Assembly (NCBI RefSeq): GCF_014023125.1
Contig: NZ_CP048914.1
Location: 1,082,698-1,146,697, forward strand
Direction: 5' to 3'
DNA: 64,000 nucleotides
From: Candidatus Xianfuyuplasma coldseepsis
GTDB lineage: Bacteria; Bacillota_I; Bacilli_A; Izemoplasmatales; Izemoplasmataceae
Part shown: positions 1 through 64,000 of the stretch, in pieces
Layout: the number at the start of each line of letters is the position of its first letter
How positions within the stretch are numbered: the stretch's first letter is position 1
Program-made: the position numbers and the translations under genes
The notes under the pieces: model-generated
Told to the model about the DNA's origin: nothing
Database searches by the model: none
Seen by the model: only the letters and a program-made list of their open reading frames with translations

Positions 1-362
1 CAACTGGTAAATTCACAAACGGGCTGTCCACTACATTTTAATTCATACCCAAAACCTTGATACGAGGTACCAGCAAGAAGTGTACCCACACCCCAAAAGA
101 GAAAACTAATTCCCCATAAGGTTTTGTGTTGACGAAGTAATAAATATCCTAGTACAAGTATTTGAATTCCCAGAAGGTATACGATAATCGTCGAACTTGG
201 AACAATAATAATCCAGCGATTAAAGATGGTTATCGTTGGTTTAGATTCAAGATACAATTGTGGTGTGATGTCATCAAACATCAAGATTCCATGGGGCATA
301 AACACATACAACATTGCGAGCACAACGAGTATTAAAACGGAATAGATAAGGAATCGTTTCAT
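1..362 (-). CDS. Partial membrane protein (3' end beyond the window)
   Basis: An open frame on the minus strand starts with ATG at 362-360 and runs off the left edge, giving at least 120 residues. A good ribosome binding site (AAGGAGG) lies just upstream. The protein begins MKRFLIYSVLILVVLAMLYVF, a hydrophobic helix or uncleaved signal anchor, and has a second and third hydrophobic stretch at about residues 52-74 and 82-96. Two cysteines follow near residues 111 and 116. It is separated from the upstream lipoprotein gene by a terminator at 402-431, so it is probably expressed separately or by read-through. I do not recognise the family. Confidence 0.7.
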   Translation of the reverse strand, partial: MKRFLIYSVLILVVLAMLYVFMPHGILMFDDITPQLYLESKPTITIFNRWIIIVPSSTIIVYLLGIQILVLGYLLLRQHKTLWGISFLFWGVGTLLAGTSYQGFGYELKCSGQPVCEFTS

Positions 363-401
363 ATACAAAATCCTCCTTATAATCTAGGTATAGTATACCA
401 T

Positions 402-431
402 AAAAAAGAGAGACTTTTATGTCTCTCTTTT
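402..431 (-). terminator. Intrinsic terminator after the InlB/cohesin lipoprotein
   Basis: An 11 bp stem (AAAAGAGAGAC / GTCTCTCTTTT) with a six-base loop is followed on the minus strand by a run of six T. It lies just past the stop codon at 436 and closes the minus-strand operon 5352-436. Confidence 0.85.
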
Positions 432-435
432 GGTA

Positions 436-1353
436 TTATTCAGTTGTAAACGGAATGATATCATAATCCGTATCCACAATGGTATACTGTTCTGTCACAT
501 CGATGAACTCATCAACCGAAATTGTGAGATCGATCGCATCGTTATTTAGAATATCAAACGTTAGTGTAATAATAACCGTTGTGTCTTCGATGGGGTTAAT
601 TGCATCGACATAATTAAATGTCAGAATCCCATCTACCGCATCATTGACAACATTCTCTAAACCATTGGTGTAACTCGTTAGGTCAAGTTTTGTGTGATCA
701 TAACCGATTTCCATTTCATATCCAACAAATCGTACGGCACCATCAATGATAATATCAACGACTAACGTCTCCGTATCCATCGAGGCAATGTTTGCCCAAA
801 TGACATTGTCTTCAGTATAATGAATATCCGAAGCCCACCGGGCATAGATATCAAAATCATAATTGGGCATCACCGCTAATTCAAGTGGTACAGTAAGTGC
901 TTCATCAGTATACCAATCGATAAAGAGATGGTCTGTGTATGTTGGAAGTGGAATTTCAACAATGCTGTCGCCTGTTTGAAACATTACATCATACGAGGCT
1001 TCGCCGTTTTCGGGATGAATCGTAATCGTATGCGATTCCCCTTCCCATACAGCATAGAGGGTAATACTTGACGATGATATCGTTGTGAAATTAAGATTAA
1101 ACAACGAGTCATCATCCTCGGTTAAGGACCATCCAAGGAAGGTATATCCTTCTTTGACAGGAGTAGGCAACGTTAGTGAAATATCGGTTTTTGAGATTTC
1201 CATCGGTTGGACTACGTTCCCACCAAGGGTATCAAAGTAGACGATTAATGTGGTATCTTCTTCCTCGCCACCCTCAGGGTTTAACAAGAAACAGGAGGAA
1301 AGAAACAATACCAAAAGCATCGTTATTGATAATAGACTGATTCGCTTAAACAT
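436..1353 (-). CDS. Lipoprotein with two InlB-type repeats and a cohesin-like domain
   Basis: The product is a 305-residue exported lipoprotein. I chose the ATG at 1353 because AAGGA lies about 11 bases upstream; an in-frame ATG at 1365 overlaps that site. The signal peptide ends in a lipobox LFLSSC. Residues about 35-105 and 106-175 are two InlB B-repeat (Flg_new) units with the GYTFLGW and IDWYTDEAL signatures. Residues about 180-300 look like a cohesin-type beta sandwich (VGYEMEIGYDHTKL, LTFNYVD). It is the last gene of an operon with two other cohesin-like proteins and lies 39 bases after the middle one. A role as a surface adhesion or scaffold protein is inferred, not shown. Confidence 0.75.
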   Translation of the reverse strand: MFKRISLLSITMLLVLFLSSCFLLNPEGGEEEDTTLIVYFDTLGGNVVQPMEISKTDISLTLPTPVKEGYTFLGWSLTEDDDSLFNLNFTTISSSSITLYAVWEGESHTITIHPENGEASYDVMFQTGDSIVEIPLPTYTDHLFIDWYTDEALTVPLELAVMPNYDFDIYARWASDIHYTEDNVIWANIASMDTETLVVDIIIDGAVRFVGYEMEIGYDHTKLDLTSYTNGLENVVNDAVDGILTFNYVDAINPIEDTTVIITLTFDILNNDAIDLTISVDEFIDVTEQYTIVDTDYDIIPFTTE

Positions 1354-1392
1354 ATCAAACCACATCCTTTGTAGTAGTCTTTGAAGGAACCA

Positions 1393-2103
1393 TTATTGTG
1401 GTTCTAGAGTAGTAATTAGCCCAGCAATATAGAGTTGAATCTGAGCGGCATCAGTTAAATCCAATACATCATCATGATTGATATCAGCCAAGGCTTGTTT
1501 GGTTTCTGACAAGGTGATTAACCCTTCCATATGAAGTTGGATTAACGCGACATCGGAGATGGTAACCATCTCATTGAAATCAACATCACCATATTGTCCA
1601 ACCCGAACTCCTGGAAAATCAAAAAGTACGTCGTCAATCACTGCTAGATTATTCTCTGAATCGAGGGTAATGAACTCATGATAATACGATACACTTTCAC
1701 TAATAACACCATAATCCCCACTGGTTATTCCTTGATTTGCTGTGAAGTATAACGTAAATAGTACGACCTCACCGTTTAGTTTCGTATTGATATCGACGTA
1801 GTTAATGAGGAGTTCACCACTCGTTGTGGAATTGATGGTTACCGCACCACCTAGTGCGGTAGAACCAACAATATTATCGAAGGTAAACATCGTGTCATCA
1901 TACACAAGCATCGTTTGAAACCCGATGAGATCTGTTGCTTCCGATACCAAAATATCCATACCAAAGGTCATTTCTGGAGCAATGATCATGTCTCGTGAAC
2001 TGTGAACCGTAATCGTTGATGTCTCAGCATGTACAGGGGCTGTTGAAAATATGGCTATCATCAATAGTGTAAAAACACTAATGAACACTTGTAGTTTTTT
2101 CAT
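1393..2103 (-). CDS. Secreted cohesin-like plus dockerin protein
   Basis: This 236-residue protein has a classic cleavable signal peptide ending PVHA (residues 1-26). Residues about 28-160 form a cohesin-like domain (DLIGFQTMLVYDDTMFTF, GELLINYVD). Residues about 167-232 contain two dockerin type I repeats: GDVDFNEMVTISDVALIQLHM and ADINHDDVLDLTDAAQIQLYI, with the Asp/Asn ligands spaced as in Ca-binding loops. The start at 2103 has AAGGAGG seven bases upstream. It lies 30 bases after the solute-binding fusion gene, whose first 240 residues have the same cohesin-like/dockerin architecture, so the two are paralogous over that part. A cohesin and a dockerin in one chain could self-associate; this is inference. 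Confidence 0.8.
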   Translation of the reverse strand: MKKLQVFISVFTLLMIAIFSTAPVHAETSTITVHSSRDMIIAPEMTFGMDILVSEATDLIGFQTMLVYDDTMFTFDNIVGSTALGGAVTINSTTSGELLINYVDINTKLNGEVVLFTLYFTANQGITSGDYGVISESVSYYHEFITLDSENNLAVIDDVLFDFPGVRVGQYGDVDFNEMVTISDVALIQLHMEGLITLSETKQALADINHDDVLDLTDAAQIQLYIAGLITTLEPQ

Positions 2104-2133
2104 ATAGACCTCCTTATATAAGTTGAGGTCATA

Positions 2134-5100
2134 TTATAACCACTTCCATCCTAGATAGTATCCATCAATATGAAGAACAACATATGCATCGGACCCAGTA
2201 TAGTTACCAGCCCATGTTACAGCATATACTTCCATTTGATCAATTGGAGCACCAGTGTTTACAGCGATTTCAGCTAATGTGCTATATCCCATACTACTTA
2301 GGTATGCATTTCCAGCAATGGCGGCATCATCAGCTAATAGTCCATCAACACTTCCTAATGGGTATCCAGAGTGTGCTTGTATTGCTGATTCTGCATCGGT
2401 GAAGAGTGGATAAATACCGGCATCATATACTCTATATTCACCATTTAATTCTTGAACAACCATTAAGAAAGTTTCACCATTATCAGAGACAATAATCTCG
2501 GCATATAATCCATCCAAACCGTTTGCTACTTGGAGATTTGCTAGGGTATCGCCTAAGACATATTGAGCAATGTTGGTTCCATCACTTCTTGTAGCGACAA
2601 CCATACCTTCCATATCCATGTACGCGTCAATTAGTTCTGTCGTACTATCAAATACATATTGGATAATACCATCACGAACGTAGACACGACGCTGTAATGC
2701 TTGAGACAATGCGTTGAACGACCAAATTTCATGAACCAAGGTTCCATCAACATTGTGATAGGATACTTCAATGTTTGGTGTGTGGGTATCCATACCCCAG
2801 TTTAAGGTAAATCCAGAGACATTATCATCTTGATATACTTCCAAGAAACCAGGAGCATCTATTAAGGAACCACTAATTCCACCAATACCTAAATCACTAT
2901 TGGCAACCATCATGTAATCATAGTAGTTACTTGGGAATTCGGTATCATGAACATCAATGATTACTTGAATGTAATTGGTATCATCAACGAACAAACTTTC
3001 ATACTGCTGTTTTAAGCTTGTTGCCGCAGCTTGAGCAGTGGTATTACCACTGGATGCATATCGTAGTTCTAATACAATTTGGGTGTATGCTTCTGGAGTA
3101 CCAGGAGTATAGTAGCCATCAGAAATCCCTTGATTTACCGCAGCAATAAAGTAATCATATGCCATCATTGCATCATATCCATAAGTTCCCATTCCAAAGT
3201 CATCCAAGATTGCTTGTCCAGCAACGGATCCCCGTACGGAAATTCCACCTTCGGCATCAATGAAGTAATAGTCTGTAAACAAGGCATAGGCTGGTAAGTA
3301 CGTCAGGGCATCTGTCACTGCCAACTGATAACGATCAATACCATAATACAGTGCCTTCCGCATATCAACATATTGTAATAATGGTTCCGGTATGAATTCA
3401 TTATTAATTCCCGTATTTGGATACTGAGCAATGTAGGCATCCCGATTTTCTTCGGTACCAAAGGCGTTGATCATCAACCGCCATGTGGTTGTACCTGGAA
3501 CCACTGATATACGAGGATCATTCACAAAATCATTTACTCGAGTACTTGGCACGCGAGCGGTATCCAATCGACCTGCTAAGAACTCTTCAAATACTTGATC
3601 ATCCGCTTCAATATAGCGATATTGAATACCAGTGAAATGATACAACTCTTCATGGGCATATAATGGGTTCTTTGCAAAGAATAAGAATTGTCCTTGAGTC
3701 CGTTCATCTACGGTATATGGACCACTATATGCAACATTTTCAAGTGATGAACCATATGTATTTTCTCCCAAGTATTCATACAACTCTTGATTGATAGGAC
3801 TCCATCCTTGGTTTGTTGTCATATACTTGATATCAAACATAGATTTTTCGAAGTCGAATTCTAAACGAATGGTATTGTTATCAATGGCTTTTAAACCAAC
3901 ATCAGTCCATGTTTTGGTACCATCAATATATTCTTGAGCATTCTTAATACCGTTCGTAATAAAATCTCCACCACCAGCAGTCGCACGGAACCATTGATTA
4001 TCGAGTGCTGTTTGCCATGTCCAGATGTAATCATTGGCATCAAGAACATCATGCCCTGCAGGTAATAAACTCGTATCAAACGTTGGATAGTAGTTCCAGA
4101 CTAAGTCCGTACGAAGCGGAATATCCCATGTGGTTGCATAGACTTTTCCATTGATAATTTGGGGATCAACAGCTACCGGATTATTGGCGGCTAAATCGGG
4201 ATTGATCTCAAAGTTTGATACGTCATTCCCAAAATAGAATTTGTAGAGCTTACCTGTAAACAATTCAATAATATCCATAGAAGCTGAATCGTCAACAATG
4301 TATGGATTATATTCCGTAGGATAATACGAAAAATGATCGCGCCATGTGTACTCTCCAGGATTACCATATACCGCATCATACATATAGACGGTTGAATCAT
4401 CTGCAGTTAATGAAGAGTATTCCTCACCAAACTGTAAGACACCATTGTATTCAGGAGAAAATAACGCAGTCCGATCCGAAAACATAACCCGTGAGGCCGA
4501 TGTATATAGTGGGACACCACCGGACATTGTATCAAGCAGATACCGTTCTGCCGCGGCGAATAGAATAGCCTTGTCTTCGGTATCTATTTGTGTTAAGTCA
4601 TAGACGCCATTGGCGTAGTTATAAGTAATGTTTACCTGACCATCCGGTTCTAACGTCGAAATAATACCCGCAACATAAAGCTGCACTTTTGCAACATCAA
4701 TAACCGACACAAAACCATCTTGATTGACATCGGCAAAGTATGCTTCCCAGGTTTCCAAACTCGTCAACTCAGCAATGTACAATTGCATAATTGCCGCATC
4801 GGTAATATTTACCGTACCATCTAAATTAGCATCCCCAATATACCCACGTTTCACTTGATCAAAATTAAATGTGACAACATCCACAGGAATAACATTATAG
4901 AGTTCATCAATCGTTATAAATTGATGCATATACGCTGGATCTTCCGTGACGACATCCACATCTTCGTATAGAATTGTACTGCTTGCGTGGAAGGTTACTG
5001 TGAAGAGAACTTGAGATCCATTCAGTGGTTGTAGCACATCCACATAGTTTAAAACCAGTTCTCCAGGAATCGTATCGTTGATTGTCATCGGATTCCCTAA

Positions 5101-5352
5101 ACTTGATGAATCCTCAACGGAAACCAGTGTAAACTTAGATGTATCGTAGAGTAGTTTGGTTTGAAACCCAACCAAATCCACGGCGTTATCCGCAACAATA
5201 TCAATACTAAAATCAGAATCCGGCGTTATGTATTCAAGTTCAGTACTTGTAATCATTAACCCGTTTCCTTCGGCGGCTATATCACGCAATGTTACAAATG
5301 ATACAAAGCCAACCACTAGAAGCATTACAACAGCTACACTTTTCTTAAGCAT
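2134..5352 (-). CDS. Cohesin-like/dockerin/family 5 solute-binding fusion protein
   Basis: The product is a 1072-residue exported protein. I chose the ATG at 5352 (MLKKSVAVVMLL) because AAAGGGA lies 8 bases before it; longer frames upstream run through the leader and terminator. A signal peptide covers about residues 1-28. Residues about 30-165 are cohesin-like (DLVGFQTKLLYDTSKFTL). Residues about 170-240 hold two dockerin repeats (GDANLDGTVNITDAA and ADVNQDGFVSVIDVA). From about 245 onward it resembles SBP_bac_5 oligopeptide-binding proteins (VDMRKALYYGIDR, AYSGPYTV), with about 200 extra residues at the C-terminus. No ABC permease genes are adjacent. It could capture peptides at the surface and be docked through the Ca-binding modules. 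The module order is clear; function is inferred. Confidence 0.78.
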   Translation of the reverse strand: MLKKSVAVVMLLVVGFVSFVTLRDIAAEGNGLMITSTELEYITPDSDFSIDIVADNAVDLVGFQTKLLYDTSKFTLVSVEDSSSLGNPMTINDTIPGELVLNYVDVLQPLNGSQVLFTVTFHASSTILYEDVDVVTEDPAYMHQFITIDELYNVIPVDVVTFNFDQVKRGYIGDANLDGTVNITDAAIMQLYIAELTSLETWEAYFADVNQDGFVSVIDVAKVQLYVAGIISTLEPDGQVNITYNYANGVYDLTQIDTEDKAILFAAAERYLLDTMSGGVPLYTSASRVMFSDRTALFSPEYNGVLQFGEEYSSLTADDSTVYMYDAVYGNPGEYTWRDHFSYYPTEYNPYIVDDSASMDIIELFTGKLYKFYFGNDVSNFEINPDLAANNPVAVDPQIINGKVYATTWDIPLRTDLVWNYYPTFDTSLLPAGHDVLDANDYIWTWQTALDNQWFRATAGGGDFITNGIKNAQEYIDGTKTWTDVGLKAIDNNTIRLEFDFEKSMFDIKYMTTNQGWSPINQELYEYLGENTYGSSLENVAYSGPYTVDERTQGQFLFFAKNPLYAHEELYHFTGIQYRYIEADDQVFEEFLAGRLDTARVPSTRVNDFVNDPRISVVPGTTTWRLMINAFGTEENRDAYIAQYPNTGINNEFIPEPLLQYVDMRKALYYGIDRYQLAVTDALTYLPAYALFTDYYFIDAEGGISVRGSVAGQAILDDFGMGTYGYDAMMAYDYFIAAVNQGISDGYYTPGTPEAYTQIVLELRYASSGNTTAQAAATSLKQQYESLFVDDTNYIQVIIDVHDTEFPSNYYDYMMVANSDLGIGGISGSLIDAPGFLEVYQDDNVSGFTLNWGMDTHTPNIEVSYHNVDGTLVHEIWSFNALSQALQRRVYVRDGIIQYVFDSTTELIDAYMDMEGMVVATRSDGTNIAQYVLGDTLANLQVANGLDGLYAEIIVSDNGETFLMVVQELNGEYRVYDAGIYPLFTDAESAIQAHSGYPLGSVDGLLADDAAIAGNAYLSSMGYSTLAEIAVNTGAPIDQMEVYAVTWAGNYTGSDAYVVLHIDGYYLGWKWL

Positions 5353-5402
5353 AATCATTTCCCTTTCTTTTTCCTCTTTATTTTGTAATTCATTTTCTCC
5401 AA

Positions 5403-5457
5403 TAAAAAAACAGCACAAACCAGTTTGAAAAAACATGTTTGTGCTGTATCCTGTTGT
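5403..5457 (-). terminator. Terminator hairpin inside the leader of the solute-binding fusion gene
   Basis: A perfect 11 bp stem (ACAGCACAAAC at 5410-5420 with GTTTGTGCTGT at 5437-5447) has a 16-base loop and is followed on the minus strand by a run of seven T at 5404-5410. It sits about 50 bases upstream of the start at 5352 and downstream of the promoter at 5537-5565, so it lies in the leader and may attenuate the gene. Confidence 0.75.
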
Positions 5458-5530
5458 GTTAAAAGAAGAGTTCCCATATTCCCACAGTATGACAGTCCCC
5501 AAATCCATGCTCTTCCAACTTCTATATTGT
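5458..5530 (-). ncRNA. Candidate structured leader RNA (attenuator or riboswitch-like)
   Basis: Between the predicted transcription start near 5530 and the leader terminator is a segment closed by a GAAGAG/CTCTTC pair (5510-5515 with 5465-5470). The enclosed 39 bases are G-rich, including GGGGACTGTCATACTGTGGG. I could not match it to a known riboswitch class by eye. It could equally be an unstructured leader with a simple hairpin. Confidence 0.35.
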
Positions 5531-5536
5531 ACTCTA

Positions 5537-5565
5537 AATATACCATATTTAGAAACGATTGTAAA
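5537..5565 (-). promoter_or_regulatory. Sigma-A-type promoter of the cohesin/dockerin operon
   Basis: On the minus strand TTTACA (5565-5560) is separated by 17 bases from TATATT (5542-5537). It is the only good promoter between the ydjC-like stop at 5579 and the gene at 5352, and leaves a leader of about 175 bases. Confidence 0.65.
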
Positions 5566-5578
5566 TAAGTTTAAAGCC

Positions 5579-6322
5579 CTATAAATCAGTATAGGAAATC
5601 AGTTGTACTGCGTTTTGAACGTCCTGAATCACACGTTTATCACAGAGCATTTCTCGTTCTAAATCACGTGGTACTGTTAGCGATGAGTTGTGCAACACAA
5701 CCCCATCAACATATCCCGGATGAACGACAAACAATCCGTAGTCTTCTTGAGAACTGTTGATAAAATTAAGGAGTTCCTGCTTAGGATTATATCCATCTCT
5801 CATGGGATTCATCGATACGACAACATCATGATTCTTGATTCGGATTGTTGTATCGTGAATTGGAAATGGTGAGAAGAGAATGTCATATTTTTTACTAAGT
5901 TCTTTCATTACATATACAAGGTTCTTTGGATACACCGCATGACTTTCAATATAGTTTGGCTTTCGCCCTGTAATCGCGATAAATTCCTCATATTGTGCTT
6001 GCACCTCCAAAGCCATCTCTTTACGCTTAGAGGTATCAAATGCACGAGTTCGATAGGCTTTAGAGCAAATAAATAATCCGTTTTGATCTACTAGACTGGG
6101 AATCAACGATGGATCTGTGAGAGGTGTTCCCACGGTAATATTTACGTGTAAACCTAGACAAACATCCTCGTTTTTAATGAGCTCATATCCGTCTTTTGAT
6201 GACGGTACATTTACCATTAGTCCAACATTTTTCACTAGACCACATTTCACAGACTCAGCAATCCCTTGATTAATCCCAGGACTATATCCAAGATCATCCG
6301 CACGTAATAATAAATACTTCAT
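5579..6322 (-). CDS. ChbG/YdjC-family carbohydrate deacetylase
   Basis: This 247-residue protein belongs to the YdjC/ChbG family, metal-dependent enzymes that deacetylate N-acetylated sugars such as chito-oligosaccharides. The N-terminus YLLLRADDLGYSPGINQGI carries the paired Asp of the metal site, LGLHVNITVGTPL supplies a His, and YIESHAVYP and FVVHPGYVD the remaining His residues. I placed the start at ATG 6322; an upstream GTG at 6340 would overlap the preceding gene. It lies 7 bases after a VOC-family gene and is probably co-transcribed with it. The substrate cannot be read from sequence. Confidence 0.85.
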   Translation of the reverse strand: MKYLLLRADDLGYSPGINQGIAESVKCGLVKNVGLMVNVPSSKDGYELIKNEDVCLGLHVNITVGTPLTDPSLIPSLVDQNGLFICSKAYRTRAFDTSKRKEMALEVQAQYEEFIAITGRKPNYIESHAVYPKNLVYVMKELSKKYDILFSPFPIHDTTIRIKNHDVVVSMNPMRDGYNPKQELLNFINSSQEDYGLFVVHPGYVDGVVLHNSSLTVPRDLEREMLCDKRVIQDVQNAVQLISYTDL

Positions 6323-6329
6323 CAGTAAT

Positions 6330-6722
6330 CTACCCCACACGCGTAAACTGCTTCAGATTCTCATCGTTGTCAAACTGTTGAATCTCAAAACGATGCCCTT
6401 CCTTATCTTCAAAAAAGAACGAGTGAAGAGGTATCTGTTTCATGTATTGAATCTCTGTACAATTTTCGACATTTAACTGTTGTATACGGTTGTACTCCTC
6501 TTGTAGTGTTGCTGTATTTAAACTGATGAGCGTACTTCCCGCATCATTATGGTGGACTTGCTTTTGTACGATCCCTATATAGGAGGTCGAACTGATTTGA
6601 TAGACCCTCGCAAACCCTTGATCCATAACAAGTTGTACCTCAAGTACATCTTCCATAAACATAGTTCCATACGCAAAATTATCATAATACAAAAATACAA
6701 TACTCGACGGATATCGGTACAT
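6330..6722 (-). CDS. VOC (glyoxalase/bleomycin resistance) superfamily protein
   Basis: The 130-residue protein has the size and the C-terminal pattern of a vicinal oxygen chelate fold: a metal-ligand-like stretch HSFFFEDKEGHRFEIQQF ends the second half, and FLYYDN..YGTMFMEDVLEVQLV the first. GGTGATG precedes the ATG at 6722. These proteins bind small molecules or catalyse isomerisation or ring-cleavage reactions; which applies here is unknown. It heads a two-gene unit with the YdjC-like deacetylase and is divergent from the SOUL gene across about 98 bases. Confidence 0.7.
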   Translation of the reverse strand: MYRYPSSIVFLYYDNFAYGTMFMEDVLEVQLVMDQGFARVYQISSTSYIGIVQKQVHHNDAGSTLISLNTATLQEEYNRIQQLNVENCTEIQYMKQIPLHSFFFEDKEGHRFEIQQFDNDENLKQFTRVG

Positions 6723-6820
6723 ATCATCACCCCATTAACTATTCTATCTCAAGTATATCATAATCATATTTTGTATCGATAGAACAATTTCATTGTATAC
6801 TATAGGTAGAGGTGATGACA

Positions 6821-7330
6821 ATGGCTCTATATGAAACCATACCCTACAATGTAATTCGCAAAGACGGACCGATTGAAATCCGTGAATACAACGATTATCT
6901 ACTAGCTAGTACAAAAACACAACTGAACAATCGTATGGACAGTGGGTTTAACAACGTCTTTAACTATATCTCCGGACAAAACACGGCAAAAGAGAAAATA
7001 TCAATGACGACTCCCGTTGTTTCGTATCAAGAAGAGGACAATCTAGTAACTGGATTCTATGTTCCATCCAAATACAATAAAGAATCGGTTCCAAAACCCG
7101 CATCAACCAACGTGTTCATCAATGAACAAGAATCGTCTCTATACGGCGTCATTCGTTTTCGCGGCGCATGGACAGATCACAATTTCTCGAAACAAGAAGA
7201 AACGCTACGAACATACCTAACGAATAATAACTATACGATTACATCGCAACGATTAATCTTTCGTTACACACCACCATTTGTTCCTGGAGTGTTGCGTCGC
7301 AATGAAATAGCATTTAAGATTTCAAAATAA
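6821..7330 (+). CDS. SOUL/HEBP heme-binding family protein
   Basis: A 169-residue protein matching the SOUL family: an N-terminal YNVIRKDGPIEIREYNDYLLA strand pair, the KISMTTPVV segment in the middle and a C-terminal PPFVPGVLRRNEIAFKI typical of the group. Members bind heme or related tetrapyrroles in the cytosol. I chose the ATG at 6821 because AGAGGTG lies six bases upstream; in-frame GTG and ATG codons at 6812 and 6815 overlap that site. A weak promoter (TATACT at 6796) precedes it. It is followed by a bidirectional terminator and stands alone. Confidence 0.85.
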   Translation: MALYETIPYNVIRKDGPIEIREYNDYLLASTKTQLNNRMDSGFNNVFNYISGQNTAKEKISMTTPVVSYQEEDNLVTGFYVPSKYNKESVPKPASTNVFINEQESSLYGVIRFRGAWTDHNFSKQEETLRTYLTNNNYTITSQRLIFRYTPPFVPGVLRRNEIAFKISK

Positions 7331-7360
7331 AAACGGATTCCAGAGAATCCGTTTTGTTTT
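7328..7360. terminator. Bidirectional terminator between SOUL and DUF2177 genes
   Basis: Stem AAAACGGATTC / GAATCCGTTTT with a four-base CAGA loop, T-rich on both sides, between convergent genes. Confidence 0.85.
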
Positions 7361-7757
7361 ACCATAACCAATTGTAAATGAGATAGGTTAAGACACCCAT
7401 TGTCGTACTTAAGAAGGAACCCCATGCGAGGTCAACCACTGTGACTAAGATGGGCCATTCTTTTAATGTTGCTAAATTGGTTAAATCGTAGGTTGCATAG
7501 GTAACAAATCCAAAGAGTAATCCACTAACGATGATACGGGAAAGACTCTGTGCTTCAATACCTGGGGCAACGACAAAGTATACGACTCCAACAATGAAAA
7601 TTAGATAAAAGATTAAAGCAGCGATTAAGTTGGGGGACTCCGCCATTAAGTGGCCGATTTGGGCCCGGTAAAATTTCGGTGCGACCAACCCTAACCAAAT
7701 TGCGTCAATGACTAAAAAGACAATGAATGCAATAATGTACATTTTTACATATTCCAT
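7359..7757 (-). CDS. DUF2177-family membrane protein
   Basis: A 132-residue protein with four hydrophobic helices. The opening EYVKMYIIAFIVFLVIDAIWLG, the FYRAQIGHLM segment and the FVTYATYDLTNLATLKEW stretch are characteristic of DUF2177 membrane proteins, whose function is unknown. It has a normal ATG at 7757 with a purine-rich site upstream (GGAGGTATTCT). It is a single gene between a bidirectional terminator and the phosphodiesterase gene in the same orientation, 69 bases apart. Confidence 0.85.
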   Translation of the reverse strand: MEYVKMYIIAFIVFLVIDAIWLGLVAPKFYRAQIGHLMAESPNLIAALIFYLIFIVGVVYFVVAPGIEAQSLSRIIVSGLLFGFVTYATYDLTNLATLKEWPILVTVVDLAWGSFLSTTMGVLTYLIYNWLW

Positions 7758-7826
7758 AGAATACCTCCTATTGTTACTATAGTTCTATTATATCAGGATA
7801 TCAATATTTCCATACAATTTTCGCGT

Positions 7827-8786
7827 TTATTCGTTGATGATTGACATCAGTAATTCAGGATAGTCGGTAATGATGCCATCGGCTCCTTGATCGATTAAAT
7901 AGCGCATAGTTTCTTCATCATTAATTGTCCAGTAATGCATTGCCATGTTGTGGCGATGAGCGGTTTGAATCAAGAGGCTTGTAGTTAAGTTTAATTCATT
8001 GATTACCGGTAGAGTGAACGACGTTGGCAACTGCAATGCTGCGTAGGATTCTGGGGTATAGAAAGTACTCGTAAATGAGTAACTCTTTAGAATCACTTCT
8101 TGGGCTTCATCATGGGATGTAGACAAGGTAATTTCCGGATAGGTGGATGCGATATAGGAACTGATGTCATGGAACGACGTTGCCACTAATGTTTCTGCAA
8201 ATAAATCATACTCATCGAGTAATTGATACAGTGCGTCTGCCGTCTCTAGACGTGGTGCATCCGCATCAGCTTTAATTTCAATATTGTATAAAACGGTATC
8301 ACCGAATGTATCAAACAACTCTTCTAAGGTTGTTAAGTAGACTTTCTCCGTAACCCATTCACTATGATTTAAATCACGATAGGGATAATCGCCATCATCT
8401 GTTTGATAGTTGTATGCGAAATTACAATTATCATATAGGTATTGATAGGTTTCATCCCAGATCACCGTATCGCAATTACTATATTGACGAATGTTTCCCG
8501 TCTCATTTTCACCATGACGTAATACAAGGATCCCGTCACTCGTCATTTGAAGGTCCATCTCCAGGACATCGACACCCAAATTATAACTATATTCAAAAGC
8601 CTTCATCGTATTATCGGGATAGACGCCTTTACCCCCGGCATGAGCCATCACAAGAACCTTACCTTCATTGGCTTCTTTACGCCAAACATTGGTCTCTTTG
8701 TAGTCTGGTTTCGGAAGACTAAACAACACAATAAACAAAATTAGTATTCCTAAAAACACCAAGCGTACTACTTTTAGAACTTTCAT
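7827..8786 (-). CDS. Membrane-anchored glycerophosphodiester phosphodiesterase
   Basis: A 319-residue protein with an N-terminal transmembrane anchor (residues about 7-25) followed by a GDPD TIM barrel. The catalytic N-terminal motif HAGGKGVYPDNTMKAF starts near residue 49, followed by VLEMDLQMTSDGILVLRH and YNIEIK, the metal ligands of the family. The C-terminal WTINDEETMRYLIDQGADGIITDYP is also typical. GDPDs hydrolyse glycerophosphodiesters to glycerol-3-phosphate and an alcohol, here probably outside the membrane. About 60 extra residues between the second and third motifs (residues about 90-140) may be a local insertion. The gene has its own intergenic region on each side. Confidence 0.9.
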   Translation of the reverse strand: MKVLKVVRLVFLGILILFIVLFSLPKPDYKETNVWRKEANEGKVLVMAHAGGKGVYPDNTMKAFEYSYNLGVDVLEMDLQMTSDGILVLRHGENETGNIRQYSNCDTVIWDETYQYLYDNCNFAYNYQTDDGDYPYRDLNHSEWVTEKVYLTTLEELFDTFGDTVLYNIEIKADADAPRLETADALYQLLDEYDLFAETLVATSFHDISSYIASTYPEITLSTSHDEAQEVILKSYSFTSTFYTPESYAALQLPTSFTLPVINELNLTTSLLIQTAHRHNMAMHYWTINDEETMRYLIDQGADGIITDYPELLMSIINE

Positions 8787-8840
8787 GTTACCACCTCATA
8801 TATGTAGCATTATTGTATCATACATATGAAAAATGTAATA

Positions 8841-8870
8841 ACAAAAGCCACCGTAAATATCGGTGGCTTT
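8841..8870 (-). terminator. Intrinsic terminator after the 8876-9277 gene
   Basis: Stem AAAGCCACCG / CGGTGGCTTT with a seven-base loop, followed on the minus strand by TTTTGTTATT. Confidence 0.8.
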
Positions 8871-8875
8871 ACAGG

Positions 8876-9277
8876 TTATTTCATTTTGTTTTTAAAGACT
8901 TTTAGTTGTTCTTTGTTCTTGTTGATTTGAAGCGAGATGTCATCTTCATTTGGTGTGGTAATCTCAATAATTGGATGGAGTACTTTCCAGTGTAATTGTA
9001 CCTTGATGTGGTGGGATACAGTACCCAATTTATTCACACTGAACTCATTTTTGTGGTTGTGTAAGAAGTAGATGGTATCCTCTTTTACCGTTACAATCTT
9101 TAGGCGCTTGTTGCCGTAAAATAGATTGGCCGCAATTGCATTCTGTTCTGCACCACGATGAACCGGAAAACCAGCAAACCATATCTTCTCATCATCCAGT
9201 AGATCATTGTTTCTCAAATACGATTCCAATTCTTTCATGTCTTGTTTGGTGTGGGGTATCATACGAATTTTTTCCAT
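8876..9277 (-). CDS. Conserved-looking protein of unknown function
   Basis: A 133-residue soluble protein that I do not recognise. It has no signal peptide or membrane segment. The middle (residues about 45-105) is rich in alternating hydrophobic residues and may be a small beta-barrel of the PH-like or YcxB kind; the last 25 residues are charged and helical (Lys/Glu/Asn-rich). The start has AAGGAGG nine bases before the ATG at 9277. A -10-like TATAAT on the minus strand at 9303-9308 overlaps the control region of the divergent methyltransferase gene. A terminator follows, so it is a single-gene unit. Confidence 0.6.
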   Translation of the reverse strand: MEKIRMIPHTKQDMKELESYLRNNDLLDDEKIWFAGFPVHRGAEQNAIAANLFYGNKRLKIVTVKEDTIYFLHNHKNEFSVNKLGTVSHHIKVQLHWKVLHPIIEITTPNEDDISLQINKNKEQLKVFKNKMK

Positions 9278-9302
9278 AGGTATCCTCCTTTTTCAATACT
9301 TT

Positions 9303-9332
9303 ATTATACCATATTTGAATTGATGATATAAT
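9303..9332. promoter_or_regulatory. Overlapping divergent promoters
   Basis: On the plus strand TTATAC (9304-9309), a 17-base spacer and TATAAT (9327-9332) with an upstream TG (extended -10) serve the methyltransferase. On the minus strand a TATAAT at 9308-9303 can serve the 8876-9277 gene. The two would compete for the same DNA. Confidence 0.5.
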
Positions 9333-9353
9333 ACATATATGGAGATGATAGTC

Positions 9354-10139
9354 ATGATTGATCCGTATTCAAAGATAACCACCATTGATATGTGGAGTGA
9401 TCCATATATCTCCAAACAAATGCTGAAACATCATTTGTCATTTGACAATTATATTGCTTCTCGTCGGTATCAAACGATTAAGAAAACCGTTGAGTTCATT
9501 CACTCATACATCGCACCACGTCAACGTTTATGTGACTTTGGGTGTGGTCCAGGACTGTATACAAATGTACTCCAACAAAAAGGACACAGAGTCTATGGTG
9601 TCGACATCTCAACTACCTCACTCGACTATGCGAAATCACACAATAAACATGTCACATACAAACAACTCAACTACATTACCGATACCTTGAATCAACCACT
9701 GGATGTGGCGATGATGATTTGGTGTGATTTTGGCGCAATGGCTCCCGAGGCACGATCGCAATTCTTGCGAAACCTACATCAAACACTCGTTCCAGGAGGG
9801 CTATTTTTCTTTGACGTGTTTAGTGAGAAACGATTTCAAACACTAGAAGAGTCGTATACATCGAAAGAAGAAATCGATGGCTTCTTCATGGAAGGGCCGG
9901 TTTCGATTGAATCACGAATGGTTTTGTATCCGGAACTAGGACTATCCCTGTCCTATGATAAGGCGGTAGGACAGAAAATAATTGAACTCTTTAATTGGGA
10001 TAAACACTATACGATTGAAGAATTAGAGATTCTGCTACACGATTACAACTTTGAACTAGTGGACTACTTCTCTGATACCACCGGACAAACTGATTTTACC
10101 GACAATGAACTCTATTTTGTTGTCGCAAAAAGGATATGA
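9354..10139 (+). CDS. Class I SAM-dependent methyltransferase
   Basis: The 261-residue protein has a Rossmann-type methyltransferase domain. Motif I, CDFGCGPGLY, is at about residues 60-69, followed by the acidic strand end GVDISTTSLDYAKSH that binds the ribose of SAM, then MMIWCDFGAMAPEARSQFL and the LVPGGLFFFDVF motif. A C-terminal part of about 90 residues probably recognises the substrate. I placed the start at ATG 9354, with GGAGATGAT 5-13 bases upstream, rather than at 9339. Substrate unknown; small-molecule methyltransferases of this length are common. It stands alone between a divergent gene and a lipoprotein gene. Confidence 0.85.
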   Translation: MIDPYSKITTIDMWSDPYISKQMLKHHLSFDNYIASRRYQTIKKTVEFIHSYIAPRQRLCDFGCGPGLYTNVLQQKGHRVYGVDISTTSLDYAKSHNKHVTYKQLNYITDTLNQPLDVAMMIWCDFGAMAPEARSQFLRNLHQTLVPGGLFFFDVFSEKRFQTLEESYTSKEEIDGFFMEGPVSIESRMVLYPELGLSLSYDKAVGQKIIELFNWDKHYTIEELEILLHDYNFELVDYFSDTTGQTDFTDNELYFVVAKRI

Positions 10140-10156
10140 GAATTCCATCTTACATG

Positions 10157-10165
10157 TGTTATAAT
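10157..10165 (+). promoter_or_regulatory. Extended -10 promoter for the coiled-coil lipoprotein
   Basis: TGTTATAAT contains a perfect TATAAT with TG one base upstream; no clear -35 box. It lies 37 bases before the start codon at 10202. Confidence 0.5.
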
Positions 10166-10201
10166 GATATTTGACATTACGAAAATAATGGAGTGGATAA
10201 C

Positions 10202-11170
10202 ATGAAAAAATTACGATATATTGGACTTGTATTACTGTTGATCTTAGGACTCAGTGCGTGCAATGATCCGGAACAAGAGGAAACCATCCGTCAAGCCATT
10301 GCGGCACTAGACGCAGCACGAGAACGGATTGCTGAGTTGGAAACACGCAATGCCGAATTGGTAACCCAAGTGGAAGGCTTGATTGAAACGATAGAGAACG
10401 ACACGTGTGCCGAGGATTATTCCGAAGCATTAGCCAGTTTACGTGATAAAACAAACGAACTCTCGACATTACAAGGTATTGTCGCCCTTAAGGATTTTGA
10501 GATTACATCCAAAAATGCGGAGTTAGAAGCCATTAATGCATTGTATGATCAAGTATCGGCATCGTACGTAACGTTGGCCGAAACCTATAATGAATTGAAT
10601 GATGACTATACCTTGTTATTATTCCAGTATGTGCAACTAGGGCATGAATACGAAGATATACTACCACCGACATTTATCCACATAGATGGAATGGGCAATG
10701 AAACGGAACTTCCCTTCTATATTCTATTTGAATATGAAGGAGTCGATACCGTTGATTTTCAAATCGCCTATTTATCAAATGATTCATCTCCTGCGAATGC
10801 CCACTATTTACAAACAGCTTATGTTCAAATCAATAAAACAGACGGTTCCCTTGCAACCATATCCTTTGATGAGGATTTAGAGGGTCATACTCCAGGTAAC
10901 TGGGCGGATTACGATCCGATCCCAGATGGTGCAACATACAGTCAAATTGAAGCGGAATTTATACCGTGGTTGATTGGTAGAACAAGTGCGGATTTAGATG
11001 GTATCTCGGTCTTTACAAATAGTAACTATCACGGTATAGAAAACACCGTAGCCATTAACGACCAAACACTAATTGATACCTTTGCTGGTAGTAGTGTATC
11101 CACAAATAATATGATTCGCGTGATGAAAGAACTGTTGGTTTATTACGAAACTCAGTACACACCAGAATAA
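10202..11170 (+). CDS. Lipoprotein with an N-terminal coiled coil
   Basis: A 322-residue lipoprotein. I placed the start at ATG 10202, with GGAG eight bases upstream. The signal peptide ends in a lipobox LGLSAC with the acylated Cys at residue 20. Residues about 25-145 are strongly heptad-patterned (AIAALDAARERIAELETRNAE), predicting a long coiled coil. Residues about 150-322 form a globular domain with no family I recognise; it holds several acidic and aromatic residues (GNWADYDPIPDGATY). The coiled coil may hold the globular domain away from the membrane. It is a single gene, ended by a strong terminator. Confidence 0.75.
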   Translation: MKKLRYIGLVLLLILGLSACNDPEQEETIRQAIAALDAARERIAELETRNAELVTQVEGLIETIENDTCAEDYSEALASLRDKTNELSTLQGIVALKDFEITSKNAELEAINALYDQVSASYVTLAETYNELNDDYTLLLFQYVQLGHEYEDILPPTFIHIDGMGNETELPFYILFEYEGVDTVDFQIAYLSNDSSPANAHYLQTAYVQINKTDGSLATISFDEDLEGHTPGNWADYDPIPDGATYSQIEAEFIPWLIGRTSADLDGISVFTNSNYHGIENTVAINDQTLIDTFAGSSVSTNNMIRVMKELLVYYETQYTPE

Positions 11171-11193
11171 AAAACACCTCGAGGTGTTTTTTT
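11169..11193 (+). terminator. Intrinsic terminator
   Basis: AAAACACC-TCGA-GGTGTTTT with a run of seven T, just after the stop at 11170. Confidence 0.9.
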
Positions 11194-11217
11194 ATTTATA
11201 ATGTTCTTTAAACAATG

Positions 11218-11226
11218 TGCTATAAT
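11218..11226 (+). promoter_or_regulatory. Extended -10 promoter for the InlB/PhnD-like gene
   Basis: TGCTATAAT: perfect TATAAT at 11221-11226 with TG one base upstream, 34 bases before the start codon. No good -35 box is visible. Confidence 0.5.
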
Positions 11227-11260
11227 ATAATAAGAAATACAATATTATAAGGGGGATAAT

Positions 11261-12910
11261 ATGAAACGAATTATGCTAGTAATTGTATTCGGAGTACTCA
11301 CGTTATTAGTCGCATGTGAAACCATTACTCCATCAGTTACTGAAACAGTTACCATCACCTATGAAACAAACGGTGGTACCTTAGGAAGCGATGCTACTTT
11401 GGAAGTAGACAAAGGGACTGCAATTAGTGAACCAACCGTTACCAAAGAAGGACATACTTTACTGGGATGGTACAGTGATTCGACATTTAATGTCGCATAT
11501 GATTTTGCGCAAGGGGTTCAAGGAAATATTACCATCTATGCCAAATGGCAACCGCTTGAACTGGTTGTTACGTATTATACGGATGCAGAGTATGACACGA
11601 TTATTACGTCGTACGGAGAGTCCTTTCCAACCACAGATGATCCTGTCGTCGAAGGATACCACTTTGATGGCTGGTACAGCGATCAAGAATTAACCACACC
11701 ATTTGAATTTACATCTGCAGTTGTCACGGACAACACAACATTGTATGGTAAGTTTACCATTGAAGAATATACCCTAACAATTATTAACATGGGCAATATT
11801 GTCAGTGAGACTACGTATACATATGGAGAACTTGTCGATATTCCCACAGATTTCACGATGGAAGGTTATATATTTAATGGTGTCTATGAGGAAGAACAAT
11901 TTATCAACCAAGTCATCTCGAATTTTGCCATGCCAGCGGATAATGTAACACTATACATTGAAATGGAAGAATTTAGTCAAGTTCTTACAATATATTTAGT
12001 ACCATTTCGTCCAGGAGAGGAACTTCTTGACATTTCTGAAGACTTAAAAACACTCATGTTGGCAGCTCTTGAGGATGCTGGTTCGTCCTATACTGATATT
12101 GAGTTCTATGTAGGGTCTACCTACGAAACCGTAGGTGAAGCATTATTAGTAGGAATTGCTGATGTCGCCTATTTACCTGCCACAACATATGTTATGTACC
12201 ATGATGTTGAATCCAGTCCGATTGAACCATTGGTTGCATTGACACGTATTGGATTGAATAAAGACTATGACGACGCGAATCTGTGGAATGATGGCATGCC
12301 GACGACGTCGGACTCTCAAGTTCAGGTTCCATATTACCGATCTCTAATTATTGCCGGACCAAGTGCTGCAGGACAAGCAGTTGCTGCCAAAGTCAATAGC
12401 GGTGCACCACTTGTTTGGGACGATGTCAAAGACTTAAACTGGTGTGTACGTAGTGTTACCTCAAGCAGTGGATATGTCTATCCCAATATGTGGCTCAATA
12501 CGAAATTTGGTAAAACCTATGATGATATAACCGGTTACGTTACAACAACTGCCGGATATGGAAACAGTATGAGTAGTTTAGCAGCCGAAATCTGTGACGT
12601 TGCAACATTCTACGCCGATGCACGTCGCGATTATGCAGACGAATGGGAAACCGATTATGGTAAAACCGATATTTGGACAGAAACCAACGTGATTGGTGTC
12701 AGTGCCCCAATTATGAATGATGTAATTGCCTATAATGCAGACAATCTTGATACCACAATTATCGAGATATTGGAAGAGTTCTTTGTGACTCTAGGGGATG
12801 ACCCCATGTATTGGCAATTATCTGGATTATTCTATAACGATGGATTTATACTTATTGATGATACGGACTATGATCCAGTCCGAGAAGCATTGGAGTTCTA
12901 TGGATATTAA
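11261..12910 (+). CDS. InlB-repeat lipoprotein fused to a PhnD-like solute-binding domain
   Basis: A 549-residue lipoprotein: lipobox LLVAC (Cys at about 19), then three InlB-type repeats at residues about 27-95, 96-165 and 166-235, with GHTLLGWYSD and GYHFDGWYSD signatures in the first two. From about 240 to the end it looks like a phosphonate/phosphate-type periplasmic-binding domain (PhnD superfamily): LTIYLVPFRPGEEL opening, GIADVAYLPATTYVM, and the long SGAPLVWDDVKDLNWCVRSVTSSSGYVYP segment, where such proteins bind an anion at a helix N-terminus. No transporter genes lie next to it. The ligand could be phosphonate, phosphite or another anion; the fold assignment is fair, the ligand a guess. 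Confidence 0.72.
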   Translation: MKRIMLVIVFGVLTLLVACETITPSVTETVTITYETNGGTLGSDATLEVDKGTAISEPTVTKEGHTLLGWYSDSTFNVAYDFAQGVQGNITIYAKWQPLELVVTYYTDAEYDTIITSYGESFPTTDDPVVEGYHFDGWYSDQELTTPFEFTSAVVTDNTTLYGKFTIEEYTLTIINMGNIVSETTYTYGELVDIPTDFTMEGYIFNGVYEEEQFINQVISNFAMPADNVTLYIEMEEFSQVLTIYLVPFRPGEELLDISEDLKTLMLAALEDAGSSYTDIEFYVGSTYETVGEALLVGIADVAYLPATTYVMYHDVESSPIEPLVALTRIGLNKDYDDANLWNDGMPTTSDSQVQVPYYRSLIIAGPSAAGQAVAAKVNSGAPLVWDDVKDLNWCVRSVTSSSGYVYPNMWLNTKFGKTYDDITGYVTTTAGYGNSMSSLAAEICDVATFYADARRDYADEWETDYGKTDIWTETNVIGVSAPIMNDVIAYNADNLDTTIIEILEEFFVTLGDDPMYWQLSGLFYNDGFILIDDTDYDPVREALEFYGY

Positions 12911-12935
12911 AAAAGACCAGCAATGGTCTTTTTTT
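12909..12935. terminator. Bidirectional terminator between convergent lipoprotein genes
   Basis: AAAAAGACCA-GCAA-TGGTCTTTTT, T-rich in both directions. The stop codon of the minus-strand gene (12934-12936) overlaps its edge. Confidence 0.85.
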
Positions 12936-13440
12936 ATCGGTATGAGAGGTCTAAATGGTCTTCTTCCATATAGGTTGCATAAATACCTAAATCACTCGCG
13001 GGCATAATATCTGGGACTTGCTCGGTCCAACTCGCAAACTTCAATTCATTTCGTTCAGGTGGGATAGGATACGTGACAAAACTCAAATCCTGCCCATATT
13101 CGACAACGTAGAATTTTAAGAGATTATTCCGATCATCATAGAAGCGAATAAAGTATTTATTAACGTTCCACTTTGCATACACCGTCACATTGTCTTCCAT
13201 GCGATCAAAGAAGTTAAACCGTGTTGTATAATCTTCATCAACATACCAACGATCAAAAGTATACCCAATGCGATAGGGATCTTTTGGTATCTCAGGTAAT
13301 TCCCCTTCTTCGACTTCAATGGCAGCGACTTCTGAACCGCCTTTACTATCAAATGTTACCGTGTAAAAGGTCCCGCTTGGAACACAAGAAGCGAGAAATA
13401 GTACCATGCTAGAAACAATAATGAGCATGAATTTTTTCAT
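12934..13440 (-). CDS. Small InlB-repeat lipoprotein
   Basis: A 168-residue lipoprotein with lipobox LFLASC (Cys at 19). Residues about 26-93 are one clear InlB B-repeat (YTVTFDSKGGSEVAA, GYTFDRWYVDEDYTT, MEDNVTVYAKW); residues about 94-160 form a second, more degenerate unit (KFASWTEQV). AAGGAGGGTCC precedes the ATG at 13440. It lies 19 bases after the WG-repeat lipoprotein gene and is very likely in the same transcript. With no enzymatic domain it is probably a surface structural or binding protein. The small size compared with other InlB proteins in the window is notable. Confidence 0.75.
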   Translation of the reverse strand: MKKFMLIIVSSMVLFLASCVPSGTFYTVTFDSKGGSEVAAIEVEEGELPEIPKDPYRIGYTFDRWYVDEDYTTRFNFFDRMEDNVTVYAKWNVNKYFIRFYDDRNNLLKFYVVEYGQDLSFVTYPIPPERNELKFASWTEQVPDIMPASDLGIYATYMEEDHLDLSYR

Positions 13441-13459
13441 AAGGACCCTCCTTACTGCG

Positions 13460-14884
13460 TTAGGATATCATTAAACCTACTTCGATATTGTCGTACTCCA
13501 AAGGAACCACAATATCGCCTTCTGGATTAATGAATCCCCACAACCCATCTTGAGCGACAGGTATTAAACCAAATATGGTAATTGTATATGCGTTGTCATA
13601 GGTAATGTCATTGATATAATCGCCATTGCGATTGACAAAACGATAGGTAATGTCTTCACCATCGGTAAGTTGAACACGATATATGCCATAATCTAAATTG
13701 GAACCAGGAATCACTATTCCATCGCCATCATAGAGGATGCTTTCATTCATATCCATAAAACCTTGAGTATCATTTTCTTCATCGATGAAGAATGCTAAAT
13801 CATCGTAAATATAGTTGATTTGCAGATCGCTGCTTAGGACTTGATTGCCTTGATTGTCATAGACATAATAGGTATTATTATTGAAAATTACATAATATTC
13901 CCCGCGACTATCAGCACGGTAGATTTCTTGTCCGAAAAATTCAAACACAGTCGTACCATCGTTTTTAATTAGCGAGACCAAACTGCCATTGAAGTAATGG
14001 GCATATCCAGCTTCACTAAAGTTTAATGGTAAAGCGTAATTAGGTTCCAGCACTTGATTCCCATAGAAATCCAAATATCCAAATTTCAGCCCTTCTTGGA
14101 ATAACACGAGGTTTCCATGTGTGGCAAAGGATAGAAACTCATATTGAAACGGAATCACAATGTTTCCAGCGGTGTCAATCGCACCATATAGATACTGATC
14201 ACCAATCGTTTTAGAAGCGATGGCAATATCACCGTTGTATGCGGTAATGTATTGATACTCCATTGGAATAACTAAATTTCCGGAAGTATCATAGACACCA
14301 AACGACCCATCTTTTGTAGCAACAATACGCTCACTACTAGGGTGTCCCATATTTACGTGATCAAAGGTTATGATCGTACTTCCATCGCGATCGATGAATC
14401 CGAGTTTCCCATCACTATTGGTGACACGGGCAACTCCATATTCACGGAAGTAAGCTTGGCCACTCATGTACTGGGGGCTGATGAGAACAATACCATCTAA
14501 ATTGGCAAACCCGATGAGGTTGTTTGCTGTATAGGAGAAGATGGTAGAAATGGATGTTTCTTCGGTCGCAGAAGGACAATCAAAGGTACTGTATCCATTG
14601 AGTGATGCATCATCAATTCGATTCACTAGTTCACCTTGGTAATCCAATATATCAATATGCTCGTCTTGGGCAAGATAATAAGTCCCACAGCGACGAATGT
14701 CGTCGTATTGCAAAGACACAATTGTTTCACCTTGCTGGTTGATTAAACCGATTTGATCATCTTTCTCAACAATGATTAGTAAATCCGATATATCAAGGGT
14801 ATTATCCACTTGTTGTTTATTCGGTTTACAAGCCACTAGTGTGACTACTAATAAACCGATGATTAGGTATCGTAAAGCTTTCAT
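13460..14884 (-). CDS. WG-repeat lipoprotein
   Basis: A 474-residue lipoprotein with lipobox VTLVAC (Cys at 19). The rest is made of WG/KWG-type repeats of about 40-50 residues, each beginning with a short G(L/F)(I/V)(N/D)..G..(V/I)(I/S)..QYD-like unit: QIGLINQQGETIVSLQYDDI, LGFIDRDGSTIITFDHVN, SFGVYDTSGNLVIPMEYQYI, LWGFINPEGDIVVPLEYDNI and others; about nine can be made out. WG repeats form beta-propeller-like extracellular or periplasmic domains of unknown role. It heads a two-gene operon with a small InlB lipoprotein. A TGATATAAT extended -10 lies about 40 bases upstream. Confidence 0.85.
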   Translation of the reverse strand: MKALRYLIIGLLVVTLVACKPNKQQVDNTLDISDLLIIVEKDDQIGLINQQGETIVSLQYDDIRRCGTYYLAQDEHIDILDYQGELVNRIDDASLNGYSTFDCPSATEETSISTIFSYTANNLIGFANLDGIVLISPQYMSGQAYFREYGVARVTNSDGKLGFIDRDGSTIITFDHVNMGHPSSERIVATKDGSFGVYDTSGNLVIPMEYQYITAYNGDIAIASKTIGDQYLYGAIDTAGNIVIPFQYEFLSFATHGNLVLFQEGLKFGYLDFYGNQVLEPNYALPLNFSEAGYAHYFNGSLVSLIKNDGTTVFEFFGQEIYRADSRGEYYVIFNNNTYYVYDNQGNQVLSSDLQINYIYDDLAFFIDEENDTQGFMDMNESILYDGDGIVIPGSNLDYGIYRVQLTDGEDITYRFVNRNGDYINDITYDNAYTITIFGLIPVAQDGLWGFINPEGDIVVPLEYDNIEVGLMIS

Positions 14885-15022
14885 GAAACGCCCTCCCTAA
14901 GAAGTGTATACAATAATTATATCATAATTATTTCGCTTTATCTCATCGAAGCAAAAAACGTTTTTATATTGGGTAAATATCGCTTATTTAAAAACATCAA
15001 AAAATGCGATATATGGGTACCA

Positions 15023-15051
15023 TTGTAAGCGTTTTTATGGTATTCTATTTA
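15023..15051 (+). promoter_or_regulatory. Promoter of the ornithine/arginine operon with a cre-like site
   Basis: TTGTAA (15023-15028), a 17-base spacer and TATTTA (15046-15051). The sequence TGTAAGCGTTTTTA at 15024-15037 covers the -35 box and differs from the CcpA cre consensus at one fixed position (T for C before the last A). A flanking inverted repeat, ATATCGC (14977-14983) and GCGATAT (15006-15012), lies just upstream. Confidence 0.5.
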
Positions 15052-15088
15052 AGGAAAAACACAAGATGATAAACAAAGGAGCTTACAA

Positions 15089-16135
15089 ATGAAAAACATC
15101 CATGTAGTAATCTGGGGATTTGGCGCCATGGGTAAAGGAATGGCGGACATGTTATTAACGAAAAAAGGTGTTGAAATTACCGGTGTATGTGATCGTAATC
15201 CTGCGATTATAAATACCAGTATCTTTTCCCTATTAGAAGAACCCAAACGTAACCATCCGGATGTCATCATCACCGATGATATTACGACCTTATTAGATAA
15301 AGAGATCTGCGATATCGTATTACTTGCAACCGATAGTTTTACCAAAAATGCATTTCCGAAAATGAAACAAGTATTAGAAGCGGGAATCAACTGCATCTCC
15401 ACAGCCGAAGAAATGGCGTATCCAAAAGCACAGGAACCAGAACTAGCGAAGGAGTTGGATGCGATTGCCAAAGCCCATAACGTAACATTGTTGGGTACCG
15501 GAATCAATCCGGGATTCATTATGGATTTACTCGTTATTGCATTAAGTGGTACAATGAAACGTGTAGACCACATTGAAGCCAACCGTGTTAATAGCCTCAG
15601 TCCGTTCGGTCCGGCGGTTATGGAAGAACAAGGAGTGGGTATTACACTGGAAGAATTTCATCAGGGTGTTGACAGCAAAACCCTTGCAGGACATGTTGGA
15701 TTTGCCGAAAGCATTCAAATGATAGCAGATGCACTTGGAGTACCGCTAACTCGCTTCGAACAACAAATGAAACCAATCGTTACAACCGTAGACCGTAAGA
15801 GTCCTTATGGTGAAGCGAAAAAAGGACATGTAGCCGGTGTTAATATGACGGGACAAGGATATGTCGGTAATGACGTCTTTATCGATATGAAACACCCACA
15901 GCAAATCGAACCCGAAATGGAAGGAACCCATACCGGTGATTACATTACTATAAAGGGTGTACCGGAAATCAACATGGGAATCCAACCGGAAATTGACGGG
16001 GGTATTGGTACCATTGCTATGTGTGTCAATATGATACCCCACGTTCTAAACAGTAAACCAGGATTGAAAACAATGATTGATCTCCCGGTTCCCCGCGCTA
16101 TATTAGGAGATATGAGAGATCTTATTGATTCATAA
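15089..16135 (+). CDS. ord: 2,4-diaminopentanoate dehydrogenase
   Basis: The 348-residue protein is the NAD(P)-dependent enzyme that oxidatively deaminates 2,4-diaminopentanoate to 2-amino-4-oxopentanoate in ornithine oxidation. The Rossmann entry VIWGFGAMGKGMADMLL is at residues about 6-22, with dihydrodipicolinate-reductase-like body and conserved TGINPGFIMDLLVIAL near residue 140. The identity is strongly backed by ortA, ortB, oraS and oraE downstream. AAAGGAG lies 9 bases before the ATG at 15089. It is the first gene of a twelve-gene operon, separated by 26 bases from an ion-channel gene. NAD(P)H formed here is the reducing output of the pathway. Confidence 0.92.
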   Translation: MKNIHVVIWGFGAMGKGMADMLLTKKGVEITGVCDRNPAIINTSIFSLLEEPKRNHPDVIITDDITTLLDKEICDIVLLATDSFTKNAFPKMKQVLEAGINCISTAEEMAYPKAQEPELAKELDAIAKAHNVTLLGTGINPGFIMDLLVIALSGTMKRVDHIEANRVNSLSPFGPAVMEEQGVGITLEEFHQGVDSKTLAGHVGFAESIQMIADALGVPLTRFEQQMKPIVTTVDRKSPYGEAKKGHVAGVNMTGQGYVGNDVFIDMKHPQQIEPEMEGTHTGDYITIKGVPEINMGIQPEIDGGIGTIAMCVNMIPHVLNSKPGLKTMIDLPVPRAILGDMRDLIDS

Positions 16136-16161
16136 TAAATACATTTCATAGGGGTGAAGAA

Positions 16162-17781
16162 ATGGCTGAAACAAAAAAAACCACAACAAGTAGTACCAAA
16201 AAATCAACAACGACAAAGAAACCAAGTACACAAAAAAAATCAACATCCACAAAAAAATCGACAACAAGTACAAAAAAACCGAGTACGAGAAAGAAATCAA
16301 CTTCTTCAAGTACATCAAAAACAACGCGTACAAAAAAGCCAAAAGCTGAAACAGGTCGCATTAAAGACAAGTCCGAATTAACAACCTTAGAGACCTTAGA
16401 AGCTCAAGTTGAAGGTAAGGTAATACGTGAACGACAACCACTTGGGAAACTATTTTATCTGATCTTTAGTATCGTATTCTATGCGGTTGCCTATTTTTAT
16501 ATCAACACAACCGTATATGCGGGTAGTGATTGGATTGAAACGGCAATCTTTGCCTTTGCTGCATTGTTTATTGCCTTTGTATTGATGCTATTTAATGTGC
16601 ATATGTTGGTCTTTTACTTCTTTGTATTACCATTTAGACGTCTCTTTAAACAGGCGAAAATGGAAGCCCATAAAGAAATCTTCTTTAGTGTTGGAAAAAA
16701 CAAAGTCCAAACAACATTCAACAAATACAAATCCATCTTTACATTGGTCTTGTATTTCTTATTTGGTGGACTCCTAGTTGTTGCCTCAGTACTATCAAGC
16801 ATTCAAGATGGAGACGCCATTCTTCAAATTGTCTACAGTGCCTTTATCATCTTGATTATTTACCTAGTTGTGATTAACTCGTGGCAATTCTTATTCAATA
16901 TCATCCCTAGTATCTTAGAAAAAAGCATTGATGCCAAAAACGGCTATGTATTAACACTAAGCGCCGCTGTTATGGTGATCTATATCGTCTTTATCATCTT
17001 TGACATCACCTATTTAGCAGAGATTATGATCTTTGTTCTAATCATTGGATTTATTGCCTTATTAGGAGTGAATCTCAATATGATTGTCGGCGAAATAAAT
17101 ATCTTCCAAAACCTTCGGGGACGTAAAAGCAAAGCCGTTACCCGCGTCGTCTTTATCGTCTTCTTCGGATTCCATATTTATGTTGTATTATATGCTAGTG
17201 TTGTTGCCTATAGTATTTATAACTGGCAACCCGATGCTTATAATTTTACCGAAGTCCATTACGACATTACCGTCGATGATGAAATCTATTCCAGTGGAAC
17301 CCTTGTCGAACAAGTCTATGATATGAATGGCGATCCTGTCAATCAAGTCTATGATATGAATGGCGATCCCCTAACCATGGGAATCGATGAGAATGGGAAT
17401 ACCCTCACCATCTATGATGAACAAGGAAACATGTTATGGGATTTCTATGATTCATCCGGTGGTAATCTGTTCAACTTTACCGATACCAATGGTAACTTCA
17501 TCAATAACCCGTTCTTCTATGAAGGGCGTCTAGCGATAATCGATACCAAAGTTGAACGCCTTCATACCTATGGCGACTTCCTTTATTGGACTGTTATTAG
17601 TGTCTCAACCATCGGTTATGGCGACATCGCTCCGTCCACCGAATATCCGATTGCTCAGGCTTGGGGAGGATTCCTAGGGATCTACGGGTTAACATTCTTT
17701 GCCTTAAGTATTTCATTTGTATCAAACATCGCCATGGAAGGAATCAATTCTGTACGAGAGGAATCACGAAAACATGATTGA
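16162..17781 (+). CDS. K+-channel-like protein with Lys/Ser/Thr tail and turret repeats
   Basis: A 539-residue membrane protein. Residues 1-62 are almost only Lys, Ser, Thr and Pro, a low-complexity basic tail. Hydrophobic helices lie at about 97-118, 125-157, 192-214, 220-247, 262-306 (two), 326-352 and 500-523. The K+ selectivity filter STIGYGDIAP is at 482-491, between the last two, so the C-terminal part is a two-helix pore domain of the Ion_trans_2 type. The loop before the pore helix is enlarged to about 120 residues and holds six DxxG(D/N/G) units starting at 387, 398, 409, 419, 430 and 441. Its UGA stop overlaps the ortA start by eight bases, so it is translationally coupled to the catabolic genes. 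No known RCK or cyclic-nucleotide domain is present. Potassium selectivity is from the motif; the physiological role is unknown. Confidence 0.82.
   Translation: MAETKKTTTSSTKKSTTTKKPSTQKKSTSTKKSTTSTKKPSTRKKSTSSSTSKTTRTKKPKAETGRIKDKSELTTLETLEAQVEGKVIRERQPLGKLFYLIFSIVFYAVAYFYINTTVYAGSDWIETAIFAFAALFIAFVLMLFNVHMLVFYFFVLPFRRLFKQAKMEAHKEIFFSVGKNKVQTTFNKYKSIFTLVLYFLFGGLLVVASVLSSIQDGDAILQIVYSAFIILIIYLVVINSWQFLFNIIPSILEKSIDAKNGYVLTLSAAVMVIYIVFIIFDITYLAEIMIFVLIIGFIALLGVNLNMIVGEINIFQNLRGRKSKAVTRVVFIVFFGFHIYVVLYASVVAYSIYNWQPDAYNFTEVHYDITVDDEIYSSGTLVEQVYDMNGDPVNQVYDMNGDPLTMGIDENGNTLTIYDEQGNMLWDFYDSSGGNLFNFTDTNGNFINNPFFYEGRLAIIDTKVERLHTYGDFLYWTVISVSTIGYGDIAPSTEYPIAQAWGGFLGIYGLTFFALSISFVSNIAMEGINSVREESRKHD
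17311..17369 (+). repeat. 26 bp tandem-type duplication inside the channel gene
   Basis: Two identical 26-base copies (17311-17336 and 17344-17369) are spaced by 33 bases, that is 11 codons, and encode the first two DMNGDP units of the turret. Identity at DNA level points to a recent duplication. Confidence 0.85.
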
Positions 17782-18076
17782 TAAAGGAACCTATGTACGC
17801 ATTAGGCAGACCGTGCTACAACCACAAGAACGCTCAACCCATCTTCCCGAAGAAACCACCAAAGTCCCCTTTAAGATTTGGGTAAAAGGATATCTTCAAG
17901 AAGATGCGGATTTATTTGATATTGTTACCATTAAAACGCCCTTAGGACATACGTTCACAGGTCGTTTAAAAGAAGCAAATCCACCATATCGTCATACGTA
18001 TGGTGATTTTGTTCCTGAGATATTAAAAGTTCGTGAAATCATCCATACGGATCTGTGGGGTGATTCTCATGAATAA
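17774..18076 (+). CDS. ortA: 2-amino-4-oxopentanoate thiolase, alpha subunit
   Basis: A 100-residue protein matching OrtA in size and in position before ortB. OrtA and OrtB together cleave 2-amino-4-oxopentanoate with CoA to acetyl-CoA and D-alanine, the last step of anaerobic ornithine oxidation. Visible family features are the N-terminal GTYVRIRQTVLQPQERS and the TPLGHTFTGRLKEANPPYRHTYGDFVPEI block. The ATG at 17774 lies within the end of the channel gene (8-base overlap); a longer frame from 17717 would overlap it much further. The stop overlaps ortB by eight bases, indicating coupled synthesis of the two subunits. Confidence 0.9.
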   Translation: MIDKGTYVRIRQTVLQPQERSTHLPEETTKVPFKIWVKGYLQEDADLFDIVTIKTPLGHTFTGRLKEANPPYRHTYGDFVPEILKVREIIHTDLWGDSHE

Positions 18077-19451
18077 CACCTATGATGAATTAATGAAGCG
18101 TCGCAATGACATTATGAAAGCCAGTGTCGGTATTGATTATAACGACTACGAACAAGAAGGGATTGCCTTTGACTATGAAGCAATGATGCGTGATCAAGGC
18201 TATGACATTGCAACGATTCAAAAAATTCAACAGGAACACATGGTTGGCAACACACCGTTAGTCGAGTTGAAAAACATTACAAAGTATGCTCGTAAATACG
18301 CCAAACCAGGATATGGTGCCCGTATTTTTTTGAAGGATGAAGCCGCCAATTTAAGCGGTAGCTTTAAGGCACGTCGTGCCGCATTAGCGATTCACCAAGC
18401 AAAAAAACTAGGATACAAAGGTGTTATTGCTGCGACAAGTGGAAACTACGGTGCCGCCGTAGCTGCATTGGCAGCCAAAGAAGGACTCCATTGCATCATT
18501 ATCCAAGAAGCGTTTGATTCCAAGAATATGGCTCAACCAGAAATCCTTGAGAAAGCACGAAAATGTGAAGCCTTTGGAGCAGAAGTGATCCAATGCTCCG
18601 TCGGTCCGGAACTCTTTTATATGTTCTTAAAGTTATTGGATGAAACAGGATATTTTAATGCATCACTCTATTCTCCGTATGGCGTTAATGGAATTGAAAC
18701 ATTGGGTGTTGAAATTGCATCTGAAATCAAAGAACAAGTCGGTAAATACCCCGAAGCTGTTGTTGTCACTAATGCTGGTGGTGGAAATCTTACCGGTACC
18801 GCACGAGGCCTTAAAAAGGCCGGCGCAACATCTACTAAAGTAATCGGGGCAAGTGTGAACTTGTACGGTCTACATATGGCCAGTGATTATGATTTTAATC
18901 GAAAATCATTTACCACAGGACACACCGGTTTTGGAATCCCATTTGCAACCTATCCAGATCGTAGCGATGTACCACGTAGTGCTGCTCGCCCGTTGCGTTA
19001 TATGGACCGCTATGTCATGGTTAATCAAGGCACCGTATTCTTTTTAACAGAGGCGTTAGCCCAATTAGAAGGTATGGAACGAGGACCTGCTGGAAACACA
19101 TCCCTAGCAGCTGCATTTTGCCTTGCACAGGAAATGAAAGAGGATGAAATCATTGTGGTTCAAGAAACCGAATATACCGGAGCTGGAAAACACATTCTAC
19201 CACAATTATCATTTGCGAAGAAAAATGGTATTGAGATCCTGTTTGGAGATCCAACTAAAGAAATCCCTGGGACCAATATTATCTTTCCAAAGGATGGTTC
19301 GTTCATTCGTTATCAAGAAATTCGATTAGAAGACTTACATAAAACCTATTTAAAACGTTACAAAGATCAATCATTGAGCGAATTAGAACTGCAATATCTA
19401 GCAGATGAACTACGCTTAGATATCACACAAATACAAACATTACTACAATAG
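18069..19451 (+). CDS. ortB: 2-amino-4-oxopentanoate thiolase, beta subunit (PLP)
   Basis: A 460-residue PLP-dependent protein of the threonine-synthase/tryptophan-synthase-beta fold. The PLP lysine is in LSGSFKARRA (Lys100), with TSGNYGAAVAALA and NAGGGNLTGTARG as the phosphate- and substrate-binding Gly/Asn loops. With OrtA it makes acetyl-CoA and D-alanine. I placed the start at ATG 18069, overlapping ortA by 8 bases; an upstream ATG at 18033 adds twelve unlikely residues inside ortA. It is followed by oraS after ten bases that contain AGGAGGTG. Confidence 0.92.
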   Translation: MNNTYDELMKRRNDIMKASVGIDYNDYEQEGIAFDYEAMMRDQGYDIATIQKIQQEHMVGNTPLVELKNITKYARKYAKPGYGARIFLKDEAANLSGSFKARRAALAIHQAKKLGYKGVIAATSGNYGAAVAALAAKEGLHCIIIQEAFDSKNMAQPEILEKARKCEAFGAEVIQCSVGPELFYMFLKLLDETGYFNASLYSPYGVNGIETLGVEIASEIKEQVGKYPEAVVVTNAGGGNLTGTARGLKKAGATSTKVIGASVNLYGLHMASDYDFNRKSFTTGHTGFGIPFATYPDRSDVPRSAARPLRYMDRYVMVNQGTVFFLTEALAQLEGMERGPAGNTSLAAAFCLAQEMKEDEIIVVQETEYTGAGKHILPQLSFAKKNGIEILFGDPTKEIPGTNIIFPKDGSFIRYQEIRLEDLHKTYLKRYKDQSLSELELQYLADELRLDITQIQTLLQ

Positions 19452-19461
19452 GAGGTGCAGT

Positions 19462-19827
19462 ATGAAAGAACGTATCGATGACTTTGAGACAAGACGTGAA
19501 CATTTAAAACACATGTCCGATCAAGAACTCAAACAATACTTCTTACAACTCGCAGATAAAATTGTCGATCCCCTACTGGATTTGGCATATAAAAACACGT
19601 CCAAATCGATTGAACGAAGTATCCTACTTCGGATGGGATTCAATAGTTTAGAAGCGAAGACAATCGTTGACATTTTACATGAAAATAACCTGCTACGAAA
19701 AGGTAGTGGTCAATGCGTATATTTAGTATCAAAGAAGTTCAATGTTACTATTAGAAAAGCAGGAGAATTCATTGAAAATAATAAGGGAATTGAGTTCCTT
19801 TTGTCCCATTTTGAGGTGACATCATGA
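19462..19827 (+). CDS. oraS: D-ornithine 4,5-aminomutase, small subunit
   Basis: The 121-residue protein has the length and opening (RIDDFETRREHLKHMSDQELKQYFLQLADKIVDPLLDLAY) of OraS, the small subunit that forms the B12/PLP enzyme D-ornithine 4,5-aminomutase with OraE and converts D-ornithine to 2,4-diaminopentanoate. It includes the RSILLRMGFNSLEAKTIV segment typical of the family. AGGAGGTG lies six bases before the ATG. Its UGA stop overlaps the oraE start in an ATGA junction, matching equal production of the two subunits. Confidence 0.93.
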   Translation: MKERIDDFETRREHLKHMSDQELKQYFLQLADKIVDPLLDLAYKNTSKSIERSILLRMGFNSLEAKTIVDILHENNLLRKGSGQCVYLVSKKFNVTIRKAGEFIENNKGIEFLLSHFEVTS

Positions 19828-22031
19828 ACTTAAAACCGAATGAAAAGCTAAATATTCATGAAATCTTGAAGGATTTACGGCACTATCAACCACAAAAACG
19901 TGGATGGGTATGGCGCGACCAAACACCACAACAAATTCGAGACTTTACTTATGTCCAAGCAAGCCCATCGCTTCAAAATTATGTACCTTTACCCAGTGCG
20001 AGACATCTCGGAAATATCGATCCACAACCATCCGAAGTTATCACAACAGAAATAGCATCTGGACGATTTGAAGATGACATTCGTCGGATGCGTATGGCTG
20101 CCTATCATGGTGCTGATCACATTATGGTAATCCGTACTGCAGGGCAATCACACTTCGATGGGTTACTCGAAGGTACACCACAAGGTATTGGTGGTATTCC
20201 AATAACAAGAAAACAAGTTAGAGCCCAGCGCAGAGCATTAGATATCATCGAGGAGGAAGTCGGAAGACCGATAAACTATCATAGTTATGTGTCTGGTGTA
20301 GCAGGACCTGAAATCGCTTTGTTATTTGCTGAAGAGGGTGTAAATGGTGCTCATCAAGACCCTCAATATAACATATTATACCGCAATATCAACATGGTAC
20401 GTAGTTTTGTTGATGCTGCAGAGAGCAAACAGATTATGGCTTACGCCTCGATGGCTCAAATCGATGGGGCGCATAACGCAAATGCAACTGCAAGAGATGC
20501 TTGGAAAGTCATGCCTGAATTATTAGTGCAGCATATCATTAATTCTAAATTCAGTGAAAAAGTTGGAATTAAAAAAGAGAATATTTGTCTCTCGACCGTA
20601 CCTCCGGCAGCATCCCCAACACCGGATTTAAAATTGAATCTACCATATGCCGTTGCACTTAGAGAATTTTTAGGGGATTACAAGATGCGAGCACAGATGA
20701 ATACCAAATATATGGATTCATCGACACGTGAAGCAACCGTAACTCATGTTTTGAACTTGTTAATTACTCGATTGACAAGCGCAGATATCCAATCTACAAT
20801 CACCCCGGATGAAGGACGTAATGTTCCGTGGCATATTTACAACATCGAAGCACTCGATACCGCCAAACAAGCCCTCATTGGAATGGATGATTTACTAAGT
20901 ATGGTCAATCTTAAAAATGACGGTTACTTACAAGATAAAAAACGTGAGATTCAAGAGCGCGCCATCCTGATGATGGAAGAGATTATTGAGATGGGAGGAT
21001 ACTTCAATGCTGTAGAAGCTGGTATGTTTGTTGATAGTGGTGAATATCCCCAACGCAATGGTGATGGAATCTCTCGTGAAATCAATGGTGGGGTAGGTAA
21101 CGGTACTGTTATTGAACGGGATCAAGACTATATGGCACCTGTGACTGCACATTATGGATACAATAATATTGCGCAGTATGATAAAAATGCAATTGATGAT
21201 CCCAGTTCTTTAATTGACGGATGCACCTTGGAACATCCAGAAATGATCCAATTTATTGATGAACTAGATGAAACAGACAATGTCTATCTACGCCTTGAGA
21301 AGAGTGAAAAATACCGTACTGGAGGTCTTTTACGACCTGAAGTACAGTGGTTGGGTGATGGTACAGTTACCGTGGATTTATTCTTTGCAACCGATGAACG
21401 AACAGCCGAGGCTGCTGCACTTGTAACAGGTGAAAAGATGAACTTAACCGATGTTGAGGTAATCCATAAAGAAGTTCTGCATCCTTCAGAAGGTACCCGA
21501 ATCCAGATTAAGGGAACATTTAATGTTGATATTAAAATAGACGAACTCGAATTACCGGAAGTCGTTGAAGCACATTCTGAAGAGGATATTATACAGTATA
21601 TCAAAGATCATCCTATCAACGTTGTTGCTGGTACAGCTGGTAATGATGAACACAGTGTGGGTATTCGAGAAGTACTCGATATTAAACATGGTGGCATCGA
21701 AAAATACGGGATGAAGTACACTTATTTAGGAACTAGTGTACCAATCGAAAAATTTGTCGACGCTGCGATTGAAACACGTTCTCAAGTCATTATGATGTCC
21801 ACCATTATATCGCATGATGATGTCCATTATAAAAATATGAAAAAACTGCATAACTACGCTGTTGAAAAGGGTGTACGTGATCAGTTAATCTTAATCGCAG
21901 GAGGGACTCAGGTAACTCCTGAAATTGCACGAAACAGTCATATGGACCAAGGATTTGGTCGTGGCACAAAAGGTATTCATATAGCAAGTTTTATCATTAA
22001 TAAACACAAGGATATGATGAATGAAGATTGA
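19824..22031 (+). CDS. oraE: D-ornithine 4,5-aminomutase, large subunit (B12 and PLP)
   Basis: A 735-residue protein. The N-terminal part is a TIM-barrel PLP domain (DDIRRMRMAAYHGADHIMVIRTAGQSHFDG near residue 80). The C-terminal Rossmann domain carries the base-off cobalamin motif DEHSVG at 608-613 (DxHxxG, His610) and Lys621, which is 11 residues further on, exactly as His618 and Lys629 are spaced in the characterised clostridial enzyme. It needs adenosylcobalamin, PLP and OraS, and acts in the cytosol on D-ornithine. It overlaps mutL by eleven bases. The full set of catalytic features suggests an active enzyme. Confidence 0.95.
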   Translation: MNLKPNEKLNIHEILKDLRHYQPQKRGWVWRDQTPQQIRDFTYVQASPSLQNYVPLPSARHLGNIDPQPSEVITTEIASGRFEDDIRRMRMAAYHGADHIMVIRTAGQSHFDGLLEGTPQGIGGIPITRKQVRAQRRALDIIEEEVGRPINYHSYVSGVAGPEIALLFAEEGVNGAHQDPQYNILYRNINMVRSFVDAAESKQIMAYASMAQIDGAHNANATARDAWKVMPELLVQHIINSKFSEKVGIKKENICLSTVPPAASPTPDLKLNLPYAVALREFLGDYKMRAQMNTKYMDSSTREATVTHVLNLLITRLTSADIQSTITPDEGRNVPWHIYNIEALDTAKQALIGMDDLLSMVNLKNDGYLQDKKREIQERAILMMEEIIEMGGYFNAVEAGMFVDSGEYPQRNGDGISREINGGVGNGTVIERDQDYMAPVTAHYGYNNIAQYDKNAIDDPSSLIDGCTLEHPEMIQFIDELDETDNVYLRLEKSEKYRTGGLLRPEVQWLGDGTVTVDLFFATDERTAEAAALVTGEKMNLTDVEVIHKEVLHPSEGTRIQIKGTFNVDIKIDELELPEVVEAHSEEDIIQYIKDHPINVVAGTAGNDEHSVGIREVLDIKHGGIEKYGMKYTYLGTSVPIEKFVDAAIETRSQVIMMSTIISHDDVHYKNMKKLHNYAVEKGVRDQLILIAGGTQVTPEIARNSHMDQGFGRGTKGIHIASFIINKHKDMMNED

Positions 22032-23382
22032 TGTTTTAGTTGCTGAAATCGGTTCAACAACTACCATCGTGAATGCCTTTAATATCCACCAATCAAACCC
22101 TAGCTTTTTAGGACGTGGTGTTGCCAACACCACAGTCGCCTCAGATGTTACGATCGGTCTTAATTTAGCCATCAAAAACCTACAAAATAACCTTCACACA
22201 GACAGTATCGAATACAGTGAAATGTTTGCAACAAGTAGTGCTGCTGGAGGACTAAAAGTAACCGTCCATGGACTGGTTTACGAAATGACGGTTAGAGCCT
22301 CCAAAGAAGCTGCTTTAAACGCAGGAGCAAACATTCATTTAGTAACAGCTGGAAAGGTTAAACATCGTGATTTAAAGCGGATTAAAAACATTCAACCAAA
22401 CATCATTATTGTCGCTGGAGGGACCGATTATGGAGAGTATGAAACAGCACTCTATAACATTGAGAAAATCCTCCACTTGAATCTTGATATTCCAATCATT
22501 TATGCTGGAAATATTGATAATCATCATGACATTAAAGAGTTTTTTGCTAAGCATCATAAACAAGATCTCCTTAAAATTGTCGAAAATGTATATCCACGAG
22601 TTGATTATTTGAATATCTTACCGCTTCGAAAAGTCATTTACCAAACATTTGAAGAAAATATTATTCATGCACCAGGAATGAATCACATCCATGACATGGT
22701 TAATCAAAATATCATGCCTACTCCAGGTAGTGTAATGGAAGCGACAATGATGCTCTATGAACACTTAGGTAATGTCATGACAATCGATGTTGGTGGGGCT
22801 ACCACTGACATCCATTCTGTCGCAGAACCAAGCGATGAATACAAAGAATATCAAGAGGGTGAGCCGCGCTCAAAACGTACTGTTGAAGGTGATTTAGGAG
22901 TATTTATTAATCACAAAAATGTCGTTCGACTCTTTGAAGATAACACATTAAGTATTGCATCCGGACTATCAGAAGATACACTAAATAAACTACTAGAAAA
23001 CTATACATATATCCCCACAACGAAAGATCAAAAGACACTTGTTTACCAACTAACAAAAAAGTGTACTGAACTAGCGCTAGACCGCCATGTTGGTGATTTA
23101 AGACGAGTATTTACAAGCTCGGGTCAAAAGATTATACCAGAAGGAAAAGACCTAACCAAAGTTCAATTTGTTATCTTAACTGGAGGGGCATTGGTAAACT
23201 TAAGTCATACCGAAAAGATCATAGATGAGTATATTCGAACGAATCACCGAAAACTACTCCCAAACAAGAATGTAACGATTCTAAAAGACCATGATTACAT
23301 CATGGCATCGTTAGGAGTACTTTCATTGAAATATCCAGAGAAAAGTGTACGACTACTTAGAAAAACGTTAAGAATTGAGTGA
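22021..23382 (+). CDS. MutL/GlmL-like reactivating ATPase of the aminomutase
   Basis: A 453-residue actin-like ATPase of the MutL (glutamate mutase-associated) family. The N-terminus VLVAEIGSTTTIVNAF and the middle MTIDVGGATTDIHSV are the two phosphate-binding motifs; VILTGGALVNL is the adenosine motif. These proteins accompany B12-dependent mutases and probably reactivate them or load cobalamin; a gene of this type is part of the ornithine cluster in clostridia. The ATG at 22021 lies within the end of oraE. I leave the symbol empty because mutL also names the unrelated mismatch-repair gene. Confidence 0.88.
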   Translation: MKIDVLVAEIGSTTTIVNAFNIHQSNPSFLGRGVANTTVASDVTIGLNLAIKNLQNNLHTDSIEYSEMFATSSAAGGLKVTVHGLVYEMTVRASKEAALNAGANIHLVTAGKVKHRDLKRIKNIQPNIIIVAGGTDYGEYETALYNIEKILHLNLDIPIIYAGNIDNHHDIKEFFAKHHKQDLLKIVENVYPRVDYLNILPLRKVIYQTFEENIIHAPGMNHIHDMVNQNIMPTPGSVMEATMMLYEHLGNVMTIDVGGATTDIHSVAEPSDEYKEYQEGEPRSKRTVEGDLGVFINHKNVVRLFEDNTLSIASGLSEDTLNKLLENYTYIPTTKDQKTLVYQLTKKCTELALDRHVGDLRRVFTSSGQKIIPEGKDLTKVQFVILTGGALVNLSHTEKIIDEYIRTNHRKLLPNKNVTILKDHDYIMASLGVLSLKYPEKSVRLLRKTLRIE

Positions 23383-23387
23383 TATTC

Positions 23388-24446
23388 ATGTATCCAAGTA
23401 TTATCATTGATTTAAAAAAGTTCCGAAAAAATGTACAAGTTTTACGTGATCAATGTCATAAAAGAGATGTAAAAATGATGGCAGTGACCAAGGTTTTTTG
23501 TGCTGACCACAAACTCGTAAAAATTCTTAATGAAGAAAAAGTAGACTATATCGCTGACTCAAGAATTCAAAATTTAAAAGAGATTTCAACTGATATTCCC
23601 AAGGTTTTATTGCGGATTCCAAGTCACGGAGAAATCGAAGATGTGATTCAATATTCAGATATTTCTTTGAACTCTGAGCTATCAACAATTGAGTTATTAA
23701 ACTCAGAATCACATAAATATGGTACAAAACATGGTATTATACTAATGATTGACCTGGGTGATTTAAGAGAAGGTATTTTCGATGAAAATGAGGTATATAA
23801 TGTAGTTAAACGTGTATTAGAACTACCTCATATTGAACTACGGGGTATCGGAACTAACCTCACTTGCTATGGTGGTGTCATACCATCGATTGATAACATG
23901 AATCAGCTTCTTAAATACAAACAAAATATTGAAGAAAAATTCGATATTTCACTCGAAATTGTAAGTGGAGGAAACTCTTCAAGTATCGATATGCTACTAG
24001 AGGATAAGATACCATCAGGAATTAACAACCTTAGATTAGGAGAAAGCCTTGTATTAGGACGAGAAACAGCATATGGAAATTATATTGATGGCACCTACAA
24101 TGATGTATTCTGTCTCGAAGCTGATATCATTGAGCTTAAGGTTAAACCTACCGTTCCGATAGGTCAGATAGGTATGGACGCCTTCGGAAAGGTACCAACA
24201 TTTGAGGATAAAGGTAATCGACTTAGAGCTATCTTAGCGGTAGGTAAACAGGATGTAGATCATCGTGAACTGATACCGTTTGATACTATCAAACCGATAG
24301 GGTCTAGTAGTGATCATATCATTGTTGATGCTACTGAAGGGCATAATATATACGAAGTTGGTGGCATGATGCTATTTCGATTGACCTATAGTTCAATATT
24401 AAGCTTAATGACATCAAAATACGTGACGAGGTACTATGATGAATAG
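23388..24446 (+). CDS. orr: Ornithine racemase
   Basis: A 352-residue PLP enzyme of the alanine racemase-like N-terminal fold. The PLP lysine is in MAVTKVFCAD (Lys35), and the residues IELRGIGTNLTCYGG and SGGNSSSIDMLLEDKIPSGINNLRLGESLVLG match Orr, which converts L-ornithine to D-ornithine, the substrate of OraSE. I placed the start at ATG 23388; an upstream GTG at 23379 overlaps mutL. It overlaps alr by eleven bases. Visibly more AT-rich than arcABC and the ort genes. Confidence 0.88.
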   Translation: MYPSIIIDLKKFRKNVQVLRDQCHKRDVKMMAVTKVFCADHKLVKILNEEKVDYIADSRIQNLKEISTDIPKVLLRIPSHGEIEDVIQYSDISLNSELSTIELLNSESHKYGTKHGIILMIDLGDLREGIFDENEVYNVVKRVLELPHIELRGIGTNLTCYGGVIPSIDNMNQLLKYKQNIEEKFDISLEIVSGGNSSSIDMLLEDKIPSGINNLRLGESLVLGRETAYGNYIDGTYNDVFCLEADIIELKVKPTVPIGQIGMDAFGKVPTFEDKGNRLRAILAVGKQDVDHRELIPFDTIKPIGSSSDHIIVDATEGHNIYEVGGMMLFRLTYSSILSLMTSKYVTRYYDE

Positions 24447-25512
24447 ATATCGTGAAACGTATGCTGAGATTAATTTAAAGCACTTATACCACAACTTAAA
24501 ATCGATCCAAAAAATAGTACATCCAAAAACAGTGATCCCAGTAGTTAAGGCTGATGCGTATGGTCATGGCGCAGTAGAGGTTGTACGGTACTTGATTGAT
24601 AAAGGTATTGACTACTTTGCGGTAAGTCTCTTAGAAGAAGCCCTTGAACTGAGAAGAGTTTACCCTAATATTGAACTACTTTGCATGGGTATTATTGAAA
24701 ACGAAGGCTTACTCATTGCAAGTGAGAATAACATTACTGTTACAATGAGTAATTTCAATCAACTCCAAAATTGTCCAAAATTGTCAAAAACTCTAAAAAT
24801 TCATCTCAAAGTTGACACTGGTATGAATCGACTTGGATTTAAGTCGGATCATGATATTAAAGAAGTAATTGATGAAATTCAAAAAAATGAAAAATTTTTC
24901 CTTGAAGGAATTTTCACTCATTTTAGCACTGCTGATGAAAATATTTCATACTATAAAAAACAGTTGAATAGATTTGATGATATTTTCACGAATTTAAATT
25001 TCAAGTTCAAAATGATTCATGTTTCAAATTCGAGTTCTCAAATTCAATTTGAGAAGGATCTACCATGGACTACCCATACCCGACTCGGAATTAGCTTATA
25101 TGGTTTAACTTATATCGACCATATCAAATTTTTAAAGAACACATTTACCCTAAAAACTAAAATCAGTCAACTAAATAGACTGACCGCTGGTGAGTTTGTT
25201 GGTTATGGTGCAAGTTATGAATCTAGTGGTCAAGAAATTATTGCCGTCTTACCAATCGGATATGCTGATGGGTTTATCCGAAAGAATACGGGTGGTTTTG
25301 TTGAGATAAATCACAAACGTTATCCTATTGTTGGACGGATTTGTATGGACATGACTTTTGTTAAAGTTGACGAGTCTGTACAACTACACGATGAGGTTAT
25401 TTTGTTCGGTGGTTTAATTTCAATTGATGAGGTTGCTGATCGATTGGATACAATTAATTATGAAGTCATTTGTCAGATATCAAAACGTGTACCACGTATA
25501 TATAAAAAATAG
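24436..25512 (+). CDS. alr: Alanine racemase (or broad-specificity amino acid racemase)
   Basis: A 358-residue, full-length fold-type III racemase. VVKADAYGHGAVEVV carries the PLP lysine (Lys38), LKVDTGMNRLGF and THFSTADE follow, and GYGASYESSGQEIIAVLPIGYADGF carries the second catalytic Tyr region; VGRICMDMTFVKVD is the conserved C-terminal block. The family interconverts L- and D-alanine. In this operon it has an obvious job: OrtAB releases D-alanine, which Alr can return to L-alanine for transamination or protein synthesis. Peptidoglycan D-alanine supply is an alternative, and a basic-amino-acid racemase cannot be excluded by eye. A tandem ATG ATG start is at 24436. Confidence 0.88.
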   Translation: MMNRYRETYAEINLKHLYHNLKSIQKIVHPKTVIPVVKADAYGHGAVEVVRYLIDKGIDYFAVSLLEEALELRRVYPNIELLCMGIIENEGLLIASENNITVTMSNFNQLQNCPKLSKTLKIHLKVDTGMNRLGFKSDHDIKEVIDEIQKNEKFFLEGIFTHFSTADENISYYKKQLNRFDDIFTNLNFKFKMIHVSNSSSQIQFEKDLPWTTHTRLGISLYGLTYIDHIKFLKNTFTLKTKISQLNRLTAGEFVGYGASYESSGQEIIAVLPIGYADGFIRKNTGGFVEINHKRYPIVGRICMDMTFVKVDESVQLHDEVILFGGLISIDEVADRLDTINYEVICQISKRVPRIYKK

Positions 25513-25526
25513 AGAGGAAGTGACGT

Positions 25527-26750
25527 ATGAAACTACAAGTATTTTCAGAAATAGGACGTTTAAAAACAGTTCTATTACACAGGCCGGGGAAGGAACTAGA
25601 AAATCTGACTCCTGATTTACTCGAGAAGTTACTGTTTGATGATATTCCGTATTTAAAGGTAGCTCAAGAAGAACACGATGCCTTTGCACAAACATTGCGT
25701 GATAACGGTGTTGAAGTATTGTATATCAAGGATTTGGTTATTGAAGCATTGGATAATCATCCAGAAGTACGCCAGCACTTTATTAATCAATTTATCGAGG
25801 AATCCAATATCCTATCAAATACCGTAAAAAATGGTATTTATAAGTACTTAATTAAAATGGATAACTATGAGTTGGTCTCAACAATGATCGAAGGAATTCG
25901 CACTCATGATATTGAAGTTGATACTAGTTTTTCCATTTTGGATATGTTGGAAAGTGAGTATCCCTTCTATGCCGATCCTCTCCCGAATTTATTGTTCCAA
26001 CGAGATCCTTTTGCAACCATTGGGAACGGGCTTGCTATCAATAACATGATGACCGATGCTCGGACAAGGGAAACCCTCTTTAGCGAGTATATTTTTGCCT
26101 ATCATCCTCGTTTTGAAAATGCTACAATCCCCTGTTATAAGAAGAGAACTACGAGGTGGAAAAGCGAAGGGGGAGATGTCTTAGTTCTAAGTCCATCCAC
26201 CCTGGCTATCGGTATTAGTAAACGAACCGATCCTCGGGCCATTGAATCACTGGCTCGCGAGTTGTTTCATAAAGATGCGTCGTTTACGACAATCTTGGCA
26301 TTTAACATACCGAAATCTCGGGCGTTCATGCACCTTGATACCGTGTTTACCCAAGTCGATCATGGTACGTTTACCATTCACCCCGGGATTATGAAAGAGT
26401 TAACCATTTTTGAAATCACGAAGAACGGGAAGAAAGACATCCGTGTCGAAAAAGTCGTCACAACCTTGGAACATATATTGGAAAAACACTTACAGCGACC
26501 GATAAAACTAATCAATATTGGTGGAAACGATTTGATTACCGCAGGACGCGAACAATGGAATGATGGTGCCAACACACTCGCCATCGCACCGGGTGTTGTT
26601 ATTGTTTATTCACGAAATCACGTAACCAATGAACTTCTTCGTAAAGAAGGGATTAAAGTACTAGAAATTCCATCCAGTGAATTATCACGAGGAAGAGGGG
26701 GACCTCGCTGTATGTCCATGCCCCTCTTCCGTGAAGAAATAAAAGAATAA
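25527..26750 (+). CDS. arcA: Arginine deiminase
   Basis: A 407-residue enzyme that hydrolyses L-arginine to citrulline and ammonia. Conserved segments: [21 protein letters not shown] near the N-terminus, [42 protein letters not shown] with the catalytic His, and [13 protein letters not shown] with the nucleophilic Cys near residue 395. Length matches the family. Starts with ATG 25527 behind GAGAGGAAGTGACGT. It sits 14 bases after alr and ten before arcB, so it is in the same transcript as the ornithine genes. Confidence 0.96.
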
Positions 26751-26760
26751 GGAGACTCCT

Positions 26761-27780
26761 ATGAACTTACAACATCGTAATTTTATTACACTACTTGATT
26801 TCACTACAAAAGAAATTGAGTATCTTTTAGAATTATCAGCTACCTTAAAACAAGAAAAATACGACGGAATCGAACACAAAGTACTACCTAACAAAAACGT
26901 TGTATTACTCTTCCAAAAAGACTCCACAAGAACACGTTGTGCCTTTGAAGTTGGGGCATTAGACCTTGGCATGGGTGTCACCTACTTAGGACCAAACGGA
27001 AGTCAAATGAACAAAAAAGAATCCGTCAAAGATACCGCCCGAGTGCTGGGACGGATGTACGATGGAATAGAATTTCGTGGGTACAAACAAGAACACGTTG
27101 AACTCCTTGGTGAACACGCTGGGGTACCGGTTTGGAATGGATTAACCGATCAATACCATCCCACTCAAATCCTCGCTGATTTCTTAACCATCCAAGAACA
27201 TTTTGGACGTCTACAAGGAATCAAATTCGCCTACGTCGGTGACTCGCGCAACAACATGGGAAACAGTTTAATGATTGGGTCGGCAAAAATGGGGCTTCAC
27301 TTTACTGGGGTTGCACCAAAAGAACTATGGCCTGAACAAGCGCTAATTGATCAATGTCTAGAAATTGCCAAAGATACCGGCGCAACAATCACCTTCACCG
27401 AAGATAAAATGGAAGGAACCAAAGATGTTGATGTCATCTACACCGATGTCTGGGTATCGATGGGTGAACCCAAAGAAGTATGGAATGAACGAATCGCTCA
27501 ACTATCGCCCTATCAAGTGGATATGAGCACCTTGAAAAACGCATCGGATAAGGCCATTTTTATGCACTGTCTTCCCGCATTCCACGGTAAAGACACCGAT
27601 GTTGGTGCCCAAATCGCCAGTGACTTTGGAGACGTATATCCAACCGTGAAAAACGGTGAAATGGAAGTCACCGATGAAGTGATTGAATCCCCACAATCCG
27701 TCGTTTTCCAAGAAGCCGAAAACCGGATGCATACGATTAAAGCTGTGATGCTTGCTACCTTGCGTGATCACCATGAGTAG
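26761..27780 (+). CDS. arcB: Ornithine carbamoyltransferase (catabolic)
   Basis: A 339-residue carbamoyltransferase. STRTRCAFE is the carbamoyl-phosphate motif, HPTQILADF the second one, and HCLPAFHG the ornithine-side Cys motif. In the deiminase pathway it runs from citrulline and phosphate to ornithine and carbamoyl phosphate; its place between arcA and arcC indicates the catabolic direction, though sequence alone does not prove it. AAGGAGACTCCT is just before the ATG. It overlaps arcC by eight bases. Confidence 0.95.
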
Positions 27781-28687
27781 ATACGTTGTTAGTCTGGGTG
27801 GTAATGCATTAGGTAAAAACGCCGAAGAACAAAAACAACTTCTAAGGCAAGTCGCAAAACCGATTGTCGAATTAATCAAAGCTGGACACGAAGTCGTCAT
27901 TGCCCATGGCAATGGACCACAAGTAGGGATGATTAATCTCGCCTTTAGCGAAAGTTCCTCAACCCCCAACATGCCCTTCCCCGAATGTGGGGCAATGAGC
28001 CAAGGTTATATTGGCTTTCACATGCAAAATGCGATTGGGAACGAACTACACAAACAAGGAATTGAACAATCTATTGCGGCACTTGTTACGCAAGTAATCG
28101 TTGATAAAGACGATGAAGCATTTGATAACCCCCGTAAACCCATCGGTAGTTTTTATACCAAAGAAAAAGCTGATCAACTATCGGAAACCATGGGCTATAC
28201 GATGGTTGAAGATGCTGGTCGGGGATATCGACGCGTTGTCCCAAGTCCCATGCCGATTGACGTCAAGGAAAAGGAAATGGTAAAAACCTTACTCCATGAT
28301 GGACACATCGTCATTACCGTCGGTGGAGGAGGCATCCCTGTTATCAAACAAGATGGATTACTCCACGGTGTTGCTGCTGTTATTGATAAAGATAATGCTA
28401 GTGAGAAACTTGCGGAACTTATTGATGCCGATTACCTTGTAATCTTGACTGCTGTTGACAATGTCTACATCCATTTTGGAACAGAGAAACAAGAAGCCCT
28501 TCATCACGTTACAACGACACGTCTACAAAAACTGATCGAAGAAGGGCATTTCGCACCGGGTAGTATGCTACCAAAAATCAAAGCGACAACGCGCTTTACT
28601 TCGAGTGGTAAAACCGCAATCATCGCATCTTTGAACAATGCGAAAGAAGCCTTCGAATTGAAGGCAGGAACAATTATCACACAATAA
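27773..28687 (+). CDS. arcC: Carbamate kinase
   Basis: A 304-residue amino acid kinase-fold enzyme that makes ATP from carbamoyl phosphate and ADP, releasing CO2 and ammonia; this is the energy step of the deiminase pathway. Motifs: [16 protein letters not shown] at the N-terminus, [26 protein letters not shown], and [11 protein letters not shown] placed the start at ATG 27773, inside the end of arcB, consistent with coupling; a TTG frame from 27752 is less likely. It is the last gene of the operon, followed by a terminator. Confidence 0.95.
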
Positions 28688-28688
28688 C

Positions 28689-28715
28689 AAAATCCCTTTA
28701 ATTAGGGATTTTTTA
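28689..28715 (+). terminator. Terminator of the ornithine/arginine operon
   Basis: AATCCCT / AGGGATT stem with a six-base loop and a following T run (TTTTTTAATTA) two bases after the arcC stop. Confidence 0.8.
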
Positions 28716-28731
28716 ATTACACAAAATACTT

Positions 28732-28760
28732 TTGTCATATCGCATGATTTTTAGTATAAT
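28732..28760 (+). promoter_or_regulatory. Strong sigma-A-type promoter for the giant lipoprotein genes
   Basis: TTGTCA (28732-28737), a 17-base spacer and a perfect TATAAT (28755-28760). Confidence 0.75.
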
Positions 28761-28779
28761 ATGGTTATGTTAGGGAGAG

Positions 28780-28800
28780 GGCACACCTGACACGTGTGCC
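28780..28800 (+). promoter_or_regulatory. Hairpin in the leader of the giant lipoprotein gene
   Basis: GGCACAC / GTGTGCC (7 bp, extendable by wobble pairs) with a seven-base loop, followed by TTTCATTT, about 12 bases downstream of the predicted start of transcription. It is too poor in T to be a sure terminator and may stabilise the mRNA or attenuate it. Confidence 0.5.
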
Positions 28801-28828
28801 TTTCATTTATAATACTAGGAGTGTGGAC

Positions 28829-31800
28829 ATGATGAAATGGATGAAAGTACTAATTATGGTTGTCGCAGTGTTATTATTACAAGCCTGTGACAAAGAAGTT
28901 GTTTGTGAAGATAATACCTACTATAAAGAAGGGGACCGCTGTATTCGTAAAGCACTCAATACAGTGGACTTTGTTGTACCCGAAGGAATGGATGAAATCG
29001 AATCGGTGGATTTGTATGAAGGGTTCTTCCTAAATCTACCTGAAGTCGATGTCGATTTCGAGTATGGATGGTTTACCAATGATTCCTATACAACCCCGTT
29101 TGATGCGAACAAAGGCGTGATCCGTGATATGACGCTGTATTTACATATGGAAGGATCGTATACCTATAACTTCTATGTCGGAACTGAAGATGAGGAAGAT
29201 AATCTTGTAATGTCTTTGCCATATTATAGTTTGCCTAGTGATGATGAAGTCTATGATGTGGACATCGAAGGATATGACTTTGTCGGATGGTATACCGACC
29301 CGGAGAGAACGATAGAATATACAGGAAATACCGATTTATTTGATGAGAACTTTGAATTGAATCTATACGGATTATTTGAAATATCTACCTTTACGGTAAC
29401 GTTTGTCGTACCGGAAGTCATGTATGATTTGGATCCAATTGAGGTACAGTATCAAGATAGCTTTAATAAACCTATTCTCGATATTGAACGTAACCACACT
29501 TGGTATACCGATGATACCTATGAAACGGTGTATAATTTTAATACGCCAGTAACGAAAGATACAAGTATTTATCTCGTCTTAGAAGACGTTGAATTTTACA
29601 TTGCATATCACTATGGCAGCTCGATTTTAGAATATCAGCAGTTTGAGGAAATCGAGGATATCACAAGTCATCCTGAACCGGAACGCAGTGGTTTGGTGTT
29701 TGTGGGATGGTACATGGATAACGCATTGACAATTCCGTTAGAAGAAGGAGAACTTGTCAAGGACGAACTTCATCCGGTAATCCATTTGTATGCATTGTTT
29801 CAGATTAAACAATTCCGGATTACCTATATGATTAATGATGAGATCTTTGCGTATCGAGATTATTACCAAAATGATGTCATCAATCCATATCTCCCGTCAA
29901 CCACATATCAGTTTGATGGTTGGTACAACGATGCAGAATTAACGCAACGTTTTACCGATATTATGATGCCTGGAGAAGATATTACTGTTTACGGAACGAT
30001 GGATTACGAGGTAACGGACTTTGATTCACTAACGGAGCTTAAAGCGAATGTGGCAGGAACGGAAGTTGTTCGTGTAGAAGGAACCGTTATCGCTTATGCG
30101 CAGAATATGATTTATGTTTCCGATGGGACAACCGTAATGTCTGTTCCAATCTATGATCGCATGTTTTATGATTTTCCAAAAGGAATGACAATCTCGTTGA
30201 TTGGGCAAGTTCAGATTTGGAATGGAACACTCGATATGCATCAAGTACTCAGTGCCCTTGAAGTGGGTATGAATGATGAGTTTGAGTGGCCAGTTGTGGA
30301 ATCCTCGGTTGCAGAGTTGTTGCCGGTTCATATAGACACTATAGTTGCATCACGCTACTATATAACTGGAATATTACAGAAACACGATAATGAGTTATCA
30401 TTGTTTGATGGCGAGTATGTTATTAAATTTTATCATCCGATGGATGCAACAGCGCGATCAATATTAAGTCAGTATGTTGATCAAACAGTAACGTTGAATC
30501 TCTACTATTTTGATCTACAAATTTTTGATGGTGAACTCATCAATGCGATATTTGGCTTTGATGGCACAGCCGATGATATTACCGTGCACGATATGTCCGA
30601 ACAGACGTATACCGTGGATTTTGTTGTACCCGATACCATGGATCCAATTGATCCGATGATAGTAACACACGGTGAATACATCAACTTGCCGGTAATCGAT
30701 ACAGAGTCCCGCTATGGATGGTTTATTAACGATAGTTTGATTACCGCGTTTGATGACAGTTTTCCGATTGTTGGCGATTTGACACTGTATTATTCCGTAT
30801 TACCAGATCCGATTCAAATTACCTATGTTCTCGATGGTCAAGTAACGCAAGTTATCGAGTACTTCCCCGGGGAAGACTTGGATTTGTATGAACCGACGCT
30901 ATCGTATATGGAAGAGTTAGATGGATGGTACACGGATGTTGAAATGACAACACCCTATACTGGAACATTTGTTCCTTATGATTCACTCACCCTTTACGGC
31001 CAGATTACACTGCCAACGCCTAAAGCTCATTTTACTTCCATTCAAGGTTTTCGCAGTTCGATCTATAATTACAGTGATTATATTAGTTTTGAAGGCATCG
31101 TTGTCTATAATGACATCGAGTTAATGTTTGTTACTGATGGTGATGTCAATGTGCTTGTTACATCTAATACATTGGACGCATTTACCGTAGAAGCTGGAGA
31201 CCGTGTCATTGTATATGGGAATATGCTAGTTAATTATAGTCACACCGAATTTCATACGTATGGAGTTGACGTAGTATCGAGTGACAATGCGATTCCTTTG
31301 CAACCGATTGAAATGACATTTGAAGAGTTTATCGCCGCTGATACTAGTCGCCTTGAGATGCAGCTGTTTTCGATAACCGATACCATCATTGGAGGAGAGT
31401 ATCCACGCTTTTTATCCGACGATTCTCTCCATGTCATGATTTTCCATGCGTACTCAGCCCAAGCGCAGGCAATCTCGGCACAGATGTCTGAACTAAATGG
31501 CCAAATTGTAACAGTGACGTTAATTTTTCTCGGCGATTACGGTCGTGAGATTGTTAATTATGACGCAATTCCGATTGCGATTGGTGACGTGATTGAACCA
31601 GAAATCATCGAAGTCACCTATATTGTTGACGATGAGATTGTCCATGTCGATGAGTTTTATGTTGACGAATATATGAATTTATATGAACCCCCAAATGCAC
31701 TGGATATGTTTGATGGATGGTATACCGATGCCACCCTCGAGACCCCTTATGAAGAGGTGTATGCTCCAGATGAGGACATTACCCTGTATGGGACAAATGA

Positions 31801-33217
31801 TCTTCCCGAGCCAGTTGTTTATTTTACCTCAATCCAAGATTATTTCGATTCAGAGTATACTGAAGAGGATTATGTTAGTATCGAATTGATTGTAACCTTA
31901 ATTGATAGATATAATGTCATCGCAACCGATGGTGTCGATCAATTGGTTATCCAGAAAAGCCCACTTGATTATGACGATGTCGTTGTTGGCGATAAAATTG
32001 AAGTTCATGGTACCATCAACGGTTCTGAGCTTCCTTTTGCATATATGTTTACGTACTACTATGAAATCCTTAGTAATGATAACCCCAATCCATTAGTATC
32101 CGCAGACGTAACGTATACCGAGTTTGTGGATGAAACAAATGGTTATACGACACAATACCTGCAATATTTTACAATAACCGATGTGATCCATGCGGCCGAT
32201 GAAAACAATTATCGACCCTATTTTGGTAACACAGACGAATTTGGAAGCGTTATGCGATTACACGTACCCAGCGGAGAGGATGATACCCTAATTCATACAT
32301 TGAATGCACTCGACGGACAATACGTTACCATTGAGGTGCTATATGTATCCTTCTACAATTATACTGGTACTCCAGAATATACGGCGATCATCGTCTCCGA
32401 TGAGATTACCATTACCCCTGATATGACAACGATAACTTATGTCATAAATGGAGAGGTTGTCAAAGAAATGAAAGATGTTCCTGGGAATCTCTTTACCGCC
32501 TATACACCATGGGTATCCGAAGCAAGTACCTTTGATGGATGGTATACGGATGAAGCCTTGACCGAGCGCTATTATGGACTGAATGTACCGGAAGACGATA
32601 TCACGCTATATGGATCGCTTGATGATCCTGAACCAATTGCTGGATTTAGTTCATTAGACGATTTTAATCTATCCGGTTTAACCGATGAAGACTTCGTTAC
32701 CTTTGAAGGAATAGTGACCGTAAGCTCTGATGGAATCGTCTTTATTTCCGATGGCACGAATCATATTAGTGTCACGATGCAAACTGAGGATAACCTCCTT
32801 GAACAAGGTGCACAAGTCGTATTATATGGATATGTCAATGTTTATGAGAATCACACAATTATTACCGCCTTGTTCTATGATATTCTGTCCTATGACAATG
32901 ACATCCCGATTACACCAACCGTAACAAGTCTTGATGATTTTATCGCCCTAGGATATGAAGGAACAGAGATGTTCTATGAAGTGTATACGATTACCGGAAC
33001 CATTCATGCCAGTGATGACATGGTCCCCGATCCTCATTTTGGATCAATCGAGGACGGATACGTTATGCGTATCACCGCTGGGGAGTTCGAGGAAGTTCTT
33101 GATGCGCTTGACGGAAATACGGTAACCGTAACGATCATATACACTGGTCGTAATCAGGCCGATATCGATTATTACTATGCAATCTTATGGTCCATTGACG
33201 CGGTTGTCTGGAACTAA
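28829..33217 (+). CDS. Giant lipoprotein alternating InlB-type and OB-fold-like modules
   Basis: A 1462-residue lipoprotein. I chose ATG 28829 with AGGAG seven bases upstream; longer frames start in the leader. Lipobox LLLQAC, then a short Cys-containing segment (VVCEDN..EGDRCIR). Residues about 45-390 are a run of five or six InlB-like units (VDFVVPEGMDEIESVDL, YGWFTND, FDGWYND). Then four blocks of about 190 residues at about 395-590, 730-920, 995-1195 and 1270-1460 each look like two OB-fold-type barrels (VEGTVIAYAQNMIYVSDGTT, FEGIVVYNDIELMFVTDGDV, IELIVTLIDRYNVIATDGVD, FEGIVTVSSDGIVFISDGTN). Between blocks lie one or two InlB units (DGWYTDVEMTTPY, DGWYTDATLETPY, DGWYTDEALTERY). OB-folds of this type accompany extracellular nucleases, but no nuclease domain is seen. 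Binding DNA or sugar at the surface is a guess. Confidence 0.75.
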   Translation: MMKWMKVLIMVVAVLLLQACDKEVVCEDNTYYKEGDRCIRKALNTVDFVVPEGMDEIESVDLYEGFFLNLPEVDVDFEYGWFTNDSYTTPFDANKGVIRDMTLYLHMEGSYTYNFYVGTEDEEDNLVMSLPYYSLPSDDEVYDVDIEGYDFVGWYTDPERTIEYTGNTDLFDENFELNLYGLFEISTFTVTFVVPEVMYDLDPIEVQYQDSFNKPILDIERNHTWYTDDTYETVYNFNTPVTKDTSIYLVLEDVEFYIAYHYGSSILEYQQFEEIEDITSHPEPERSGLVFVGWYMDNALTIPLEEGELVKDELHPVIHLYALFQIKQFRITYMINDEIFAYRDYYQNDVINPYLPSTTYQFDGWYNDAELTQRFTDIMMPGEDITVYGTMDYEVTDFDSLTELKANVAGTEVVRVEGTVIAYAQNMIYVSDGTTVMSVPIYDRMFYDFPKGMTISLIGQVQIWNGTLDMHQVLSALEVGMNDEFEWPVVESSVAELLPVHIDTIVASRYYITGILQKHDNELSLFDGEYVIKFYHPMDATARSILSQYVDQTVTLNLYYFDLQIFDGELINAIFGFDGTADDITVHDMSEQTYTVDFVVPDTMDPIDPMIVTHGEYINLPVIDTESRYGWFINDSLITAFDDSFPIVGDLTLYYSVLPDPIQITYVLDGQVTQVIEYFPGEDLDLYEPTLSYMEELDGWYTDVEMTTPYTGTFVPYDSLTLYGQITLPTPKAHFTSIQGFRSSIYNYSDYISFEGIVVYNDIELMFVTDGDVNVLVTSNTLDAFTVEAGDRVIVYGNMLVNYSHTEFHTYGVDVVSSDNAIPLQPIEMTFEEFIAADTSRLEMQLFSITDTIIGGEYPRFLSDDSLHVMIFHAYSAQAQAISAQMSELNGQIVTVTLIFLGDYGREIVNYDAIPIAIGDVIEPEIIEVTYIVDDEIVHVDEFYVDEYMNLYEPPNALDMFDGWYTDATLETPYEEVYAPDEDITLYGTNDLPEPVVYFTSIQDYFDSEYTEEDYVSIELIVTLIDRYNVIATDGVDQLVIQKSPLDYDDVVVGDKIEVHGTINGSELPFAYMFTYYYEILSNDNPNPLVSADVTYTEFVDETNGYTTQYLQYFTITDVIHAADENNYRPYFGNTDEFGSVMRLHVPSGEDDTLIHTLNALDGQYVTIEVLYVSFYNYTGTPEYTAIIVSDEITITPDMTTITYVINGEVVKEMKDVPGNLFTAYTPWVSEASTFDGWYTDEALTERYYGLNVPEDDITLYGSLDDPEPIAGFSSLDDFNLSGLTDEDFVTFEGIVTVSSDGIVFISDGTNHISVTMQTEDNLLEQGAQVVLYGYVNVYENHTIITALFYDILSYDNDIPITPTVTSLDDFIALGYEGTEMFYEVYTITGTIHASDDMVPDPHFGSIEDGYVMRITAGEFEEVLDALDGNTVTVTIIYTGRNQADIDYYYAILWSIDAVVWN

Positions 33218-33228
33218 GGAGGAGTTGT

Positions 33229-34983
33229 ATGAAACACCTACTACGAATAACCGTGGCACTGTCCATCCTATTTGGACTCAGTGCCTGTAAAGCTGAAATC
33301 GACTGTGACGATGGCTATCGCCTAGAAGGCAAACGTTGCGTGTTGATTGATGATCAGCAATTAACCTACACCATCTCCTTTGTCCTACCAGAAGAACTCG
33401 ATCCGATTGCGGATGTGATTGTCGACAAAGGCGATACACTAACCTTACCATTTATCGAAGTTGGTGATGACTATACGTGGTATACCGATGCAGAAATGAC
33501 AACTGAGTTCGATCCAGCGACGGAAATTCATCAAGATCGCACTTTATATTTGGATGTTGATTTTACCTACTTCACCGTCCTGATTGTGGATCCCGATGAT
33601 GTCGTTGAAGAAATATCGATTGATGTCATTATTGGACAAACGGTGTCCTTACCTGAAGTAAACACGGAATATGAGTATGCGTGGTATACCGATTCCTCCT
33701 ATGAAACGGAGTTTGATCCCGAGACCCCAATTAACCGTGATACAACGCTCCACTTGCGACTTGTAAAAACATATACAGTTTCCATTGTGGACCCCGATGG
33801 GGTTGTCATTGAAGACAAAGTTACTGCAGATGCATTTCAACCAGTAACGTTACCTGTTGTATTCACACTATATGACTACGAGTGGTATACCGATGATACA
33901 TATGAAACCGTATTCAATCCGGAAACAATTATTGATCAAAATATGACACTATATGTACGAGTAATCTATCCGGTTTATACAATCACTTTTGTCGTTCCAA
34001 ATGATATGGATCCAATTGATCCAATCACGGTACTACTGGGAGAAACCATTCCCCTCCCAACCATTGATACCAATCGAGAATACGGCTGGTATACCAATAC
34101 CAACTACACCTTTGAATACAACAACTCGATACCGGTTACCCAAGATTTAACATTATATTTCTATCAAGAATCCGAAACAGTGAATATCACCTATATCATC
34201 AATGGTAATGTTGAAGCTATCGTTGAGTATATTCCAGGTAACTTAATCGATATCTACACCCCTTTTGTATTGGAAGGCTTTGAGTTTGACGGTTGGTATT
34301 TGGAAGAAACACAGGACACAAAATTCTATGATTTATATGTTCCTCAAGAGAATATAACCTTGTATGGAACAATGATTTATCCCGAACTGGAAGGAACGTT
34401 CACATCGATACAAGATGTACTAGAAGCCTCGTTAGGAGAGGATCCATTCATTTCAGTAGAAGGTATTGTATACTACTCAGAACTATCAAGTGTATACATT
34501 ACCGACGGAATCAATTTTGTCGAGGTCGCACTTCCTTCATCAATAGACAATACAATAGTTGTTGGCGATCGGATTCAATGTATTGGATATTTTCATAATG
34601 TCTTCAACATAAAGTATATGAACATCGTTGAATACACAATTATTGAACACAATCAAGAACTTCCTTATACAACTCAGGAAATGACATTTACCGAGTTTAC
34701 TGAAACCGCACTAGGATCCAATGATTTAGTGAATGCTGTCATAGAAATTACCGATGTGTTGCACGTAGAAAACGAACCGATTTTAACAGCATATTTCGGA
34801 CCACTCGAAGACGGTTCTACAATCACATTCTATACCGCATATGCGGATCAACAAGACATGATAGAAGGTCGCGACGGACAGACGGTAACAATTACATTTA
34901 TTTATACAGGATACCGTGATTCAAATGGAGTCATCCATTATGGTGCTGTACCGATAACTGTAGAAGAAATTCAGGGATTATAG
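33229..34983 (+). CDS. InlB/OB-fold lipoprotein, short paralogue of the preceding gene
   Basis: A 584-residue lipoprotein: lipobox GLSAC (Cys at about 20), then the same short Cys segment as its neighbour (IDCDDGYRLEGKRCVL). Residues about 45-320 hold four InlB-like units (FVLPEELDPIADVIV, YTWYTDAEMTTEFDP, YAWYTDSSYETEFDP, YEWYTDDTYETVFNP, YGWYTNTNYTFEYN), residues about 322-385 a fifth (FDGWYLEETQDTKFY), and residues 388-580 one double OB-fold block like those of the giant protein (VEGIVYYSELSSVYITDGIN). It follows that gene after 11 bases with AAGGAGGAG, so the two are co-transcribed. The pair clearly share descent; the giant form looks like an expansion of this one. Confidence 0.78.
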   Translation: MKHLLRITVALSILFGLSACKAEIDCDDGYRLEGKRCVLIDDQQLTYTISFVLPEELDPIADVIVDKGDTLTLPFIEVGDDYTWYTDAEMTTEFDPATEIHQDRTLYLDVDFTYFTVLIVDPDDVVEEISIDVIIGQTVSLPEVNTEYEYAWYTDSSYETEFDPETPINRDTTLHLRLVKTYTVSIVDPDGVVIEDKVTADAFQPVTLPVVFTLYDYEWYTDDTYETVFNPETIIDQNMTLYVRVIYPVYTITFVVPNDMDPIDPITVLLGETIPLPTIDTNREYGWYTNTNYTFEYNNSIPVTQDLTLYFYQESETVNITYIINGNVEAIVEYIPGNLIDIYTPFVLEGFEFDGWYLEETQDTKFYDLYVPQENITLYGTMIYPELEGTFTSIQDVLEASLGEDPFISVEGIVYYSELSSVYITDGINFVEVALPSSIDNTIVVGDRIQCIGYFHNVFNIKYMNIVEYTIIEHNQELPYTTQEMTFTEFTETALGSNDLVNAVIEITDVLHVENEPILTAYFGPLEDGSTITFYTAYADQQDMIEGRDGQTVTITFIYTGYRDSNGVIHYGAVPITVEEIQGL

Positions 34984-34985
34984 AA

Positions 34986-35020
34986 AAAGTGGTCAATAAT
35001 AAAAATTTATTGACCACTTT
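34986..35020 (+). terminator. Long hairpin terminator
   Basis: A perfect 14 bp stem AAAGTGGTCAATAA / TTATTGACCACTTT with a seven-base loop follows the stop at 34983. The downstream T run is weak (TTTACATAATATT). Confidence 0.65.
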
Positions 35021-35028
35021 ACATAATA

Positions 35029-35058
35029 TTGACGACTCATCTATACTTGTAGTATAAT
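35029..35058 (+). promoter_or_regulatory. Promoter of the MarR-lipoprotein operon
   Basis: TTGACG (35029-35034), an 18-base spacer and TATAAT (35053-35058). Confidence 0.65.
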
Positions 35059-35072
35059 TTGTATATACAAAT
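35057..35072 (+). promoter_or_regulatory. Perfect 16 bp palindrome, probable MarR operator
   Basis: ATTTGTATATACAAAT reads the same on both strands, overlaps the end of the -10 box and ends 12 bases before the MarR start codon. MarR proteins usually bind such inverted repeats and repress their own promoters. Confidence 0.65.
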
Positions 35073-35084
35073 GAGGTGAGTAGT

Positions 35085-35522
35085 ATGGATGGATACGTTC
35101 AAGAAACATTATTCTTTGCAGCTAGTAAATTGCATCGGAATATTAATCGAATAGCAGAACAAGTATTTAAACCAACGGGATTACCCCCTTCACATGGGAT
35201 GATTATGTTATTTTTAGATGAATGGAAAGAACTGTCACCTGGTGATTTATCTGAGTCACTCGATTTCAATCCGTCTACGGTCACGCGATTTCTGGATAAA
35301 TTGGAAAAAATGAAATACGTAAAGAGGCGTAAAGATAGCCGTTATTCATATGTCTCACTGACTCAAAAAGGTGTTCAAAAAATTCCTGAAATTAAAGGTG
35401 TTTTTGAAGAACTCGAATATACGTTGAATCGAATGATCACATCAAAAATTAGTCATAAGCAGCAACCAATCATCCGTGATATGGCGGATCGTATTGTGGA
35501 AAAAACAAGGAAAGGACAATAG
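35085..35522 (+). CDS. MarR-family transcriptional regulator
   Basis: A 145-residue winged-helix protein: LSPGDLSESLDFNPSTVTRFLDKLEKMKYVKRRKDSRYSYVSLTQKG covers the HTH and the wing, with the DxR of the wing visible. N- and C-terminal helices dimerise. I chose the ATG at 35085 (GAGGTG seven bases upstream) over a GTG at 35076. A perfect palindrome lies in its promoter, suggesting autorepression. It is followed six bases later by an unknown lipoprotein gene, which it probably co-regulates. The inducer is unknown. Confidence 0.88.
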   Translation: MDGYVQETLFFAASKLHRNINRIAEQVFKPTGLPPSHGMIMLFLDEWKELSPGDLSESLDFNPSTVTRFLDKLEKMKYVKRRKDSRYSYVSLTQKGVQKIPEIKGVFEELEYTLNRMITSKISHKQQPIIRDMADRIVEKTRKGQ

Positions 35523-35528
35523 TAAGAG

Positions 35529-37130
35529 ATGAAAAAAGCTCAAATTTTATTGATTTTAGTATTAGTAGTAATGTTTTCAGCATGTAATAAGGAGAATAAC
35601 GATGTGGATAAAACATCAAAATCAACATCTTGTGAAACAGATCCATTCTCAGAAGCTTGTTTATCGAGTGATTTAGTTGGATTGGAGAGTTACAATGAGT
35701 TTACACGATTTGGTTTAACACCGGAATATGTAGAGCAGTTAAAAGTACCAGATTCTAACGATGATATAGGGGATAGAAACACGATTATTTATGCTTCGAA
35801 TGATGAGCTTGTATACTATAATCGTGATCAAATTTTCTATCGTGTGATCGGTGAAACGGTCGAGGAATATACAATCAATTATAACAATTATACCCCTGGA
35901 GTAATGGGATATAATCCTATCGACCATATCGTGTATTTAACGACACCACTACCGGTATTATATGGTACGGAACACTTCAAAAATGCGATTGAATATGACT
36001 TTGATGATGATTCGCACCCAGAAACAGGTGAATATGTTATCGGTCAGACAGTTAAGGTGATTGCGAATACTAATAATGGATTGGTTATGGAGTATCAAGA
36101 TGATTATTATGTATATAATGGTCAATTTGAGTTATCTACTACTTATAGCGAAGGAGACGCATATTTCGTGGGTGCAAACCATTTCTATCAGCGTCCAGGA
36201 GAAGGCTATTTTCTCTTTGTTGAAGAAGGATTGACTAGTTGTAATCTTTGGCTCCATGATGGTGATGATGTTGTTACTACTATAGACCTTGAACATGGTT
36301 GTAGTTATGGACAACATATCACCACAAATGAGTATGGAGTTTTCTTTCTAGTTGGTGAGGAATATGGGGATCAATTTCTATACCGGTTTGACGGTGGTAG
36401 TTTATCCGCAGAGCATCTTGAACTTTATGACGCAAATGAACCAATTGAATATCTGTATTCTGTTGGTGATTATTATGGATTTTATGAGCTTCGATTAAGA
36501 GATCATTATATTACTTGTTTTGATGATGAGTTCCGAATTGATCATGCTGTCCCTGATTGTGGTTCTGAAAATGCAATGGGTGATAGTTTTTATGCGACGC
36601 ATACAAAAGGAACCAGTCTTGATATTGTCGTCTATGACTTGAATAACACGGAAATCAATCGCATTGAAAATGACAATTACTTGGCAATACCTTTTCATGA
36701 CTTCTTGAGTGTCCGAAAAGGATACAGTGGAAACCTATATAACTACGATATTTATTGGAAAGGTACGGACCTTGTACTTGAAGATATTCCCAGTTTTGTT
36801 GCACTTGATAGTACGAGAGGTCTTTATATGGAACTGAACAGTGATACAGATTTTAATGTGGTTTATAAAGATTTTTCGACAAACGAATCCATCATTCTCC
36901 AGTCCCTTACCGCAGGTCCAAATATCTACGAAAGCATTTATTGTGCTGCTGGACGAGGAAATACGTTTTATATACATGATATTGCAACCAATATGTTCCA
37001 TGTATATGATATCGATGGAACATCGATTGAATCCTTCACGTACTTAGGAACCTACCGTAGTGAGATGTTAAATGCGAGTTTCATATTGGAACGGGATAAT
37101 GGCGAAGTTGTACAATACCGATTGAATTAA
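35529..37130 (+). CDS. Lipoprotein of unknown function co-transcribed with marR
   Basis: A 533-residue lipoprotein with lipobox MFSAC (Cys at 19). I do not recognise the family. The body has a repeating pattern of short beta strands with aromatic and Asp-rich turns (DDIGDRNTIIYASNDELVYYN, YFLFVEEG, FLVGEEYGDQFLYRFDGG, GNTFYIHDI), which suggests a six- or seven-bladed beta-propeller. Several Cys are present outside the lipobox, at about 35, 44, 236 and 255. Its start lies six bases after the MarR stop with a weak ribosome binding site, so it depends on the MarR transcript. Codon choice seems more AT-rich than in the upstream lipoproteins. Confidence 0.65.
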   Translation: MKKAQILLILVLVVMFSACNKENNDVDKTSKSTSCETDPFSEACLSSDLVGLESYNEFTRFGLTPEYVEQLKVPDSNDDIGDRNTIIYASNDELVYYNRDQIFYRVIGETVEEYTINYNNYTPGVMGYNPIDHIVYLTTPLPVLYGTEHFKNAIEYDFDDDSHPETGEYVIGQTVKVIANTNNGLVMEYQDDYYVYNGQFELSTTYSEGDAYFVGANHFYQRPGEGYFLFVEEGLTSCNLWLHDGDDVVTTIDLEHGCSYGQHITTNEYGVFFLVGEEYGDQFLYRFDGGSLSAEHLELYDANEPIEYLYSVGDYYGFYELRLRDHYITCFDDEFRIDHAVPDCGSENAMGDSFYATHTKGTSLDIVVYDLNNTEINRIENDNYLAIPFHDFLSVRKGYSGNLYNYDIYWKGTDLVLEDIPSFVALDSTRGLYMELNSDTDFNVVYKDFSTNESIILQSLTAGPNIYESIYCAAGRGNTFYIHDIATNMFHVYDIDGTSIESFTYLGTYRSEMLNASFILERDNGEVVQYRLN

Positions 37131-37135
37131 GAAAC

Positions 37136-37163
37136 AAGGCATCGCTTAGGCGATGCTTTTTAA
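37136..37163 (+). terminator. Intrinsic terminator of the MarR-lipoprotein operon
   Basis: GCATCGC-TTAG-GCGATGC stem with T5 after the stop at 37130. Confidence 0.85.
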
Positions 37164-37195
37164 TTATAAACTTTCTTGATGAAAACATTATCTTG

Positions 37196-37224
37196 TTGCA
37201 GTTAATTACTATGTGTGATATAGT
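37196..37224 (+). promoter_or_regulatory. Promoter of the flavin oxidoreductase gene
   Basis: TTGCAG (37196-37201), a 17-base spacer and TATAGT (37219-37224). Confidence 0.6.
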
Positions 37225-37238
37225 AATGTAAGATTACT
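37205..37238 (+). promoter_or_regulatory. Three half-site operator over the flavin oxidoreductase promoter
   Basis: Inverted half-sites ATTACTAT (37205-37212) and ATAGTAAT (37220-37227) are separated by seven bases; a third half-site ATTACT (37233-37238) forms another inverted pair with AGTAAT (37222-37227) at five-base spacing. The pattern spans the spacer, the -10 box and the first transcribed bases. Confidence 0.55.
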
Positions 37239-37269
37239 GCACGGATTTCGTGTAGAAAGAAGGTACTCT

Positions 37270-38331
37270 ATGAAGTCATTACGTATCGGCGATAAAATCG
37301 CTCGCTTACCAATTATTCAAGGGGGAATGGGGATTGGAGTTAGTTTACATCGTTTAGCTAGTGCGGTTGCAAATGAAGGTGGGATAGGTGTAATTAGTGC
37401 TGCTGGAGTTGGCTTTTATGGGGAGAAGACTGGGGATTTTGAACAAGATAATATTACTACTTTAAAAGCTCAAATTACCCAGGCAAAAGAAGAATCTAAT
37501 GGCTTGATTGGTGTCAATATTATGGTCGCCCTAACATCTTTTGAAGCATTATCAAAAGCGGCAATGGAAGCCAATGTAGATTTCATATTTGCCGGTGCGG
37601 GATTACCGTTACGATTGCCTGAATTTCGTCCCGCAAATACGACAACAAAATTGGTTCCAATTATCTCATCTGGTCGTGCTGCGAAACTTCTTTGCAAGCA
37701 TTGGATCAAAAAATACAATTATGTTCCCGATGCCTTTGTTGTCGAAGGTCCAGAAGCTGGTGGACATTTGGGATTTAAAGCCAATCAACTAGGTGATGCA
37801 GCGTACTCATTAGAGGTCTTATTACCACAGGTATTAGAGGCTATAGAACCGTTTGAAAAAGAACACAATACGACCATCCCGATTATCGTTGGTGGTGGTA
37901 TTTATACAGGACAAGATATTCGTCGTTTTCTGGATTTAGGAGCTAGTGGTGTTCAAATGGCAACCCGTTTTGTACCAACCTACGAATGTGATGCCAGTGA
38001 TGCGTTTAAACAAACCTATGTGGATGCGAAGAAAGAAGATATCGTCTACATCAAGAGTCCAGTAGGATTACCGGGGCGAGCGATCAGGAATCCGTACTTA
38101 GAAGAGGTCGAACAAGGATTAAAACATCCTTTTACGTGTCCTTATGATTGCATTATTACATGTAAGAAAGAAGAAGCACCCTACTGTATTACACTCGCCT
38201 TAATCAATGCGCAAAAGGGGAAACTCCATAATGGATTCGCCTTTGCGGGAAGCAATGCGTATAAGACGACAAAGATATCGTCCATCAAAGATGTGTTTCG
38301 AGCAATCAAACAAGAATTCAAATCAAAATAA
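37270..38331 (+). CDS. Nitronate monooxygenase/FabK-like flavin oxidoreductase
   Basis: A 353-residue FMN-dependent TIM-barrel protein: PIIQGGMGIGVSLHRLASAVANEGGIGVISAAG at the N-terminus, VEGPEAGGHLGF and IPIIVGGGIYTGQDIRRFLDLGASGVQMATRF, the FMN-phosphate site. The family includes nitronate monooxygenases, FabK enoyl-ACP reductases and related oxidases. A C-terminal block of about 85 residues contains three cysteines (TCPYDCIITCKKEEAPYC) and the FAGSNAYK motif, seen in a subgroup often called nitronate monooxygenase. It lies alone, convergent with a Crp/Fnr gene. Its promoter carries an inverted-repeat operator. The electron donor and substrate cannot be told from sequence. Confidence 0.85.
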   Translation: MKSLRIGDKIARLPIIQGGMGIGVSLHRLASAVANEGGIGVISAAGVGFYGEKTGDFEQDNITTLKAQITQAKEESNGLIGVNIMVALTSFEALSKAAMEANVDFIFAGAGLPLRLPEFRPANTTTKLVPIISSGRAAKLLCKHWIKKYNYVPDAFVVEGPEAGGHLGFKANQLGDAAYSLEVLLPQVLEAIEPFEKEHNTTIPIIVGGGIYTGQDIRRFLDLGASGVQMATRFVPTYECDASDAFKQTYVDAKKEDIVYIKSPVGLPGRAIRNPYLEEVEQGLKHPFTCPYDCIITCKKEEAPYCITLALINAQKGKLHNGFAFAGSNAYKTTKISSIKDVFRAIKQEFKSK

Positions 38332-38354
38332 AAGCCCAGAATTGGGCTTTTTTA
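38329..38354. terminator. Bidirectional terminator between convergent genes
   Basis: AAAGCCCA-GAAT-TGGGCTTT with T runs on both sides; the Crp/Fnr stop at 38352 overlaps its right edge. Confidence 0.75.
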
Positions 38355-38969
38355 TTCGATTATAGTAATCGTCCACCGATTGTAATCGATTAATCCTTCT
38401 CGCTTCATTTGAGATAGTTCTCGGGATAATGACGGACGCTTCACATGCATCTTCTTCGCTAGTTCTTCTTTCGTCATTGGAAGTTGAATTTTGTTGGTTC
38501 CTTGACGTTGTTGTTCAAGGGTTAGATAATGTAGAATCTTGTCCCGCAATGTATCTTGAGATAAGAGCTTTGTTTCAAGACTATAGGTGTATGCTTTCTG
38601 ACTAATCAAGGTCAAGAGGTTCTTGCGGAATATAGCATCATCGTGTAGGTACTGATCAACCAGTTCGTAGGGAATAGTGGCTATGGTAGCTGGTGTAACC
38701 GTTACAAGGTTTCCAGGATACATATGATCCTTTGTACCATACAAGAGTACATCACCTACCATCATTCCTTCATGTAGGGTCTGAAGGTGAATCGATGTCC
38801 CGCTGGCATTGTACGATGTGATCCCAATCGTACCTTCTAACACAATCGCAATATATGTACAAGTAGTACCTTCTAATTCGATCGTATATTTGGTTGGATA
38901 CTGTTTGATTTGAATCGGTGATGTATCGATTGAGGTGTTATGAAATAATTCGGTTTGATGGAGTAACAT
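38352..38969 (-). CDS. Crp/Fnr-family transcriptional regulator
   Basis: A 205-residue regulator: an N-terminal cyclic-nucleotide-binding-like beta barrel (GTTCTYIAIVLEGTIGITSYN, LHEGMMVGDVLLYG), a dimer helix and a C-terminal HTH (MTKEELAKKMHVKRPSLSRELSQMKREGLIDY). It lacks an Fnr-type N-terminal Cys cluster (one Cys only), so it is not an Fe-S oxygen sensor of that type. A GTAACA/TGTTAC palindrome 17 bases upstream of its start is a likely autoregulatory site. Possible ligands include nucleotides or heme; unknown. Confidence 0.88.
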   Translation of the reverse strand: MLLHQTELFHNTSIDTSPIQIKQYPTKYTIELEGTTCTYIAIVLEGTIGITSYNASGTSIHLQTLHEGMMVGDVLLYGTKDHMYPGNLVTVTPATIATIPYELVDQYLHDDAIFRKNLLTLISQKAYTYSLETKLLSQDTLRDKILHYLTLEQQRQGTNKIQLPMTKEELAKKMHVKRPSLSRELSQMKREGLIDYNRWTITIIE

Positions 38970-38985
38970 GAGAATTCCTCATTTC

Positions 38986-38999
38986 GTAACATTTGTTAC
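38986..38999 (-). promoter_or_regulatory. Palindrome upstream of the Crp/Fnr gene
   Basis: GTAACA-TT-TGTTAC, a perfect 6+6 inverted repeat of the size and position expected of a Crp/Fnr-family operator. A similar 14-base site is at 62988-63001. Confidence 0.6.
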
Positions 39000-39144
39000 A
39001 ATCATTGTAGCATGAATGGATCCAAAAGAAAATGTCCGAAAAAAAGTTTAAAATTTTTTTACACAAAATATCGCGCTATTTAGGGGTTGTTTTACCCCTT
39101 ATATTATATAGAAAAAAAATTTCCAAAAAAATTTGATAAAGTCC
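39000..39144. other. Very AT-rich spacer upstream of the S10 promoter
   Basis: This stretch between the Crp/Fnr control region and the ribosomal promoter holds runs of A and T and a 6 bp hairpin (AGGGGT-TGTTTT-ACCCCT at 39082-39099). No coding frame or clear second promoter is seen. The A-rich tracts could act as an upstream promoter element. Confidence 0.4.
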
Positions 39145-39173
39145 TTGCATTAGCGATTTGTTTTTGCTATTAT
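39145..39173 (+). promoter_or_regulatory. Promoter of the S10-spc-alpha supercluster
   Basis: TTGCAT (39145-39150), a 17-base spacer and TATTAT (39168-39173). A-tracts upstream resemble an UP element. It leaves a leader of about 125 bases. Confidence 0.7.
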
Positions 39174-39179
39174 GTTCAA

Positions 39180-39297
39180 GACTCGCGCCCGAGTCAGGCT
39201 ACGAAGTGGGAGGTTGCTGACACACCCGAAGACGTTGTCTTGGGAGTCAGGTAATTCACACCGAGCAAGTCTATATAGCAATATAGGCGAAAGGAGG
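39180..39297 (+). ncRNA. Structured leader of the S10 operon
   Basis: The leader holds several stems: GACTC-GCGCCC-GAGTC (39180-39195); GGG at 39208-39210 with CCC at 39225-39227; AAGAC-GTT-GTCTT (39229-39241) flanked by CCC (39225-39227) and GGG (39242-39244); and CTATAT-AGCA-ATATAG (39271-39286) right before the ribosome binding site AAAGGAGG. The second and third stems compete for the same CCC. A leader with the GGAGGTTGCTGACACACCCG core is common upstream of rpsJ in Bacillota and likely serves feedback control by a ribosomal protein; the exact binder is unknown here. Confidence 0.6.
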
Positions 39298-39304
39298 AAA
39301 TTTA

Positions 39305-39610
39305 ATGGCAAATCAAAAAATCCGTATCCGATTGAAATCTTATGATCATAGATTATTAGACCAATCGGCGCAAAAAATTGTGAACACCGCGAAAAAAACA
39401 GGAGCGAAAATCAGTGGTCCTGTCCCGCTACCCACAGAAAAAGAAATTTTCACAATTTTGCGTTCTGTTCACGTTAACAAAAAATCTCGTGAGCAATTTG
39501 AGCGTCGTACGCACAAACGGTTGATCGACATCATGGATCCAACCCCAGCGACAATCGACAGCTTAATGCACTTGGATTTACCATCTGGTGTAGACATCGT
39601 ATTAAAATAA
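39305..39610 (+). CDS. rpsJ: 30S ribosomal protein S10
   Basis: A 101-residue protein of normal S10 length: [21 protein letters not shown] opens it and [37 protein letters not shown] follows. S10 binds the 30S head and is also NusE in antitermination. It is the first gene of the supercluster, behind AAAGGAGG. A longer gap (43 bases) separates it from rplC than separates most genes here. Confidence 0.98.
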
Positions 39611-39653
39611 TGCACTACCAATCAAACCAAAAAAATAATATAGGAGGTTACTC

Positions 39654-40364
39654 ATGGCCAAAGGTATCTTAGGAACAAAAGTTGGAATGACTCAAGTCTT
39701 CAATGAAGATGGAAAATTAGTACCTGTTACTGTTGTTAGTTGTGAACCAAACGTTGTTCTTCAAAAGAAAACTATGGAAAATGATGGATATGAAAGTATC
39801 CAATTAGGCTACAAAGACAAACGAGTGAAATTAGCAAACAAGCCCGAACTTGGACATTTTGCGAAATCGAACTCAAATCCTAAGCGCTACTTGCAAGAAG
39901 TTCGTGGACCAGAGCTCTATAACTTCGAAGTAGGTCAGGAGATCACAGTCAAAATATTCACAGAAGGTGAAGTCGTTGACGTTACTGGAACATCCAAAGG
40001 GAAAGGATTCGCTGGTAGCATCAAACGTCATAATCAGCATCGTGGGCCAATGGGACACGGTTCTCATTACCACAGAGGTCCTGGATCAATGGGTCCCATC
40101 GATCCCAACCATGTACGCCCTGGTAAAAACTTACCTGGACACATGGGACATGAAACTGTCACCATTCAAAATCTAGAAATCGTTAAAGTGGACGTTGAAC
40201 GAAACGTATTACTTATTAAAGGTTCTGTACCCGGTCCGAAAAAAGGCTTGGTATACGTGAAACATGCCGTCAAAAGTGGAGCGATTGAACCGCTGAATCC
40301 TACAGATTTCATCACTGTAGAAGAAACTCAAGAAACTGAAGCTTCTGCGGAAGCTCAGGAATAG
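39654..40364 (+). CDS. rplC: 50S ribosomal protein L3
   Basis: A 236-residue L3: [25 protein letters not shown], the central [14 protein letters not shown]-like block ([24 protein letters not shown]) that reaches the peptidyl-transferase centre, and [15 protein letters not shown]. It is about 25 residues longer than the usual 205-210 because of an acidic C-terminal tail ending in [18 protein letters not shown] precedes the ATG. Confidence 0.98.
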
Positions 40365-40383
40365 TCTGAGAGGAGGATATAAG

Positions 40384-41007
40384 ATGGCAAAAGTTACATT
40401 ATTCAATCAGACAGGCGAAAACGTAGGAGATATCGAACTCAATGATGCAGTATTCGGTATTGAACCTAACGAACAAGCCGTATATGACGTTGTAAAGGCC
40501 CAACGCGCAGCCATGAGACAAGGTACACACAGTACCAAAAATCGTAGCGCTGTACGCGGTGGTGGACGGAAACCTTGGCGTCAAAAAGGAACCGGTCGTG
40601 CCCGCGTCGGTACCAACCGAAGTCCATTATGGACAGGTGGGGGAATCGTCTTCGGACCAAGTCCTCGCAAGTACATCTTAAAAGTAAACAAAAAAGTACG
40701 CCGCTTAGCATTAAAAAGCGTATTGTCCAGCAAACTACAAGAAGAGAACTTCAAAGTACTGGATCAGTTAACATTGGAACAAATAAAAACCAAAGATATG
40801 GTGAACGTACTGAATAACTTAAAGGTAGAAGGTAAAGTTGCATTTGTCTTAGATAAACCAAATACAACCCTTGCCCTTGCTGCACGTAATATCCCAGGAG
40901 TTACCGTAACAACTGTGGATCACGTGAGCGTCTATGAGTTATTGAACGTAAAAACCGTCGTCTTAACTGCTGATGCAGTCAAGAAATATGAGGAGGTGCT
41001 TGGATAA
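40384..41007 (+). CDS. rplD: 50S ribosomal protein L4
   Basis: A 207-residue L4. The loop that lines the exit tunnel is clear ([29 protein letters not shown]). L4 often feeds back on the S10 leader in gamma-proteobacteria; whether it does here is unknown. Its stop shares one base with the rplW start (TAATG). Confidence 0.98.
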
Positions 41008-41291
41008 TGTTATCAAGTGAAATTATCTTAAGACCGATCATCACGGAAAAATCAATGCTACTTGCTGAACAAGAAAACAAATACACATTCAGCGTTGACA
41101 AACGTGCAAACAAAATTCAGATCAAAAAAGCGATTGAAGAACTCTTCAACGTTACCGTAGTAAAAGTTAATACCATGAAAACTACTCCAAAGAAAAAACG
41201 AGTAGGACAATACACAGGTTTCAAACCCGCTGTCGCAAAAGCTGTTGTTACACTAGCTGAAGGCAGTAAAATTGAAATCTTTAATGCGTAA
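41007..41291 (+). CDS. rplW: 50S ribosomal protein L23
   Basis: A 94-residue L23 ([44 protein letters not shown]), located at the exit tunnel where SRP and trigger factor dock. Translationally coupled to rplD by a TAATG junction; AGGAGGTG lies in the end of rplD. Confidence 0.98.
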
Positions 41292-41309
41292 TAAAAGGAG
41301 GTTACTGTT

Positions 41310-42140
41310 ATGGCTTTAAAGAAATATAAAGCAATGACGAATGGACAACGTCACATGACCAGCTTGGATTATTCCGAACTCACTACGGATAAACCGGAAA
41401 AATCCTTAGTTGTAAACATCAACAAGCATTCTGGACGTAACAACCAAGGTAAAATTACTGTACGCCATCAAGGTGGCGGATACAAGAAAAAATACCGTAT
41501 CATTGACTTTAAACGAAATAAAGACACGATTCCTGGTAAAGTTGCTACCATCGAATACGATCCAAACCGTAATGCATTTATCGCATTAATTCATTACGTG
41601 GACGGAGAAAAACGTTACATCATCGCTCCCAAAGGTCTACAAGTAGGAATGATGATTGAAAGCGGCGAAGCTGCTGATATCAAAGTTGGAAACGCACTGC
41701 CTGTACGAAATATTCCAGTCGGTACCGTTATCCATAACATCGAATTAAAACCTGGTAAAGGTGGCCAATTAGTACGCGCCGCTGGAACCAGCGCTCAAAT
41801 CTTAGGTCGTGAAGATCGTTATGTACTTGTTCGCTTAACCAGTGGTGAAGTACGTCGCATCTTAGGAACCTGCCGCGCAACCATTGGTGAAGTTGGAAAC
41901 GCAGATTACAACTTAATCAACGTTGGTAAAGCCGGTAAAACAAGACATATGGGAATTCGCCCTACCGTTCGTGGTAGTGTTATGAACCCTGTCGATCACC
42001 CTCATGGTGGTGGAGAAGGACGTCAACCAATCGGTAAAAAAGGTCCTGTAACTCCTTGGGGTAAACCAGCTCTTGGTTTAAAAACTAGAAAACGAAACAA
42101 AGCTAGCAATAAATACATTGTTAGACGTCGTAACAAGTAG
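41310..42140 (+). CDS. rplB: 50S ribosomal protein L2
   Basis: A 276-residue L2 of standard length with the universally conserved C-terminal [36 protein letters not shown] block around the peptidyl-transferase centre. AAAGGAGGT precedes the ATG. Confidence 0.98.
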
Positions 42141-42155
42141 AGAGGAGGAACTCAA

Positions 42156-42434
42156 ATGTCACGTTCCGTTAAGAAAGGTCCATTCGTGGACGACCACTTA
42201 TACAACAAAGTGGAAGCACTTAATAAAGAAGGCAAAAAACGCGTTATCCAAACGTGGTCACGTCGTTCCACCATCTTCCCTGAATTTATCGGGCATACGA
42301 TTGCTGTTTACAACGGTAAAGAGCACATCCCTGTATACGTTCAAGAAGATATGGTTGGGCACAAATTAGGAGAGTTCGCTCCTACAAGATCCAACCGTGG
42401 ACACGAAAAAGATAAGAAAGCAAGCAGAAAGTAG
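42156..42434 (+). CDS. rpsS: 30S ribosomal protein S19
   Basis: A 92-residue S19: [14 protein letters not shown] at the start and [27 protein letters not shown] in the middle, with the basic tail at the end. Follows rplB after 15 bases with GAGAGGAGG. Confidence 0.98.
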
Positions 42435-42446
42435 AGGAGACAAACT

Positions 42447-42782
42447 ATGGAAGCAAAAGCACAAGCAAAAATGGTCCGAATCTCTTCTCGTAAAGTCAAG
42501 TTGGTTATCGATTTAGTACGCGGTAAAAACGTTGGAGAAGCGATCGCAATCTTACGCTTAACACCAAAAGCTGCAAGTCCCGTTGTTGAAAAGTTAATTC
42601 GTAGTGCTGTTGCGAATGCCGAACACAACTACAACATGGACACCGAAGCACTTTATGTAAAAGAAATTTTTGTAGGCGAAGGTCCTACATTGAAACGATT
42701 TAGACCACGCGCTCAAGGTAGAGCGTCGGCAATCATGAAACGAACCAGCCACATCACAGCAGTCGTGGCTGAGAGAGAATAG
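42447..42782 (+). CDS. rplV: 50S ribosomal protein L22
   Basis: A 111-residue L22 ([30 protein letters not shown]); the tunnel hairpin is in the [20 protein letters not shown] segment. Twelve bases after rpsS. Confidence 0.98.
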
Positions 42783-42794
42783 GAGGCACATCAC

Positions 42795-43448
42795 ATGGGT
42801 CAAAAAGTTAGTCCAGTAGGACTCCGAATTGGAATCATCAAAGACTGGGATGCTCGTTGGTATGCTGATAAAAATGATGTTGCTGATCTACTTCATGAAG
42901 ATTTAAACATCCGTTCGTTATTAGAAGACTTTTACCAAAACGCAGCGGTTTCTAAAATTGAAATCGAACGTAGTAAAGGTCGCGTACTAATCTCCGTACA
43001 CACCGCAAAACCAGGTATGGTATTCGGACGCGAAAGCAAAATTAAAAATGAAGTCGTTAACAAATTGCAACAATTAACTGGTAAAGAAGTATACTTAAAC
43101 ATCGTCGAAATTAAAAAACCAGATTTAGACGCCAAATTAGTCGCCGAAAACATCGCGCGTCAATTGGAAAGTCGTGCATCATTCCGCCGCGTTCAAAAAA
43201 TGGCAATTCAACGTGCTATGAGAGCCGGAGCAAAAGGATGCAAAACCTTAGTATCAGGACGCTTAGGTGGTGCTGAGATGGCACGTAGCGAAGGATATAG
43301 TGAAGGAAATGTTCCATTACATACCTTGCGCGCAGACATCGATTACGCCGCTACAGAAGCCGATACTACATACGGTAAACTTGGAATTAAAGTATGGATT
43401 TACAAAGGTGAAATCCTTCCAGAGAAAAAACGGGGAGGTAGACAATAA
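42795..43448 (+). CDS. rpsC: 30S ribosomal protein S3
   Basis: A 217-residue S3: [23 protein letters not shown] at the start, the KH domain around residues 40-110, and the C-terminal [30 protein letters not shown] block. The stop shares one base with the rplP start (TAATG). Confidence 0.98.
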
Positions 43449-43876
43449 TGTTAACACCGAAACGTACCAAATATCGTCGTCCTCATCGCGTTAGTTATGA
43501 GGGAAAAGCCAAAGGTGGAACCGAAATTAACTTTGGAGATTTCGGATTAATGTCCTCCCAAGGTGCTTGGATCACCAACCGCCAAATTGAAGCAGCTCGG
43601 ATTGCCATGACACGTTATATGAAACGTCAAGGGAAAGTATGGATTCGCATCTTCCCTCACATGGCAAAAACCGCAAAACCGCTCGAAGTACGGATGGGAT
43701 CTGGGAAAGGTGCTCCTGACGGATTTGTTGCCGTTGTTAAAGAGGGTACCATTATGTTTGAAGTCGGTGGCGTCAATGAAGCAGTTGCACGTGAAGCATT
43801 GCGTTTAGCATCTCACAAATTGCCTGTCACAACGAAATTTGTAAAACGAGAAAGTGGTGATTCTAATGAAAGCTAG
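43448..43876 (+). CDS. rplP: 50S ribosomal protein L16
   Basis: A 142-residue L16 ([44 protein letters not shown]), near the A-site tRNA elbow. It overlaps the rpsC stop by one base and rpmC by eleven. Confidence 0.98.
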
Positions 43877-44054
43877 CGAAATTAGAACTTGGGACACTAC
43901 GAAAATTAATGATGAAATTACCGAACTCAAAAAAGAATTGTTCGACCTTCGTTTCCAACAAGCAACCGGACAATTGGAAAACACCGCTCGTGTCGGTAAA
44001 GTAAAAAAAGCGATTGCGCGCATGAAAACTGTGCTCAACGAGCGTAACGAGTAG
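43866..44054 (+). CDS. rpmC: 50S ribosomal protein L29
   Basis: A 62-residue L29 ([39 protein letters not shown]). I placed the start at ATG 43866, inside the end of rplP; an upstream frame from 43854 adds four unlikely residues. The overlap suggests coupled translation. Confidence 0.97.
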
Positions 44055-44072
44055 AGGAAAGAGGAGATCATT

Positions 44073-44327
44073 ATGGAACGTAATAAACGAAGAGTATTAA
44101 CTGGAGAAGTCGTATCCAATGCCACGGATAAAACCATCTCTGTATTAGTTACAACATATCGTAAACACCCATTATATGGTAAACGAGTCATTCAAACCAA
44201 AAAATTCGCTGCACACGATGAACAAAATCAAGCGAATGTTGGTGACGTAGTAAAAATTATGGAGACTCGCCCATTATCCAAATCAAAACGATTCCGTTTA
44301 CTCGAAATCGTCGAGACCAAAGCTTAA
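44073..44327 (+). CDS. rpsQ: 30S ribosomal protein S17
   Basis: An 84-residue S17 with an OB-type core ([45 protein letters not shown]). Eighteen bases after rpmC with GAGGAG. Confidence 0.98.
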
Positions 44328-44354
44328 TCGGTGAGTAGAAGGAGGAACTAAGTT

Positions 44355-44723
44355 ATGATTCAACAAGAATCGAGAATGAAAGTAGCTGACAACTCCGGTG
44401 CTCGCGAAGTCTTAACCATTAAGGTTTTGGGAGGATCCAAGCGTAAATACGCTTCGGTTGGAGATGTCGTTACCGTTACAGTGAAAGCTGCGACTCCTGG
44501 TGGCCAAGTGAAAAAAGGAGACGTATTACAAGCTGTAATCGTTCGTACAAAAAAACCAATCCGTCGTAAAGATGGAAGCTATATTAAATTTGATGACAAT
44601 GCTGCTGTATTAATCCGCGATGATAAAAGCCCTCGTGGAACCCGTATTTTCGGCCCAGTAGCACGTGAGTTACGCGAAGCAGGATACATGAAAATCGTTT
44701 CGCTTGCTCCCGAAGTATTATAG
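44355..44723 (+). CDS. rplN: 50S ribosomal protein L14
   Basis: A 122-residue L14 of exactly standard length ([47 protein letters not shown]). AAGGAGGAAC precedes the start. Begins the spc portion of the cluster with rplX and rplE. Confidence 0.98.
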
Positions 44724-44740
44724 AGTAGGAGGAACCGAAG

Positions 44741-45070
44741 ATGAAAATCAAAAAAGGCGATACAGTCAAAGTCATCAGCGGTGCAAACCTTGGGAAAGAA
44801 GGAACAGTCTTAAAAGTCTATCCGAAAACCAACAAGGTCATCGTTGAAGGCGTAAACAAAATCAAAAAACATGCGAAACCTACTCAATCGAACCCCGATG
44901 GTGGAATCATGGAATACGAAGCACCAATCCATGCATCCAACGTCATGATCGTGGAGAAAAAACTCGGTACTACACGTATTGGTTATAAAACCATTACCGA
45001 AACCGTGAAAAAGAAAGACATAACACGAAAAGTTCGTTATTCGAAAAAATCTGGTGAGGTATTAGACTAA
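44741..45070 (+). CDS. rplX: 50S ribosomal protein L24
   Basis: A 109-residue L24 with an N-terminal KOW motif ([36 protein letters not shown]). Seventeen bases after rplN behind AGGAGG. Confidence 0.98.
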
Positions 45071-45089
45071 TCAGAAAGGAGGAAATAGC

Positions 45090-45629
45090 ATGAACCGTTT
45101 ACGTGAAAAATATGACGAATCAATCCGTCCAATATTGATGGATAAATTCAACTATAACACAGTAATGGCCACCCCAAAAGTATTAAAGATCGTTGTTAAT
45201 ATGGGAGTAGGAGACGCCATTACAAACAGCAAGGCATTAGACGATGCCGTTGCAGAATTAACACTAGTAACAGGTCAAAAACCTGTCATCACTAAAGCGA
45301 AAAAATCGATTTCAAACTTTAAATTAAGAGAGGGTATGCCAATCGGTTGTAAAGTAACGTTACGAGGAGAAAGAATGTATGACTTTCTCGATAAACTCGT
45401 GAACATTGCTCTTCCTCGCGTTCGCGACTTCCAAGGTGTTTCCAAAACCGCATTTGACGGACGTGGAAACTACACCCTAGGTGTCAAAGAACAATTAATT
45501 TTCCCTGAAATCAACTACGACAAAATCAACCGTGTACGCGGGATGGATATTGTCATCGTAACATCGGCAAATACAGACGTTGAAGCACTGGAATTATTGA
45601 CGCAGCTCGGTATGCCGTTTCGTAAATAA
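45090..45629 (+). CDS. rplE: 50S ribosomal protein L5
   Basis: A 179-residue L5 of standard length ([45 protein letters not shown]), part of the 5S rRNA complex. AAAGGAGGAAATAGC precedes the ATG. Confidence 0.98.
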
Positions 45630-45640
45630 GGAGGCTAATT

Positions 45641-45826
45641 ATGGCAAAAACATCAATGAAAATTAAAGCACATCGTCCCGCTAAATTTTCTAGCCGGGAA
45701 TACACAAGATGTGAGCGTTGTGGTCGTCCACACGCAGTATATAGAAAATTCAAACTATGCCGTATTTGTTTCCGCGAATTAGCGTACAAAGGACAAATAC
45801 CTGGCGTCAAAAAAGCTAGTTGGTAA
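45641..45826 (+). CDS. rpsZ: 30S ribosomal protein S14, zinc-binding type
   Basis: A 61-residue S14 of the short zinc form: [20 protein letters not shown] gives two CxxC pairs. Zinc-type S14 is usual in Gram-positive bacteria; no zinc-free paralogue is in the window. Eleven bases after rplE. Confidence 0.97.
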
Positions 45827-45844
45827 AAGAAGGAGGCAACTAAT

Positions 45845-46240
45845 ATGGTAATGACAGATCCTATTGCAGATATGTTGACACGTATCCGAAATGCCAACCA
45901 AATGAAACATGAAACAGTGGATATCCCTGCGTCGAAACTGAAAAAAGAAATTTTAGAAGTATTAAAAGCCGAAGGATACATCATTGGTTACAAAATCATT
46001 AAAGGTGATGTGCAAAACACGCTACGTGTAAACTTAAAATATCTGAACAACGACCGCGTTGTTAAAGGACTAAAAAGAATTTCTAAGCCTGGGCTTAGAG
46101 TCTATGCAAAAACAAACGAACTACCCAAAGTATTAAATGGACTAGGAATTGCTGTGGTTTCGACCTCTCGAGGTATCATGACCGACCGTGAAGCGCGTAA
46201 GCAAAAAATCGGCGGCGAAATCTTGGCATACGTATGGTAG
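45845..46240 (+). CDS. rpsH: 30S ribosomal protein S8
   Basis: A 131-residue S8 ([34 protein letters not shown]-terminal [28 protein letters not shown]). The ATG at 45845 is followed by a second in-frame ATG two codons later, so the exact start could shift by two codons. Confidence 0.98.
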
Positions 46241-46250
46241 AGGTGTAATT

Positions 46251-46787
46251 ATGAGTCGAATTGGAAAAAAACCGATTACTCTACCTCAAGGTGTAGAAGT
46301 AACTATAGACAACCATACTGTAACCGTAAAAGGTCCAAAAGGGACATTAGAAGGTACGTTCAACAATGAACTTGCGATCTCCGTCGACAACAACGAGTTA
46401 CTCGTTGAACGTCCAAACGACAGCAAATTCATGAGAAGTATCCATGGAACCACACGCGCGTTAATCAATAATATGATTACCGGTGTTAGTGATGGCTTCA
46501 AAAAACAATTAAAAATGATCGGTGTTGGGTATCGTGCCCAATTACAAGGAAACAAGTTGGTAATACTTGCTGGATACTCGAATCCAGTGGAAATGGATAT
46601 TCCGGAAGGAATCACCGTTGACGTTCCGAAAAACACCGACATCATCGTGAGTGGAATTGACAAACAATTAGTTGGAGAATTCTCTGCCAACGTTCGCAAA
46701 GTTCGTCCCCCAGAACCCTATCTTGGAAAAGGGATTCGCTATGTGGATGAATATGTACGTCGTAAAGAAGGAAAAACTGCTAAATAG
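46251..46787 (+). CDS. rplF: 50S ribosomal protein L6
   Basis: A 178-residue L6 ([18 protein letters not shown], and C-terminal [22 protein letters not shown]). I placed the start at ATG 46251 behind AGAGGTG; a longer frame from 46188 lies within rpsH and is not used. Confidence 0.98.
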
Positions 46788-46805
46788 TAGGTAGGAGTGA
46801 TAATT

Positions 46806-47168
46806 ATGATTAAAACAAAATCAAGAAATTTATTGCGAAAAAAACGTCACTTACGTATTCGCAAACGCTTAGTCGGTACTCCAGCAAAACCTCGTTTAAA
46901 TGTCTTCCGTAGTAATAAAAACATCTACGTACAAATCATTGACGATGTCAACGGAGTAACCTTGGTGAGCGCATCATCAAACGAAAAAGATTCCACAATC
47001 ACAAACGGTGGCAACATAGAAGCTGCGAAAGCAGTCGGAACATTAATTGCACAACGTGCACTCAAAAATAACATCAATACTGTCGTGTTTGACCGTAGTG
47101 GGTATTTATACCACGGACGTGTTAAAGCATTGGCGGACGCAGCTCGTGCAGCTGGGCTAGTATTTTAG
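46806..47168 (+). CDS. rplR: 50S ribosomal protein L18
   Basis: A 120-residue L18 ([39 protein letters not shown]-terminal [27 protein letters not shown]), the 5S rRNA binder. The ATG at 46806 has TAGGAGTG upstream; a GTG at 46797 lies in that site. Confidence 0.98.
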
Positions 47169-47179
47169 GAGGGCCCCAA

Positions 47180-47713
47180 ATGGACAATAATAATCGTAAA
47201 AGACGTCAACGTCGTCCTCGCCGTAAACGCGAACCAAAGCTTTACGAAGAGCGCGTTGTCAATATTAACCGGGTAACAAAAGTTGTAAAAGGTGGACGCC
47301 GTTTCCGCTTTAGCGCACTTGTCGTTATCGGGGACAAAAAAGGTAAAGTTGGATTTGGTACCGGGAAAGCCCAAGAAGTACCAGATGCCATCAAAAAAGC
47401 AATTGAAGACGCCAAACGTAATTTAGTCAAAGTGCCAATGTACAACTCCACCATCCCCCATCAAGTTGTTGGGAAATTCGGTGCTGGAGAAGTATTCTTA
47501 AAACCTGCCATCGGTGGGACCGGAGTTATCGCCGGTGGACCTGTTCGTGCCGTACTCGAATTGGCTGGAGTTGAAGACATCTTAAGTAAATCTTTAGGTT
47601 CCAACACCCCAATCAACGTCGTCCGCGCAACCTTCGATGCTATCAACACGCTTCGTAGCGCTGAACAAGTCGCTCGCACCCGCGGGTTAAGTGTAGAGGA
47701 GATCTTAAACTAA
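47180..47713 (+). CDS. rpsE: 30S ribosomal protein S5
   Basis: A 177-residue S5 with a short basic N-terminal extension ([22 protein letters not shown]) before the dsRNA-binding-like domain ([40 protein letters not shown]). Its stop shares one base with the rpmD start. Confidence 0.98.
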
Positions 47714-47892
47714 TGGCTCAACTACAAATAAAATTGGTGAAAAGCACCATTGCTGGAACACCAAACCAAAAGAAAACAGCCATCGCACTTGGCTTAACCA
47801 AATTACAAAAAACCGTCGTCAAAACCGATACTCCAACTATTAGAGGGATGATCAACGTGATCAACCACCTAGTAGAAGTAAAAGAGTTATAG
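47713..47892 (+). CDS. rpmD: 50S ribosomal protein L30
   Basis: A 59-residue L30, read directly from sequence: [20 protein letters not shown] opens it, LGLTKLQKTVVKTDTPTIRG is the conserved middle, and MINVINHLVEVKEL the end. It starts at a TAATG junction with rpsE and is followed by AGGAGG for rplO. L30 is missing in some reduced Mollicutes, so its presence is informative. Confidence 0.96.
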   Translation: MAQLQIKLVKSTIAGTPNQKKTAIALGLTKLQKTVVKTDTPTIRGMINVINHLVEVKEL

Positions 47893-47904
47893 GAGGTATA
47901 CCAG

Positions 47905-48345
47905 ATGAACTTATCAAACTTGAAACCAACTCCTGGCTCTACACATGCTAAAAAACGTTTGGGTAGAGGTCCCGGGAGCGGTACCGGTAAAACCGCAGGA
48001 AAAGGACACAAAGGACAAAACGCCCGTAGTGGTGGAGGAACACGTCCTGGATTTGAAGGGGGACAAACACCACTCTTCAAACGTCTACCAAAGCGTGGAT
48101 TTACCAATCATTTTAGAACCGAATACGCTTGCGTTAACGTAAGTGAATTAAACCGTTACGAAGAAGGTACTGTCGTTACCAAAGACATGCTTTTACAAGA
48201 CAAATTAATCCGCAAACAATTAGACGGATTAAAAATCTTAGGTAATGGTGAATTAACGGTGAAATTAACTGTGCAAGCAGACAAATTTACCAAATCTGCT
48301 GCCGCTAAAATAGAAGCAGTTGGTGGAACCCCAGAGGTGATTTAA
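47905..48345 (+). CDS. rplO: 50S ribosomal protein L15
   Basis: A 146-residue L15 with the glycine-rich N-terminal arm ([29 protein letters not shown]) and the [11 protein letters not shown] motif. The stop is one base before the secY start codon (TAACATG). Confidence 0.98.
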
Positions 48346-48346
48346 C

Positions 48347-49660
48347 ATGGAGAATATAGTTGCCGCACTTAAGAATAAAGATGTCATGAAGAAAATTGGA
48401 TTTACCTTCTTAGTCTTTTTAATCTACAAACTTGCAACTTATATCACCATCCCGTTAATCAACCAAGACATCATCCAATCCTTCTTTGATTCTGCAGACA
48501 GTGGATTCTTAGGTATTGCTAACGCATTTACCGGGAACGCCCTGAAAAACTACAGTATCATCGCCCTAGGAATTGGTCCCTACATCACCGCTTCAATCAT
48601 CACTCAATTATTACAAATGGACATCATTCCATTATTAAAAGAGTGGCAAGAAGAAGGCGAAACAGGGAAACAAAAAATTAATCAATTAAACCGTTATTTA
48701 GCCATTGGTTTGGCATTCATCCAAGCCTTAGCAATGACGTATGGTTTCCGTTTAACTGGAAACGCCATCTTCGATATTGGTGTTACAAACGTTAACTTCG
48801 TAACCTACACCTACTTAGCAATCGTCATGACCGCAGGGACCGCATTCTTACTCTGGTTAAGTGATCAAATCACACTTTACGGAGTCGGAAATGGAACCAG
48901 CATGATCATCGTCGCAGGGATCGTATCCACGATGCCACTGATGATCACGAGTATGATTGAAGGTTATTTAGTCGAAAGTGTACGGACCACCGAAAGCATC
49001 TTAATCTTTACGCTCGTGATGGTATTATACATTGCCGTCATCTTCTTCGTAACGGTCATGCAAAGTGCGTTTCGTAAAATACCGATTCAATATTCCAACC
49101 GTCCTGCCAGTGCTCGATTCCAAGGAAAAAGTGATTCTCACATTCCATTAAAAATCAACTCTGCAGGTGTTATCCCTGTTATCTTCGCGGTAACGATTCT
49201 ATCGATCCCAACGACAATCTTAAGCTTCGTTGGTGCCTTAGATGGAACCTTATTTGGACGCTGGTTAACCGAAATGTTTACCTACCAACAACCGTTAGGA
49301 TATGCGGTTTACGTAATTCTAATTTACGTCTTCGCATTCTTCTATAGTTTCGTTCAAATCAACCCCGAAAAAATGGCAGACAACTTACAAAAACAACATG
49401 CATACATCCCTGGTGTACGTCCTGGTACAGAAACCGAAAACTACATCAGTAAGACGTTATTCAGAATCACCATTATTGGTGCAACCTACCTCGTATTAGT
49501 CGCGTCCTTACCAATCTTCGTAGCGATGATCTTTGATCTTCCTGCATACGTTCAAATTGGTGGAACCAGCTTACTGATCGTTGTAGGTGTGGCGATTGAA
49601 ACCACTAAACAAATCAAAACCCAAACCCAAGAACAAAATTACTCGGGATTCATCAAATAA
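48347..49660 (+). CDS. secY: Preprotein translocase subunit SecY
   Basis: A 437-residue, ten-helix channel protein of standard length. LGIGPYITASIITQLLQM near the N-terminal third, the cytosolic PVQQ..-type loop QYSNRPASARFQGKSDSHIPLKINSAGVIPVIFA, and IPGVRPGTETENYI before TM8 are typical. It is the core of the Sec translocon that exports the lipoproteins seen here. Two bases after rplO, so translationally coupled. Confidence 0.97.
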   Translation: MENIVAALKNKDVMKKIGFTFLVFLIYKLATYITIPLINQDIIQSFFDSADSGFLGIANAFTGNALKNYSIIALGIGPYITASIITQLLQMDIIPLLKEWQEEGETGKQKINQLNRYLAIGLAFIQALAMTYGFRLTGNAIFDIGVTNVNFVTYTYLAIVMTAGTAFLLWLSDQITLYGVGNGTSMIIVAGIVSTMPLMITSMIEGYLVESVRTTESILIFTLVMVLYIAVIFFVTVMQSAFRKIPIQYSNRPASARFQGKSDSHIPLKINSAGVIPVIFAVTILSIPTTILSFVGALDGTLFGRWLTEMFTYQQPLGYAVYVILIYVFAFFYSFVQINPEKMADNLQKQHAYIPGVRPGTETENYISKTLFRITIIGATYLVLVASLPIFVAMIFDLPAYVQIGGTSLLIVVGVAIETTKQIKTQTQEQNYSGFIK

Positions 49661-49670
49661 GAGGTTCGTT

Positions 49671-50324
49671 TTGAAAATCTTAGTGATGGGTCCTCCGGGT
49701 GCCGGGAAAGGCAGTCAATCGTCTAGAATCGTCAAACGCTATAACATGCCATCCATCTCCACCGGACAAATGTTCCGTGACGCCTACAACAAAGGCGAGA
49801 AAATTGGAGTAGAAGCCATGAAATTTATCAAAAAAGGTGAACTCGTCTCCGACGACATCACCAACGAAATTGTACGATTGCGACTCTCCGAAGAAGATGC
49901 GGAAACAAACTTCTTACTCGATGGGTACCCTCGTACCGTAAACCAAGCAATTGCGCTTGACAAGATGTTAGAAGGAATGGGATCGAAACTCGATGCCGTC
50001 ATCAACATCCTGTCCAGTCACGATGTACTGTTTGAACGTATGGAACAACGCCGAGTTTGTAAACAATGTGGCGCAACGTACCACCTAAAATTCATGAAAC
50101 CACAAGAAGATGGAGTCTGCGACATATGTGGTGGCGAACTCTATCAACGACCCGATGATACCCATGAATCAGTGGAGCGTCGTCTGGAAATCTACGAAAG
50201 TAAAACAAAGCCGTTATTAGACTACTATGATGACAAAAACATCTTATATAACGTCAATGGGATGCAAGAATTTGATAAAGTCACCGACGACATCATTCTT
50301 GTATTAGACACCATTTATGATTAG
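49671..50324 (+). CDS. adk: Adenylate kinase, zinc-lid type
   Basis: A 217-residue adenylate kinase. P-loop [16 protein letters not shown], and a lid with CKQC and CDIC pairs that bind zinc, the form usual in Gram-positives. The start is a TTG at 49671 behind GAGGT; no ATG or GTG is in a better place, since the frame upstream lies within secY. The stop overlaps map by eight bases. Confidence 0.95.
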
Positions 50325-51081
50325 TATTAAATCCAACCGTGAAATTGACTTGATGAAAAAAGCGGGGCATATCGTCGCGCTTGCCCATCAAGAAGTTGCC
50401 AAACACATTAAACCTGGCGTAACAACCTACGAACTCGACCAAATTGTCGAACGCGTAATCCGAGATCATGGAGCCACCCCATCCTTTAAAGGATACGGCG
50501 GGTTCCCTGGAAGTGCCTGTACTTCGATTAATGAACAAGTTGTACACGGTATCCCCAGCGAAACAGTGGTTTTACAAGACGGTGATATCATCGCTGTCGA
50601 CATCGGTGCCAACTACAAAGGTTATCATGGCGATTCCGCTTGGACATACGCCGTGGGTACCGTTAGTGACGATGTCTTACAACTGATGAACGTCACCGAA
50701 GAATCCTTATACAAAGGATTGGAACAAGCCACCGCTGGTAATCGCATCTCGGACATCTCCCATGCCGTCCAAACGCATGCGGAACAATACGGCTACGGTG
50801 TCGTCCGCGAATTCGTCGGACATGGAGTCGGTAAACAACTCCATGAAGACCCGCAAATTCCCAACTTTGGCAAACCCCATAAAGGGCCACGCCTCAAAGC
50901 CGGAATGACCTTAGCCATTGAACCGATGATCAACATGGGCCGCAGAGAAGTTCGCGTACTAGAAGATAACTGGACGGCAGTCACCATTGATAAGATGCCA
51001 AGTGCTCATTATGAACACACCATCTTAGTCACTGACGGTGCGCCTGTCATCCTAACAACACTCGCTAAAGGAGGAATCTAA
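50317..51081 (+). CDS. map: Methionine aminopeptidase, type I
   Basis: A 254-residue enzyme that removes the initiator methionine. Metal ligands are visible in [18 protein letters not shown] (two Asp), [12 protein letters not shown] (His) and AIEPMINMG (Glu). The usual neighbour of adk and infA. AAAGGAGG for infA lies in its last codons. Confidence 0.97.
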
Positions 51082-51300
51082 ATGGCGAAAGAAGACAAAC
51101 TTGAATTAGAAGGTAAAGTCGTTGAAGCTTTGCCAAACACCGAATTTATCGTCGAATTAAAAAACGGACATCGTGTACTTGCTCACGTTTCTGGTAAAAT
51201 CCGTATGTATTACATTCGCATTCTACCAGGTGATCGCGTAACGGTGGAACTATCGCCGTACGACCTAACACGTGGGCGAATCACCTATCGTCATAAATAA
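51082..51300 (+). CDS. infA: Translation initiation factor IF-1
   Basis: A 72-residue S1/OB-fold protein of standard length ([36 protein letters not shown]). The ATG at 51082 follows the map stop directly. A small hairpin lies between it and rpmJ. Confidence 0.98.
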
Positions 51301-51303
51301 GAA

Positions 51304-51320
51304 TTTGGACATGGTCCAAA
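51304..51320 (+). promoter_or_regulatory. Small hairpin before rpmJ
   Basis: TTTGGAC-ATG-GTCCAAA, a perfect 7 bp stem with a three-base loop, ends directly at the GGAGG of rpmJ. It is not followed by a T run, so it is not a terminator; it could affect access to the rpmJ ribosome binding site or mark an mRNA processing point. Confidence 0.5.
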
Positions 51321-51331
51321 GGAGGAAAAAA

Positions 51332-51445
51332 ATGAAAGTAAGACCAAGTGTGAAAAAAATGTGTGATAAATGCAAAATCATCAAACGCAACGGAAAAGTG
51401 ATGGTTATCTGCGAAAATCCACGTCACAAACAAAGACAAGGTTAA
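51332..51445 (+). CDS. rpmJ: 50S ribosomal protein L36
   Basis: A 37-residue L36 read from sequence: [20 protein letters not shown] then [17 protein letters not shown]. The CxxC and C..H zinc ligands are intact. GGAGG lies seven bases before the ATG. It is the standard link between infA and rpsM. Confidence 0.97.
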
Positions 51446-51461
51446 TTAGGAGGAGACATAT

Positions 51462-51827
51462 ATGGCTCGTATATCTGGTGTCGATATTCCTCGTGACAAA
51501 CGCGTTGTGATTTCATTAACATACGTATTTGGAATTGGAAAATCGACTGCACAAGAAATCTTAGCAGCAGCGGACGTATCAGAAGATACGCGCGTCAAAG
51601 ATCTTACAGAAGATGAACTTGGACGCATCCGCAGTGAAGTTGCAAAAGTAAAAACCGAAGGTGATCTTCGTCGTGAAGTCATGATGAATATCAAACGCCT
51701 TCAAGAAATTGGAAGCTATCGAGGAATGCGTCATCGTCGAGGATTACCCGTACGCGGACAAAATACAAGAAATAACGCTCGTACTCGTAAAGGTCCTCGT
51801 AGAACCGTAGCGAACAAGAAAAAATAA
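51462..51827 (+). CDS. rpsM: 30S ribosomal protein S13
   Basis: A 121-residue S13 ([26 protein letters not shown]-terminal [24 protein letters not shown]). AGGAGG lies ten bases before the ATG. Begins the alpha portion of the cluster. Confidence 0.98.
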
Positions 51828-51842
51828 AGGAGGAAGTTAAAC

Positions 51843-52229
51843 ATGGCAAAAAGAGTACCTAGAAAACGTCGTGTGAAAAAGAATATTCCTTCCGGAGTAG
51901 CTCACATTCATTCGACTTTCAATAACACAATTATTACCATCACCGACCCTAATGGAAACGCCATTGCCTGGAGCAGTGCCGGAGCATTAGGATACAAAGG
52001 TAGCCGTAAATCAACACCATTTGCTGCCCAATTAGCAAGTGAAGCTTGCGCCAAAGCAGCGATGGATCACGGTGTCCAAAAAGTAGAAGTATCCGTCAAA
52101 GGTCCAGGACCTGGACGAGAAGCAGCAATCCGCTCATTACAAACTGCCGGATTAGAAATTACTGCGATCAAAGACGTAACACCGATTCCGCATAACGGTT
52201 GTCGTCCACCAAAACGACCACACAAATAA
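51843..52229 (+). CDS. rpsK: 30S ribosomal protein S11
   Basis: A 128-residue S11 ([31 protein letters not shown]-terminal [21 protein letters not shown]). AAAGGAGG precedes it, 15 bases after rpsM. Confidence 0.98.
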
Positions 52230-52250
52230 ACGATAAGGGAGGTTGTTCAT

Positions 52251-53210
52251 TTGAAAGATTTGAAATTCGAAAAACCAAATACTCAAATTGAAGTATTAAA
52301 TGAAACCAATACATACGGGAAATTTATCGTCAGCCCACTCGAGCGAGGATATGGAATCACGTTAGGAAACTCCTTACGCCGTATCTTACTCAGCAGTTTA
52401 CCAGGCTGTGCCATCGTCAATTGCGAAATTGATGGTGTCCAACATGAATTCTCCAGTATGGATGGTGTTGTAGAAGACGTAACCGGTATCGTTTTAAACT
52501 TAAAAGAAGTGGTCTTAACCATTGATAGTGACGATCCCAATGTTGAAAAACGTTTAGAAATCTATGTCGAAGGACCTCAAGTAGTTACAGCAAAAGACAT
52601 TATCAGTGATAACGACGTCAACATCATCAACGAAGACCAACACATCTGTACGGTAAATTCGGGAACATTCCGAATGATCATGACCGCACGCAAAGGTGTT
52701 GGATACGTGAATGCGGATGATAACAAAGAATTCATTACCAATCGTTCCAATATCGGAATCATTCCGATCGACAGTATTTACACCCCTGTAAATCGCGTTA
52801 ACTACGACGTCGGCCCTGCATCCTCTGGAAACAGTGGCCAAGACAAGTTAACCCTAGAAATTTGGACCAACGGTAGTGTCAACCCGCAAGAAGCCATTGC
52901 CATCGCATCAAAAATGATGATTGAACACTTAAAAGTAATGGTGGAACTAAGCGAAAAAGTCAAAGAAGAAGAATTCATGATCGAACGAGAGGACGAACAA
53001 AACTCTCAAATCTTAGAAATGCAAATAGAAGACCTAGATCTTTCCGTACGTTCCTACAACTGTTTGAAACGTGCTGGAATTAATACCGTCGAAGAACTCA
53101 CTCAAAAAACAGAAGAAGACATGATGAAAGTTCGTAACCTCGGTAAAAAATCACTCAAAGAAGTGAAACAAAAACTAGATGAACTTGGTCTTGGACTTGC
53201 AAGACACTAA
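52251..53210 (+). CDS. rpoA: RNA polymerase alpha subunit
   Basis: A 319-residue alpha subunit of normal length. The N-terminal dimer domain (about 1-230) has the [28 protein letters not shown] helix; the C-terminal domain (about 250-315) has [20 protein letters not shown] and [16 protein letters not shown] for UP-element and activator contact. The start is a TTG at 52251 behind GGGAGGTTG. Confidence 0.97.
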
Positions 53211-53226
53211 TAGGAGGTAATTTTTT

Positions 53227-53589
53227 ATGGCAGGATACCGTAAATTAAACCGTCGTAGTGACCAACGTAAAGCAATGCTTCGGGACTTAGTAACCCAACT
53301 AATCATCCACGAAAAAATTCAAACAACGGAAATGAAAGCCAAAGAGCTTCAAAAACTCGTTGAACGCATGGTTACTTTAGGTAAAAAAGGTACACTCGCA
53401 GCCCGCCGTCAAGCAGCGCAAACAGTTCGCTTCTTAGACGCTGGCAACGATCAAAACGCAGTTCAAAAATTATTCAGTGATATCGCCCCTCGTTTTGAAA
53501 CACGTAACGGTGGATACACACGAATCTTAAAACTCGGACCACGCCGTGGGGATGCAACCCCAATGGCTATCATTGAGTTTGTTGAATAA
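53227..53589 (+). CDS. rplQ: 50S ribosomal protein L17
   Basis: A 120-residue L17 ([30 protein letters not shown]-terminal [25 protein letters not shown]). It is the last gene of the supercluster and is followed directly by a strong terminator. TAGGAGGT lies nine bases before the ATG. Confidence 0.98.
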
Positions 53590-53594
53590 CACAT

Positions 53595-53620
53595 AAAACA
53601 GGTTGGAAAACCTGTTTTTT
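53595..53620 (+). terminator. Terminator of the ribosomal supercluster
   Basis: AAAACAGGTT-GGAA-AACCTGTTTT with further T after rplQ. Confidence 0.9.
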
Positions 53621-53655
53621 ATTGGTATACTACTAGTAACTGGAAGGTGATATGT

Positions 53656-54009
53656 ATGAAAGATCGTTGGTTATTAATGTCGGAAAAAGGACGCGGCATT
53701 GTGATTACTGTAGGTACATTCGTACTTGTTATTACCTTCTCGGTCTGGTTTGCCTCAGACATCTATCCTATTCCGGCAGAAGCACTTTGGTTTTTGTCCT
53801 ATGTCCCCATCGTTCTCAATACACTACCGATTTGGACATTTACGCTACTTATCATCGGTGGGATCTTGTATTTTCGTTTTAACAATCAATACGGCCTCGG
53901 CTTAATGATTGGGATCTTGTATGCTCTAGTAGGGGGAATCGCACTTCTGATCGCTATTGAATTTATTCTATTCATTTTGGGATTTATCCTATTCTTTATC
54001 TTCAGTTAA
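53656..54009 (+). CDS. Small membrane protein of unknown function
   Basis: A 117-residue protein with three hydrophobic helices (about 14-34, 45-72 and 80-117). I placed the start at ATG 53656 with AAGGTG before it; an upstream GTG at 53647 lies in that site. It shares the segment YGLGLMIGILYAL with DWGLGLLIGMTGTL of the next gene, so the two are probably distant paralogues of tandem origin. No family recognised. The C-terminus is almost wholly hydrophobic (FILFILGFILFFIFS). Confidence 0.65.
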   Translation: MKDRWLLMSEKGRGIVITVGTFVLVITFSVWFASDIYPIPAEALWFLSYVPIVLNTLPIWTFTLLIIGGILYFRFNNQYGLGLMIGILYALVGGIALLIAIEFILFILGFILFFIFS

Positions 54010-54021
54010 AGGAGACTTGAT

Positions 54022-54339
54022 ATGTCAAATAAAACTAAGGGAATCATTATTCCCCCACTCGTTACCATTCTTATCATTGTTCTTGGAATTGTGGTTGGTG
54101 TGATTGTCGCATCCACATCCACGGATGGCTGGGCTGCCCTCGGTGCTATACTTATGGTATTCTGGTTCTTGGGATTAACAATCATTGTGATTTACGTTGT
54201 AGGGTTTGTTCTCTACTACAAGAAGAAATCCGATTGGGGACTGGGACTCCTTATCGGAATGACGGGAACCCTAGGATTCTTTGGGATTGCTGGTATTTTA
54301 ATCAGCTTATACAATGCCATAATCAATCTTCCCAAGTAA
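54022..54339 (+). CDS. Small membrane protein, paralogue of its neighbour
   Basis: A 105-residue protein with three hydrophobic helices (about 7-30, 36-64 and 73-98) and a lysine-rich turn YYKKKSDWGLGLL between the second and third. It follows the previous gene after 12 bases with AAAGGAG and shares its GLGLxIG motif. The pair forms a small operon ended by a UUCG-loop terminator. Function unknown. Confidence 0.65.
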   Translation: MSNKTKGIIIPPLVTILIIVLGIVVGVIVASTSTDGWAALGAILMVFWFLGLTIIVIYVVGFVLYYKKKSDWGLGLLIGMTGTLGFFGIAGILISLYNAIINLPK

Positions 54340-54346
54340 TACGATC

Positions 54347-54370
54347 AAACACTCTTCGGAGTGTTTTTTT
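54347..54370 (+). terminator. Intrinsic terminator with UUCG loop
   Basis: AAACACTC-TTCG-GAGTGTTT plus T run after 54339. Confidence 0.9.
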
Positions 54371-54425
54371 CATCGATGTATTGATGCTATAAGCGGCAAT
54401 ACATATAAAAAAATTATAACTTTAC

Positions 54426-54453
54426 TTGTGCCATTGCAGGCATCTTGTATAAT
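54426..54453 (+). promoter_or_regulatory. Promoter of the zinc-ribbon gene
   Basis: TTGTGC (54426-54431), a 16-base spacer and TATAAT (54448-54453). Confidence 0.6.
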
Positions 54454-54472
54454 AGATGCAGGAGCTGATAAT

Positions 54473-54751
54473 ATGGACAAAACAATTCAAGAAAAAATCC
54501 AATCCTGTAGTGGCAATGATGGTTGTGCACCGGATTTGAATGATGGAAAAGCCATCGTTGATAAAGTACGTCAAGTAGGCGTCGGAAATGGGTATCTAGA
54601 AACACCACATCAAGTGGACTGTAGTTGCGGAGAAACATTCACGATGGTTCAATTTGAGACATCCTGTCCTTCCTGCGACATGACCTATGGTGTTACACCA
54701 TGTAGTTCGCATGATCCATCCAGTATCAAAGCAGCAGGAATCAAGTATTAG
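54473..54751 (+). CDS. Small protein with a C-terminal zinc-ribbon-like domain
   Basis: A 92-residue cytosolic protein. I chose ATG 54473 with AGGAG eight bases upstream; a longer frame from 54428 would include the -10 box. Residues about 48-75 hold a CxC and a CxxC pair (VDCSCGETFTMVQFETSCPSCDMTYGV), the pattern of a small zinc ribbon. Three more cysteines (two near the N-terminus, SCSGNDGCAP, and one near the C-terminus) may add metal or redox function. It is a single-gene unit with its own promoter and terminator. Family not recognised. Confidence 0.7.
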   Translation: MDKTIQEKIQSCSGNDGCAPDLNDGKAIVDKVRQVGVGNGYLETPHQVDCSCGETFTMVQFETSCPSCDMTYGVTPCSSHDPSSIKAAGIKY

Positions 54752-54781
54752 TAACACTCGCTCAGAGTGTTATTTTTTTTT
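54752..54781 (+). terminator. Intrinsic terminator
   Basis: TAACACTC-GCTCA-GAGTGTTA followed by T8, after 54751. Confidence 0.9.
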
Positions 54782-54852
54782 AGATTCTTTGTATCAAGAG
54801 TAGTATAATGAGAGTAAGTACGATGTTTTAATCCCGACAAGGAGGATGGATT

Positions 54853-55731
54853 ATGAGCGTTATAGAACTAAAGAATGTGACCAAAACCTTTGGTGATGTT
54901 GTCGCCATGGATGAGGTTAGTTTTACTGTAGAAGAAGGGACTGTATATGGATTTATCGGACCCAATGGAGCCGGTAAAACAACCACTATACGTGTCATTC
55001 TAGGGGTCTTAAAAGCGGATCAAGGTGACACTACTGTATTTGGGAAACACGCCTGGGAAGATGCGGTAACGATTCACAAGAACATCGCTTATGTTCCAGG
55101 AGAAGTAAACTTGTGGCCCAACTTAACCGGTGGTGAAGTCATTGATTTCTTTGCCAAGTTAAAAGGTGGGATTTCCGAAGAAAAACGAGATGAACTCTAT
55201 CATAAGTTTGATCTGGATCCGACCAAGAAATGCCGGACGTATTCGAAAGGAAATCGTCAAAAAGTAGCGTTAGTTGCAGCCCTTGCGAGTGATGCGGATG
55301 TCTTTATTTTGGATGAACCGACAAGTGGACTCGACCCATTGATGGAACGTGTCTTTCAAGAATACGTTACGGAACTCAAAAAACAGAAGAAAACCATTTT
55401 CTTATCGAGTCATATTCTCAGTGAAGTCGAAAAACTATGTGACGTGATTTCGATTATCCGTGAAGGTCAGATCGTCCAAACAGGTACATTGGATGAAATG
55501 CGGCATTTAACACGGAATTTTATTACTGCAGAAACCAGTAAACCAATCACGGACTTGGCAAAACAAGATGGTGTTTATAATGTTCAAACGGAGGGTTCGA
55601 CAACCTCATTTGAACTGGATTCATCCAAATTTGGCGATGTCTTGAAGTACATAAGTAGCTATGATGTCATCAAACTCGATAGTCGTCCACCAACGTTAGA
55701 AGACTTATTTATGCGTCACTACGAGAAGTAG
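54853..55731 (+). CDS. ABC transporter ATP-binding protein (drug-exporter type)
   Basis: A 292-residue ATPase: Walker A GPNGAGKTTT, a signature of the form YSKGNRQKV in place of LSGGQ, and Walker B VFILDEPTSGLDP, then the H-loop SSHILSEVEKL. The last 80 residues form a regulatory-type C-terminal domain common in antibiotic-exporter ATPases. AAGGAGGATGGATT precedes the start; a TATAAT at 54804 may be its -10. It is followed nine bases later by the permease gene. Export of a peptide or polyketide antibiotic is the family's usual role; the substrate here is unknown. Confidence 0.88.
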   Translation: MSVIELKNVTKTFGDVVAMDEVSFTVEEGTVYGFIGPNGAGKTTTIRVILGVLKADQGDTTVFGKHAWEDAVTIHKNIAYVPGEVNLWPNLTGGEVIDFFAKLKGGISEEKRDELYHKFDLDPTKKCRTYSKGNRQKVALVAALASDADVFILDEPTSGLDPLMERVFQEYVTELKKQKKTIFLSSHILSEVEKLCDVISIIREGQIVQTGTLDEMRHLTRNFITAETSKPITDLAKQDGVYNVQTEGSTTSFELDSSKFGDVLKYISSYDVIKLDSRPPTLEDLFMRHYEK

Positions 55732-55740
55732 GTGAGGACG

Positions 55741-57345
55741 ATGAGAAAACAATATTTTGCGAATGTGTGGGATCTAACGTTGTTTATTCTCAAACGGGAT
55801 AAATGGCGGATATCAATCTGGATCTTATCCTTGGTATTTTTTGATACGATAGTCGCGGTCCAAATCACCAACATGTATCCAACCCAAGTCGAACGGGACT
55901 CCTTTAAAATCATTATGGAAAACCCAGCGATGGTCGCAATGTTTGGAGAAGGATACGGGATCGATAACTATACGCAAGGAGCCTTTTGGGCCCATATGAT
56001 GTATTTATGGGTCGGATTATTTGTCGCGATTATGGCGATTATGTTGGTGGCCAAACATCTTCGTAATGAGGAAGAAGAAGGGCGATATGAATTAATCCGT
56101 TCCTTCCCAGTTGGTCGTGATGCCTACCTCTTATCAACGATGATTGTCATGTTAATGACGTTTCTTGTCCTCGGTGTATTGATGGGTGGTTTCCTATCGC
56201 TATTAGGACTTGAAGACATTGGTTTCATTGGATCGATGAACTATGGACTAGGACTCGGGTTGATTGGGTTCTTCTTTGCTGCCGTCAGTGCCGTCATTGC
56301 ACAACTCTATCAAAGTAACCGTTCAGTGATGAGCACCAGTTTCATGACGTTGTTTGTTCTCTACATCATCTTTTCGATTGGTGCCGCTTCGAGTGAAGCA
56401 TTGATGTGGCTATCTCCATTTAAATGGTTGGTTCATTCGCAACCGTTTGTCAATAACTTAGTATGGCCGTTACTGGTACTATTTGTCACTTCATTGGGCT
56501 TAATTTATCTTGCGCTCTATCTCAGTAGTATTCGCGATATGGATGCTGGATTCTTCCAATCAAAACGAGGAAAACAAACCATCGCATCCTACGCCAATGG
56601 ACCATTTGGATTTTATCTTCGTCTTGGGAAAACACAATTGATTATTTGGGCCTTAGGAATGTTCGTTTTAGGGGCCAGTTATGGATCGATATTTGGGGAC
56701 TTAGAAGCCTATCTTGCCAACAATCAGTTCTTTGAAGATATTCTCCCTGAAATACCAGGGGTTCCACTAGCGGTTCAATTTATGGGCTTTATCATGGTTG
56801 TTCTCGGGATGGTTTCGATCATACCGGCAATCATGGGTATGAATAAACTCGCCCAGGAAGAACGGAAGAACCGTTCCGACATCCTGATGTCCCATGCGGT
56901 ATCGAGATGGAGCATTGTCAGTAGTCATTTTCTCCTAGCGACAATCACCGGAGTTGTGATGCTCTTTATGAGTGCTGTTGGAATGTACATTGCATCCAGC
57001 CCAATGATGGATGATCCAATTGCCTTTTCGACCTTCTTAGGTGCGATTATGGTCTATGTTCCAACGATGGTACTGATGCTCGGGTTCTCCTTGCTAATCA
57101 TTGGATTCACAGCCAATAAAACCTGGATTATTTGGATTTTTATGGGGTATAGTTTCTTTGTCTCTTATCTAGGACAATTATTGGATTTAGCGGATTTCTT
57201 AGAGAAACTTACCCCCTTTGGATACATCCCCAAACTACCAGTTGATGATATGAACTGGGGAACCCAGGGTATTATCTTGATTCTCGGTTTACTAATCGCC
57301 TATATTGGATATAACCGATATACTACACGTGATATCAATGGTTAA
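55741..57345 (+). CDS. ABC-2-type exporter permease (TnrB/COG3559-like)
   Basis: A 534-residue membrane protein with about twelve hydrophobic helices in two similar halves, as in single-chain exporters of the tetronasin-resistance (TnrB) kind. Each half carries an E-rich cytosolic loop: HLRNEEEEGRYELIRSFPVGR and LAQEERKNRSDILMSHAVSR, typical of this group. I placed the start at ATG 55741 with GGTGAGG before it instead of the GTG at 55732. It pairs with the ATPase just upstream. Confidence 0.85.
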   Translation: MRKQYFANVWDLTLFILKRDKWRISIWILSLVFFDTIVAVQITNMYPTQVERDSFKIIMENPAMVAMFGEGYGIDNYTQGAFWAHMMYLWVGLFVAIMAIMLVAKHLRNEEEEGRYELIRSFPVGRDAYLLSTMIVMLMTFLVLGVLMGGFLSLLGLEDIGFIGSMNYGLGLGLIGFFFAAVSAVIAQLYQSNRSVMSTSFMTLFVLYIIFSIGAASSEALMWLSPFKWLVHSQPFVNNLVWPLLVLFVTSLGLIYLALYLSSIRDMDAGFFQSKRGKQTIASYANGPFGFYLRLGKTQLIIWALGMFVLGASYGSIFGDLEAYLANNQFFEDILPEIPGVPLAVQFMGFIMVVLGMVSIIPAIMGMNKLAQEERKNRSDILMSHAVSRWSIVSSHFLLATITGVVMLFMSAVGMYIASSPMMDDPIAFSTFLGAIMVYVPTMVLMLGFSLLIIGFTANKTWIIWIFMGYSFFVSYLGQLLDLADFLEKLTPFGYIPKLPVDDMNWGTQGIILILGLLIAYIGYNRYTTRDING

Positions 57346-57372
57346 AAAGCCTGACTATTCAGGCTTTTTTTT
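57344..57372 (+). terminator. Intrinsic terminator of the ABC exporter operon
   Basis: AAAGCCTGA-CTAT-TCAGGCTTT followed by T5 after the stop at 57345. Confidence 0.9.
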
Positions 57373-57400
57373 GATATGACAATTTTATTTTTTTTGTTTA

Positions 57401-57429
57401 TTGTGCAATACACAGTTATCAATTAAGAT
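57401..57429 (+). promoter_or_regulatory. Promoter of the MFS transporter gene
   Basis: TTGTGC (57401-57406), a 17-base spacer and TAAGAT (57424-57429). Confidence 0.5.
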
Positions 57430-57456
57430 AGAGGTAATAGGAAAGAGGGTGGCTGT

Positions 57457-58791
57457 ATGTTTAAGCACAATTACATTAAAGATAAGAACTTTTTACTCTA
57501 TTTCTTCGGCGTATTGGTATCCGGCGCTGGAAGCCGTATATATGGTTTTGGAATCTCATTATACTTACTCGATCTAACCGGGCTTGCAACATCGATGTCC
57601 ACCTATATTTCAATCTGGACGTTCATCGTCTTTATCGTCTCACCAGTAGCCGCAACATTTACCGATCGGTGGCAGAATAAAGTTCGGGTATTATACCTCA
57701 CCGATTATGGACGAGGTATTGTCTATACATTGATTGGAATCGGGGTCTATTATTTTGATCAACAAGGTAACACCGACATGGTTCTTGTGACGATTTATTC
57801 ATTGTTGGCGTTGATTGCCGTGCAAACCGCATTCTTCTCCCCCGCATCCTCAGCGTTATTACCCCAAGTCGTGCATGCCGATGAGTTGGTGTCTGCAAGT
57901 TCGTTATTTCAAATGACACGAAGTATCCAAAATATCATTGGTCTTGCTTTTGGAGCTGTCCTATATGTTCAGTTTGGAATAGTCATTTTAATCTTCATCA
58001 ATGCGATTAGTTTTATCCTATCCGCATTCTCAGAGATGTTTATTCGGTATGATGTTGCCAAGAATCAAGATCGTTTGGATGCGACCGCTTATCAAGAAAT
58101 TGAAGTCAATGGCAACAAAACCAAACACTATGCGAAACAGGTCTTTACCGATTTAAAAGAAGCGACGATTTATATCTTCAAAGAAGCGAAGCCGATTGCA
58201 GCAATTGTTTATATCATCGTGATTAGTTTAGCGTTAGTCGAACCATGGTTTAGTATTGGTGTTCCATACTTAATTAAAGAGTATCTTGGGTTCGTTCAGT
58301 ACACCGCCGATTATATCTTAGCAACGATTAAATTAGCTGAAGCCATCGGCTTAATCTCCATGAGCTTAATCGTCGCCGTCATCGCCTCGAAGTTTACGAT
58401 TCACCAGCTGCTCAAATTTGGTGGGGCAGCGTACGTTGTGATATCGACCCTATACATAATCCTTATCCGTATCTATGATGTCGCCATCATTGAAGAGCAA
58501 TTGTTCATAATCCTATTTATTTCTCTGAATTTTATTGCCGGGTTGGTAAGTGCGAGTTTCAATGCCCCACTGAATGCAGCAATTAGTCGTTACATCGATC
58601 CCAATAAACTAGGAAAAGTCGTGACGTTAATGGATTCCTTTGGCGGAATCTTATTCCCCTTTGCCGCACTCATTGCTGGACCAATCATCGATCATTTCTC
58701 CGTGTACTATGTGGGAGTCGCGATGGTGGTTGGAATTATCATCATGTCAATTATCATTTTCAACAACAAATACATAAGAGAATTACAATAA
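57457..58791 (+). CDS. MFS transporter, macrolide-efflux-like
   Basis: A 444-residue, twelve-helix MFS protein. The N-terminal GVLVSGAGSRIYGFGISLYLLDLTG and the loop between helices 2 and 3, AATFTDRWQNKVRVLYLTDYGRG, match the MFS_3-type drug exporters; PASSALLPQVVHADELVSASSLFQMTRSIQNIIGLAFGAVLY is helix 4-5. AGAGGGTGG precedes the ATG. A single-gene unit with its own promoter and terminator. Substrate unknown. Confidence 0.85.
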   Translation: MFKHNYIKDKNFLLYFFGVLVSGAGSRIYGFGISLYLLDLTGLATSMSTYISIWTFIVFIVSPVAATFTDRWQNKVRVLYLTDYGRGIVYTLIGIGVYYFDQQGNTDMVLVTIYSLLALIAVQTAFFSPASSALLPQVVHADELVSASSLFQMTRSIQNIIGLAFGAVLYVQFGIVILIFINAISFILSAFSEMFIRYDVAKNQDRLDATAYQEIEVNGNKTKHYAKQVFTDLKEATIYIFKEAKPIAAIVYIIVISLALVEPWFSIGVPYLIKEYLGFVQYTADYILATIKLAEAIGLISMSLIVAVIASKFTIHQLLKFGGAAYVVISTLYIILIRIYDVAIIEEQLFIILFISLNFIAGLVSASFNAPLNAAISRYIDPNKLGKVVTLMDSFGGILFPFAALIAGPIIDHFSVYYVGVAMVVGIIIMSIIIFNNKYIRELQ

Positions 58792-58793
58792 AG

Positions 58794-58828
58794 AAAACAA
58801 GACAATCAATGGGTTGTCTTGTTTTTTT
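58794..58828 (+). terminator. Intrinsic terminator
   Basis: AAAACAAGACAA / TTGTCTTGTTTT (12 bp) with an eight-base loop and T run after 58791. Confidence 0.9.
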
Positions 58829-58868
58829 ACGATTCCAACTGTTATAGCGTGCTTTTTACAATTGTTTT

Positions 58869-58877
58869 TGATATAAT
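58869..58877 (+). promoter_or_regulatory. Extended -10 promoter of the ecf-truA operon
   Basis: TGATATAAT (TG one base before a perfect TATAAT, 58872-58877), 25 bases before the ecfA1 start. No convincing -35. Confidence 0.5.
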
Positions 58878-58901
58878 CGTACTGTTAATGGAGTTGATTG
58901 T

Positions 58902-59708
58902 ATGAACATCATTGAGATCAAAGATTTATCGTTTTCTTATGTGACTGATAAACCGGTTCTAACCGATATTAATGTATCGATTAAACAAGGCGAATGGATT
59001 ACCATTTTAGGTCATAATGGAAGCGGTAAATCCACCCTAAGTAAACTCATTATTGGATTATTAAAAGCGAAAACAGGAACCGTCACCGTCGATGGATTAG
59101 AATTGACAGAAGAAACGGTGTATCAGATTCGCGAAAAAATCGGTATTGTCTTTCAAAACCCCGACAATCAGTTTGTTGGTGTCACGGTTGAAGATGATAT
59201 CGCTTTTGGGATGGAAAACCTCTGTTTTGAACGGGACGAAATGAAACGTCGGATTGATGAGTATGCGACTAAAGTACACATGGAAGAATACTTAAAAAAA
59301 GAACCACATAACCTATCCGGTGGCCAAAAACAACGGGTTGCCATAGCGGGTATTTTAGCCATGAATACCGACATCATCATTTTTGATGAAGCAACGAGTA
59401 TGCTCGATCCTAAAGGTCGCGATCAAATCATTGAATACATCAAAGATATCAATCAAGCTGGAGTTACCGTTATATCGATTACCCATGATATGAAAGAAGC
59501 GATCTATGCGGATCGTATTGTTGTCATGAAAGAAGGACGGATCTTAAAGGTTGGACCAACCGAAGAGATTCTAAATGATAAAGAAACCTTGAACGCATCG
59601 AACTTGGAGTTGTTACTGCCCTTAAAACTTCTCTATAAACTCGATGAGCTAGATATTGATCATCCCAAGTTAAAGGATTACTTATGGCAATTAAGTTTGA
59701 ACAAGTAG
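58902..59708 (+). CDS. ecfA1: ECF transporter ATPase A1
   Basis: A 268-residue ABC ATPase: Walker A GHNGSGKSTLSKL, signature LSGGQKQRVAIAG, Walker B DIIIFDEATSMLDP. With EcfA2 and EcfT it powers vitamin or metal uptake by substrate-binding S subunits encoded elsewhere. The last 25 bases overlap ecfA2. In Bacillota the ecfA1-ecfA2-ecfT-truA set normally follows rplQ directly; here a block of other genes lies between. Confidence 0.95.
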   Translation: MNIIEIKDLSFSYVTDKPVLTDINVSIKQGEWITILGHNGSGKSTLSKLIIGLLKAKTGTVTVDGLELTEETVYQIREKIGIVFQNPDNQFVGVTVEDDIAFGMENLCFERDEMKRRIDEYATKVHMEEYLKKEPHNLSGGQKQRVAIAGILAMNTDIIIFDEATSMLDPKGRDQIIEYIKDINQAGVTVISITHDMKEAIYADRIVVMKEGRILKVGPTEEILNDKETLNASNLELLLPLKLLYKLDELDIDHPKLKDYLWQLSLNK

Positions 59709-60553
59709 GTTATCATTACCGTGGGGCAGACGGTAGTATCTTTGAAGCGATTAAAGAGATCAACTTAGAGATTGATGAAACCGGTGAATTTATCACCTTA
59801 ATTGGTGAAACCGGTAGTGGAAAAAGCACCCTGGTCCAACACATGAATGCGTTGATTCGACCCAGTGTCGGTGAAGTGACGGTGTACGGGGTAAAAATTT
59901 ACAAAGATGTGAAAAAGAAAGATAAAAATGTGAAGTTAAATCCACTCCGTCAAAAGGTCGGATTGGTGTTCCAGTTCCCCGAGTATCAATTATTTGAGGA
60001 AACGGTACAGCGCGATATCATCTTCGGACCAAAGAACTTTGGGGTCTCCGAGGAAGAATCGATCAAACGAGCGCACAAAGTCATAAAAGATGTGGGACTT
60101 GATCCCTCGTACTTATCACGGAGTCCGTTTAACTTATCGGGGGGCGAAAAGAAACGCGTTAGTATCGCTGGTATTTTGGCGATGGAACCGGATATTTTAG
60201 TCTTAGATGAACCAACCAGTGGTCTCGATCCCAAAGGTCGGGACGACTTACTAGAACTGTTCCAAACGATTCACAAAGAGTTGAACAAAACCGTATTGAT
60301 TATCACTCATGATATGAATACGGTGTATAAGTACGCATCTCGCGTGCTGGTGATGAATCAAGGACACTTGGTGTATGATGGGGACCCTGTCACCTTATTT
60401 AGCCAAGGGGATTTGGAAGCATGGAATCTTGATAAACCCGATTTACTCGAGCTGTGTCAACAATTAGAAACCCTACTGGATATCACAATAGATCCCCTTC
60501 CGAAGTCCGTGGACGACCTCGCCTTGATGATCAAGGGGGTGCCCCATGAATAA
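59684..60553 (+). CDS. ecfA2: ECF transporter ATPase A2
   Basis: A 289-residue ABC ATPase: Walker A GETGSGKSTLVQHMNALIRP, signature LSGGEKKRVSIAG, Walker B DILVLDEPTSGLDP. The N-terminal KFEQVGYHYRGADGSIFEAIKEINLEI is typical of EcfA2. It begins inside ecfA1 (25-base overlap, AAAGGA upstream) and overlaps ecfT by eight bases. Confidence 0.95.
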   Translation: MAIKFEQVGYHYRGADGSIFEAIKEINLEIDETGEFITLIGETGSGKSTLVQHMNALIRPSVGEVTVYGVKIYKDVKKKDKNVKLNPLRQKVGLVFQFPEYQLFEETVQRDIIFGPKNFGVSEEESIKRAHKVIKDVGLDPSYLSRSPFNLSGGEKKRVSIAGILAMEPDILVLDEPTSGLDPKGRDDLLELFQTIHKELNKTVLIITHDMNTVYKYASRVLVMNQGHLVYDGDPVTLFSQGDLEAWNLDKPDLLELCQQLETLLDITIDPLPKSVDDLALMIKGVPHE

Positions 60554-61514
60554 TATTATTATCGGGCAATACGTGCCCGGAAGTAGTTTTCTCTATAAAA
60601 TGGATCCCCGCAGTAAAATCATCGCCCTGTTCTTATTGATGATTTCAACGTTTATTCTGACCGATGTACTTCATATATTAATTATGCTTGCGTTAATCTT
60701 GGTGTTATTATGGTTTGGTGGTATTCCGATTGGACGAATTGTTCGTGGATTGCGACCGATTATGATCCTCTTAACCTTTACGTTTGTATTTCAAATCCTG
60801 TTTGTGAAAACCGGTACCCTGCTAACCAGTATTCAACTTACCTTCTCGTTATTCAATATTCTGATTATGGCAGGACTGATTGTTCTGTATGCAATCACCA
60901 AGAAGTATATTCGATATCGTGTGTTATACTTCATTGCTTTCTTTGCGTTGATAATTGCCTTCTTAGCGAATTTTAGTTTGGGACAGGTATTCTCCACTCC
61001 AATCATCAATGTCTATACAGATGGTATAAAAGGTGCCTTTTTCATTATGATTCGCTTGGTAATCATTGTCACCTTATCCACAATTCTAACGTTAACGACA
61101 AAACCAACCGATTTAACCCTCGGTCTAGAACAATTATTAAAACCCCTAAGCATCATAAAAATCAGTGCTGAAGAGATTGCCTTAATCATCTCTATCGCTT
61201 TACGATACATCCCGACATTACTTGACGAGGCCAATAAAATCATGTTGGCGCAAGCCAGTCGTGGCGTTGATTTTAGCGAAGGTAAATTAAAAGATAAAAT
61301 CATGCAGATCATCAGTCTCTTAGTGCCGATGTTCATCATTAGCTTCAAACGTTCCGATGAACTAGCGAATGCGATGGAAGCTCGGAATTTTGTTCCCGGT
61401 AAGAAACGGACAAGACTCCATGTCTTACGATGGTCCTTCATGGACAGTGTTGTCATCGCCACCTCCTCGGCATTCATCATCGCATCTATCTTGATTGTGA
61501 CGGTTTTCTCATGA
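60546..61514 (+). CDS. ecfT: ECF transporter transmembrane subunit T
   Basis: A 322-residue EcfT, about 55 residues longer than usual. The coupling helices are visible: AQASRGVDFSEG (first Ala-Arg-Gly type motif) and NAMEARNFVPG (second, with Asn in place of Gly). A stretch at about residues 90-150 with two extra hydrophobic helices and a YIRYR turn between them (TKKYIRYRVLYFIAFFALI) lies between the usual helices and accounts for the extra length. The stop overlaps truA in ATGA. Works with EcfA1 and EcfA2. Confidence 0.9.
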   Translation: MNNIIIGQYVPGSSFLYKMDPRSKIIALFLLMISTFILTDVLHILIMLALILVLLWFGGIPIGRIVRGLRPIMILLTFTFVFQILFVKTGTLLTSIQLTFSLFNILIMAGLIVLYAITKKYIRYRVLYFIAFFALIIAFLANFSLGQVFSTPIINVYTDGIKGAFFIMIRLVIIVTLSTILTLTTKPTDLTLGLEQLLKPLSIIKISAEEIALIISIALRYIPTLLDEANKIMLAQASRGVDFSEGKLKDKIMQIISLLVPMFIISFKRSDELANAMEARNFVPGKKRTRLHVLRWSFMDSVVIATSSAFIIASILIVTVFS

Positions 61515-62527
61515 TTGAACGATTTCTAAACGCCTGGGAGACATCGCATCAAGACATCTTAGAATCCCTATTTTCAGACCATTTATTTGGGGCCCGGTTT
61601 GCTTCAGAAGACGTGTTTTATGATAAGGCATCGTGCATTGAATATATGATGAAACACCCGATAAAACGAACGATACTAACAACGCAATCATCCGGTACAA
61701 CAGTGTTGTATGAAATGCAAGAAGATAATAAGGTGATTGTTGGTAAAATGGTCATCGATCATAACCACATCGTCAAACTCTATGAAACCGTCAAACAAAA
61801 CACCATTCGCATCAAAGCGGTTTGTAGTTACGACGGTAGTGACTTCCTTGGCTATCAACGTCAAGCCACAGGACAAACGATTCAAGGTACGATTGAAATG
61901 GCTCTATATCAAGGATTAAACCTACAAGAACCACCGACGATTCACGCCAGTGGCCGAACCGATAAAGCAGTCCATGCGAAGCATCAGGTATTTCACACCG
62001 ATATCAATACAAACATACCGGTATCGAAAATGGCTCGATTAATCAATAGCTATCTTCCCGATAGTATCCACATACACCAACTAGAAGAAGTACCTCAAAC
62101 GTTCCACAGTCGTTTTGATGTCCTTCAGAAAACCTATCAATATCGTATCAATACAAAAACCTACAATCCGATTCAACGGAACTACGAGTGGTTTGTAAAC
62201 AACCTCGATCCAGTGCGATTGCAATCCATTTTAAATGAAATCAAGGGAACTCATGATTTCCAAAGTTTCACGACATCGACGGATCAATCAACTATACGAA
62301 CGATATCCGACGTAGTGGTTGAACCAAACGATTCTCATATAGTGATTACGATTACTGGGGATGGATTCTTACGTTATATGGTGCGGTATATTGTGTATGC
62401 TGCAGTATCGATAACGCAAAACAAACTACCCTATACCATGACCGAATTAGTAAACCGAAAAGATCCGAATCTGTTAAAAGAAATGGCTCCAGCATCGGGA
62501 CTCTATCTCGACCATATTATGTATTAG
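61511..62527 (+). CDS. truA: tRNA pseudouridine synthase A with an extra N-terminal domain
   Basis: A 338-residue protein. TruA itself begins near residue 98 (TIRIKAVCSYDGSDFLGYQRQ) and has the catalytic Asp in ASGRTDKAVHA (Asp151), with Ala in place of the usual Gly two residues later; QTFHSRFDVLQKTYQYRI and GDGFLRYMVRYIVY complete it. It modifies U38-40 in tRNA anticodon arms. Before it lie about 95 residues (MIERFLNAWETSHQDILESL...) with the pattern of a small SnoaL/NTF2-like domain. No stop or better start separates the two: the ATG at 61511 forms an ATGA overlap with ecfT, so the fusion appears real. A bare TruA is normally 245-270 residues. Confidence 0.88.
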   Translation: MIERFLNAWETSHQDILESLFSDHLFGARFASEDVFYDKASCIEYMMKHPIKRTILTTQSSGTTVLYEMQEDNKVIVGKMVIDHNHIVKLYETVKQNTIRIKAVCSYDGSDFLGYQRQATGQTIQGTIEMALYQGLNLQEPPTIHASGRTDKAVHAKHQVFHTDINTNIPVSKMARLINSYLPDSIHIHQLEEVPQTFHSRFDVLQKTYQYRINTKTYNPIQRNYEWFVNNLDPVRLQSILNEIKGTHDFQSFTTSTDQSTIRTISDVVVEPNDSHIVITITGDGFLRYMVRYIVYAAVSITQNKLPYTMTELVNRKDPNLLKEMAPASGLYLDHIMY

Positions 62528-62536
62528 GAGGTTGCT

Positions 62537-62935
62537 ATGACATATCAAGAACTCCTGTTTGATGAAGATCAAATATTACATCTATACAATGCGAATCACT
62601 GGACGGCATATACAAAGGATAAAGATACCTTATTCAAGGGAATCATTCAGTCCCTTGATACGCTTGCCTGTTACGACAATGATCAACTCGTTGGATTGAT
62701 CCGAACCGTTGGTGACGGTCACACAATGGTGTATATCCTCGATATTTTGGTTCATCCCGATTATCACCGTCAAGGTATCGGACGAACGTTAATCAATAAA
62801 ATACTAACAAAATATACCCATGTTCGTCAGATTCATCTGGCAACCGATAATACACCCGAGCAACAAGCATTTTACGAAGCCGTTGGATTTCAGCAATATG
62901 GCGATGCAGGGCTTGTTGGTTATAAACGGAAATAA
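62537..62935 (+). CDS. GNAT-family N-acetyltransferase
   Basis: A 132-residue GNAT: the acetyl-CoA loop is HPDYHRQGIGRTLINKIL, after the beta-4 strand MVYILDILV, and the end AFYEAVGFQQYGDAGLVGYKR is typical. AGGAGG lies before the ATG, ten bases after truA, so it is the last gene of the ecf-truA operon. The acceptor is unknown; the group includes small-molecule amine acetyltransferases. Confidence 0.88.
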   Translation: MTYQELLFDEDQILHLYNANHWTAYTKDKDTLFKGIIQSLDTLACYDNDQLVGLIRTVGDGHTMVYILDILVHPDYHRQGIGRTLINKILTKYTHVRQIHLATDNTPEQQAFYEAVGFQQYGDAGLVGYKRK

Positions 62936-62937
62936 AC

Positions 62938-62969
62938 AAAGATGTTCCACCGTTGGAACATCTTTTTTT
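62938..62969 (+). terminator. Terminator of the ecf-truA operon
   Basis: GATGTTCCA-CCGT-TGGAACATC with flanking A and T runs, after 62935. Confidence 0.9.
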
Positions 62970-62987
62970 ATGATTTATGACATTTTT

Positions 62988-63001
62988 GTAAATATTGTTA
63001 C
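62988..63001 (+). promoter_or_regulatory. Crp/Fnr-like half-palindrome upstream of the 63057 gene
   Basis: GTAAATATTGTTAC keeps the outer GTAA and TTAC arms and the 14-base length of the palindrome at 38986-38999, with 11 of 14 positions identical. It may be a second target of the Crp/Fnr protein. Confidence 0.4.
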
Positions 63002-63056
63002 TTTGAAAAACGAACTACTAGGAGTATCCTATAAGTGAAGAGAGAAGGTGAATTCC

Positions 63057-63596
63057 ATGAAACGTTGGATTATAACGATTTCTTTCGTACTTGTATTAAT
63101 CATCCATTCCATCGAACCCGTCGTTCATGCAGCGACTGTTTTAGGTATTGGTCGCTCGTATGGATTCGCCCCAGCTACTCCCCACGGTGGCGGACAACCA
63201 ATCGTATCATTTGGCTCTCACAGTTATCCGATTGTTGAATTTATGATGATGATTGTGATGTTTTGTTGTATTACTTTTGCTACCGTTGCAAGTAGTTTTC
63301 ACATCCATCGGTATTATTTATTGAAAAATATTAAACGGATGAATCTACAACCCTATCTTCGTGTCACTAAGATTGGTTCAGCAATTTTAGTTGCTTCGTT
63401 ATTCTTAGCCTTTCTAATTATATATTCACTTTGGTATGTTGTGATTGTCGGATTGATTACTCAAGCAATTGGGTTAGCGTACTACATATGGAAGAACAAT
63501 CAACAAGGACATCCCATTGATAATCATGATATCCACCGGGCGTTCATAGTGAGTGCATCAACGATATCCTTAGTATTAATGCTGTTCTTAAAATAG
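63057..63596 (+). CDS. Exported or membrane protein of unknown function
   Basis: A 179-residue protein. I chose ATG 63057 with AGAAGGTG before it over a GTG at 63048. Residues 1-25 form a signal peptide ending VVHA. Residues 26-58 are Gly/Pro/His-rich (GRSYGFAPATPHGGGQPI). Then come hydrophobic helices at about 62-86, 106-126, 128-145 and 160-178. A His-rich tail (HPIDNHDIHRAF) lies before the last helix. Histidines could bind metal. I do not recognise the family. A Crp-like site lies upstream. Confidence 0.65.
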   Translation: MKRWIITISFVLVLIIHSIEPVVHAATVLGIGRSYGFAPATPHGGGQPIVSFGSHSYPIVEFMMMIVMFCCITFATVASSFHIHRYYLLKNIKRMNLQPYLRVTKIGSAILVASLFLAFLIIYSLWYVVIVGLITQAIGLAYYIWKNNQQGHPIDNHDIHRAFIVSASTISLVLMLFLK

Positions 63597-63630
63597 AAAA
63601 AAATCACTATTCAACTAGTGATTTTTAATT
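63597..63630. terminator. Bidirectional terminator
   Basis: AAAAATCACTA-TTCAAC-TAGTGATTTTT between convergent genes; T runs on both sides. Confidence 0.9.
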
Positions 63631-63907
63631 AGTGTGGAAAGAGATAGTCGTGCAACTCATGTTCAAATTTCATGTTTCGATGTACGTTAATGAAGTCGCG
63701 TCCGTAGTTGCAGTAGTGTTCTTCAAATTCGATTGTTTGTTCATCTTGGTGAACATCAACTACATAGAATAAATGAAATTCGTCGCGGTCGGTATACATC
63801 ACTTCAACACGCATCGTGTGGTCGTCTTCGTATTCAATCTTCAAACGTTCTAGTTCTCCTTCGAAACAATCTTTTGTAATTGCGGCTAATGCACTGTATT
63901 TTTTCAT
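63629..63907 (-). CDS. Small acidic protein of unknown function
   Basis: A 92-residue soluble protein, acidic and His/Tyr-rich, with alternating strands: MRVEVMYTDRDEFHLFYVVDV and EFEEHYCNYGRDFINVHRN. No signal or membrane segment. The ATG at 63907 is preceded by AGGGGGC and a T run. Two cysteines are present. I do not recognise the family; a small alpha/beta fold is likely. Its leader holds an unusual symmetric element at 63941-63965. Confidence 0.6.
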   Translation of the reverse strand: MKKYSALAAITKDCFEGELERLKIEYEDDHTMRVEVMYTDRDEFHLFYVVDVHQDEQTIEFEEHYCNYGRDFINVHRNMKFEHELHDYLFPH

Positions 63908-63940
63908 AAAAAAAGCCCCCTATATCTTGGCAACAGTAAG

Positions 63941-63965
63941 GCGGGTTTGGAGAATCCAAGCGGGT
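63941..63965 (-). promoter_or_regulatory. Hairpin flanked by direct repeats in the leader of the 63629 gene
   Basis: On the plus strand GCGGGT (63941-63946), TTGGA-GAA-TCCAA (63947-63959) and GCGGGT (63960-63965): a small hairpin between two identical hexamers. It lies in the leader of the minus-strand gene starting at 63907. Function unknown. Confidence 0.45.
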
Positions 63966-64000
63966 CTTAACATGTGTCATATCTAGTATTAATTATATGC

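Follow-up and report, generated by a model that had tools for sequence, protein, structure and literature searches.

How does a peptide receptor that lacks a lipid anchor stay at the surface of a bacterium that lacks a wall? The question is raised by a locus of Xianfuyuplasma coldseepsis zrk13, which has been described as a cultured, wall-less cold-seep bacterium (PMC8397711); in the accessible text of that paper the words dockerin, cohesin and oligopeptide do not occur. The genome is a single contig of 1,958,905 bases (~1.96 Mb), of which we analysed a stretch of 64,000 nucleotides, here called the window. Three minus-strand genes stand there in series, separated by intergenic gaps of 30 bp and then 27 bp, with a ydjC-like gene upstream of gene 1 and genes 2 and 3 downstream of it. 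The answer that we consider probable is that the three genes form a docking cassette, in which cohesin-dockerin binding stands in for the lipid anchor of a duplicated solute-binding protein (SBP) on a membrane stalk.

Domain structure of the three-gene locus

Gene 1 (2134..5352, minus strand) encodes a protein of 1072 amino acids in which a signal peptide, a cohesin, a dockerin and an SBP of family 5 (OppA type) are followed by a C-terminal extension. Its ATG lies at 5352; the open frame extends back to 5508, and the Pfam scores of gene 1 were taken on this long frame. The signal peptide (residues 1-27; 5272..5352), read by eye as a hydrophobic stretch, has no lipobox cysteine. The dockerin (4675..4836), which forms three helices in the AlphaFold2 model, scored 38.7 bits against Dockerin_1 (PF00404, cut-off 22.9), and the SBP_bac_5 core (PF00496; 2824..4047) scored 75.7 bits (cut-off 32.4), the homologous SBP region together with the extension running from 4620 to 2137. 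For the cohesin (4849..5271), the score against PF00963 was 21.5 bits on the protein and 25.1 bits in a six-frame search, with a cut-off of 24.1. An AlphaFold2 model of the cohesin-dockerin (Coh-Doc) part, built from 5 aligned sequences, reached a mean pLDDT of 89.0 and a pTM of 0.74. The 50 PDB matches that Foldseek listed for it were to cohesins or to scaffoldins that bear them (best 6kge_A, E 2.7e-9), and a sequence profile of this part retrieved solved dockerins (8x39_A, 2.9e-11) as well as a solved cohesin (6kgc_A, 0.0037). The model and its PDB matches rule out that the first domain is something other than a cohesin.

A previous sequence-only reading had placed a signal peptide, a cohesin-like domain, dockerin repeats and an SBP5 domain in one chain, and both the profile searches and the structure prediction bear out these domain calls. 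It had also counted two dockerin repeats. These do have the form of canonical Ca loops, DANLDGTVNITD and DVNQDGFVSVID both having D or N at loop positions 1, 3, 5 and 12, but the two loops together make up a single dockerin and are not separate repeats. In NCBIfam, no family reached its cut-off for gene 1 or gene 2.

OppA proteins of Gram-positive bacteria and mollicutes are usually anchored through a lipobox. This holds for the one other SBP5 of the genome, the lipoprotein of a complete oppABCDF operon (L001), whereas the signal region of gene 1 contains no cysteine. No permease gene was found beside gene 1, so that it is not a member of an oppABCDF-type operon.

The two downstream genes, which the sequence-only reading missed, encode likely docking partners of gene 1. 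Gene 2 (1393..2103, minus strand) encodes an adaptor-like protein of 236 amino acids with a signal peptide, a cohesin and a dockerin and without payload. The dockerin lies above the PF00404 cut-off (29.3 bits), while the cohesin, for which there is no Pfam match, was called via alignment to gene 1 (38-41% identity). Gene 3 (436..1365, minus strand, with the start ATG at either 1365 or 1353) encodes a lipoprotein with the lipobox LSSC, InlB/Listeria-Bacteroides repeats (Flg_new, 68.8 bits) and a C-terminal cohesin (24.6 bits, cut-off 24.1). The AlphaFold2 model of this cohesin (439..828; 4 sequences) is less sure than that of gene 1, with a pLDDT of 74.3 and a pTM of 0.71. Its 50 listed PDB matches were cohesin entries (best 4ums, E 1.4e-6), 2o4e, 3kcp and 4fl4 being among the few whose titles omit the module name, and its sequence profile reached cohesins at E 0.075 or worse only. 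Among the three proteins, a lipobox is present only on this cohesin-only product. Close to the locus, a lipobox, an InlB stalk and an SBP occur as a single chain, at 11261-12910 of the window and at 6805-8040 of L002. Given these nearby single-chain proteins, genes 3 and 1 look like such a chain split at a reversible joint.

With regard to transcription, a candidate promoter upstream of gene 1 (TTTACA-17-TATATT with a TG before the -10; 5537..5565, minus strand) is a consensus match only (10/12), of a kind found 45 times against 36.7 expected in shuffles. Between this site and gene 1 lies a terminator-like hairpin with a T run (5404..5447, minus strand; z -1.43, not significant), a candidate attenuator or candidate terminator of the upstream ydjC-like gene. 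This leader hairpin matched no Rfam family, which rules out a known riboswitch. Directly after gene 3, a terminator-like palindromic hairpin with its T run on the minus strand (398..431) likely marks the end of the transcription unit.

Genome-wide, two dockerin matches exceeded the cut-off and the six-frame search gave two cohesin matches, all at the three-gene locus. The gene 2 cohesin surfaced genome-wide with a tailored profile and not with Pfam, and every cohesin and dockerin detected in the genome belongs to genes 1, 2 and 3. In a survey of the order, dockerins were found in 5 of 90 genomes, cohesins in 5 (one below cut-off) and both in 4, and the three other genomes of the same genus had neither module. 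Since both module types are rare in the genome, the order and the genus, their adjacency is not a matter of chance.

Such modules could also point to a cellulosome-like degradative complex, whose cohesins would recruit dockerin-bearing hydrolases while the SBP catches the products. This would agree with two relatives: the cassette-bearing strain zrk2 has a dockerin subtilase adjoining a three-cohesin protein (L043), and genome G039 has a dockerin subtilase adjoining a cohesin protein. For the window genome, however, we regard it as quite improbable. Neither of its two dockerins is carried by an enzyme, and the six-frame search detected no multi-cohesin protein. In agreement with the sequence-only reading, which saw no glycoside hydrolase, Pfam gave no match to a glycoside hydrolase, a peptidase or a CBM in the proteins of genes 1-3. 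A cellulosome combines a several-cohesin scaffoldin with dockerin-bearing glycoside hydrolases, and the locus has neither.

Related cassettes and the origin of their binding proteins

The cassette, full or partial, was found in seven genomes including that of the window, and in 7/7 a lipoprotein-type cohesin-ended protein adjoins it. In zrk2 (CP076020.1, G044), which belongs to another family, a Coh-Doc protein with an Ig-like domain and an SBP of family 1/8, ending in an SNase-like domain, has as its neighbour a lipoprotein that combines InlB repeats with a cohesin-like end. G200 and its near-identical congener G661, from the same class but outside the order, have a Coh-Doc-SBP5 protein beside a lipoprotein with a C-terminal cohesin. 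G612 (M50B101, locus L048) has one protein of Coh-Doc alone and one of Coh-Doc and InlB repeats with a weak FGE match (14.0 bits, below the cut-off of 23.3), along with a pair of InlB-cohesin proteins, of which one is truncated by the contig start and the other has a lipobox. In G611, a cohesin cut at the contig edge adjoins a lipoprotein whose cohesin scores 25.7 bits, and in G239 an InlB-cohesin lipoprotein (with N gaps) lies beside a Coh-Doc protein whose payload has no family assignment. At the loci of zrk2, G200, G661, G239 and L048, the signal peptides of the Coh-Doc proteins are plain and the adjoining C-terminal-cohesin protein carries a lipobox, both features being read by eye.

A search at the level of the phylum gave no further full cassette. 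The partial matches of the class search were mostly dockerin only; here the ORFs were inspected at six loci, with Pfam for one of them, and the hits in G087, G017 and G046 were judged from Pfam only. The hit G087 C16 looks unlike the remaining hits and may be foreign.

In a cohesin tree of 13 rows, one branch parts the lipoprotein cohesins (6 rows) from the Coh-Doc cohesins (7 rows), with a support of 92/95 and in 90% of bootstrap trees; no branch is starred, and long branches are present. The tree leaves out the zrk2 three-cohesin protein, the G039 cohesins, G611 and G661, and L048 is represented by its second cohesin-bearing protein, the first running off the contig start. The lipoprotein cohesins of zrk2, G200 and L048, for which there is no Pfam cohesin match, were assigned by alignment. 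Lying on the two sides of this branch, the lipoprotein and the Coh-Doc cohesins are thus two conserved parts. Across seven Coh-Doc proteins, D or N occupies positions 1, 3, 5 and 12 in 14/14 Ca loops and I, V or L position 10 in 14/14; QL or QQ is found at positions 17-18 in 12/14. Such like residue types in both dockerin repeats would fit the two-fold binding of known dockerins.

Over the SBP part, gene 1 and the operon OppA of its genome share 64% identity. In an SBP5 tree of 28 rows, gene 1 and this operon OppA form a pair (99/98), as do the G200 fusion and the operon OppA of G200 (100/100), and a tree with the two fusions in one clade is worse by 197 log units (p-AU 3.4e-8). At fourfold sites, residues 963-1072 of gene 1 show 77-83% agreement with the operon copy, compared with 24-57% elsewhere in the gene; judged by this pattern, the last ~110 residues are a product of recent gene conversion with the operon OppA. 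Because of this visible local conversion, the clade test was redone on the first 700 SBP residues, where the window pair (95/95) and the G200 pair (100/99) were again recovered and the single clade had a p-AU of 1.9e-5. In separate SBP segments, the window pair was weak (33, unresolved, 67 and 98) and the G200 pair well supported (92-99); the segment and 3'-trimmed analyses were run with two duplicate rows (L005, L083) removed. The p-AU values reject a single fused ancestor of the window and G200 proteins with unbroken SBP descent; an ancient whole-gene conversion could mimic separate fusion origins.

The tree covers the SBP5 cases, and for zrk2 kinship was judged by identity. The best match of its fused SBP1/8 (76%) is a lipoprotein SBP that its own genome encodes in a sugar-type ABC operon; the SBP of a congener reaches 64%. 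In the operon SBP, a lipobox and a linker occupy the position of the Coh-Doc part ahead of an Ig-like domain that both proteins have in common. Each of the three Coh-Doc-SBP fusions is therefore closest, among the sequences compared, to a same-genome operon-linked lipoprotein SBP. From the SBP5 trees for the window and G200 and from the zrk2 match, the simplest reading would be that fusion of operon SBPs with the Coh-Doc module took place at least three times.

The branches of the fused SBP5 proteins are longer than those of their operon sisters (0.50 vs 0.19 and 0.74 vs 0.098). This speaks for neutral domain shuffling without a docking function, the SBP being a decaying duplicate, but we hold such an origin to be very improbable. 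Frames and both Ca loops are intact, the fusion is repeated next to a constant neighbour, and dN/dS is low in one pair. In that pair, G200 and G661, it is 0.092 for the fused SBP part (dS 0.028, few substitutions in one species pair), which by this ratio is under purifying selection. The value is 0.09 for the operon SBP copy (dS 0.125); for the lipoprotein, where changes are very few (dS 0.011), it is 0.53.

The payloads of the Coh-Doc cassettes differ (SBP5, SBP1/8 and others), and no permease was seen beside any SBP fusion. Both observations would suit a structural or adhesive complex, in which Coh-Doc proteins, each having a plug and a socket, polymerise head to tail on the stalk into a coat or fibre, with the SBP domain as a sticky or sensing head rather than a transport receptor. 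The payloads of G239 and L048 are in line with this, not being SBPs by family assignment, and OppA of Mycoplasma hominis has been described as an adhesin. Nevertheless, we find such a complex, and such a role of the SBP, unlikely, given that the payload is kin to a same-genome transport SBP in 3/3 SBP fusions and that the SBP5 core is preserved. Of 194 sites at which six non-docked copies all agree, 23 differ in the window fusion; when each of these six is set against the other five, the figure is 11-54 of 205-248 sites.

The proposed docking mechanism

In the docking cassette that we favour, the gene 3 product, with its lipobox and InlB repeats, would be a lipid-anchored stalk with a cohesin at its tip. 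The products of genes 1 and 2 would be secreted without a lipid anchor, carrying a dockerin and the second cohesin type. The gene 1 dockerin would bind the stalk cohesin directly or via the adaptor-like gene 2 protein; from its sequence, its partner might be the cohesin of gene 2, that of gene 3 or its own. Ca-dependent binding would then do the job of the missing lipobox and bring the SBP back to the membrane. Every protein docked in this way would itself present a cohesin, so that chains or mixed arrays would be possible, and the gene 2 protein could lengthen or branch them. That docking might hold a binding protein in a complex had already been suggested by the sequence-only reading, and the lipoprotein cohesin two genes downstream, which recurs beside the cassettes of relatives, argues for this.

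The docked SBP would keep a binding fold close to that of the operon OppA, with peptides as its presumed ligands, and would probably hand these to OppBCDF encoded elsewhere. This is suggested by analogy, as the single other SBP5 has a complete permease operon and orphan OppA receptors share permeases.

A wider reading is tentative, though a real possibility: wall-less bacteria may use plug-in receptors, with a common cohesin stalk serving duplicates of operon SBPs that have swapped lipobox and spacer for Coh-Doc. If so, receptor repertoire and surface stoichiometry would be decoupled from the transporter operons served. That SBPs have become fused to the same module more than once, in different genomes, would be natural evidence that docking can replace a lipid anchor.

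Comparison with known systems

Non-cellulosomal cohesin-dockerin pairs were already known (PMC5244752, PMC9705933), and a 2017 review, in its accessible text, called the role of these modules outside the cellulosome not known (PMC5244752). Our text searches of the literature, which cover subscription papers poorly, found no cohesin-dockerin-docked SBP in Mycoplasmatota. As far as these searches show, the conserved lipoprotein-cohesin partner, the SBP-borne cohesin, the wall-less hosts and the repeated recruitment are new. The locus would give non-cellulosomal cohesins and dockerins a concrete function, which is testable, and the host appears to be a cultured strain (PMC8397711). The host lineage has been reconstructed, according to the available part of the source, as having lost sortases (PMC10868615), and the locus suggests a route by which wall-less, sortase-less bacteria may display exchangeable surface receptors.

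The design of gene 1, which the sequence-only reading took to be unusual, is not without precedent, because dockerin-bearing ABC-transporter SBPs of the NikA/OppA and TroA types have been reported in ANME archaea (Chadwick et al. 2022, PMC9012536); the docking idea itself holds. Common to both are an OppA-type SBP with a dockerin and a suspected docking at the cell surface. The ANME hosts, however, are archaea, and the accessible text on them does not describe an SBP-borne cohesin, a lipoprotein-cohesin neighbour or a repeated origin from operon SBPs (PMC9012536).

Like AliA/AliB and PrgZ/TraC, gene 1 encodes an SBP5 without its own permease in a genome with one complete Opp operon. Those orphan OppA-type receptors share the chromosomal permease and are lipoproteins, whereas gene 1 has docking modules and no lipobox. 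In Archaeoglobus fulgidus, one of the two proteins of a cohesin-dockerin pair carries both modules, as genes 1 and 2 do; to our knowledge, no SBP is involved there, and we know of no native function of the pair. This non-cellulosomal pair, AfuCoh76/AfuDoc75, binds strongly and specifically (PDB 2xdh; PMC9705933). The same entry, 2xdh, is among the fold matches of the gene 1 model.

Gene 2, with one cohesin, one dockerin and no catalytic part, is like a monovalent adaptor scaffoldin, of which ScaC of Ruminococcus flavefaciens is an example. Such adaptors are parts of cellulosomes (PMC4959524), whereas the setting of gene 2 has a lipoprotein membrane anchor, and neither a cellulosome nor a dockerin-bearing glycoside hydrolase was found there. 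Finally, the cohesins of secreted glycoside hydrolases of Clostridium perfringens (2jh2, 2vo8, 2w1n) have the fold of the gene 3 cohesin and are likewise in non-cellulosomal use, but those modules are carried by secreted enzymes, whereas the modules of this locus are carried by a membrane stalk and by SBPs.

Sequence exchange and possible transfer of the opp operon

The last part of the cohesin-dockerin binding protein gene (codons 963-1072, window 2466-2137) is 77-83% identical at fourfold-degenerate sites to the oppA of the genome's own oppABCDF operon (L001), while the remainder of the gene reaches only 24-57%. This difference points to recent gene conversion between the two paralogues. In the SBP5 tree, the operon copy has the C-terminally extended OppA type in common with G013, G050 and G200, yet the congeners G002 and G003 carry a different type, a possible sign that the opp operon has been transferred.

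Leader hairpin and putative InlB stalks

Between the candidate promoter and the first cassette gene lies a hairpin followed by a T run (window 5447-5404, minus strand; z -1.43, not significant), which matched no Rfam family. Two roles come into question for it: attenuation of the cassette, or termination of the upstream ydjC-like gene. This genome seems to use InlB repeats as SBP stalks: they are fused to SBPs of two further families in lipoproteins, a phosphonate-type one (PF12974; window 11261-12910, plus strand) and an SBP_bac_3 one at the nearby locus L002 (6805-8040, minus strand).

Docking modules on enzymes in relatives

In zrk2, a relative from another family, a cohesin-dockerin-SBP1/8 protein (L044, 4812-8783) has a nuclease domain of SNase-like type at its end, which scores 21.5 bits against a cut-off of 21. 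A glucosaminidase of G388 has a C-terminal dockerin (L056, 103-3446); the adjoining protein, with no cohesin match in Pfam, possesses a C-terminal hydrophobic stretch which may be a divergent cohesin. Dockerin-bearing subtilases near cohesin proteins (L043, 7116-14663 and 15297-19178; L046, 4991-10393), the one in zrk2 having three cohesins, are a protease form of the same docking idea.

Follow-up and report, generated by a model that had tools for sequence, protein, structure and literature searches.

The oxidative degradation of ornithine has been described in clostridia, whose clusters encode ornithine racemase (orr), D-ornithine 4,5-aminomutase (oraS/oraE), 2,4-diaminopentanoate dehydrogenase (ord) and 2-amino-4-oxopentanoate thiolase (ortA/ortB) (PMC3091704, PMC8803604). 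The same enzymes are encoded in the window analysed here, a stretch of 64,000 nucleotides from Xianfuyuplasma coldseepsis zrk13, but the run of genes in the window additionally comprises alr, the genes of the arginine deiminase pathway and, between ord and ortA, a gene for a channel-like protein, which we call KCH here. No clostridial ornithine cluster is known to us to have a channel at this place. The genome of this Izemoplasma consists of one contig of 1,958,905 bases, and zrk13 was the first Izemoplasma to be brought into culture (PMC8397711).

On the side of the channels, the Ion_trans_2 proteins SthK, MthK and GsuK share with KCH a pore of the TM-P-TM type and a GYGD filter. YugO of Bacillus subtilis and Kch of Escherichia coli are likewise bacterial K+ channels; unlike KCH, both possess a TrkA-type cytoplasmic domain, and to our knowledge neither sits in an amino-acid fermentation operon. 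Both are tied to the membrane potential (PMC11928028). No description of a K+ channel in such a genetic setting was found in the literature searched. For most bacterial K+ channels, the everyday function has yet to be established. Since the gene order here names a pathway, and since zrk13 is one of the few Izemoplasma in culture, the question of what such a channel is for becomes testable.

The channel gene within the ornithine and arginine operon

A single run of genes encodes both the oxidative fermentation of ornithine and the arginine deiminase pathway, with KCH inside it (Table 1). The oxidative set (ord, ortA, ortB, oraS, oraE and orr) is complete in the window, and the ornithine carbamoyltransferase and carbamate kinase genes at the end of the run were assigned from their translation and conserved order alone, not from family profiles. 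The initial annotation had described a protein with a TIGYGD motif between ord and ortA, overlapping ortA by eight bases, and this was confirmed. Its further claim that expression of the gene is tied to the pathway was borne out by the 26-bp gap after ord, by the overlap with ortA, by the lack of a promoter-terminator pair in the ord-KCH gap and by a shared element before ord. A ribosome site (AGGGGTGA) is present upstream of the ATG start. That KCH might be a chance open reading frame, or be read in the wrong frame, was ruled out by its Ion_trans_2 match, its conserved homologues and its conserved filter. Chance is also excluded for the frame and the overlap, since 9 of 14 genomes share precisely the same 8-bp overlap with ortA.

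Table 1. Features of the operon, its control element and the parts of KCH, with positions in the window
Feature	Position	Strand	Basis or remark
Control element TGTAAGCGTTTTTATGGTAT	15024-15043	+	65 bp before ord start; 0 mismatches to family element
ord, 2,4-diaminopentanoate dehydrogenase	15089-16135	+	NF040740, 517 bits
KCH, channel gene	16162-17781	+	ATG start, 539 aa; Ion_trans_2 E 2.5e-10
N-terminal Lys/Ser/Thr-rich tail, residues 1-95	16162-16446	+	predicted disordered, cytoplasmic; pLDDT under 50
Six-helix core TM1-TM6, residues 96-318	16447-17115	+	model helices and hydropathy
TM7, outer pore helix, residues 324-353	17131-17220	+	model
Predicted extracellular acidic turret, residues 354-468	17221-17565	+	YDxxGN-like repeats; beta-rich in model, pLDDT 83-88
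Selectivity filter TIGYGD, residues 483-488	17608-17625	+	alignment of 16 sequences
TM8, inner pore helix, residues 496-528	17647-17745	+	model
KCH stop/ortA start overlap ATGATTGA	17774-17781	+	8 bp
ortA, 2-amino-4-oxopentanoate thiolase subunit	17774-18076	+	NF040739, PF22010
ortB, thiolase subunit	18069-19451	+	NF040741, 783 bits; start probable
oraS, D-ornithine 4,5-aminomutase small subunit	19462-19827	+	PF16552
oraE, D-ornithine 4,5-aminomutase large subunit	19824-22031	+	NF040743, 1322 bits
or-4, GlmL/MutL-related protein	22021-23382	+	PF13941; NF040744, 594 bits vs cut-off 600
orr, ornithine racemase	23379-24446	+	NF040742
alr, alanine racemase	24436-25512	+	TIGR00492
arcA, arginine deiminase	25527-26750	+	TIGR01078
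Ornithine carbamoyltransferase	26761-27780	+	read from translation; order kept in relatives
Carbamate kinase	27752-28687	+	read from translation; order kept in relatives

Directly after orr stands a second racemase gene, of the alr type. It is kept in the loci of the family and was not seen in those of families f3, f10 and f11. Its product probably converts D-alanine to L-alanine, since the ornithine pathway yields D-alanine. On both sides, the operon is flanked by large lipoprotein-like and repeat-rich open reading frames (10193-14884 and 28796-33217). A search of 38 loci did not find the upstream neighbour (13460-14884) next to the operon in any of them, so that the surrounding gene order is not generally kept.

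Build of the predicted channel and selection on its parts

The Pfam family Ion_trans_2 (PF07885) matched residues 467-524 of KCH with an E value of 2.5e-10, which exceeds the curated cut-off. The pore could be aligned to that of solved K+ channels both by sequence and by fold. Within it, the filter STIGYGD occupies residues 482-488, and G485, Y486, G487 and D488 are invariant in all 16 sequences. These features are consistent with a K+-selective channel of a lineage-specific build with eight transmembrane helices, in which six helices would be followed by a TM-pore-TM unit with GYGD, and which would work as a tetramer. The charges of the loops fit a predicted cytoplasmic N-terminus and outer turret.

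KCH departs from SthK, MthK and GsuK in several respects, as it has six helices before the pore without a charged S4, neither an RCK nor a cyclic-nucleotide domain, an acidic repeat turret and a location in a catabolic operon. KCH has no Kv-type S4 with regularly spaced Arg/Lys: TM6 (residues 285-303), which stands at the place of S4, contains no K/R at all, the next basic cluster being in the following loop. About 11 residues follow TM8, and Pfam detected no further domain, neither a TrkA_N/RCK domain after the pore, as in MthK, YugO and Kch, nor a cNMP-binding domain, as in SthK. The structure models of KCH are weak (pTM 0.35 and 0.41); the alignment of SthK to such a model began at residue 284 (Z 7.8, rmsd 5.5), and the alignments returned by the structure aligner cover chiefly the pore half. 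Foldseek gave no match for the six-helix core at an E value of 0.001 or better; judged from the models, it is possible that this core has a known fold.

The two remaining parts vary more. The N-terminal tail measures 5-182 aa in the relatives and is nearly absent in three of them (G012, G019 and G039), and this basic tail appears to be dispensable. The turret of KCH contains 21 D/E against 3 K/R. In the long forms (n = 15) it comprises 115-131 aa, with 20-29 D/E against 0-6 K/R, and in G012 it is reduced to 35 aa. A reading of its YD repeats as RHS repeats was rejected, the match being under the cut-off. Comparison of the close pair G029/G040 gave a dN/dS of 0.00 from the pore to the end (no non-synonymous change), 0.10 for TM1-TM7, 0.86 for the turret and 0.59 for the tail, all of them rough figures that derive from short stretches of a single pair. 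Strong purifying selection acts on the pore and the membrane core, and not on the turret and the tail. The amino-acid sequence of the turret is nearly unconstrained, yet it is acidic throughout.

The almost free evolution of turret and tail could mean that KCH no longer works, either as a decayed gene or as a membrane protein that does not conduct. This is barely credible, as the pore and the core are the most constrained parts of the protein, the GYGD motif is invariant and the open frame is intact in 16 of 16 relatives.

Distribution, control and history of the insertion

Relatives of KCH occur in 16 of the 49 genomes of the family, at 47-74% identity. A profile search in 395 genomes of the class confined the full-length relatives to this family, nearly all remaining hits being pore-only. 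The relatives found in the named collection were Izemoplasma-type (Mycoplasmatota) assemblies. Fourteen of the 16 carriers have the gene in the ord-ortA interval and in the same orientation as its two neighbours; for G039, this count takes the channel from the homologue search and not from a reading of the locus. In these in-place carriers, ord is 20-26 bp away, and the channel overlaps ortA in 12 of 14 (by 8 bp in nine, 4 bp in two and 11 bp in one), a gap of 1 or 5 bp being present in the remaining two. The check proposed with the initial annotation, whether homologues also sit next to ord and ortA, therefore came out in its favour, the homologues not being mostly elsewhere. Likewise, its statement that other ornithine clusters have no channel at this place was upheld by all 20 channel-less genomes read (families f1, f3, f10 and f11), where the ord-ortA junction measures 4-227 bp and is free of any channel. 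The genetic link proves stronger than the initial annotation, made from the sequence alone, was able to tell.

In the two other carriers the channel stands alone. G008 has it on another contig, its ord-ortA junction being closed and the aligned start of ortA following after 46 bp, and G027 has a solitary copy, its ord-ortA junction being unassembled. As ortB and oraE seemed absent from G027, we considered that the channel might be kept there without the pathway. This was rejected: the contig with arcA stops within or-4, so that the operon is present and merely cut by the assembly. The pathway is present in every carrier, and four g5 genomes without the pathway are also without the channel. Sister genera as well as G035 and G047 run the pathway without a channel, which is thus dispensable to the pathway as such. 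The link between channel and operon is clade-specific.

A control element precedes ord by 62-65 bp in each of the 14 in-place carriers, and likewise in G008 and G035; G004 also has it before ord, though channel-less. In 13 of the 14 channel-less loci of the family, the element (TGNAANNGTTTTTATGRTAT) stands directly before ortA, in the ord-ortA gap (L052-L057, L059-L062 and L064-L066), and in the channel-less genera it is often preceded by a hairpin and T-run that would terminate ord. It is absent at both stand-alone channels (G008 and G027). We discarded the idea of a genome-wide site, as the zrk13 genome contains one perfect copy only and the count with two mismatches equals that of the control. 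The element is probably the promoter/operator of the whole operon. Because the carriers have it before ord rather than before ortA, KCH falls inside the co-controlled unit, and its being under the same control as the arginine/ornithine operon, a genetic tie, is well supported. KCH would then come from the same message as the arginine/ornithine enzymes, and translation of ortA would be coupled to that of KCH.

In a tree built from ord, ortB and oraE, all carriers plus G035 and G047 fell into one clade, with a bootstrap of 100 against the channel-less genera and the outgroups. The tree of KCH itself is poorly resolved and partly discordant, G027 grouping with G013 and G008 with G019/G039; some exchange or a rate effect is possibly behind this discordance. 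The 113-bp ord-ortA gap of G035 (L063) reads KADELTTLEVLEASGKGKPIKKKEKW in one frame, where its relative G048 has KDSELTTLEVLEASVEGKPIKEKEKF; the score was 87, the shuffle maximum being 33. This gap is a remnant of the channel left by deletion in place, with pieces of the tail still readable. A remnant in G047 was, unlike that in G035, unconvincing (score 34, with shuffles reaching 31). A horizontally mobile gene was rejected as well, since KCH has no plasmid match and the carriers form a single clade in the operon tree. The one clade of carriers and the remnant in G035 argue for a single gain of KCH, followed by vertical descent with few losses or moves; the gene would have entered the ord-ortA junction a single time, in an ancestor shared by the members of an Izemoplasmataceae clade.

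Proposed physiological role and comparison with a CBASS effector

Five genera in one branch of marine bacteria that lack a wall have retained the channel in the operon and under its control, so that transmembrane ion flow and the arginine/ornithine energy pathway are probably linked. The reading that we prefer, though tentatively, is that KCH, acquired by a single ancestral insertion, is a K+ channel made together with the enzymes, which balances charge or membrane potential during arginine fermentation. KCH would conduct K+, possibly some NH4+, and would presumably be made only while arginine or ornithine is burnt. A net import of Arg+ would bring in positive charge, as ornithine is consumed and not returned, and each arginine fermented yields as many as three ammonium ions. 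With a K+ leak at that time, the membrane potential would stay close to the equilibrium potential of K+, drawing Arg+ inward, and K+ could exit as ammonium accumulates, so that charge and cell volume would stay within bounds in a wall-less cell. The acidic turret would collect cations at the outer mouth. K+ could be restored by a TrkH/KtrB-type transporter, and a TrkH-family K+ uptake gene is present. This role in the balance of Arg+ and NH4+ charges, reasoned from the chemistry of the pathway, is plausible. One DcuC/ArcD-family carrier is also present, and the charge argument would be weaker if arginine entered by exchange. The proposal suggests that cells which ferment a cation, and wall-less ones especially, may depend on an electrical route by which charge can return.

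KCH could also be a general K+ channel, serving the control of K+, volume and potential, which came to lie in the operon by accident long ago and was then fixed there by the overlap. That 14 of the 16 carriers have no Ion_trans_2 gene other than KCH, that the gene of G008 stands alone without the element and that of G027 is also a lone copy, and that the same pathway runs in channel-less sister genera would all agree with this view, which we regard as possible if somewhat doubtful. Yet its place and coupling have been held across five genera, down to a channel identity of about 47-55%, whereas the 13460-14884 neighbour was found at none of the 38 loci, and a pathway-specific element would be an odd choice for housekeeping expression.

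Another question is which ion matters for the charge balance. K+ filters let NH4+ through to some extent, and if ammonium exited electrically for each arginine cation entering, up to three being formed per arginine, the net charge would balance. That NH4+ is the relevant ion is nevertheless quite improbable, since the filter is of the canonical K+ type, with no sign of a preference for NH4+, and ammonia is able to leave as NH3.

A protein from another family of the same class bears on the origin of KCH. In G146, the gene at L129:9334-10971 (minus strand), which encodes the same protein as L100:1492-3129, specifies a fusion of 545 aa between a Cap15 cyclic-dinucleotide receptor (PF18153, E 3.8e-24) and a K+ channel. 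It adjoins genes for a CD-NTase, an E1-E2 protein and a JAB protein, which together form a type II CBASS operon, and this CBASS effector resembles a K+ channel gated by a ligand. Aligned to a KCH profile without the pore, the pre-pore part of the fusion gave an hhalign E value of 2.4e-6. In the hhalign control script its score was 40.7, the shuffles reaching a mean of 16.1 (sd 3.1) and a maximum of 26.1. Outside the pore, residues 214-476 of the fusion show 26% identity with the turret-less channel of G012 (E 2.2e-7). Three ordinary K+ channels from class-mates (L133, L142 and L143; 294-298 aa) gave shuffle-level scores with the KCH pre-pore profile. The likeness extends beyond the pore alone, and the pre-pore core of KCH is a specific relative of the channel part of the Cap15 fusion, a match that involves one sequence on the defence side. 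It connects a metabolic channel with one half of an antiphage effector.

These scores, and the failure of the ordinary channels to match, would be expected if KCH were a re-used defence channel, its core coming from a Cap15-type CBASS effector or sharing a parent with it, its ligand domain lost, and its present function being that of a metabolite-gated channel or an emergency leak. We consider such a descent very unlikely: unlike the fusion, KCH has no Cap15 receptor or other ligand domain (no Pfam Cap15 domain and no PADLOC hit), its neighbours are catabolic and not those of a defence system, and there is only that one defence-side sequence. Returning to charge balance, a wider version of our preferred reading holds that a catabolic operon carries, on one transcript, its own channel as a charge return, with K+/NH4+ going out against Arg+ coming in, which would couple the membrane potential to the fermentation of a cationic amino acid, and that one channel core is common to metabolism and CBASS-type defence; in this full form it is unlikely. 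No viral relatives of the Cap15 fusion were found. About 3 kb from the CBASS genes, L129:1293-4298 (minus strand) encodes a protein of 1001 aa with a SIR2/ThsA-like N-terminus (PADLOC ThsA, E 7e-28).

What the first reader, a model, noticed from the sequence alone, without database searches (positions are those of the whole stretch)
17320..17496. Six DxxG(D/N) repeats in the outer loop of the channel
Units starting at residues 387, 398, 409, 419, 430 and 441 (DMNGD, DMNGD, DENGN, DEQGN, DSSGG, DTNGN) recur every 10-11 residues in a loop expected outside the cell just before the pore helix. They resemble Ca-binding or beta-hairpin repeats. The first two copies are identical over 26 bases of DNA, so the array is still changing in number. 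It could sense Ca2+ or polyamine-like cations at the pore mouth.
Basis: partly seen in the sequence, partly recalled or inferred. Interest (0 to 1): 0.7.

Follow-up and report, generated by a model that had tools for sequence, protein, structure and literature searches.

The report
Hairpin-repeat cap on ornithine-operon channel
A potassium-channel-like membrane protein, made from the gene set that ferments arginine and ornithine in a wall-less deep-sea bacterium, carries over its pore mouth a small domain of eight short beta-hairpin repeats whose number has stayed fixed while the sequence drifted; this fits a rigid outer cap better than a calcium sensor.

Summary
The repeats are real. The loop before the pore helix holds six D-x-x-G turns at 10-11-residue spacing (none in 20,000 shuffles), and the 26-base identity of the first two is exact. 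The array is larger than reported: seven units, consensus [VF]YDxxGNxIxx, plus a closing FYxxGxL unit (residues 374-458). Copy number is not in flux: all 11 regular homologues have 7+1 units. Three relatives are irregular and one lacks the array. No fold in the PDB or a viral library matches.

The Ca2+ idea is not supported: one conserved carboxylate per unit (72%), and DxDxDG in 1 of 15 homologues. The host is an orphan protein of probably eight TM helices: a six-helix domain without known relatives, then a TxGYGD pore, the only Ion_trans_2 pore in the genome. It occurs in one Izemoplasma family and, in 14 of 16 genomes, directly adjoins ortA of the ornithine operon. Best reading: a fixed-size beta-hairpin outer cap on a K+/NH4+-type channel tied to arginine/ornithine fermentation. 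Fold and location are supported by computation; transport role and gating are inferred.

The parts
16162..17781 (+). gene of the 539-aa channel-type membrane protein
   Evidence: Ion_trans_2 at residues 467-524, 40.6 bits; only such pore in the genome
16162..16443 (+). K/T/S/P-rich N-terminal tail (residues 1-94), predicted cytosolic, length variable and nearly absent in L019, L053, L022
   Evidence: translation and homologues
16444..17130 (+). six predicted TM helices (residues 95-323), no voltage-sensor-like row of arginines; no PDB relative and no consistent Pfam match
   Evidence: hydropathy and loop charges, AF2 helices at low confidence, no PDB match and no consistent Pfam match, found only in one family of the order
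17131..17220 (+). S5-like helix (residues 324-353)
   Evidence: AF2 helix 230-259 of the trimmed protein; hydrophobic stretch
17221..17568 (+). extracellular S5-P segment (residues 354-469), net charge -18, ordered in the model
   Evidence: AF2 of the segment alone: mean pLDDT 89.5, array 91-97; charge
17281..17313 (+). repeat unit 1, EIYSSGTLVEQ (degenerate)
   Evidence: register from homologues
17314..17346 (+). repeat unit 2, VYDMNGDPVNQ
   Evidence: DNA near-duplicate of unit 3
17347..17379 (+). repeat unit 3, VYDMNGDPLTM
17380..17409 (+). repeat unit 4, GIDENGNTLT (10 residues, also 10 in L001)
17410..17442 (+). repeat unit 5, IYDEQGNMLWD
17443..17475 (+). repeat unit 6, FYDSSGGNLFN
17476..17508 (+). 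repeat unit 7, FTDTNGNFINN
17509..17535 (+). closing unit PFFYEGRLA (FYxxGxL in relatives)
17569..17625 (+). pore helix and selectivity filter, TIGYGD at 17608-17625
   Evidence: G-Y-G-D invariant in 15 homologues
17638..17778 (+). S6-like helix and C-terminus
15089..16135 (+). ord, 2,4-diaminopentanoate dehydrogenase, 26 bases upstream
   Evidence: DAP_DH_C 315 bits
17774..18076 (+). ortA; its ATG at 17774 overlaps the channel's last codons by 8 bases
   Evidence: OrtA 116 bits, overlap
18033..28687 (+). rest of the operon: ortB, oraS, oraE, GlmL-like Or-4, orr, alr, arcA, ornithine carbamoyltransferase, arcC

Best explanation
The array is a compact, fixed-size beta-hairpin-repeat domain (seven hairpin units and a closing unit) inserted between S5 and the pore helix of an orphan channel with probably eight TM helices. 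With four subunits it would stand as an outer cap, or crown, around the pore mouth. It probably works as a rigid acidic vestibule: it shapes access to a K+/NH4+-type filter and limits blockers, rather than binding Ca2+. The channel is translated with the arginine/ornithine fermentation enzymes and probably adjusts K+ or NH4+ balance and membrane potential when that pathway, which releases ammonium, is running. Shown by computation: repeat, fixed number, predicted order, location, operon position. Inferred: tetramer, ion, gating, cap function.
For: Repeats beyond chance. The number 7+1 is kept in 11 of 11 regular homologues, although the segment is only 24-35% identical to the window's beyond its nearest relative, at 60%. 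Strongest constraints are structural: hydrophobic at unit positions 1, 2 and 9 (94-98%), Gly 6 (79%), Asp 3 (72%). AF2 orders the array at pLDDT 91-97 alone and 77-88 in the whole protein, with bridges closing each DxxGN turn and longer first and last strands (14-19, 103-112) that could form a stalk. Outside location by loop charges. Filter G-Y-G-D invariant in 15 of 15; pore profile matches KCNQ, SthK and TASK-2 chains. Directly beside ortA in 14 of 16 genomes, with ord immediately upstream in all 13 examined. Stop/start overlap with ortA. Five genomes without it have ord followed directly by ortA.
Against: One homologue (L022, G012) keeps filter and operon place but has no array, so the cap is dispensable there. 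Two channel-bearing genomes (G008, G027) have the gene away from the ornithine operon, and G027 shows no OrtA. Other exported proteins of the window are also acidic (-9 to -13 per 100 residues, against -15.5 for the loop), so charge alone is weak evidence. AF2 of the TM part is poor (pTM 0.35), no tetramer was modelled, and repeat arrays can be predicted with too much confidence. No PDB or BFVD fold match.
Confidence: 0.5

Rival explanations
1. The array is a divalent-cation (Ca2+) sensor: DxxG(D/N) turns bind Ca2+ and gate the pore.
For: Many Asp and Asn in turns; strongly acidic segment; the same-genus relative L013 carries DDDGDG, an EF-type DxDxDG motif.
Against: Only one preferred carboxylate per unit, replaced in 28% of units by non-acidic residues; other acidic positions reach at most 36%. 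No DxDxDG in 14 of 15 homologues, the window's included. Asp before a DxxG turn is also usual as a hairpin cap, as in RHS/YD repeats (own knowledge).
Confidence: 0.1
2. The array is a ligand-binding ectodomain for a cationic amino acid or polyamine (arginine, ornithine), so that the channel reports substrate to the fermentation pathway.
For: Place in the arginine/ornithine operon; acidic exposed surface.
Against: No conserved pocket: beyond structural positions few residues are conserved, mean column identity 42% against 72% for the TM domain. L022 keeps the operon place without the array.
Confidence: 0.15
3. The array is a surface tether or protein-protein contact (for example to other cells, lipoproteins or a partner subunit), with no part in conduction.
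For: Related hairpin repeats (RHS/YD, WG) often serve as scaffolds or contact surfaces (own knowledge); the organism is wall-less (PMC8397711), so the domain would be directly exposed.
Against: Position directly between S5 and the pore helix, and fixed size, are more natural for a pore cap; no other gene in the family's genomes shares the domain above weak scores.
Confidence: 0.15
4. The array is a low-constraint insertion that expands and contracts by slippage and has no function.
For: Units 2 and 3 are near-identical at DNA level; irregular arrays in L013, L010, L021 and absence in L022.
Against: Number 7+1 fixed in 11 regular homologues despite large drift; structural positions conserved at 94-98%; confidently ordered.
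Confidence: 0.08

Closest known systems
RHS/YD repeats (Pfam PF05593; TcB-TcC, teneurin, T6SS Rhs cores)
   Same: YDxxG(N/R) turn followed by a hydrophobic strand; each YD repeat is a pair of strands joined by a hairpin (PMC6425310); the most recurrent, though weak, matches in Pfam and the best in the PDB are RHS proteins.
   Different: All below the curated cut-off (17.9 against 22 bits); strict 11-residue unit; only eight units, so no shell; sits in a channel; no significant Foldseek match.
Tetrameric K+ channels with S5-P-S6 pore (SthK, KCNQ, MthK, Kir, K2P; Pfam Ion_trans_2)
   Same: TxGYGD filter, pore helix, S6; significant profile match of the pore.
   Different: Six preceding TM helices with no voltage-sensor arginines and no known relative; 116-residue repeat domain in the turret position; operon with ornithine fermentation.
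Extracellular caps and turrets of known K+ channels (K2P helical cap, Kir turret)
   Same: Lie between the outer helix and the pore helix and shape the external mouth; added acidic residues at the Kir2.2 mouth collect K+ and lessen Mg2+ block (PMC4211740).
   Different: Here the cap is a beta-hairpin-repeat array; the K2P cap is helical (own knowledge).
WG repeats, choline-binding and glucan-binding hairpin repeats
   Same: Short hairpins with DxxG or NG turns in series (own knowledge).
   Different: Units of about 20-35 residues; no significant sequence or fold match here.

Membership tests
Tetrameric cation channel pore (Ion_trans_2, PF07885) | Profile match of outer helix/pore helix/filter/inner helix over the curated cut-off | tested here: met
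   40.6 bits against 22.5
Tetrameric cation channel pore (Ion_trans_2, PF07885) | TxGYGD-type K+ selectivity filter | tested here: met
   TIGYGD at 17608-17625; G-Y-G-D invariant in 15 homologues
Tetrameric cation channel pore (Ion_trans_2, PF07885) | Tetramer conducting K+ | not testable with these tools
   no complex modelled, no assay
Six-TM voltage-gated channel | S4 with regularly spaced Arg/Lys; VSD homology | tested here: not met
   no Arg/Lys row in the N-terminal helices (alignment); no PDB match of that half
RHS/YD repeat (PF05593) | Profile score over the curated cut-off | tested here: not met
   17.9 and 17.8 against 22 bits; weak matches in 5 of 14 homologues
RHS/YD repeat (PF05593) | Many repeats forming a spiral beta shell with Rhs core domain | tested here: not met
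   only eight units in about 85 residues; no fold match
EF-hand-type or TSP3-type Ca2+ repeats | DxDxDG loop or equivalent carboxylate cluster | tested here: not met
   absent in the window and in 13 of 14 other homologues; present only in L013
RTX Ca2+ repeats | GGxGxDxUx nonapeptides | tested here: not met
   unit is 11 residues, [VF]YDxxGNxIxx
WG repeat (PF14903) | Profile match | tested here: not met
   no match in the loop even at E<=10

The most novel reading that the evidence does not exclude
A previously undescribed channel family of probably eight TM helices, confined to one Izemoplasma family, that is a built-in part of the arginine/ornithine fermentation operon and carries over its pore a beta-hairpin-repeat cap of constant size with no solved counterpart; the cap filters or gates NH4+, K+ or a cationic amino acid for the pathway.
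Probability: 0.3. Interest if true: 0.75.

Novelty: new variant of a known kind. Interest (0 to 1): 0.5.

Why it matters
If right, it adds a kind of K+-channel-type protein with an unknown six-helix front half and a repeat-built outer cap, and it ties a channel to amino-acid (Stickland-type) fermentation, where a text search for channel plus ornithine-pathway enzymes gave no paper. Homologues with and without the cap, and operons with and without the channel, give ready natural comparisons, so cap function and the ion question are directly testable.

Tried and rejected
Ca2+ binding by motif scan and unit statistics: not supported. Copy-number variation in relatives: rejected for regular arrays. 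Membership in RHS repeats: under cut-off. Fold identity by Foldseek on PDB and BFVD and by VIA-align: nothing significant; the whole-protein model was too weak in the TM part to be useful. A second copy of the domain in the own genome or family: only hits near threshold in large other frames. Relatives of the channel on plasmids, or of the array in phages: none. Relatives outside the family in the class or phylum samples: none. The Lys-rich tail and upstream WG lipoprotein were noted but not pursued. Electrostatic attraction as main proof: weakened by the finding that other exported proteins of the window are acidic too.

Full report
What was checked. The gene at 16162-17781(+) encodes 539 residues. 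Neither is chance: the longest chain of D..G at 10-11 spacing is six, while 20,000 shuffles gave at most four, once; lag-11 self-identity is 27 against a mean shuffle maximum of 11.6, reached in 0 of 2,000.

Where it is. The own-genome length (1,958,905 bp) equals that of Candidatus Xianfuyuplasma coldseepsis zrk13, the first cultured Izemoplasma, a wall-less deep-sea organism (PMC8397711); the identification rests on that equality. Pfam finds only Ion_trans_2 at residues 467-524, and this is the only such pore in the genome. A profile of the homologues matches only the pore of known K+ channels in the PDB; the front half matches no PDB chain, and its Pfam matches are scattered single-member hits. 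Hydropathy and loop charges give six helices, then S5, pore and S6, with positive loops inside and the repeat segment (net -6 to -27 over homologues) outside. There is no voltage-sensor-like arginine row in the alignment.

The array. Aligning homologues showed the true register: seven units of consensus [VF]YDxxGNxIxx and a closing FYxxGxL unit. The units were split by eye along the alignment and checked by script. In 11 of 11 regular homologues the count is 7+1, with single units of 10, 12 or 15 residues. Conserved are the hydrophobic positions 1, 2 and 9 (94-98%), Gly 6 (79%) and Asp 3 (72%). Sequence identity of the segment to the window's is only 24-35% beyond the nearest relative. Three homologues (L010, L013, L021) are irregular, and L022 has a 36-residue loop without the array. 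L022 is nested among array-bearing sequences in a midpoint-rooted tree (support 88/87, long branch), so loss is likelier than primary absence. The nearest relative (L001) has the same number but its units 2 and 3 are not alike (at most 58% DNA identity between any two units), so the window's identity is local homogenisation, not growth.

Structure. AlphaFold2 on the segment alone with 14 homologues gives mean pLDDT 89.5 and 91-97 through the array. In the whole protein the array is the best-predicted part (77-88), while the TM part is poor (pTM 0.35). Secondary structure shows isolated bridges at both sides of each DxxGN turn and longer first and last strands, read here as hairpins on a two-stranded stalk; coordinates were not inspected. 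Foldseek and VIA-align found no PDB match, and BFVD none. By sequence the nearest, sub-threshold, are RHS/YD repeats, whose units are strand pairs joined by a hairpin (PMC6425310).

Surroundings. The order is ord - channel - ortA - ortB - oraS - oraE - GlmL-like - orr - alr - arcA - OTC - arcC, that is arginine deiminase plus oxidative ornithine fermentation. The ortA start overlaps the channel's end by 8 bases. The family occurs in 16 of 49 genomes of one taxonomic family, in none of 41 others of the order, and in no genome outside that family in samples of the class and phylum. In 14 of 16 genomes it directly adjoins ortA, with ord immediately upstream in all 13 examined. Five channel-free genomes have ord followed directly by ortA. 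G008 and G027 keep the channel elsewhere.

Mechanism. Fixed unit number, structural conservation and position argue for a rigid outer cap. Acidic residues at an external K+-channel mouth gather K+ and lessen Mg2+ block in Kir2.2 (PMC4211740), so an acidic vestibule is a reasonable function. Other exported proteins of the window are also acidic, so this step stays inference. The pathway releases ammonium at arginine deiminase, carbamate kinase and 2,4-diaminopentanoate dehydrogenase (established biochemistry), so K+/NH4+ balance is the likeliest reason for the operon link; nothing here tests it.

Verdict. Observation confirmed and extended. The beta-hairpin reading is supported; Ca2+ sensing and changing copy number are not. 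The larger point is an orphan operon-bound channel family with a repeat-built outer cap.

Noticed in passing
16162-17781: The channel sits inside the arginine/ornithine fermentation operon, between ord and ortA, in most genomes that have it, and is the only Ion_trans_2 pore in the genome.
   Followed up: yes
16444-17130: Six-helix N-terminal half with motifs SWQYLFNIIPxILDKSIDAKNGFILTLS and LLGVNLNMIVGEINIFQNL has no PDB relative and no consistent Pfam match.
   Followed up: partly
16162-16443: Lys/Thr/Ser/Pro-rich tail of about 90 residues, of variable length in homologues and nearly absent in L019, L053, L022.
   Followed up: no
L013:1708-2103: Same-genus relative has an irregular array with about 18-residue units and a DDDGDG (EF-type) motif, the only DxDxDG in the family.
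   Followed up: partly
13460-14884: Divergent lipoprotein with WG beta repeats next to the operon; a second WG protein lies elsewhere in the genome.
   Followed up: no
11261-12910: Protein combining List_Bact_rpt (internalin-type) repeats with a PhnD-like phosphonate-binding domain.
   Followed up: no
L049:4995-6521 and L002:212-1726: Two genomes (G027, G008) keep the channel, with its array, away from the ornithine operon; G027 has no detectable OrtA.
   Followed up: partly
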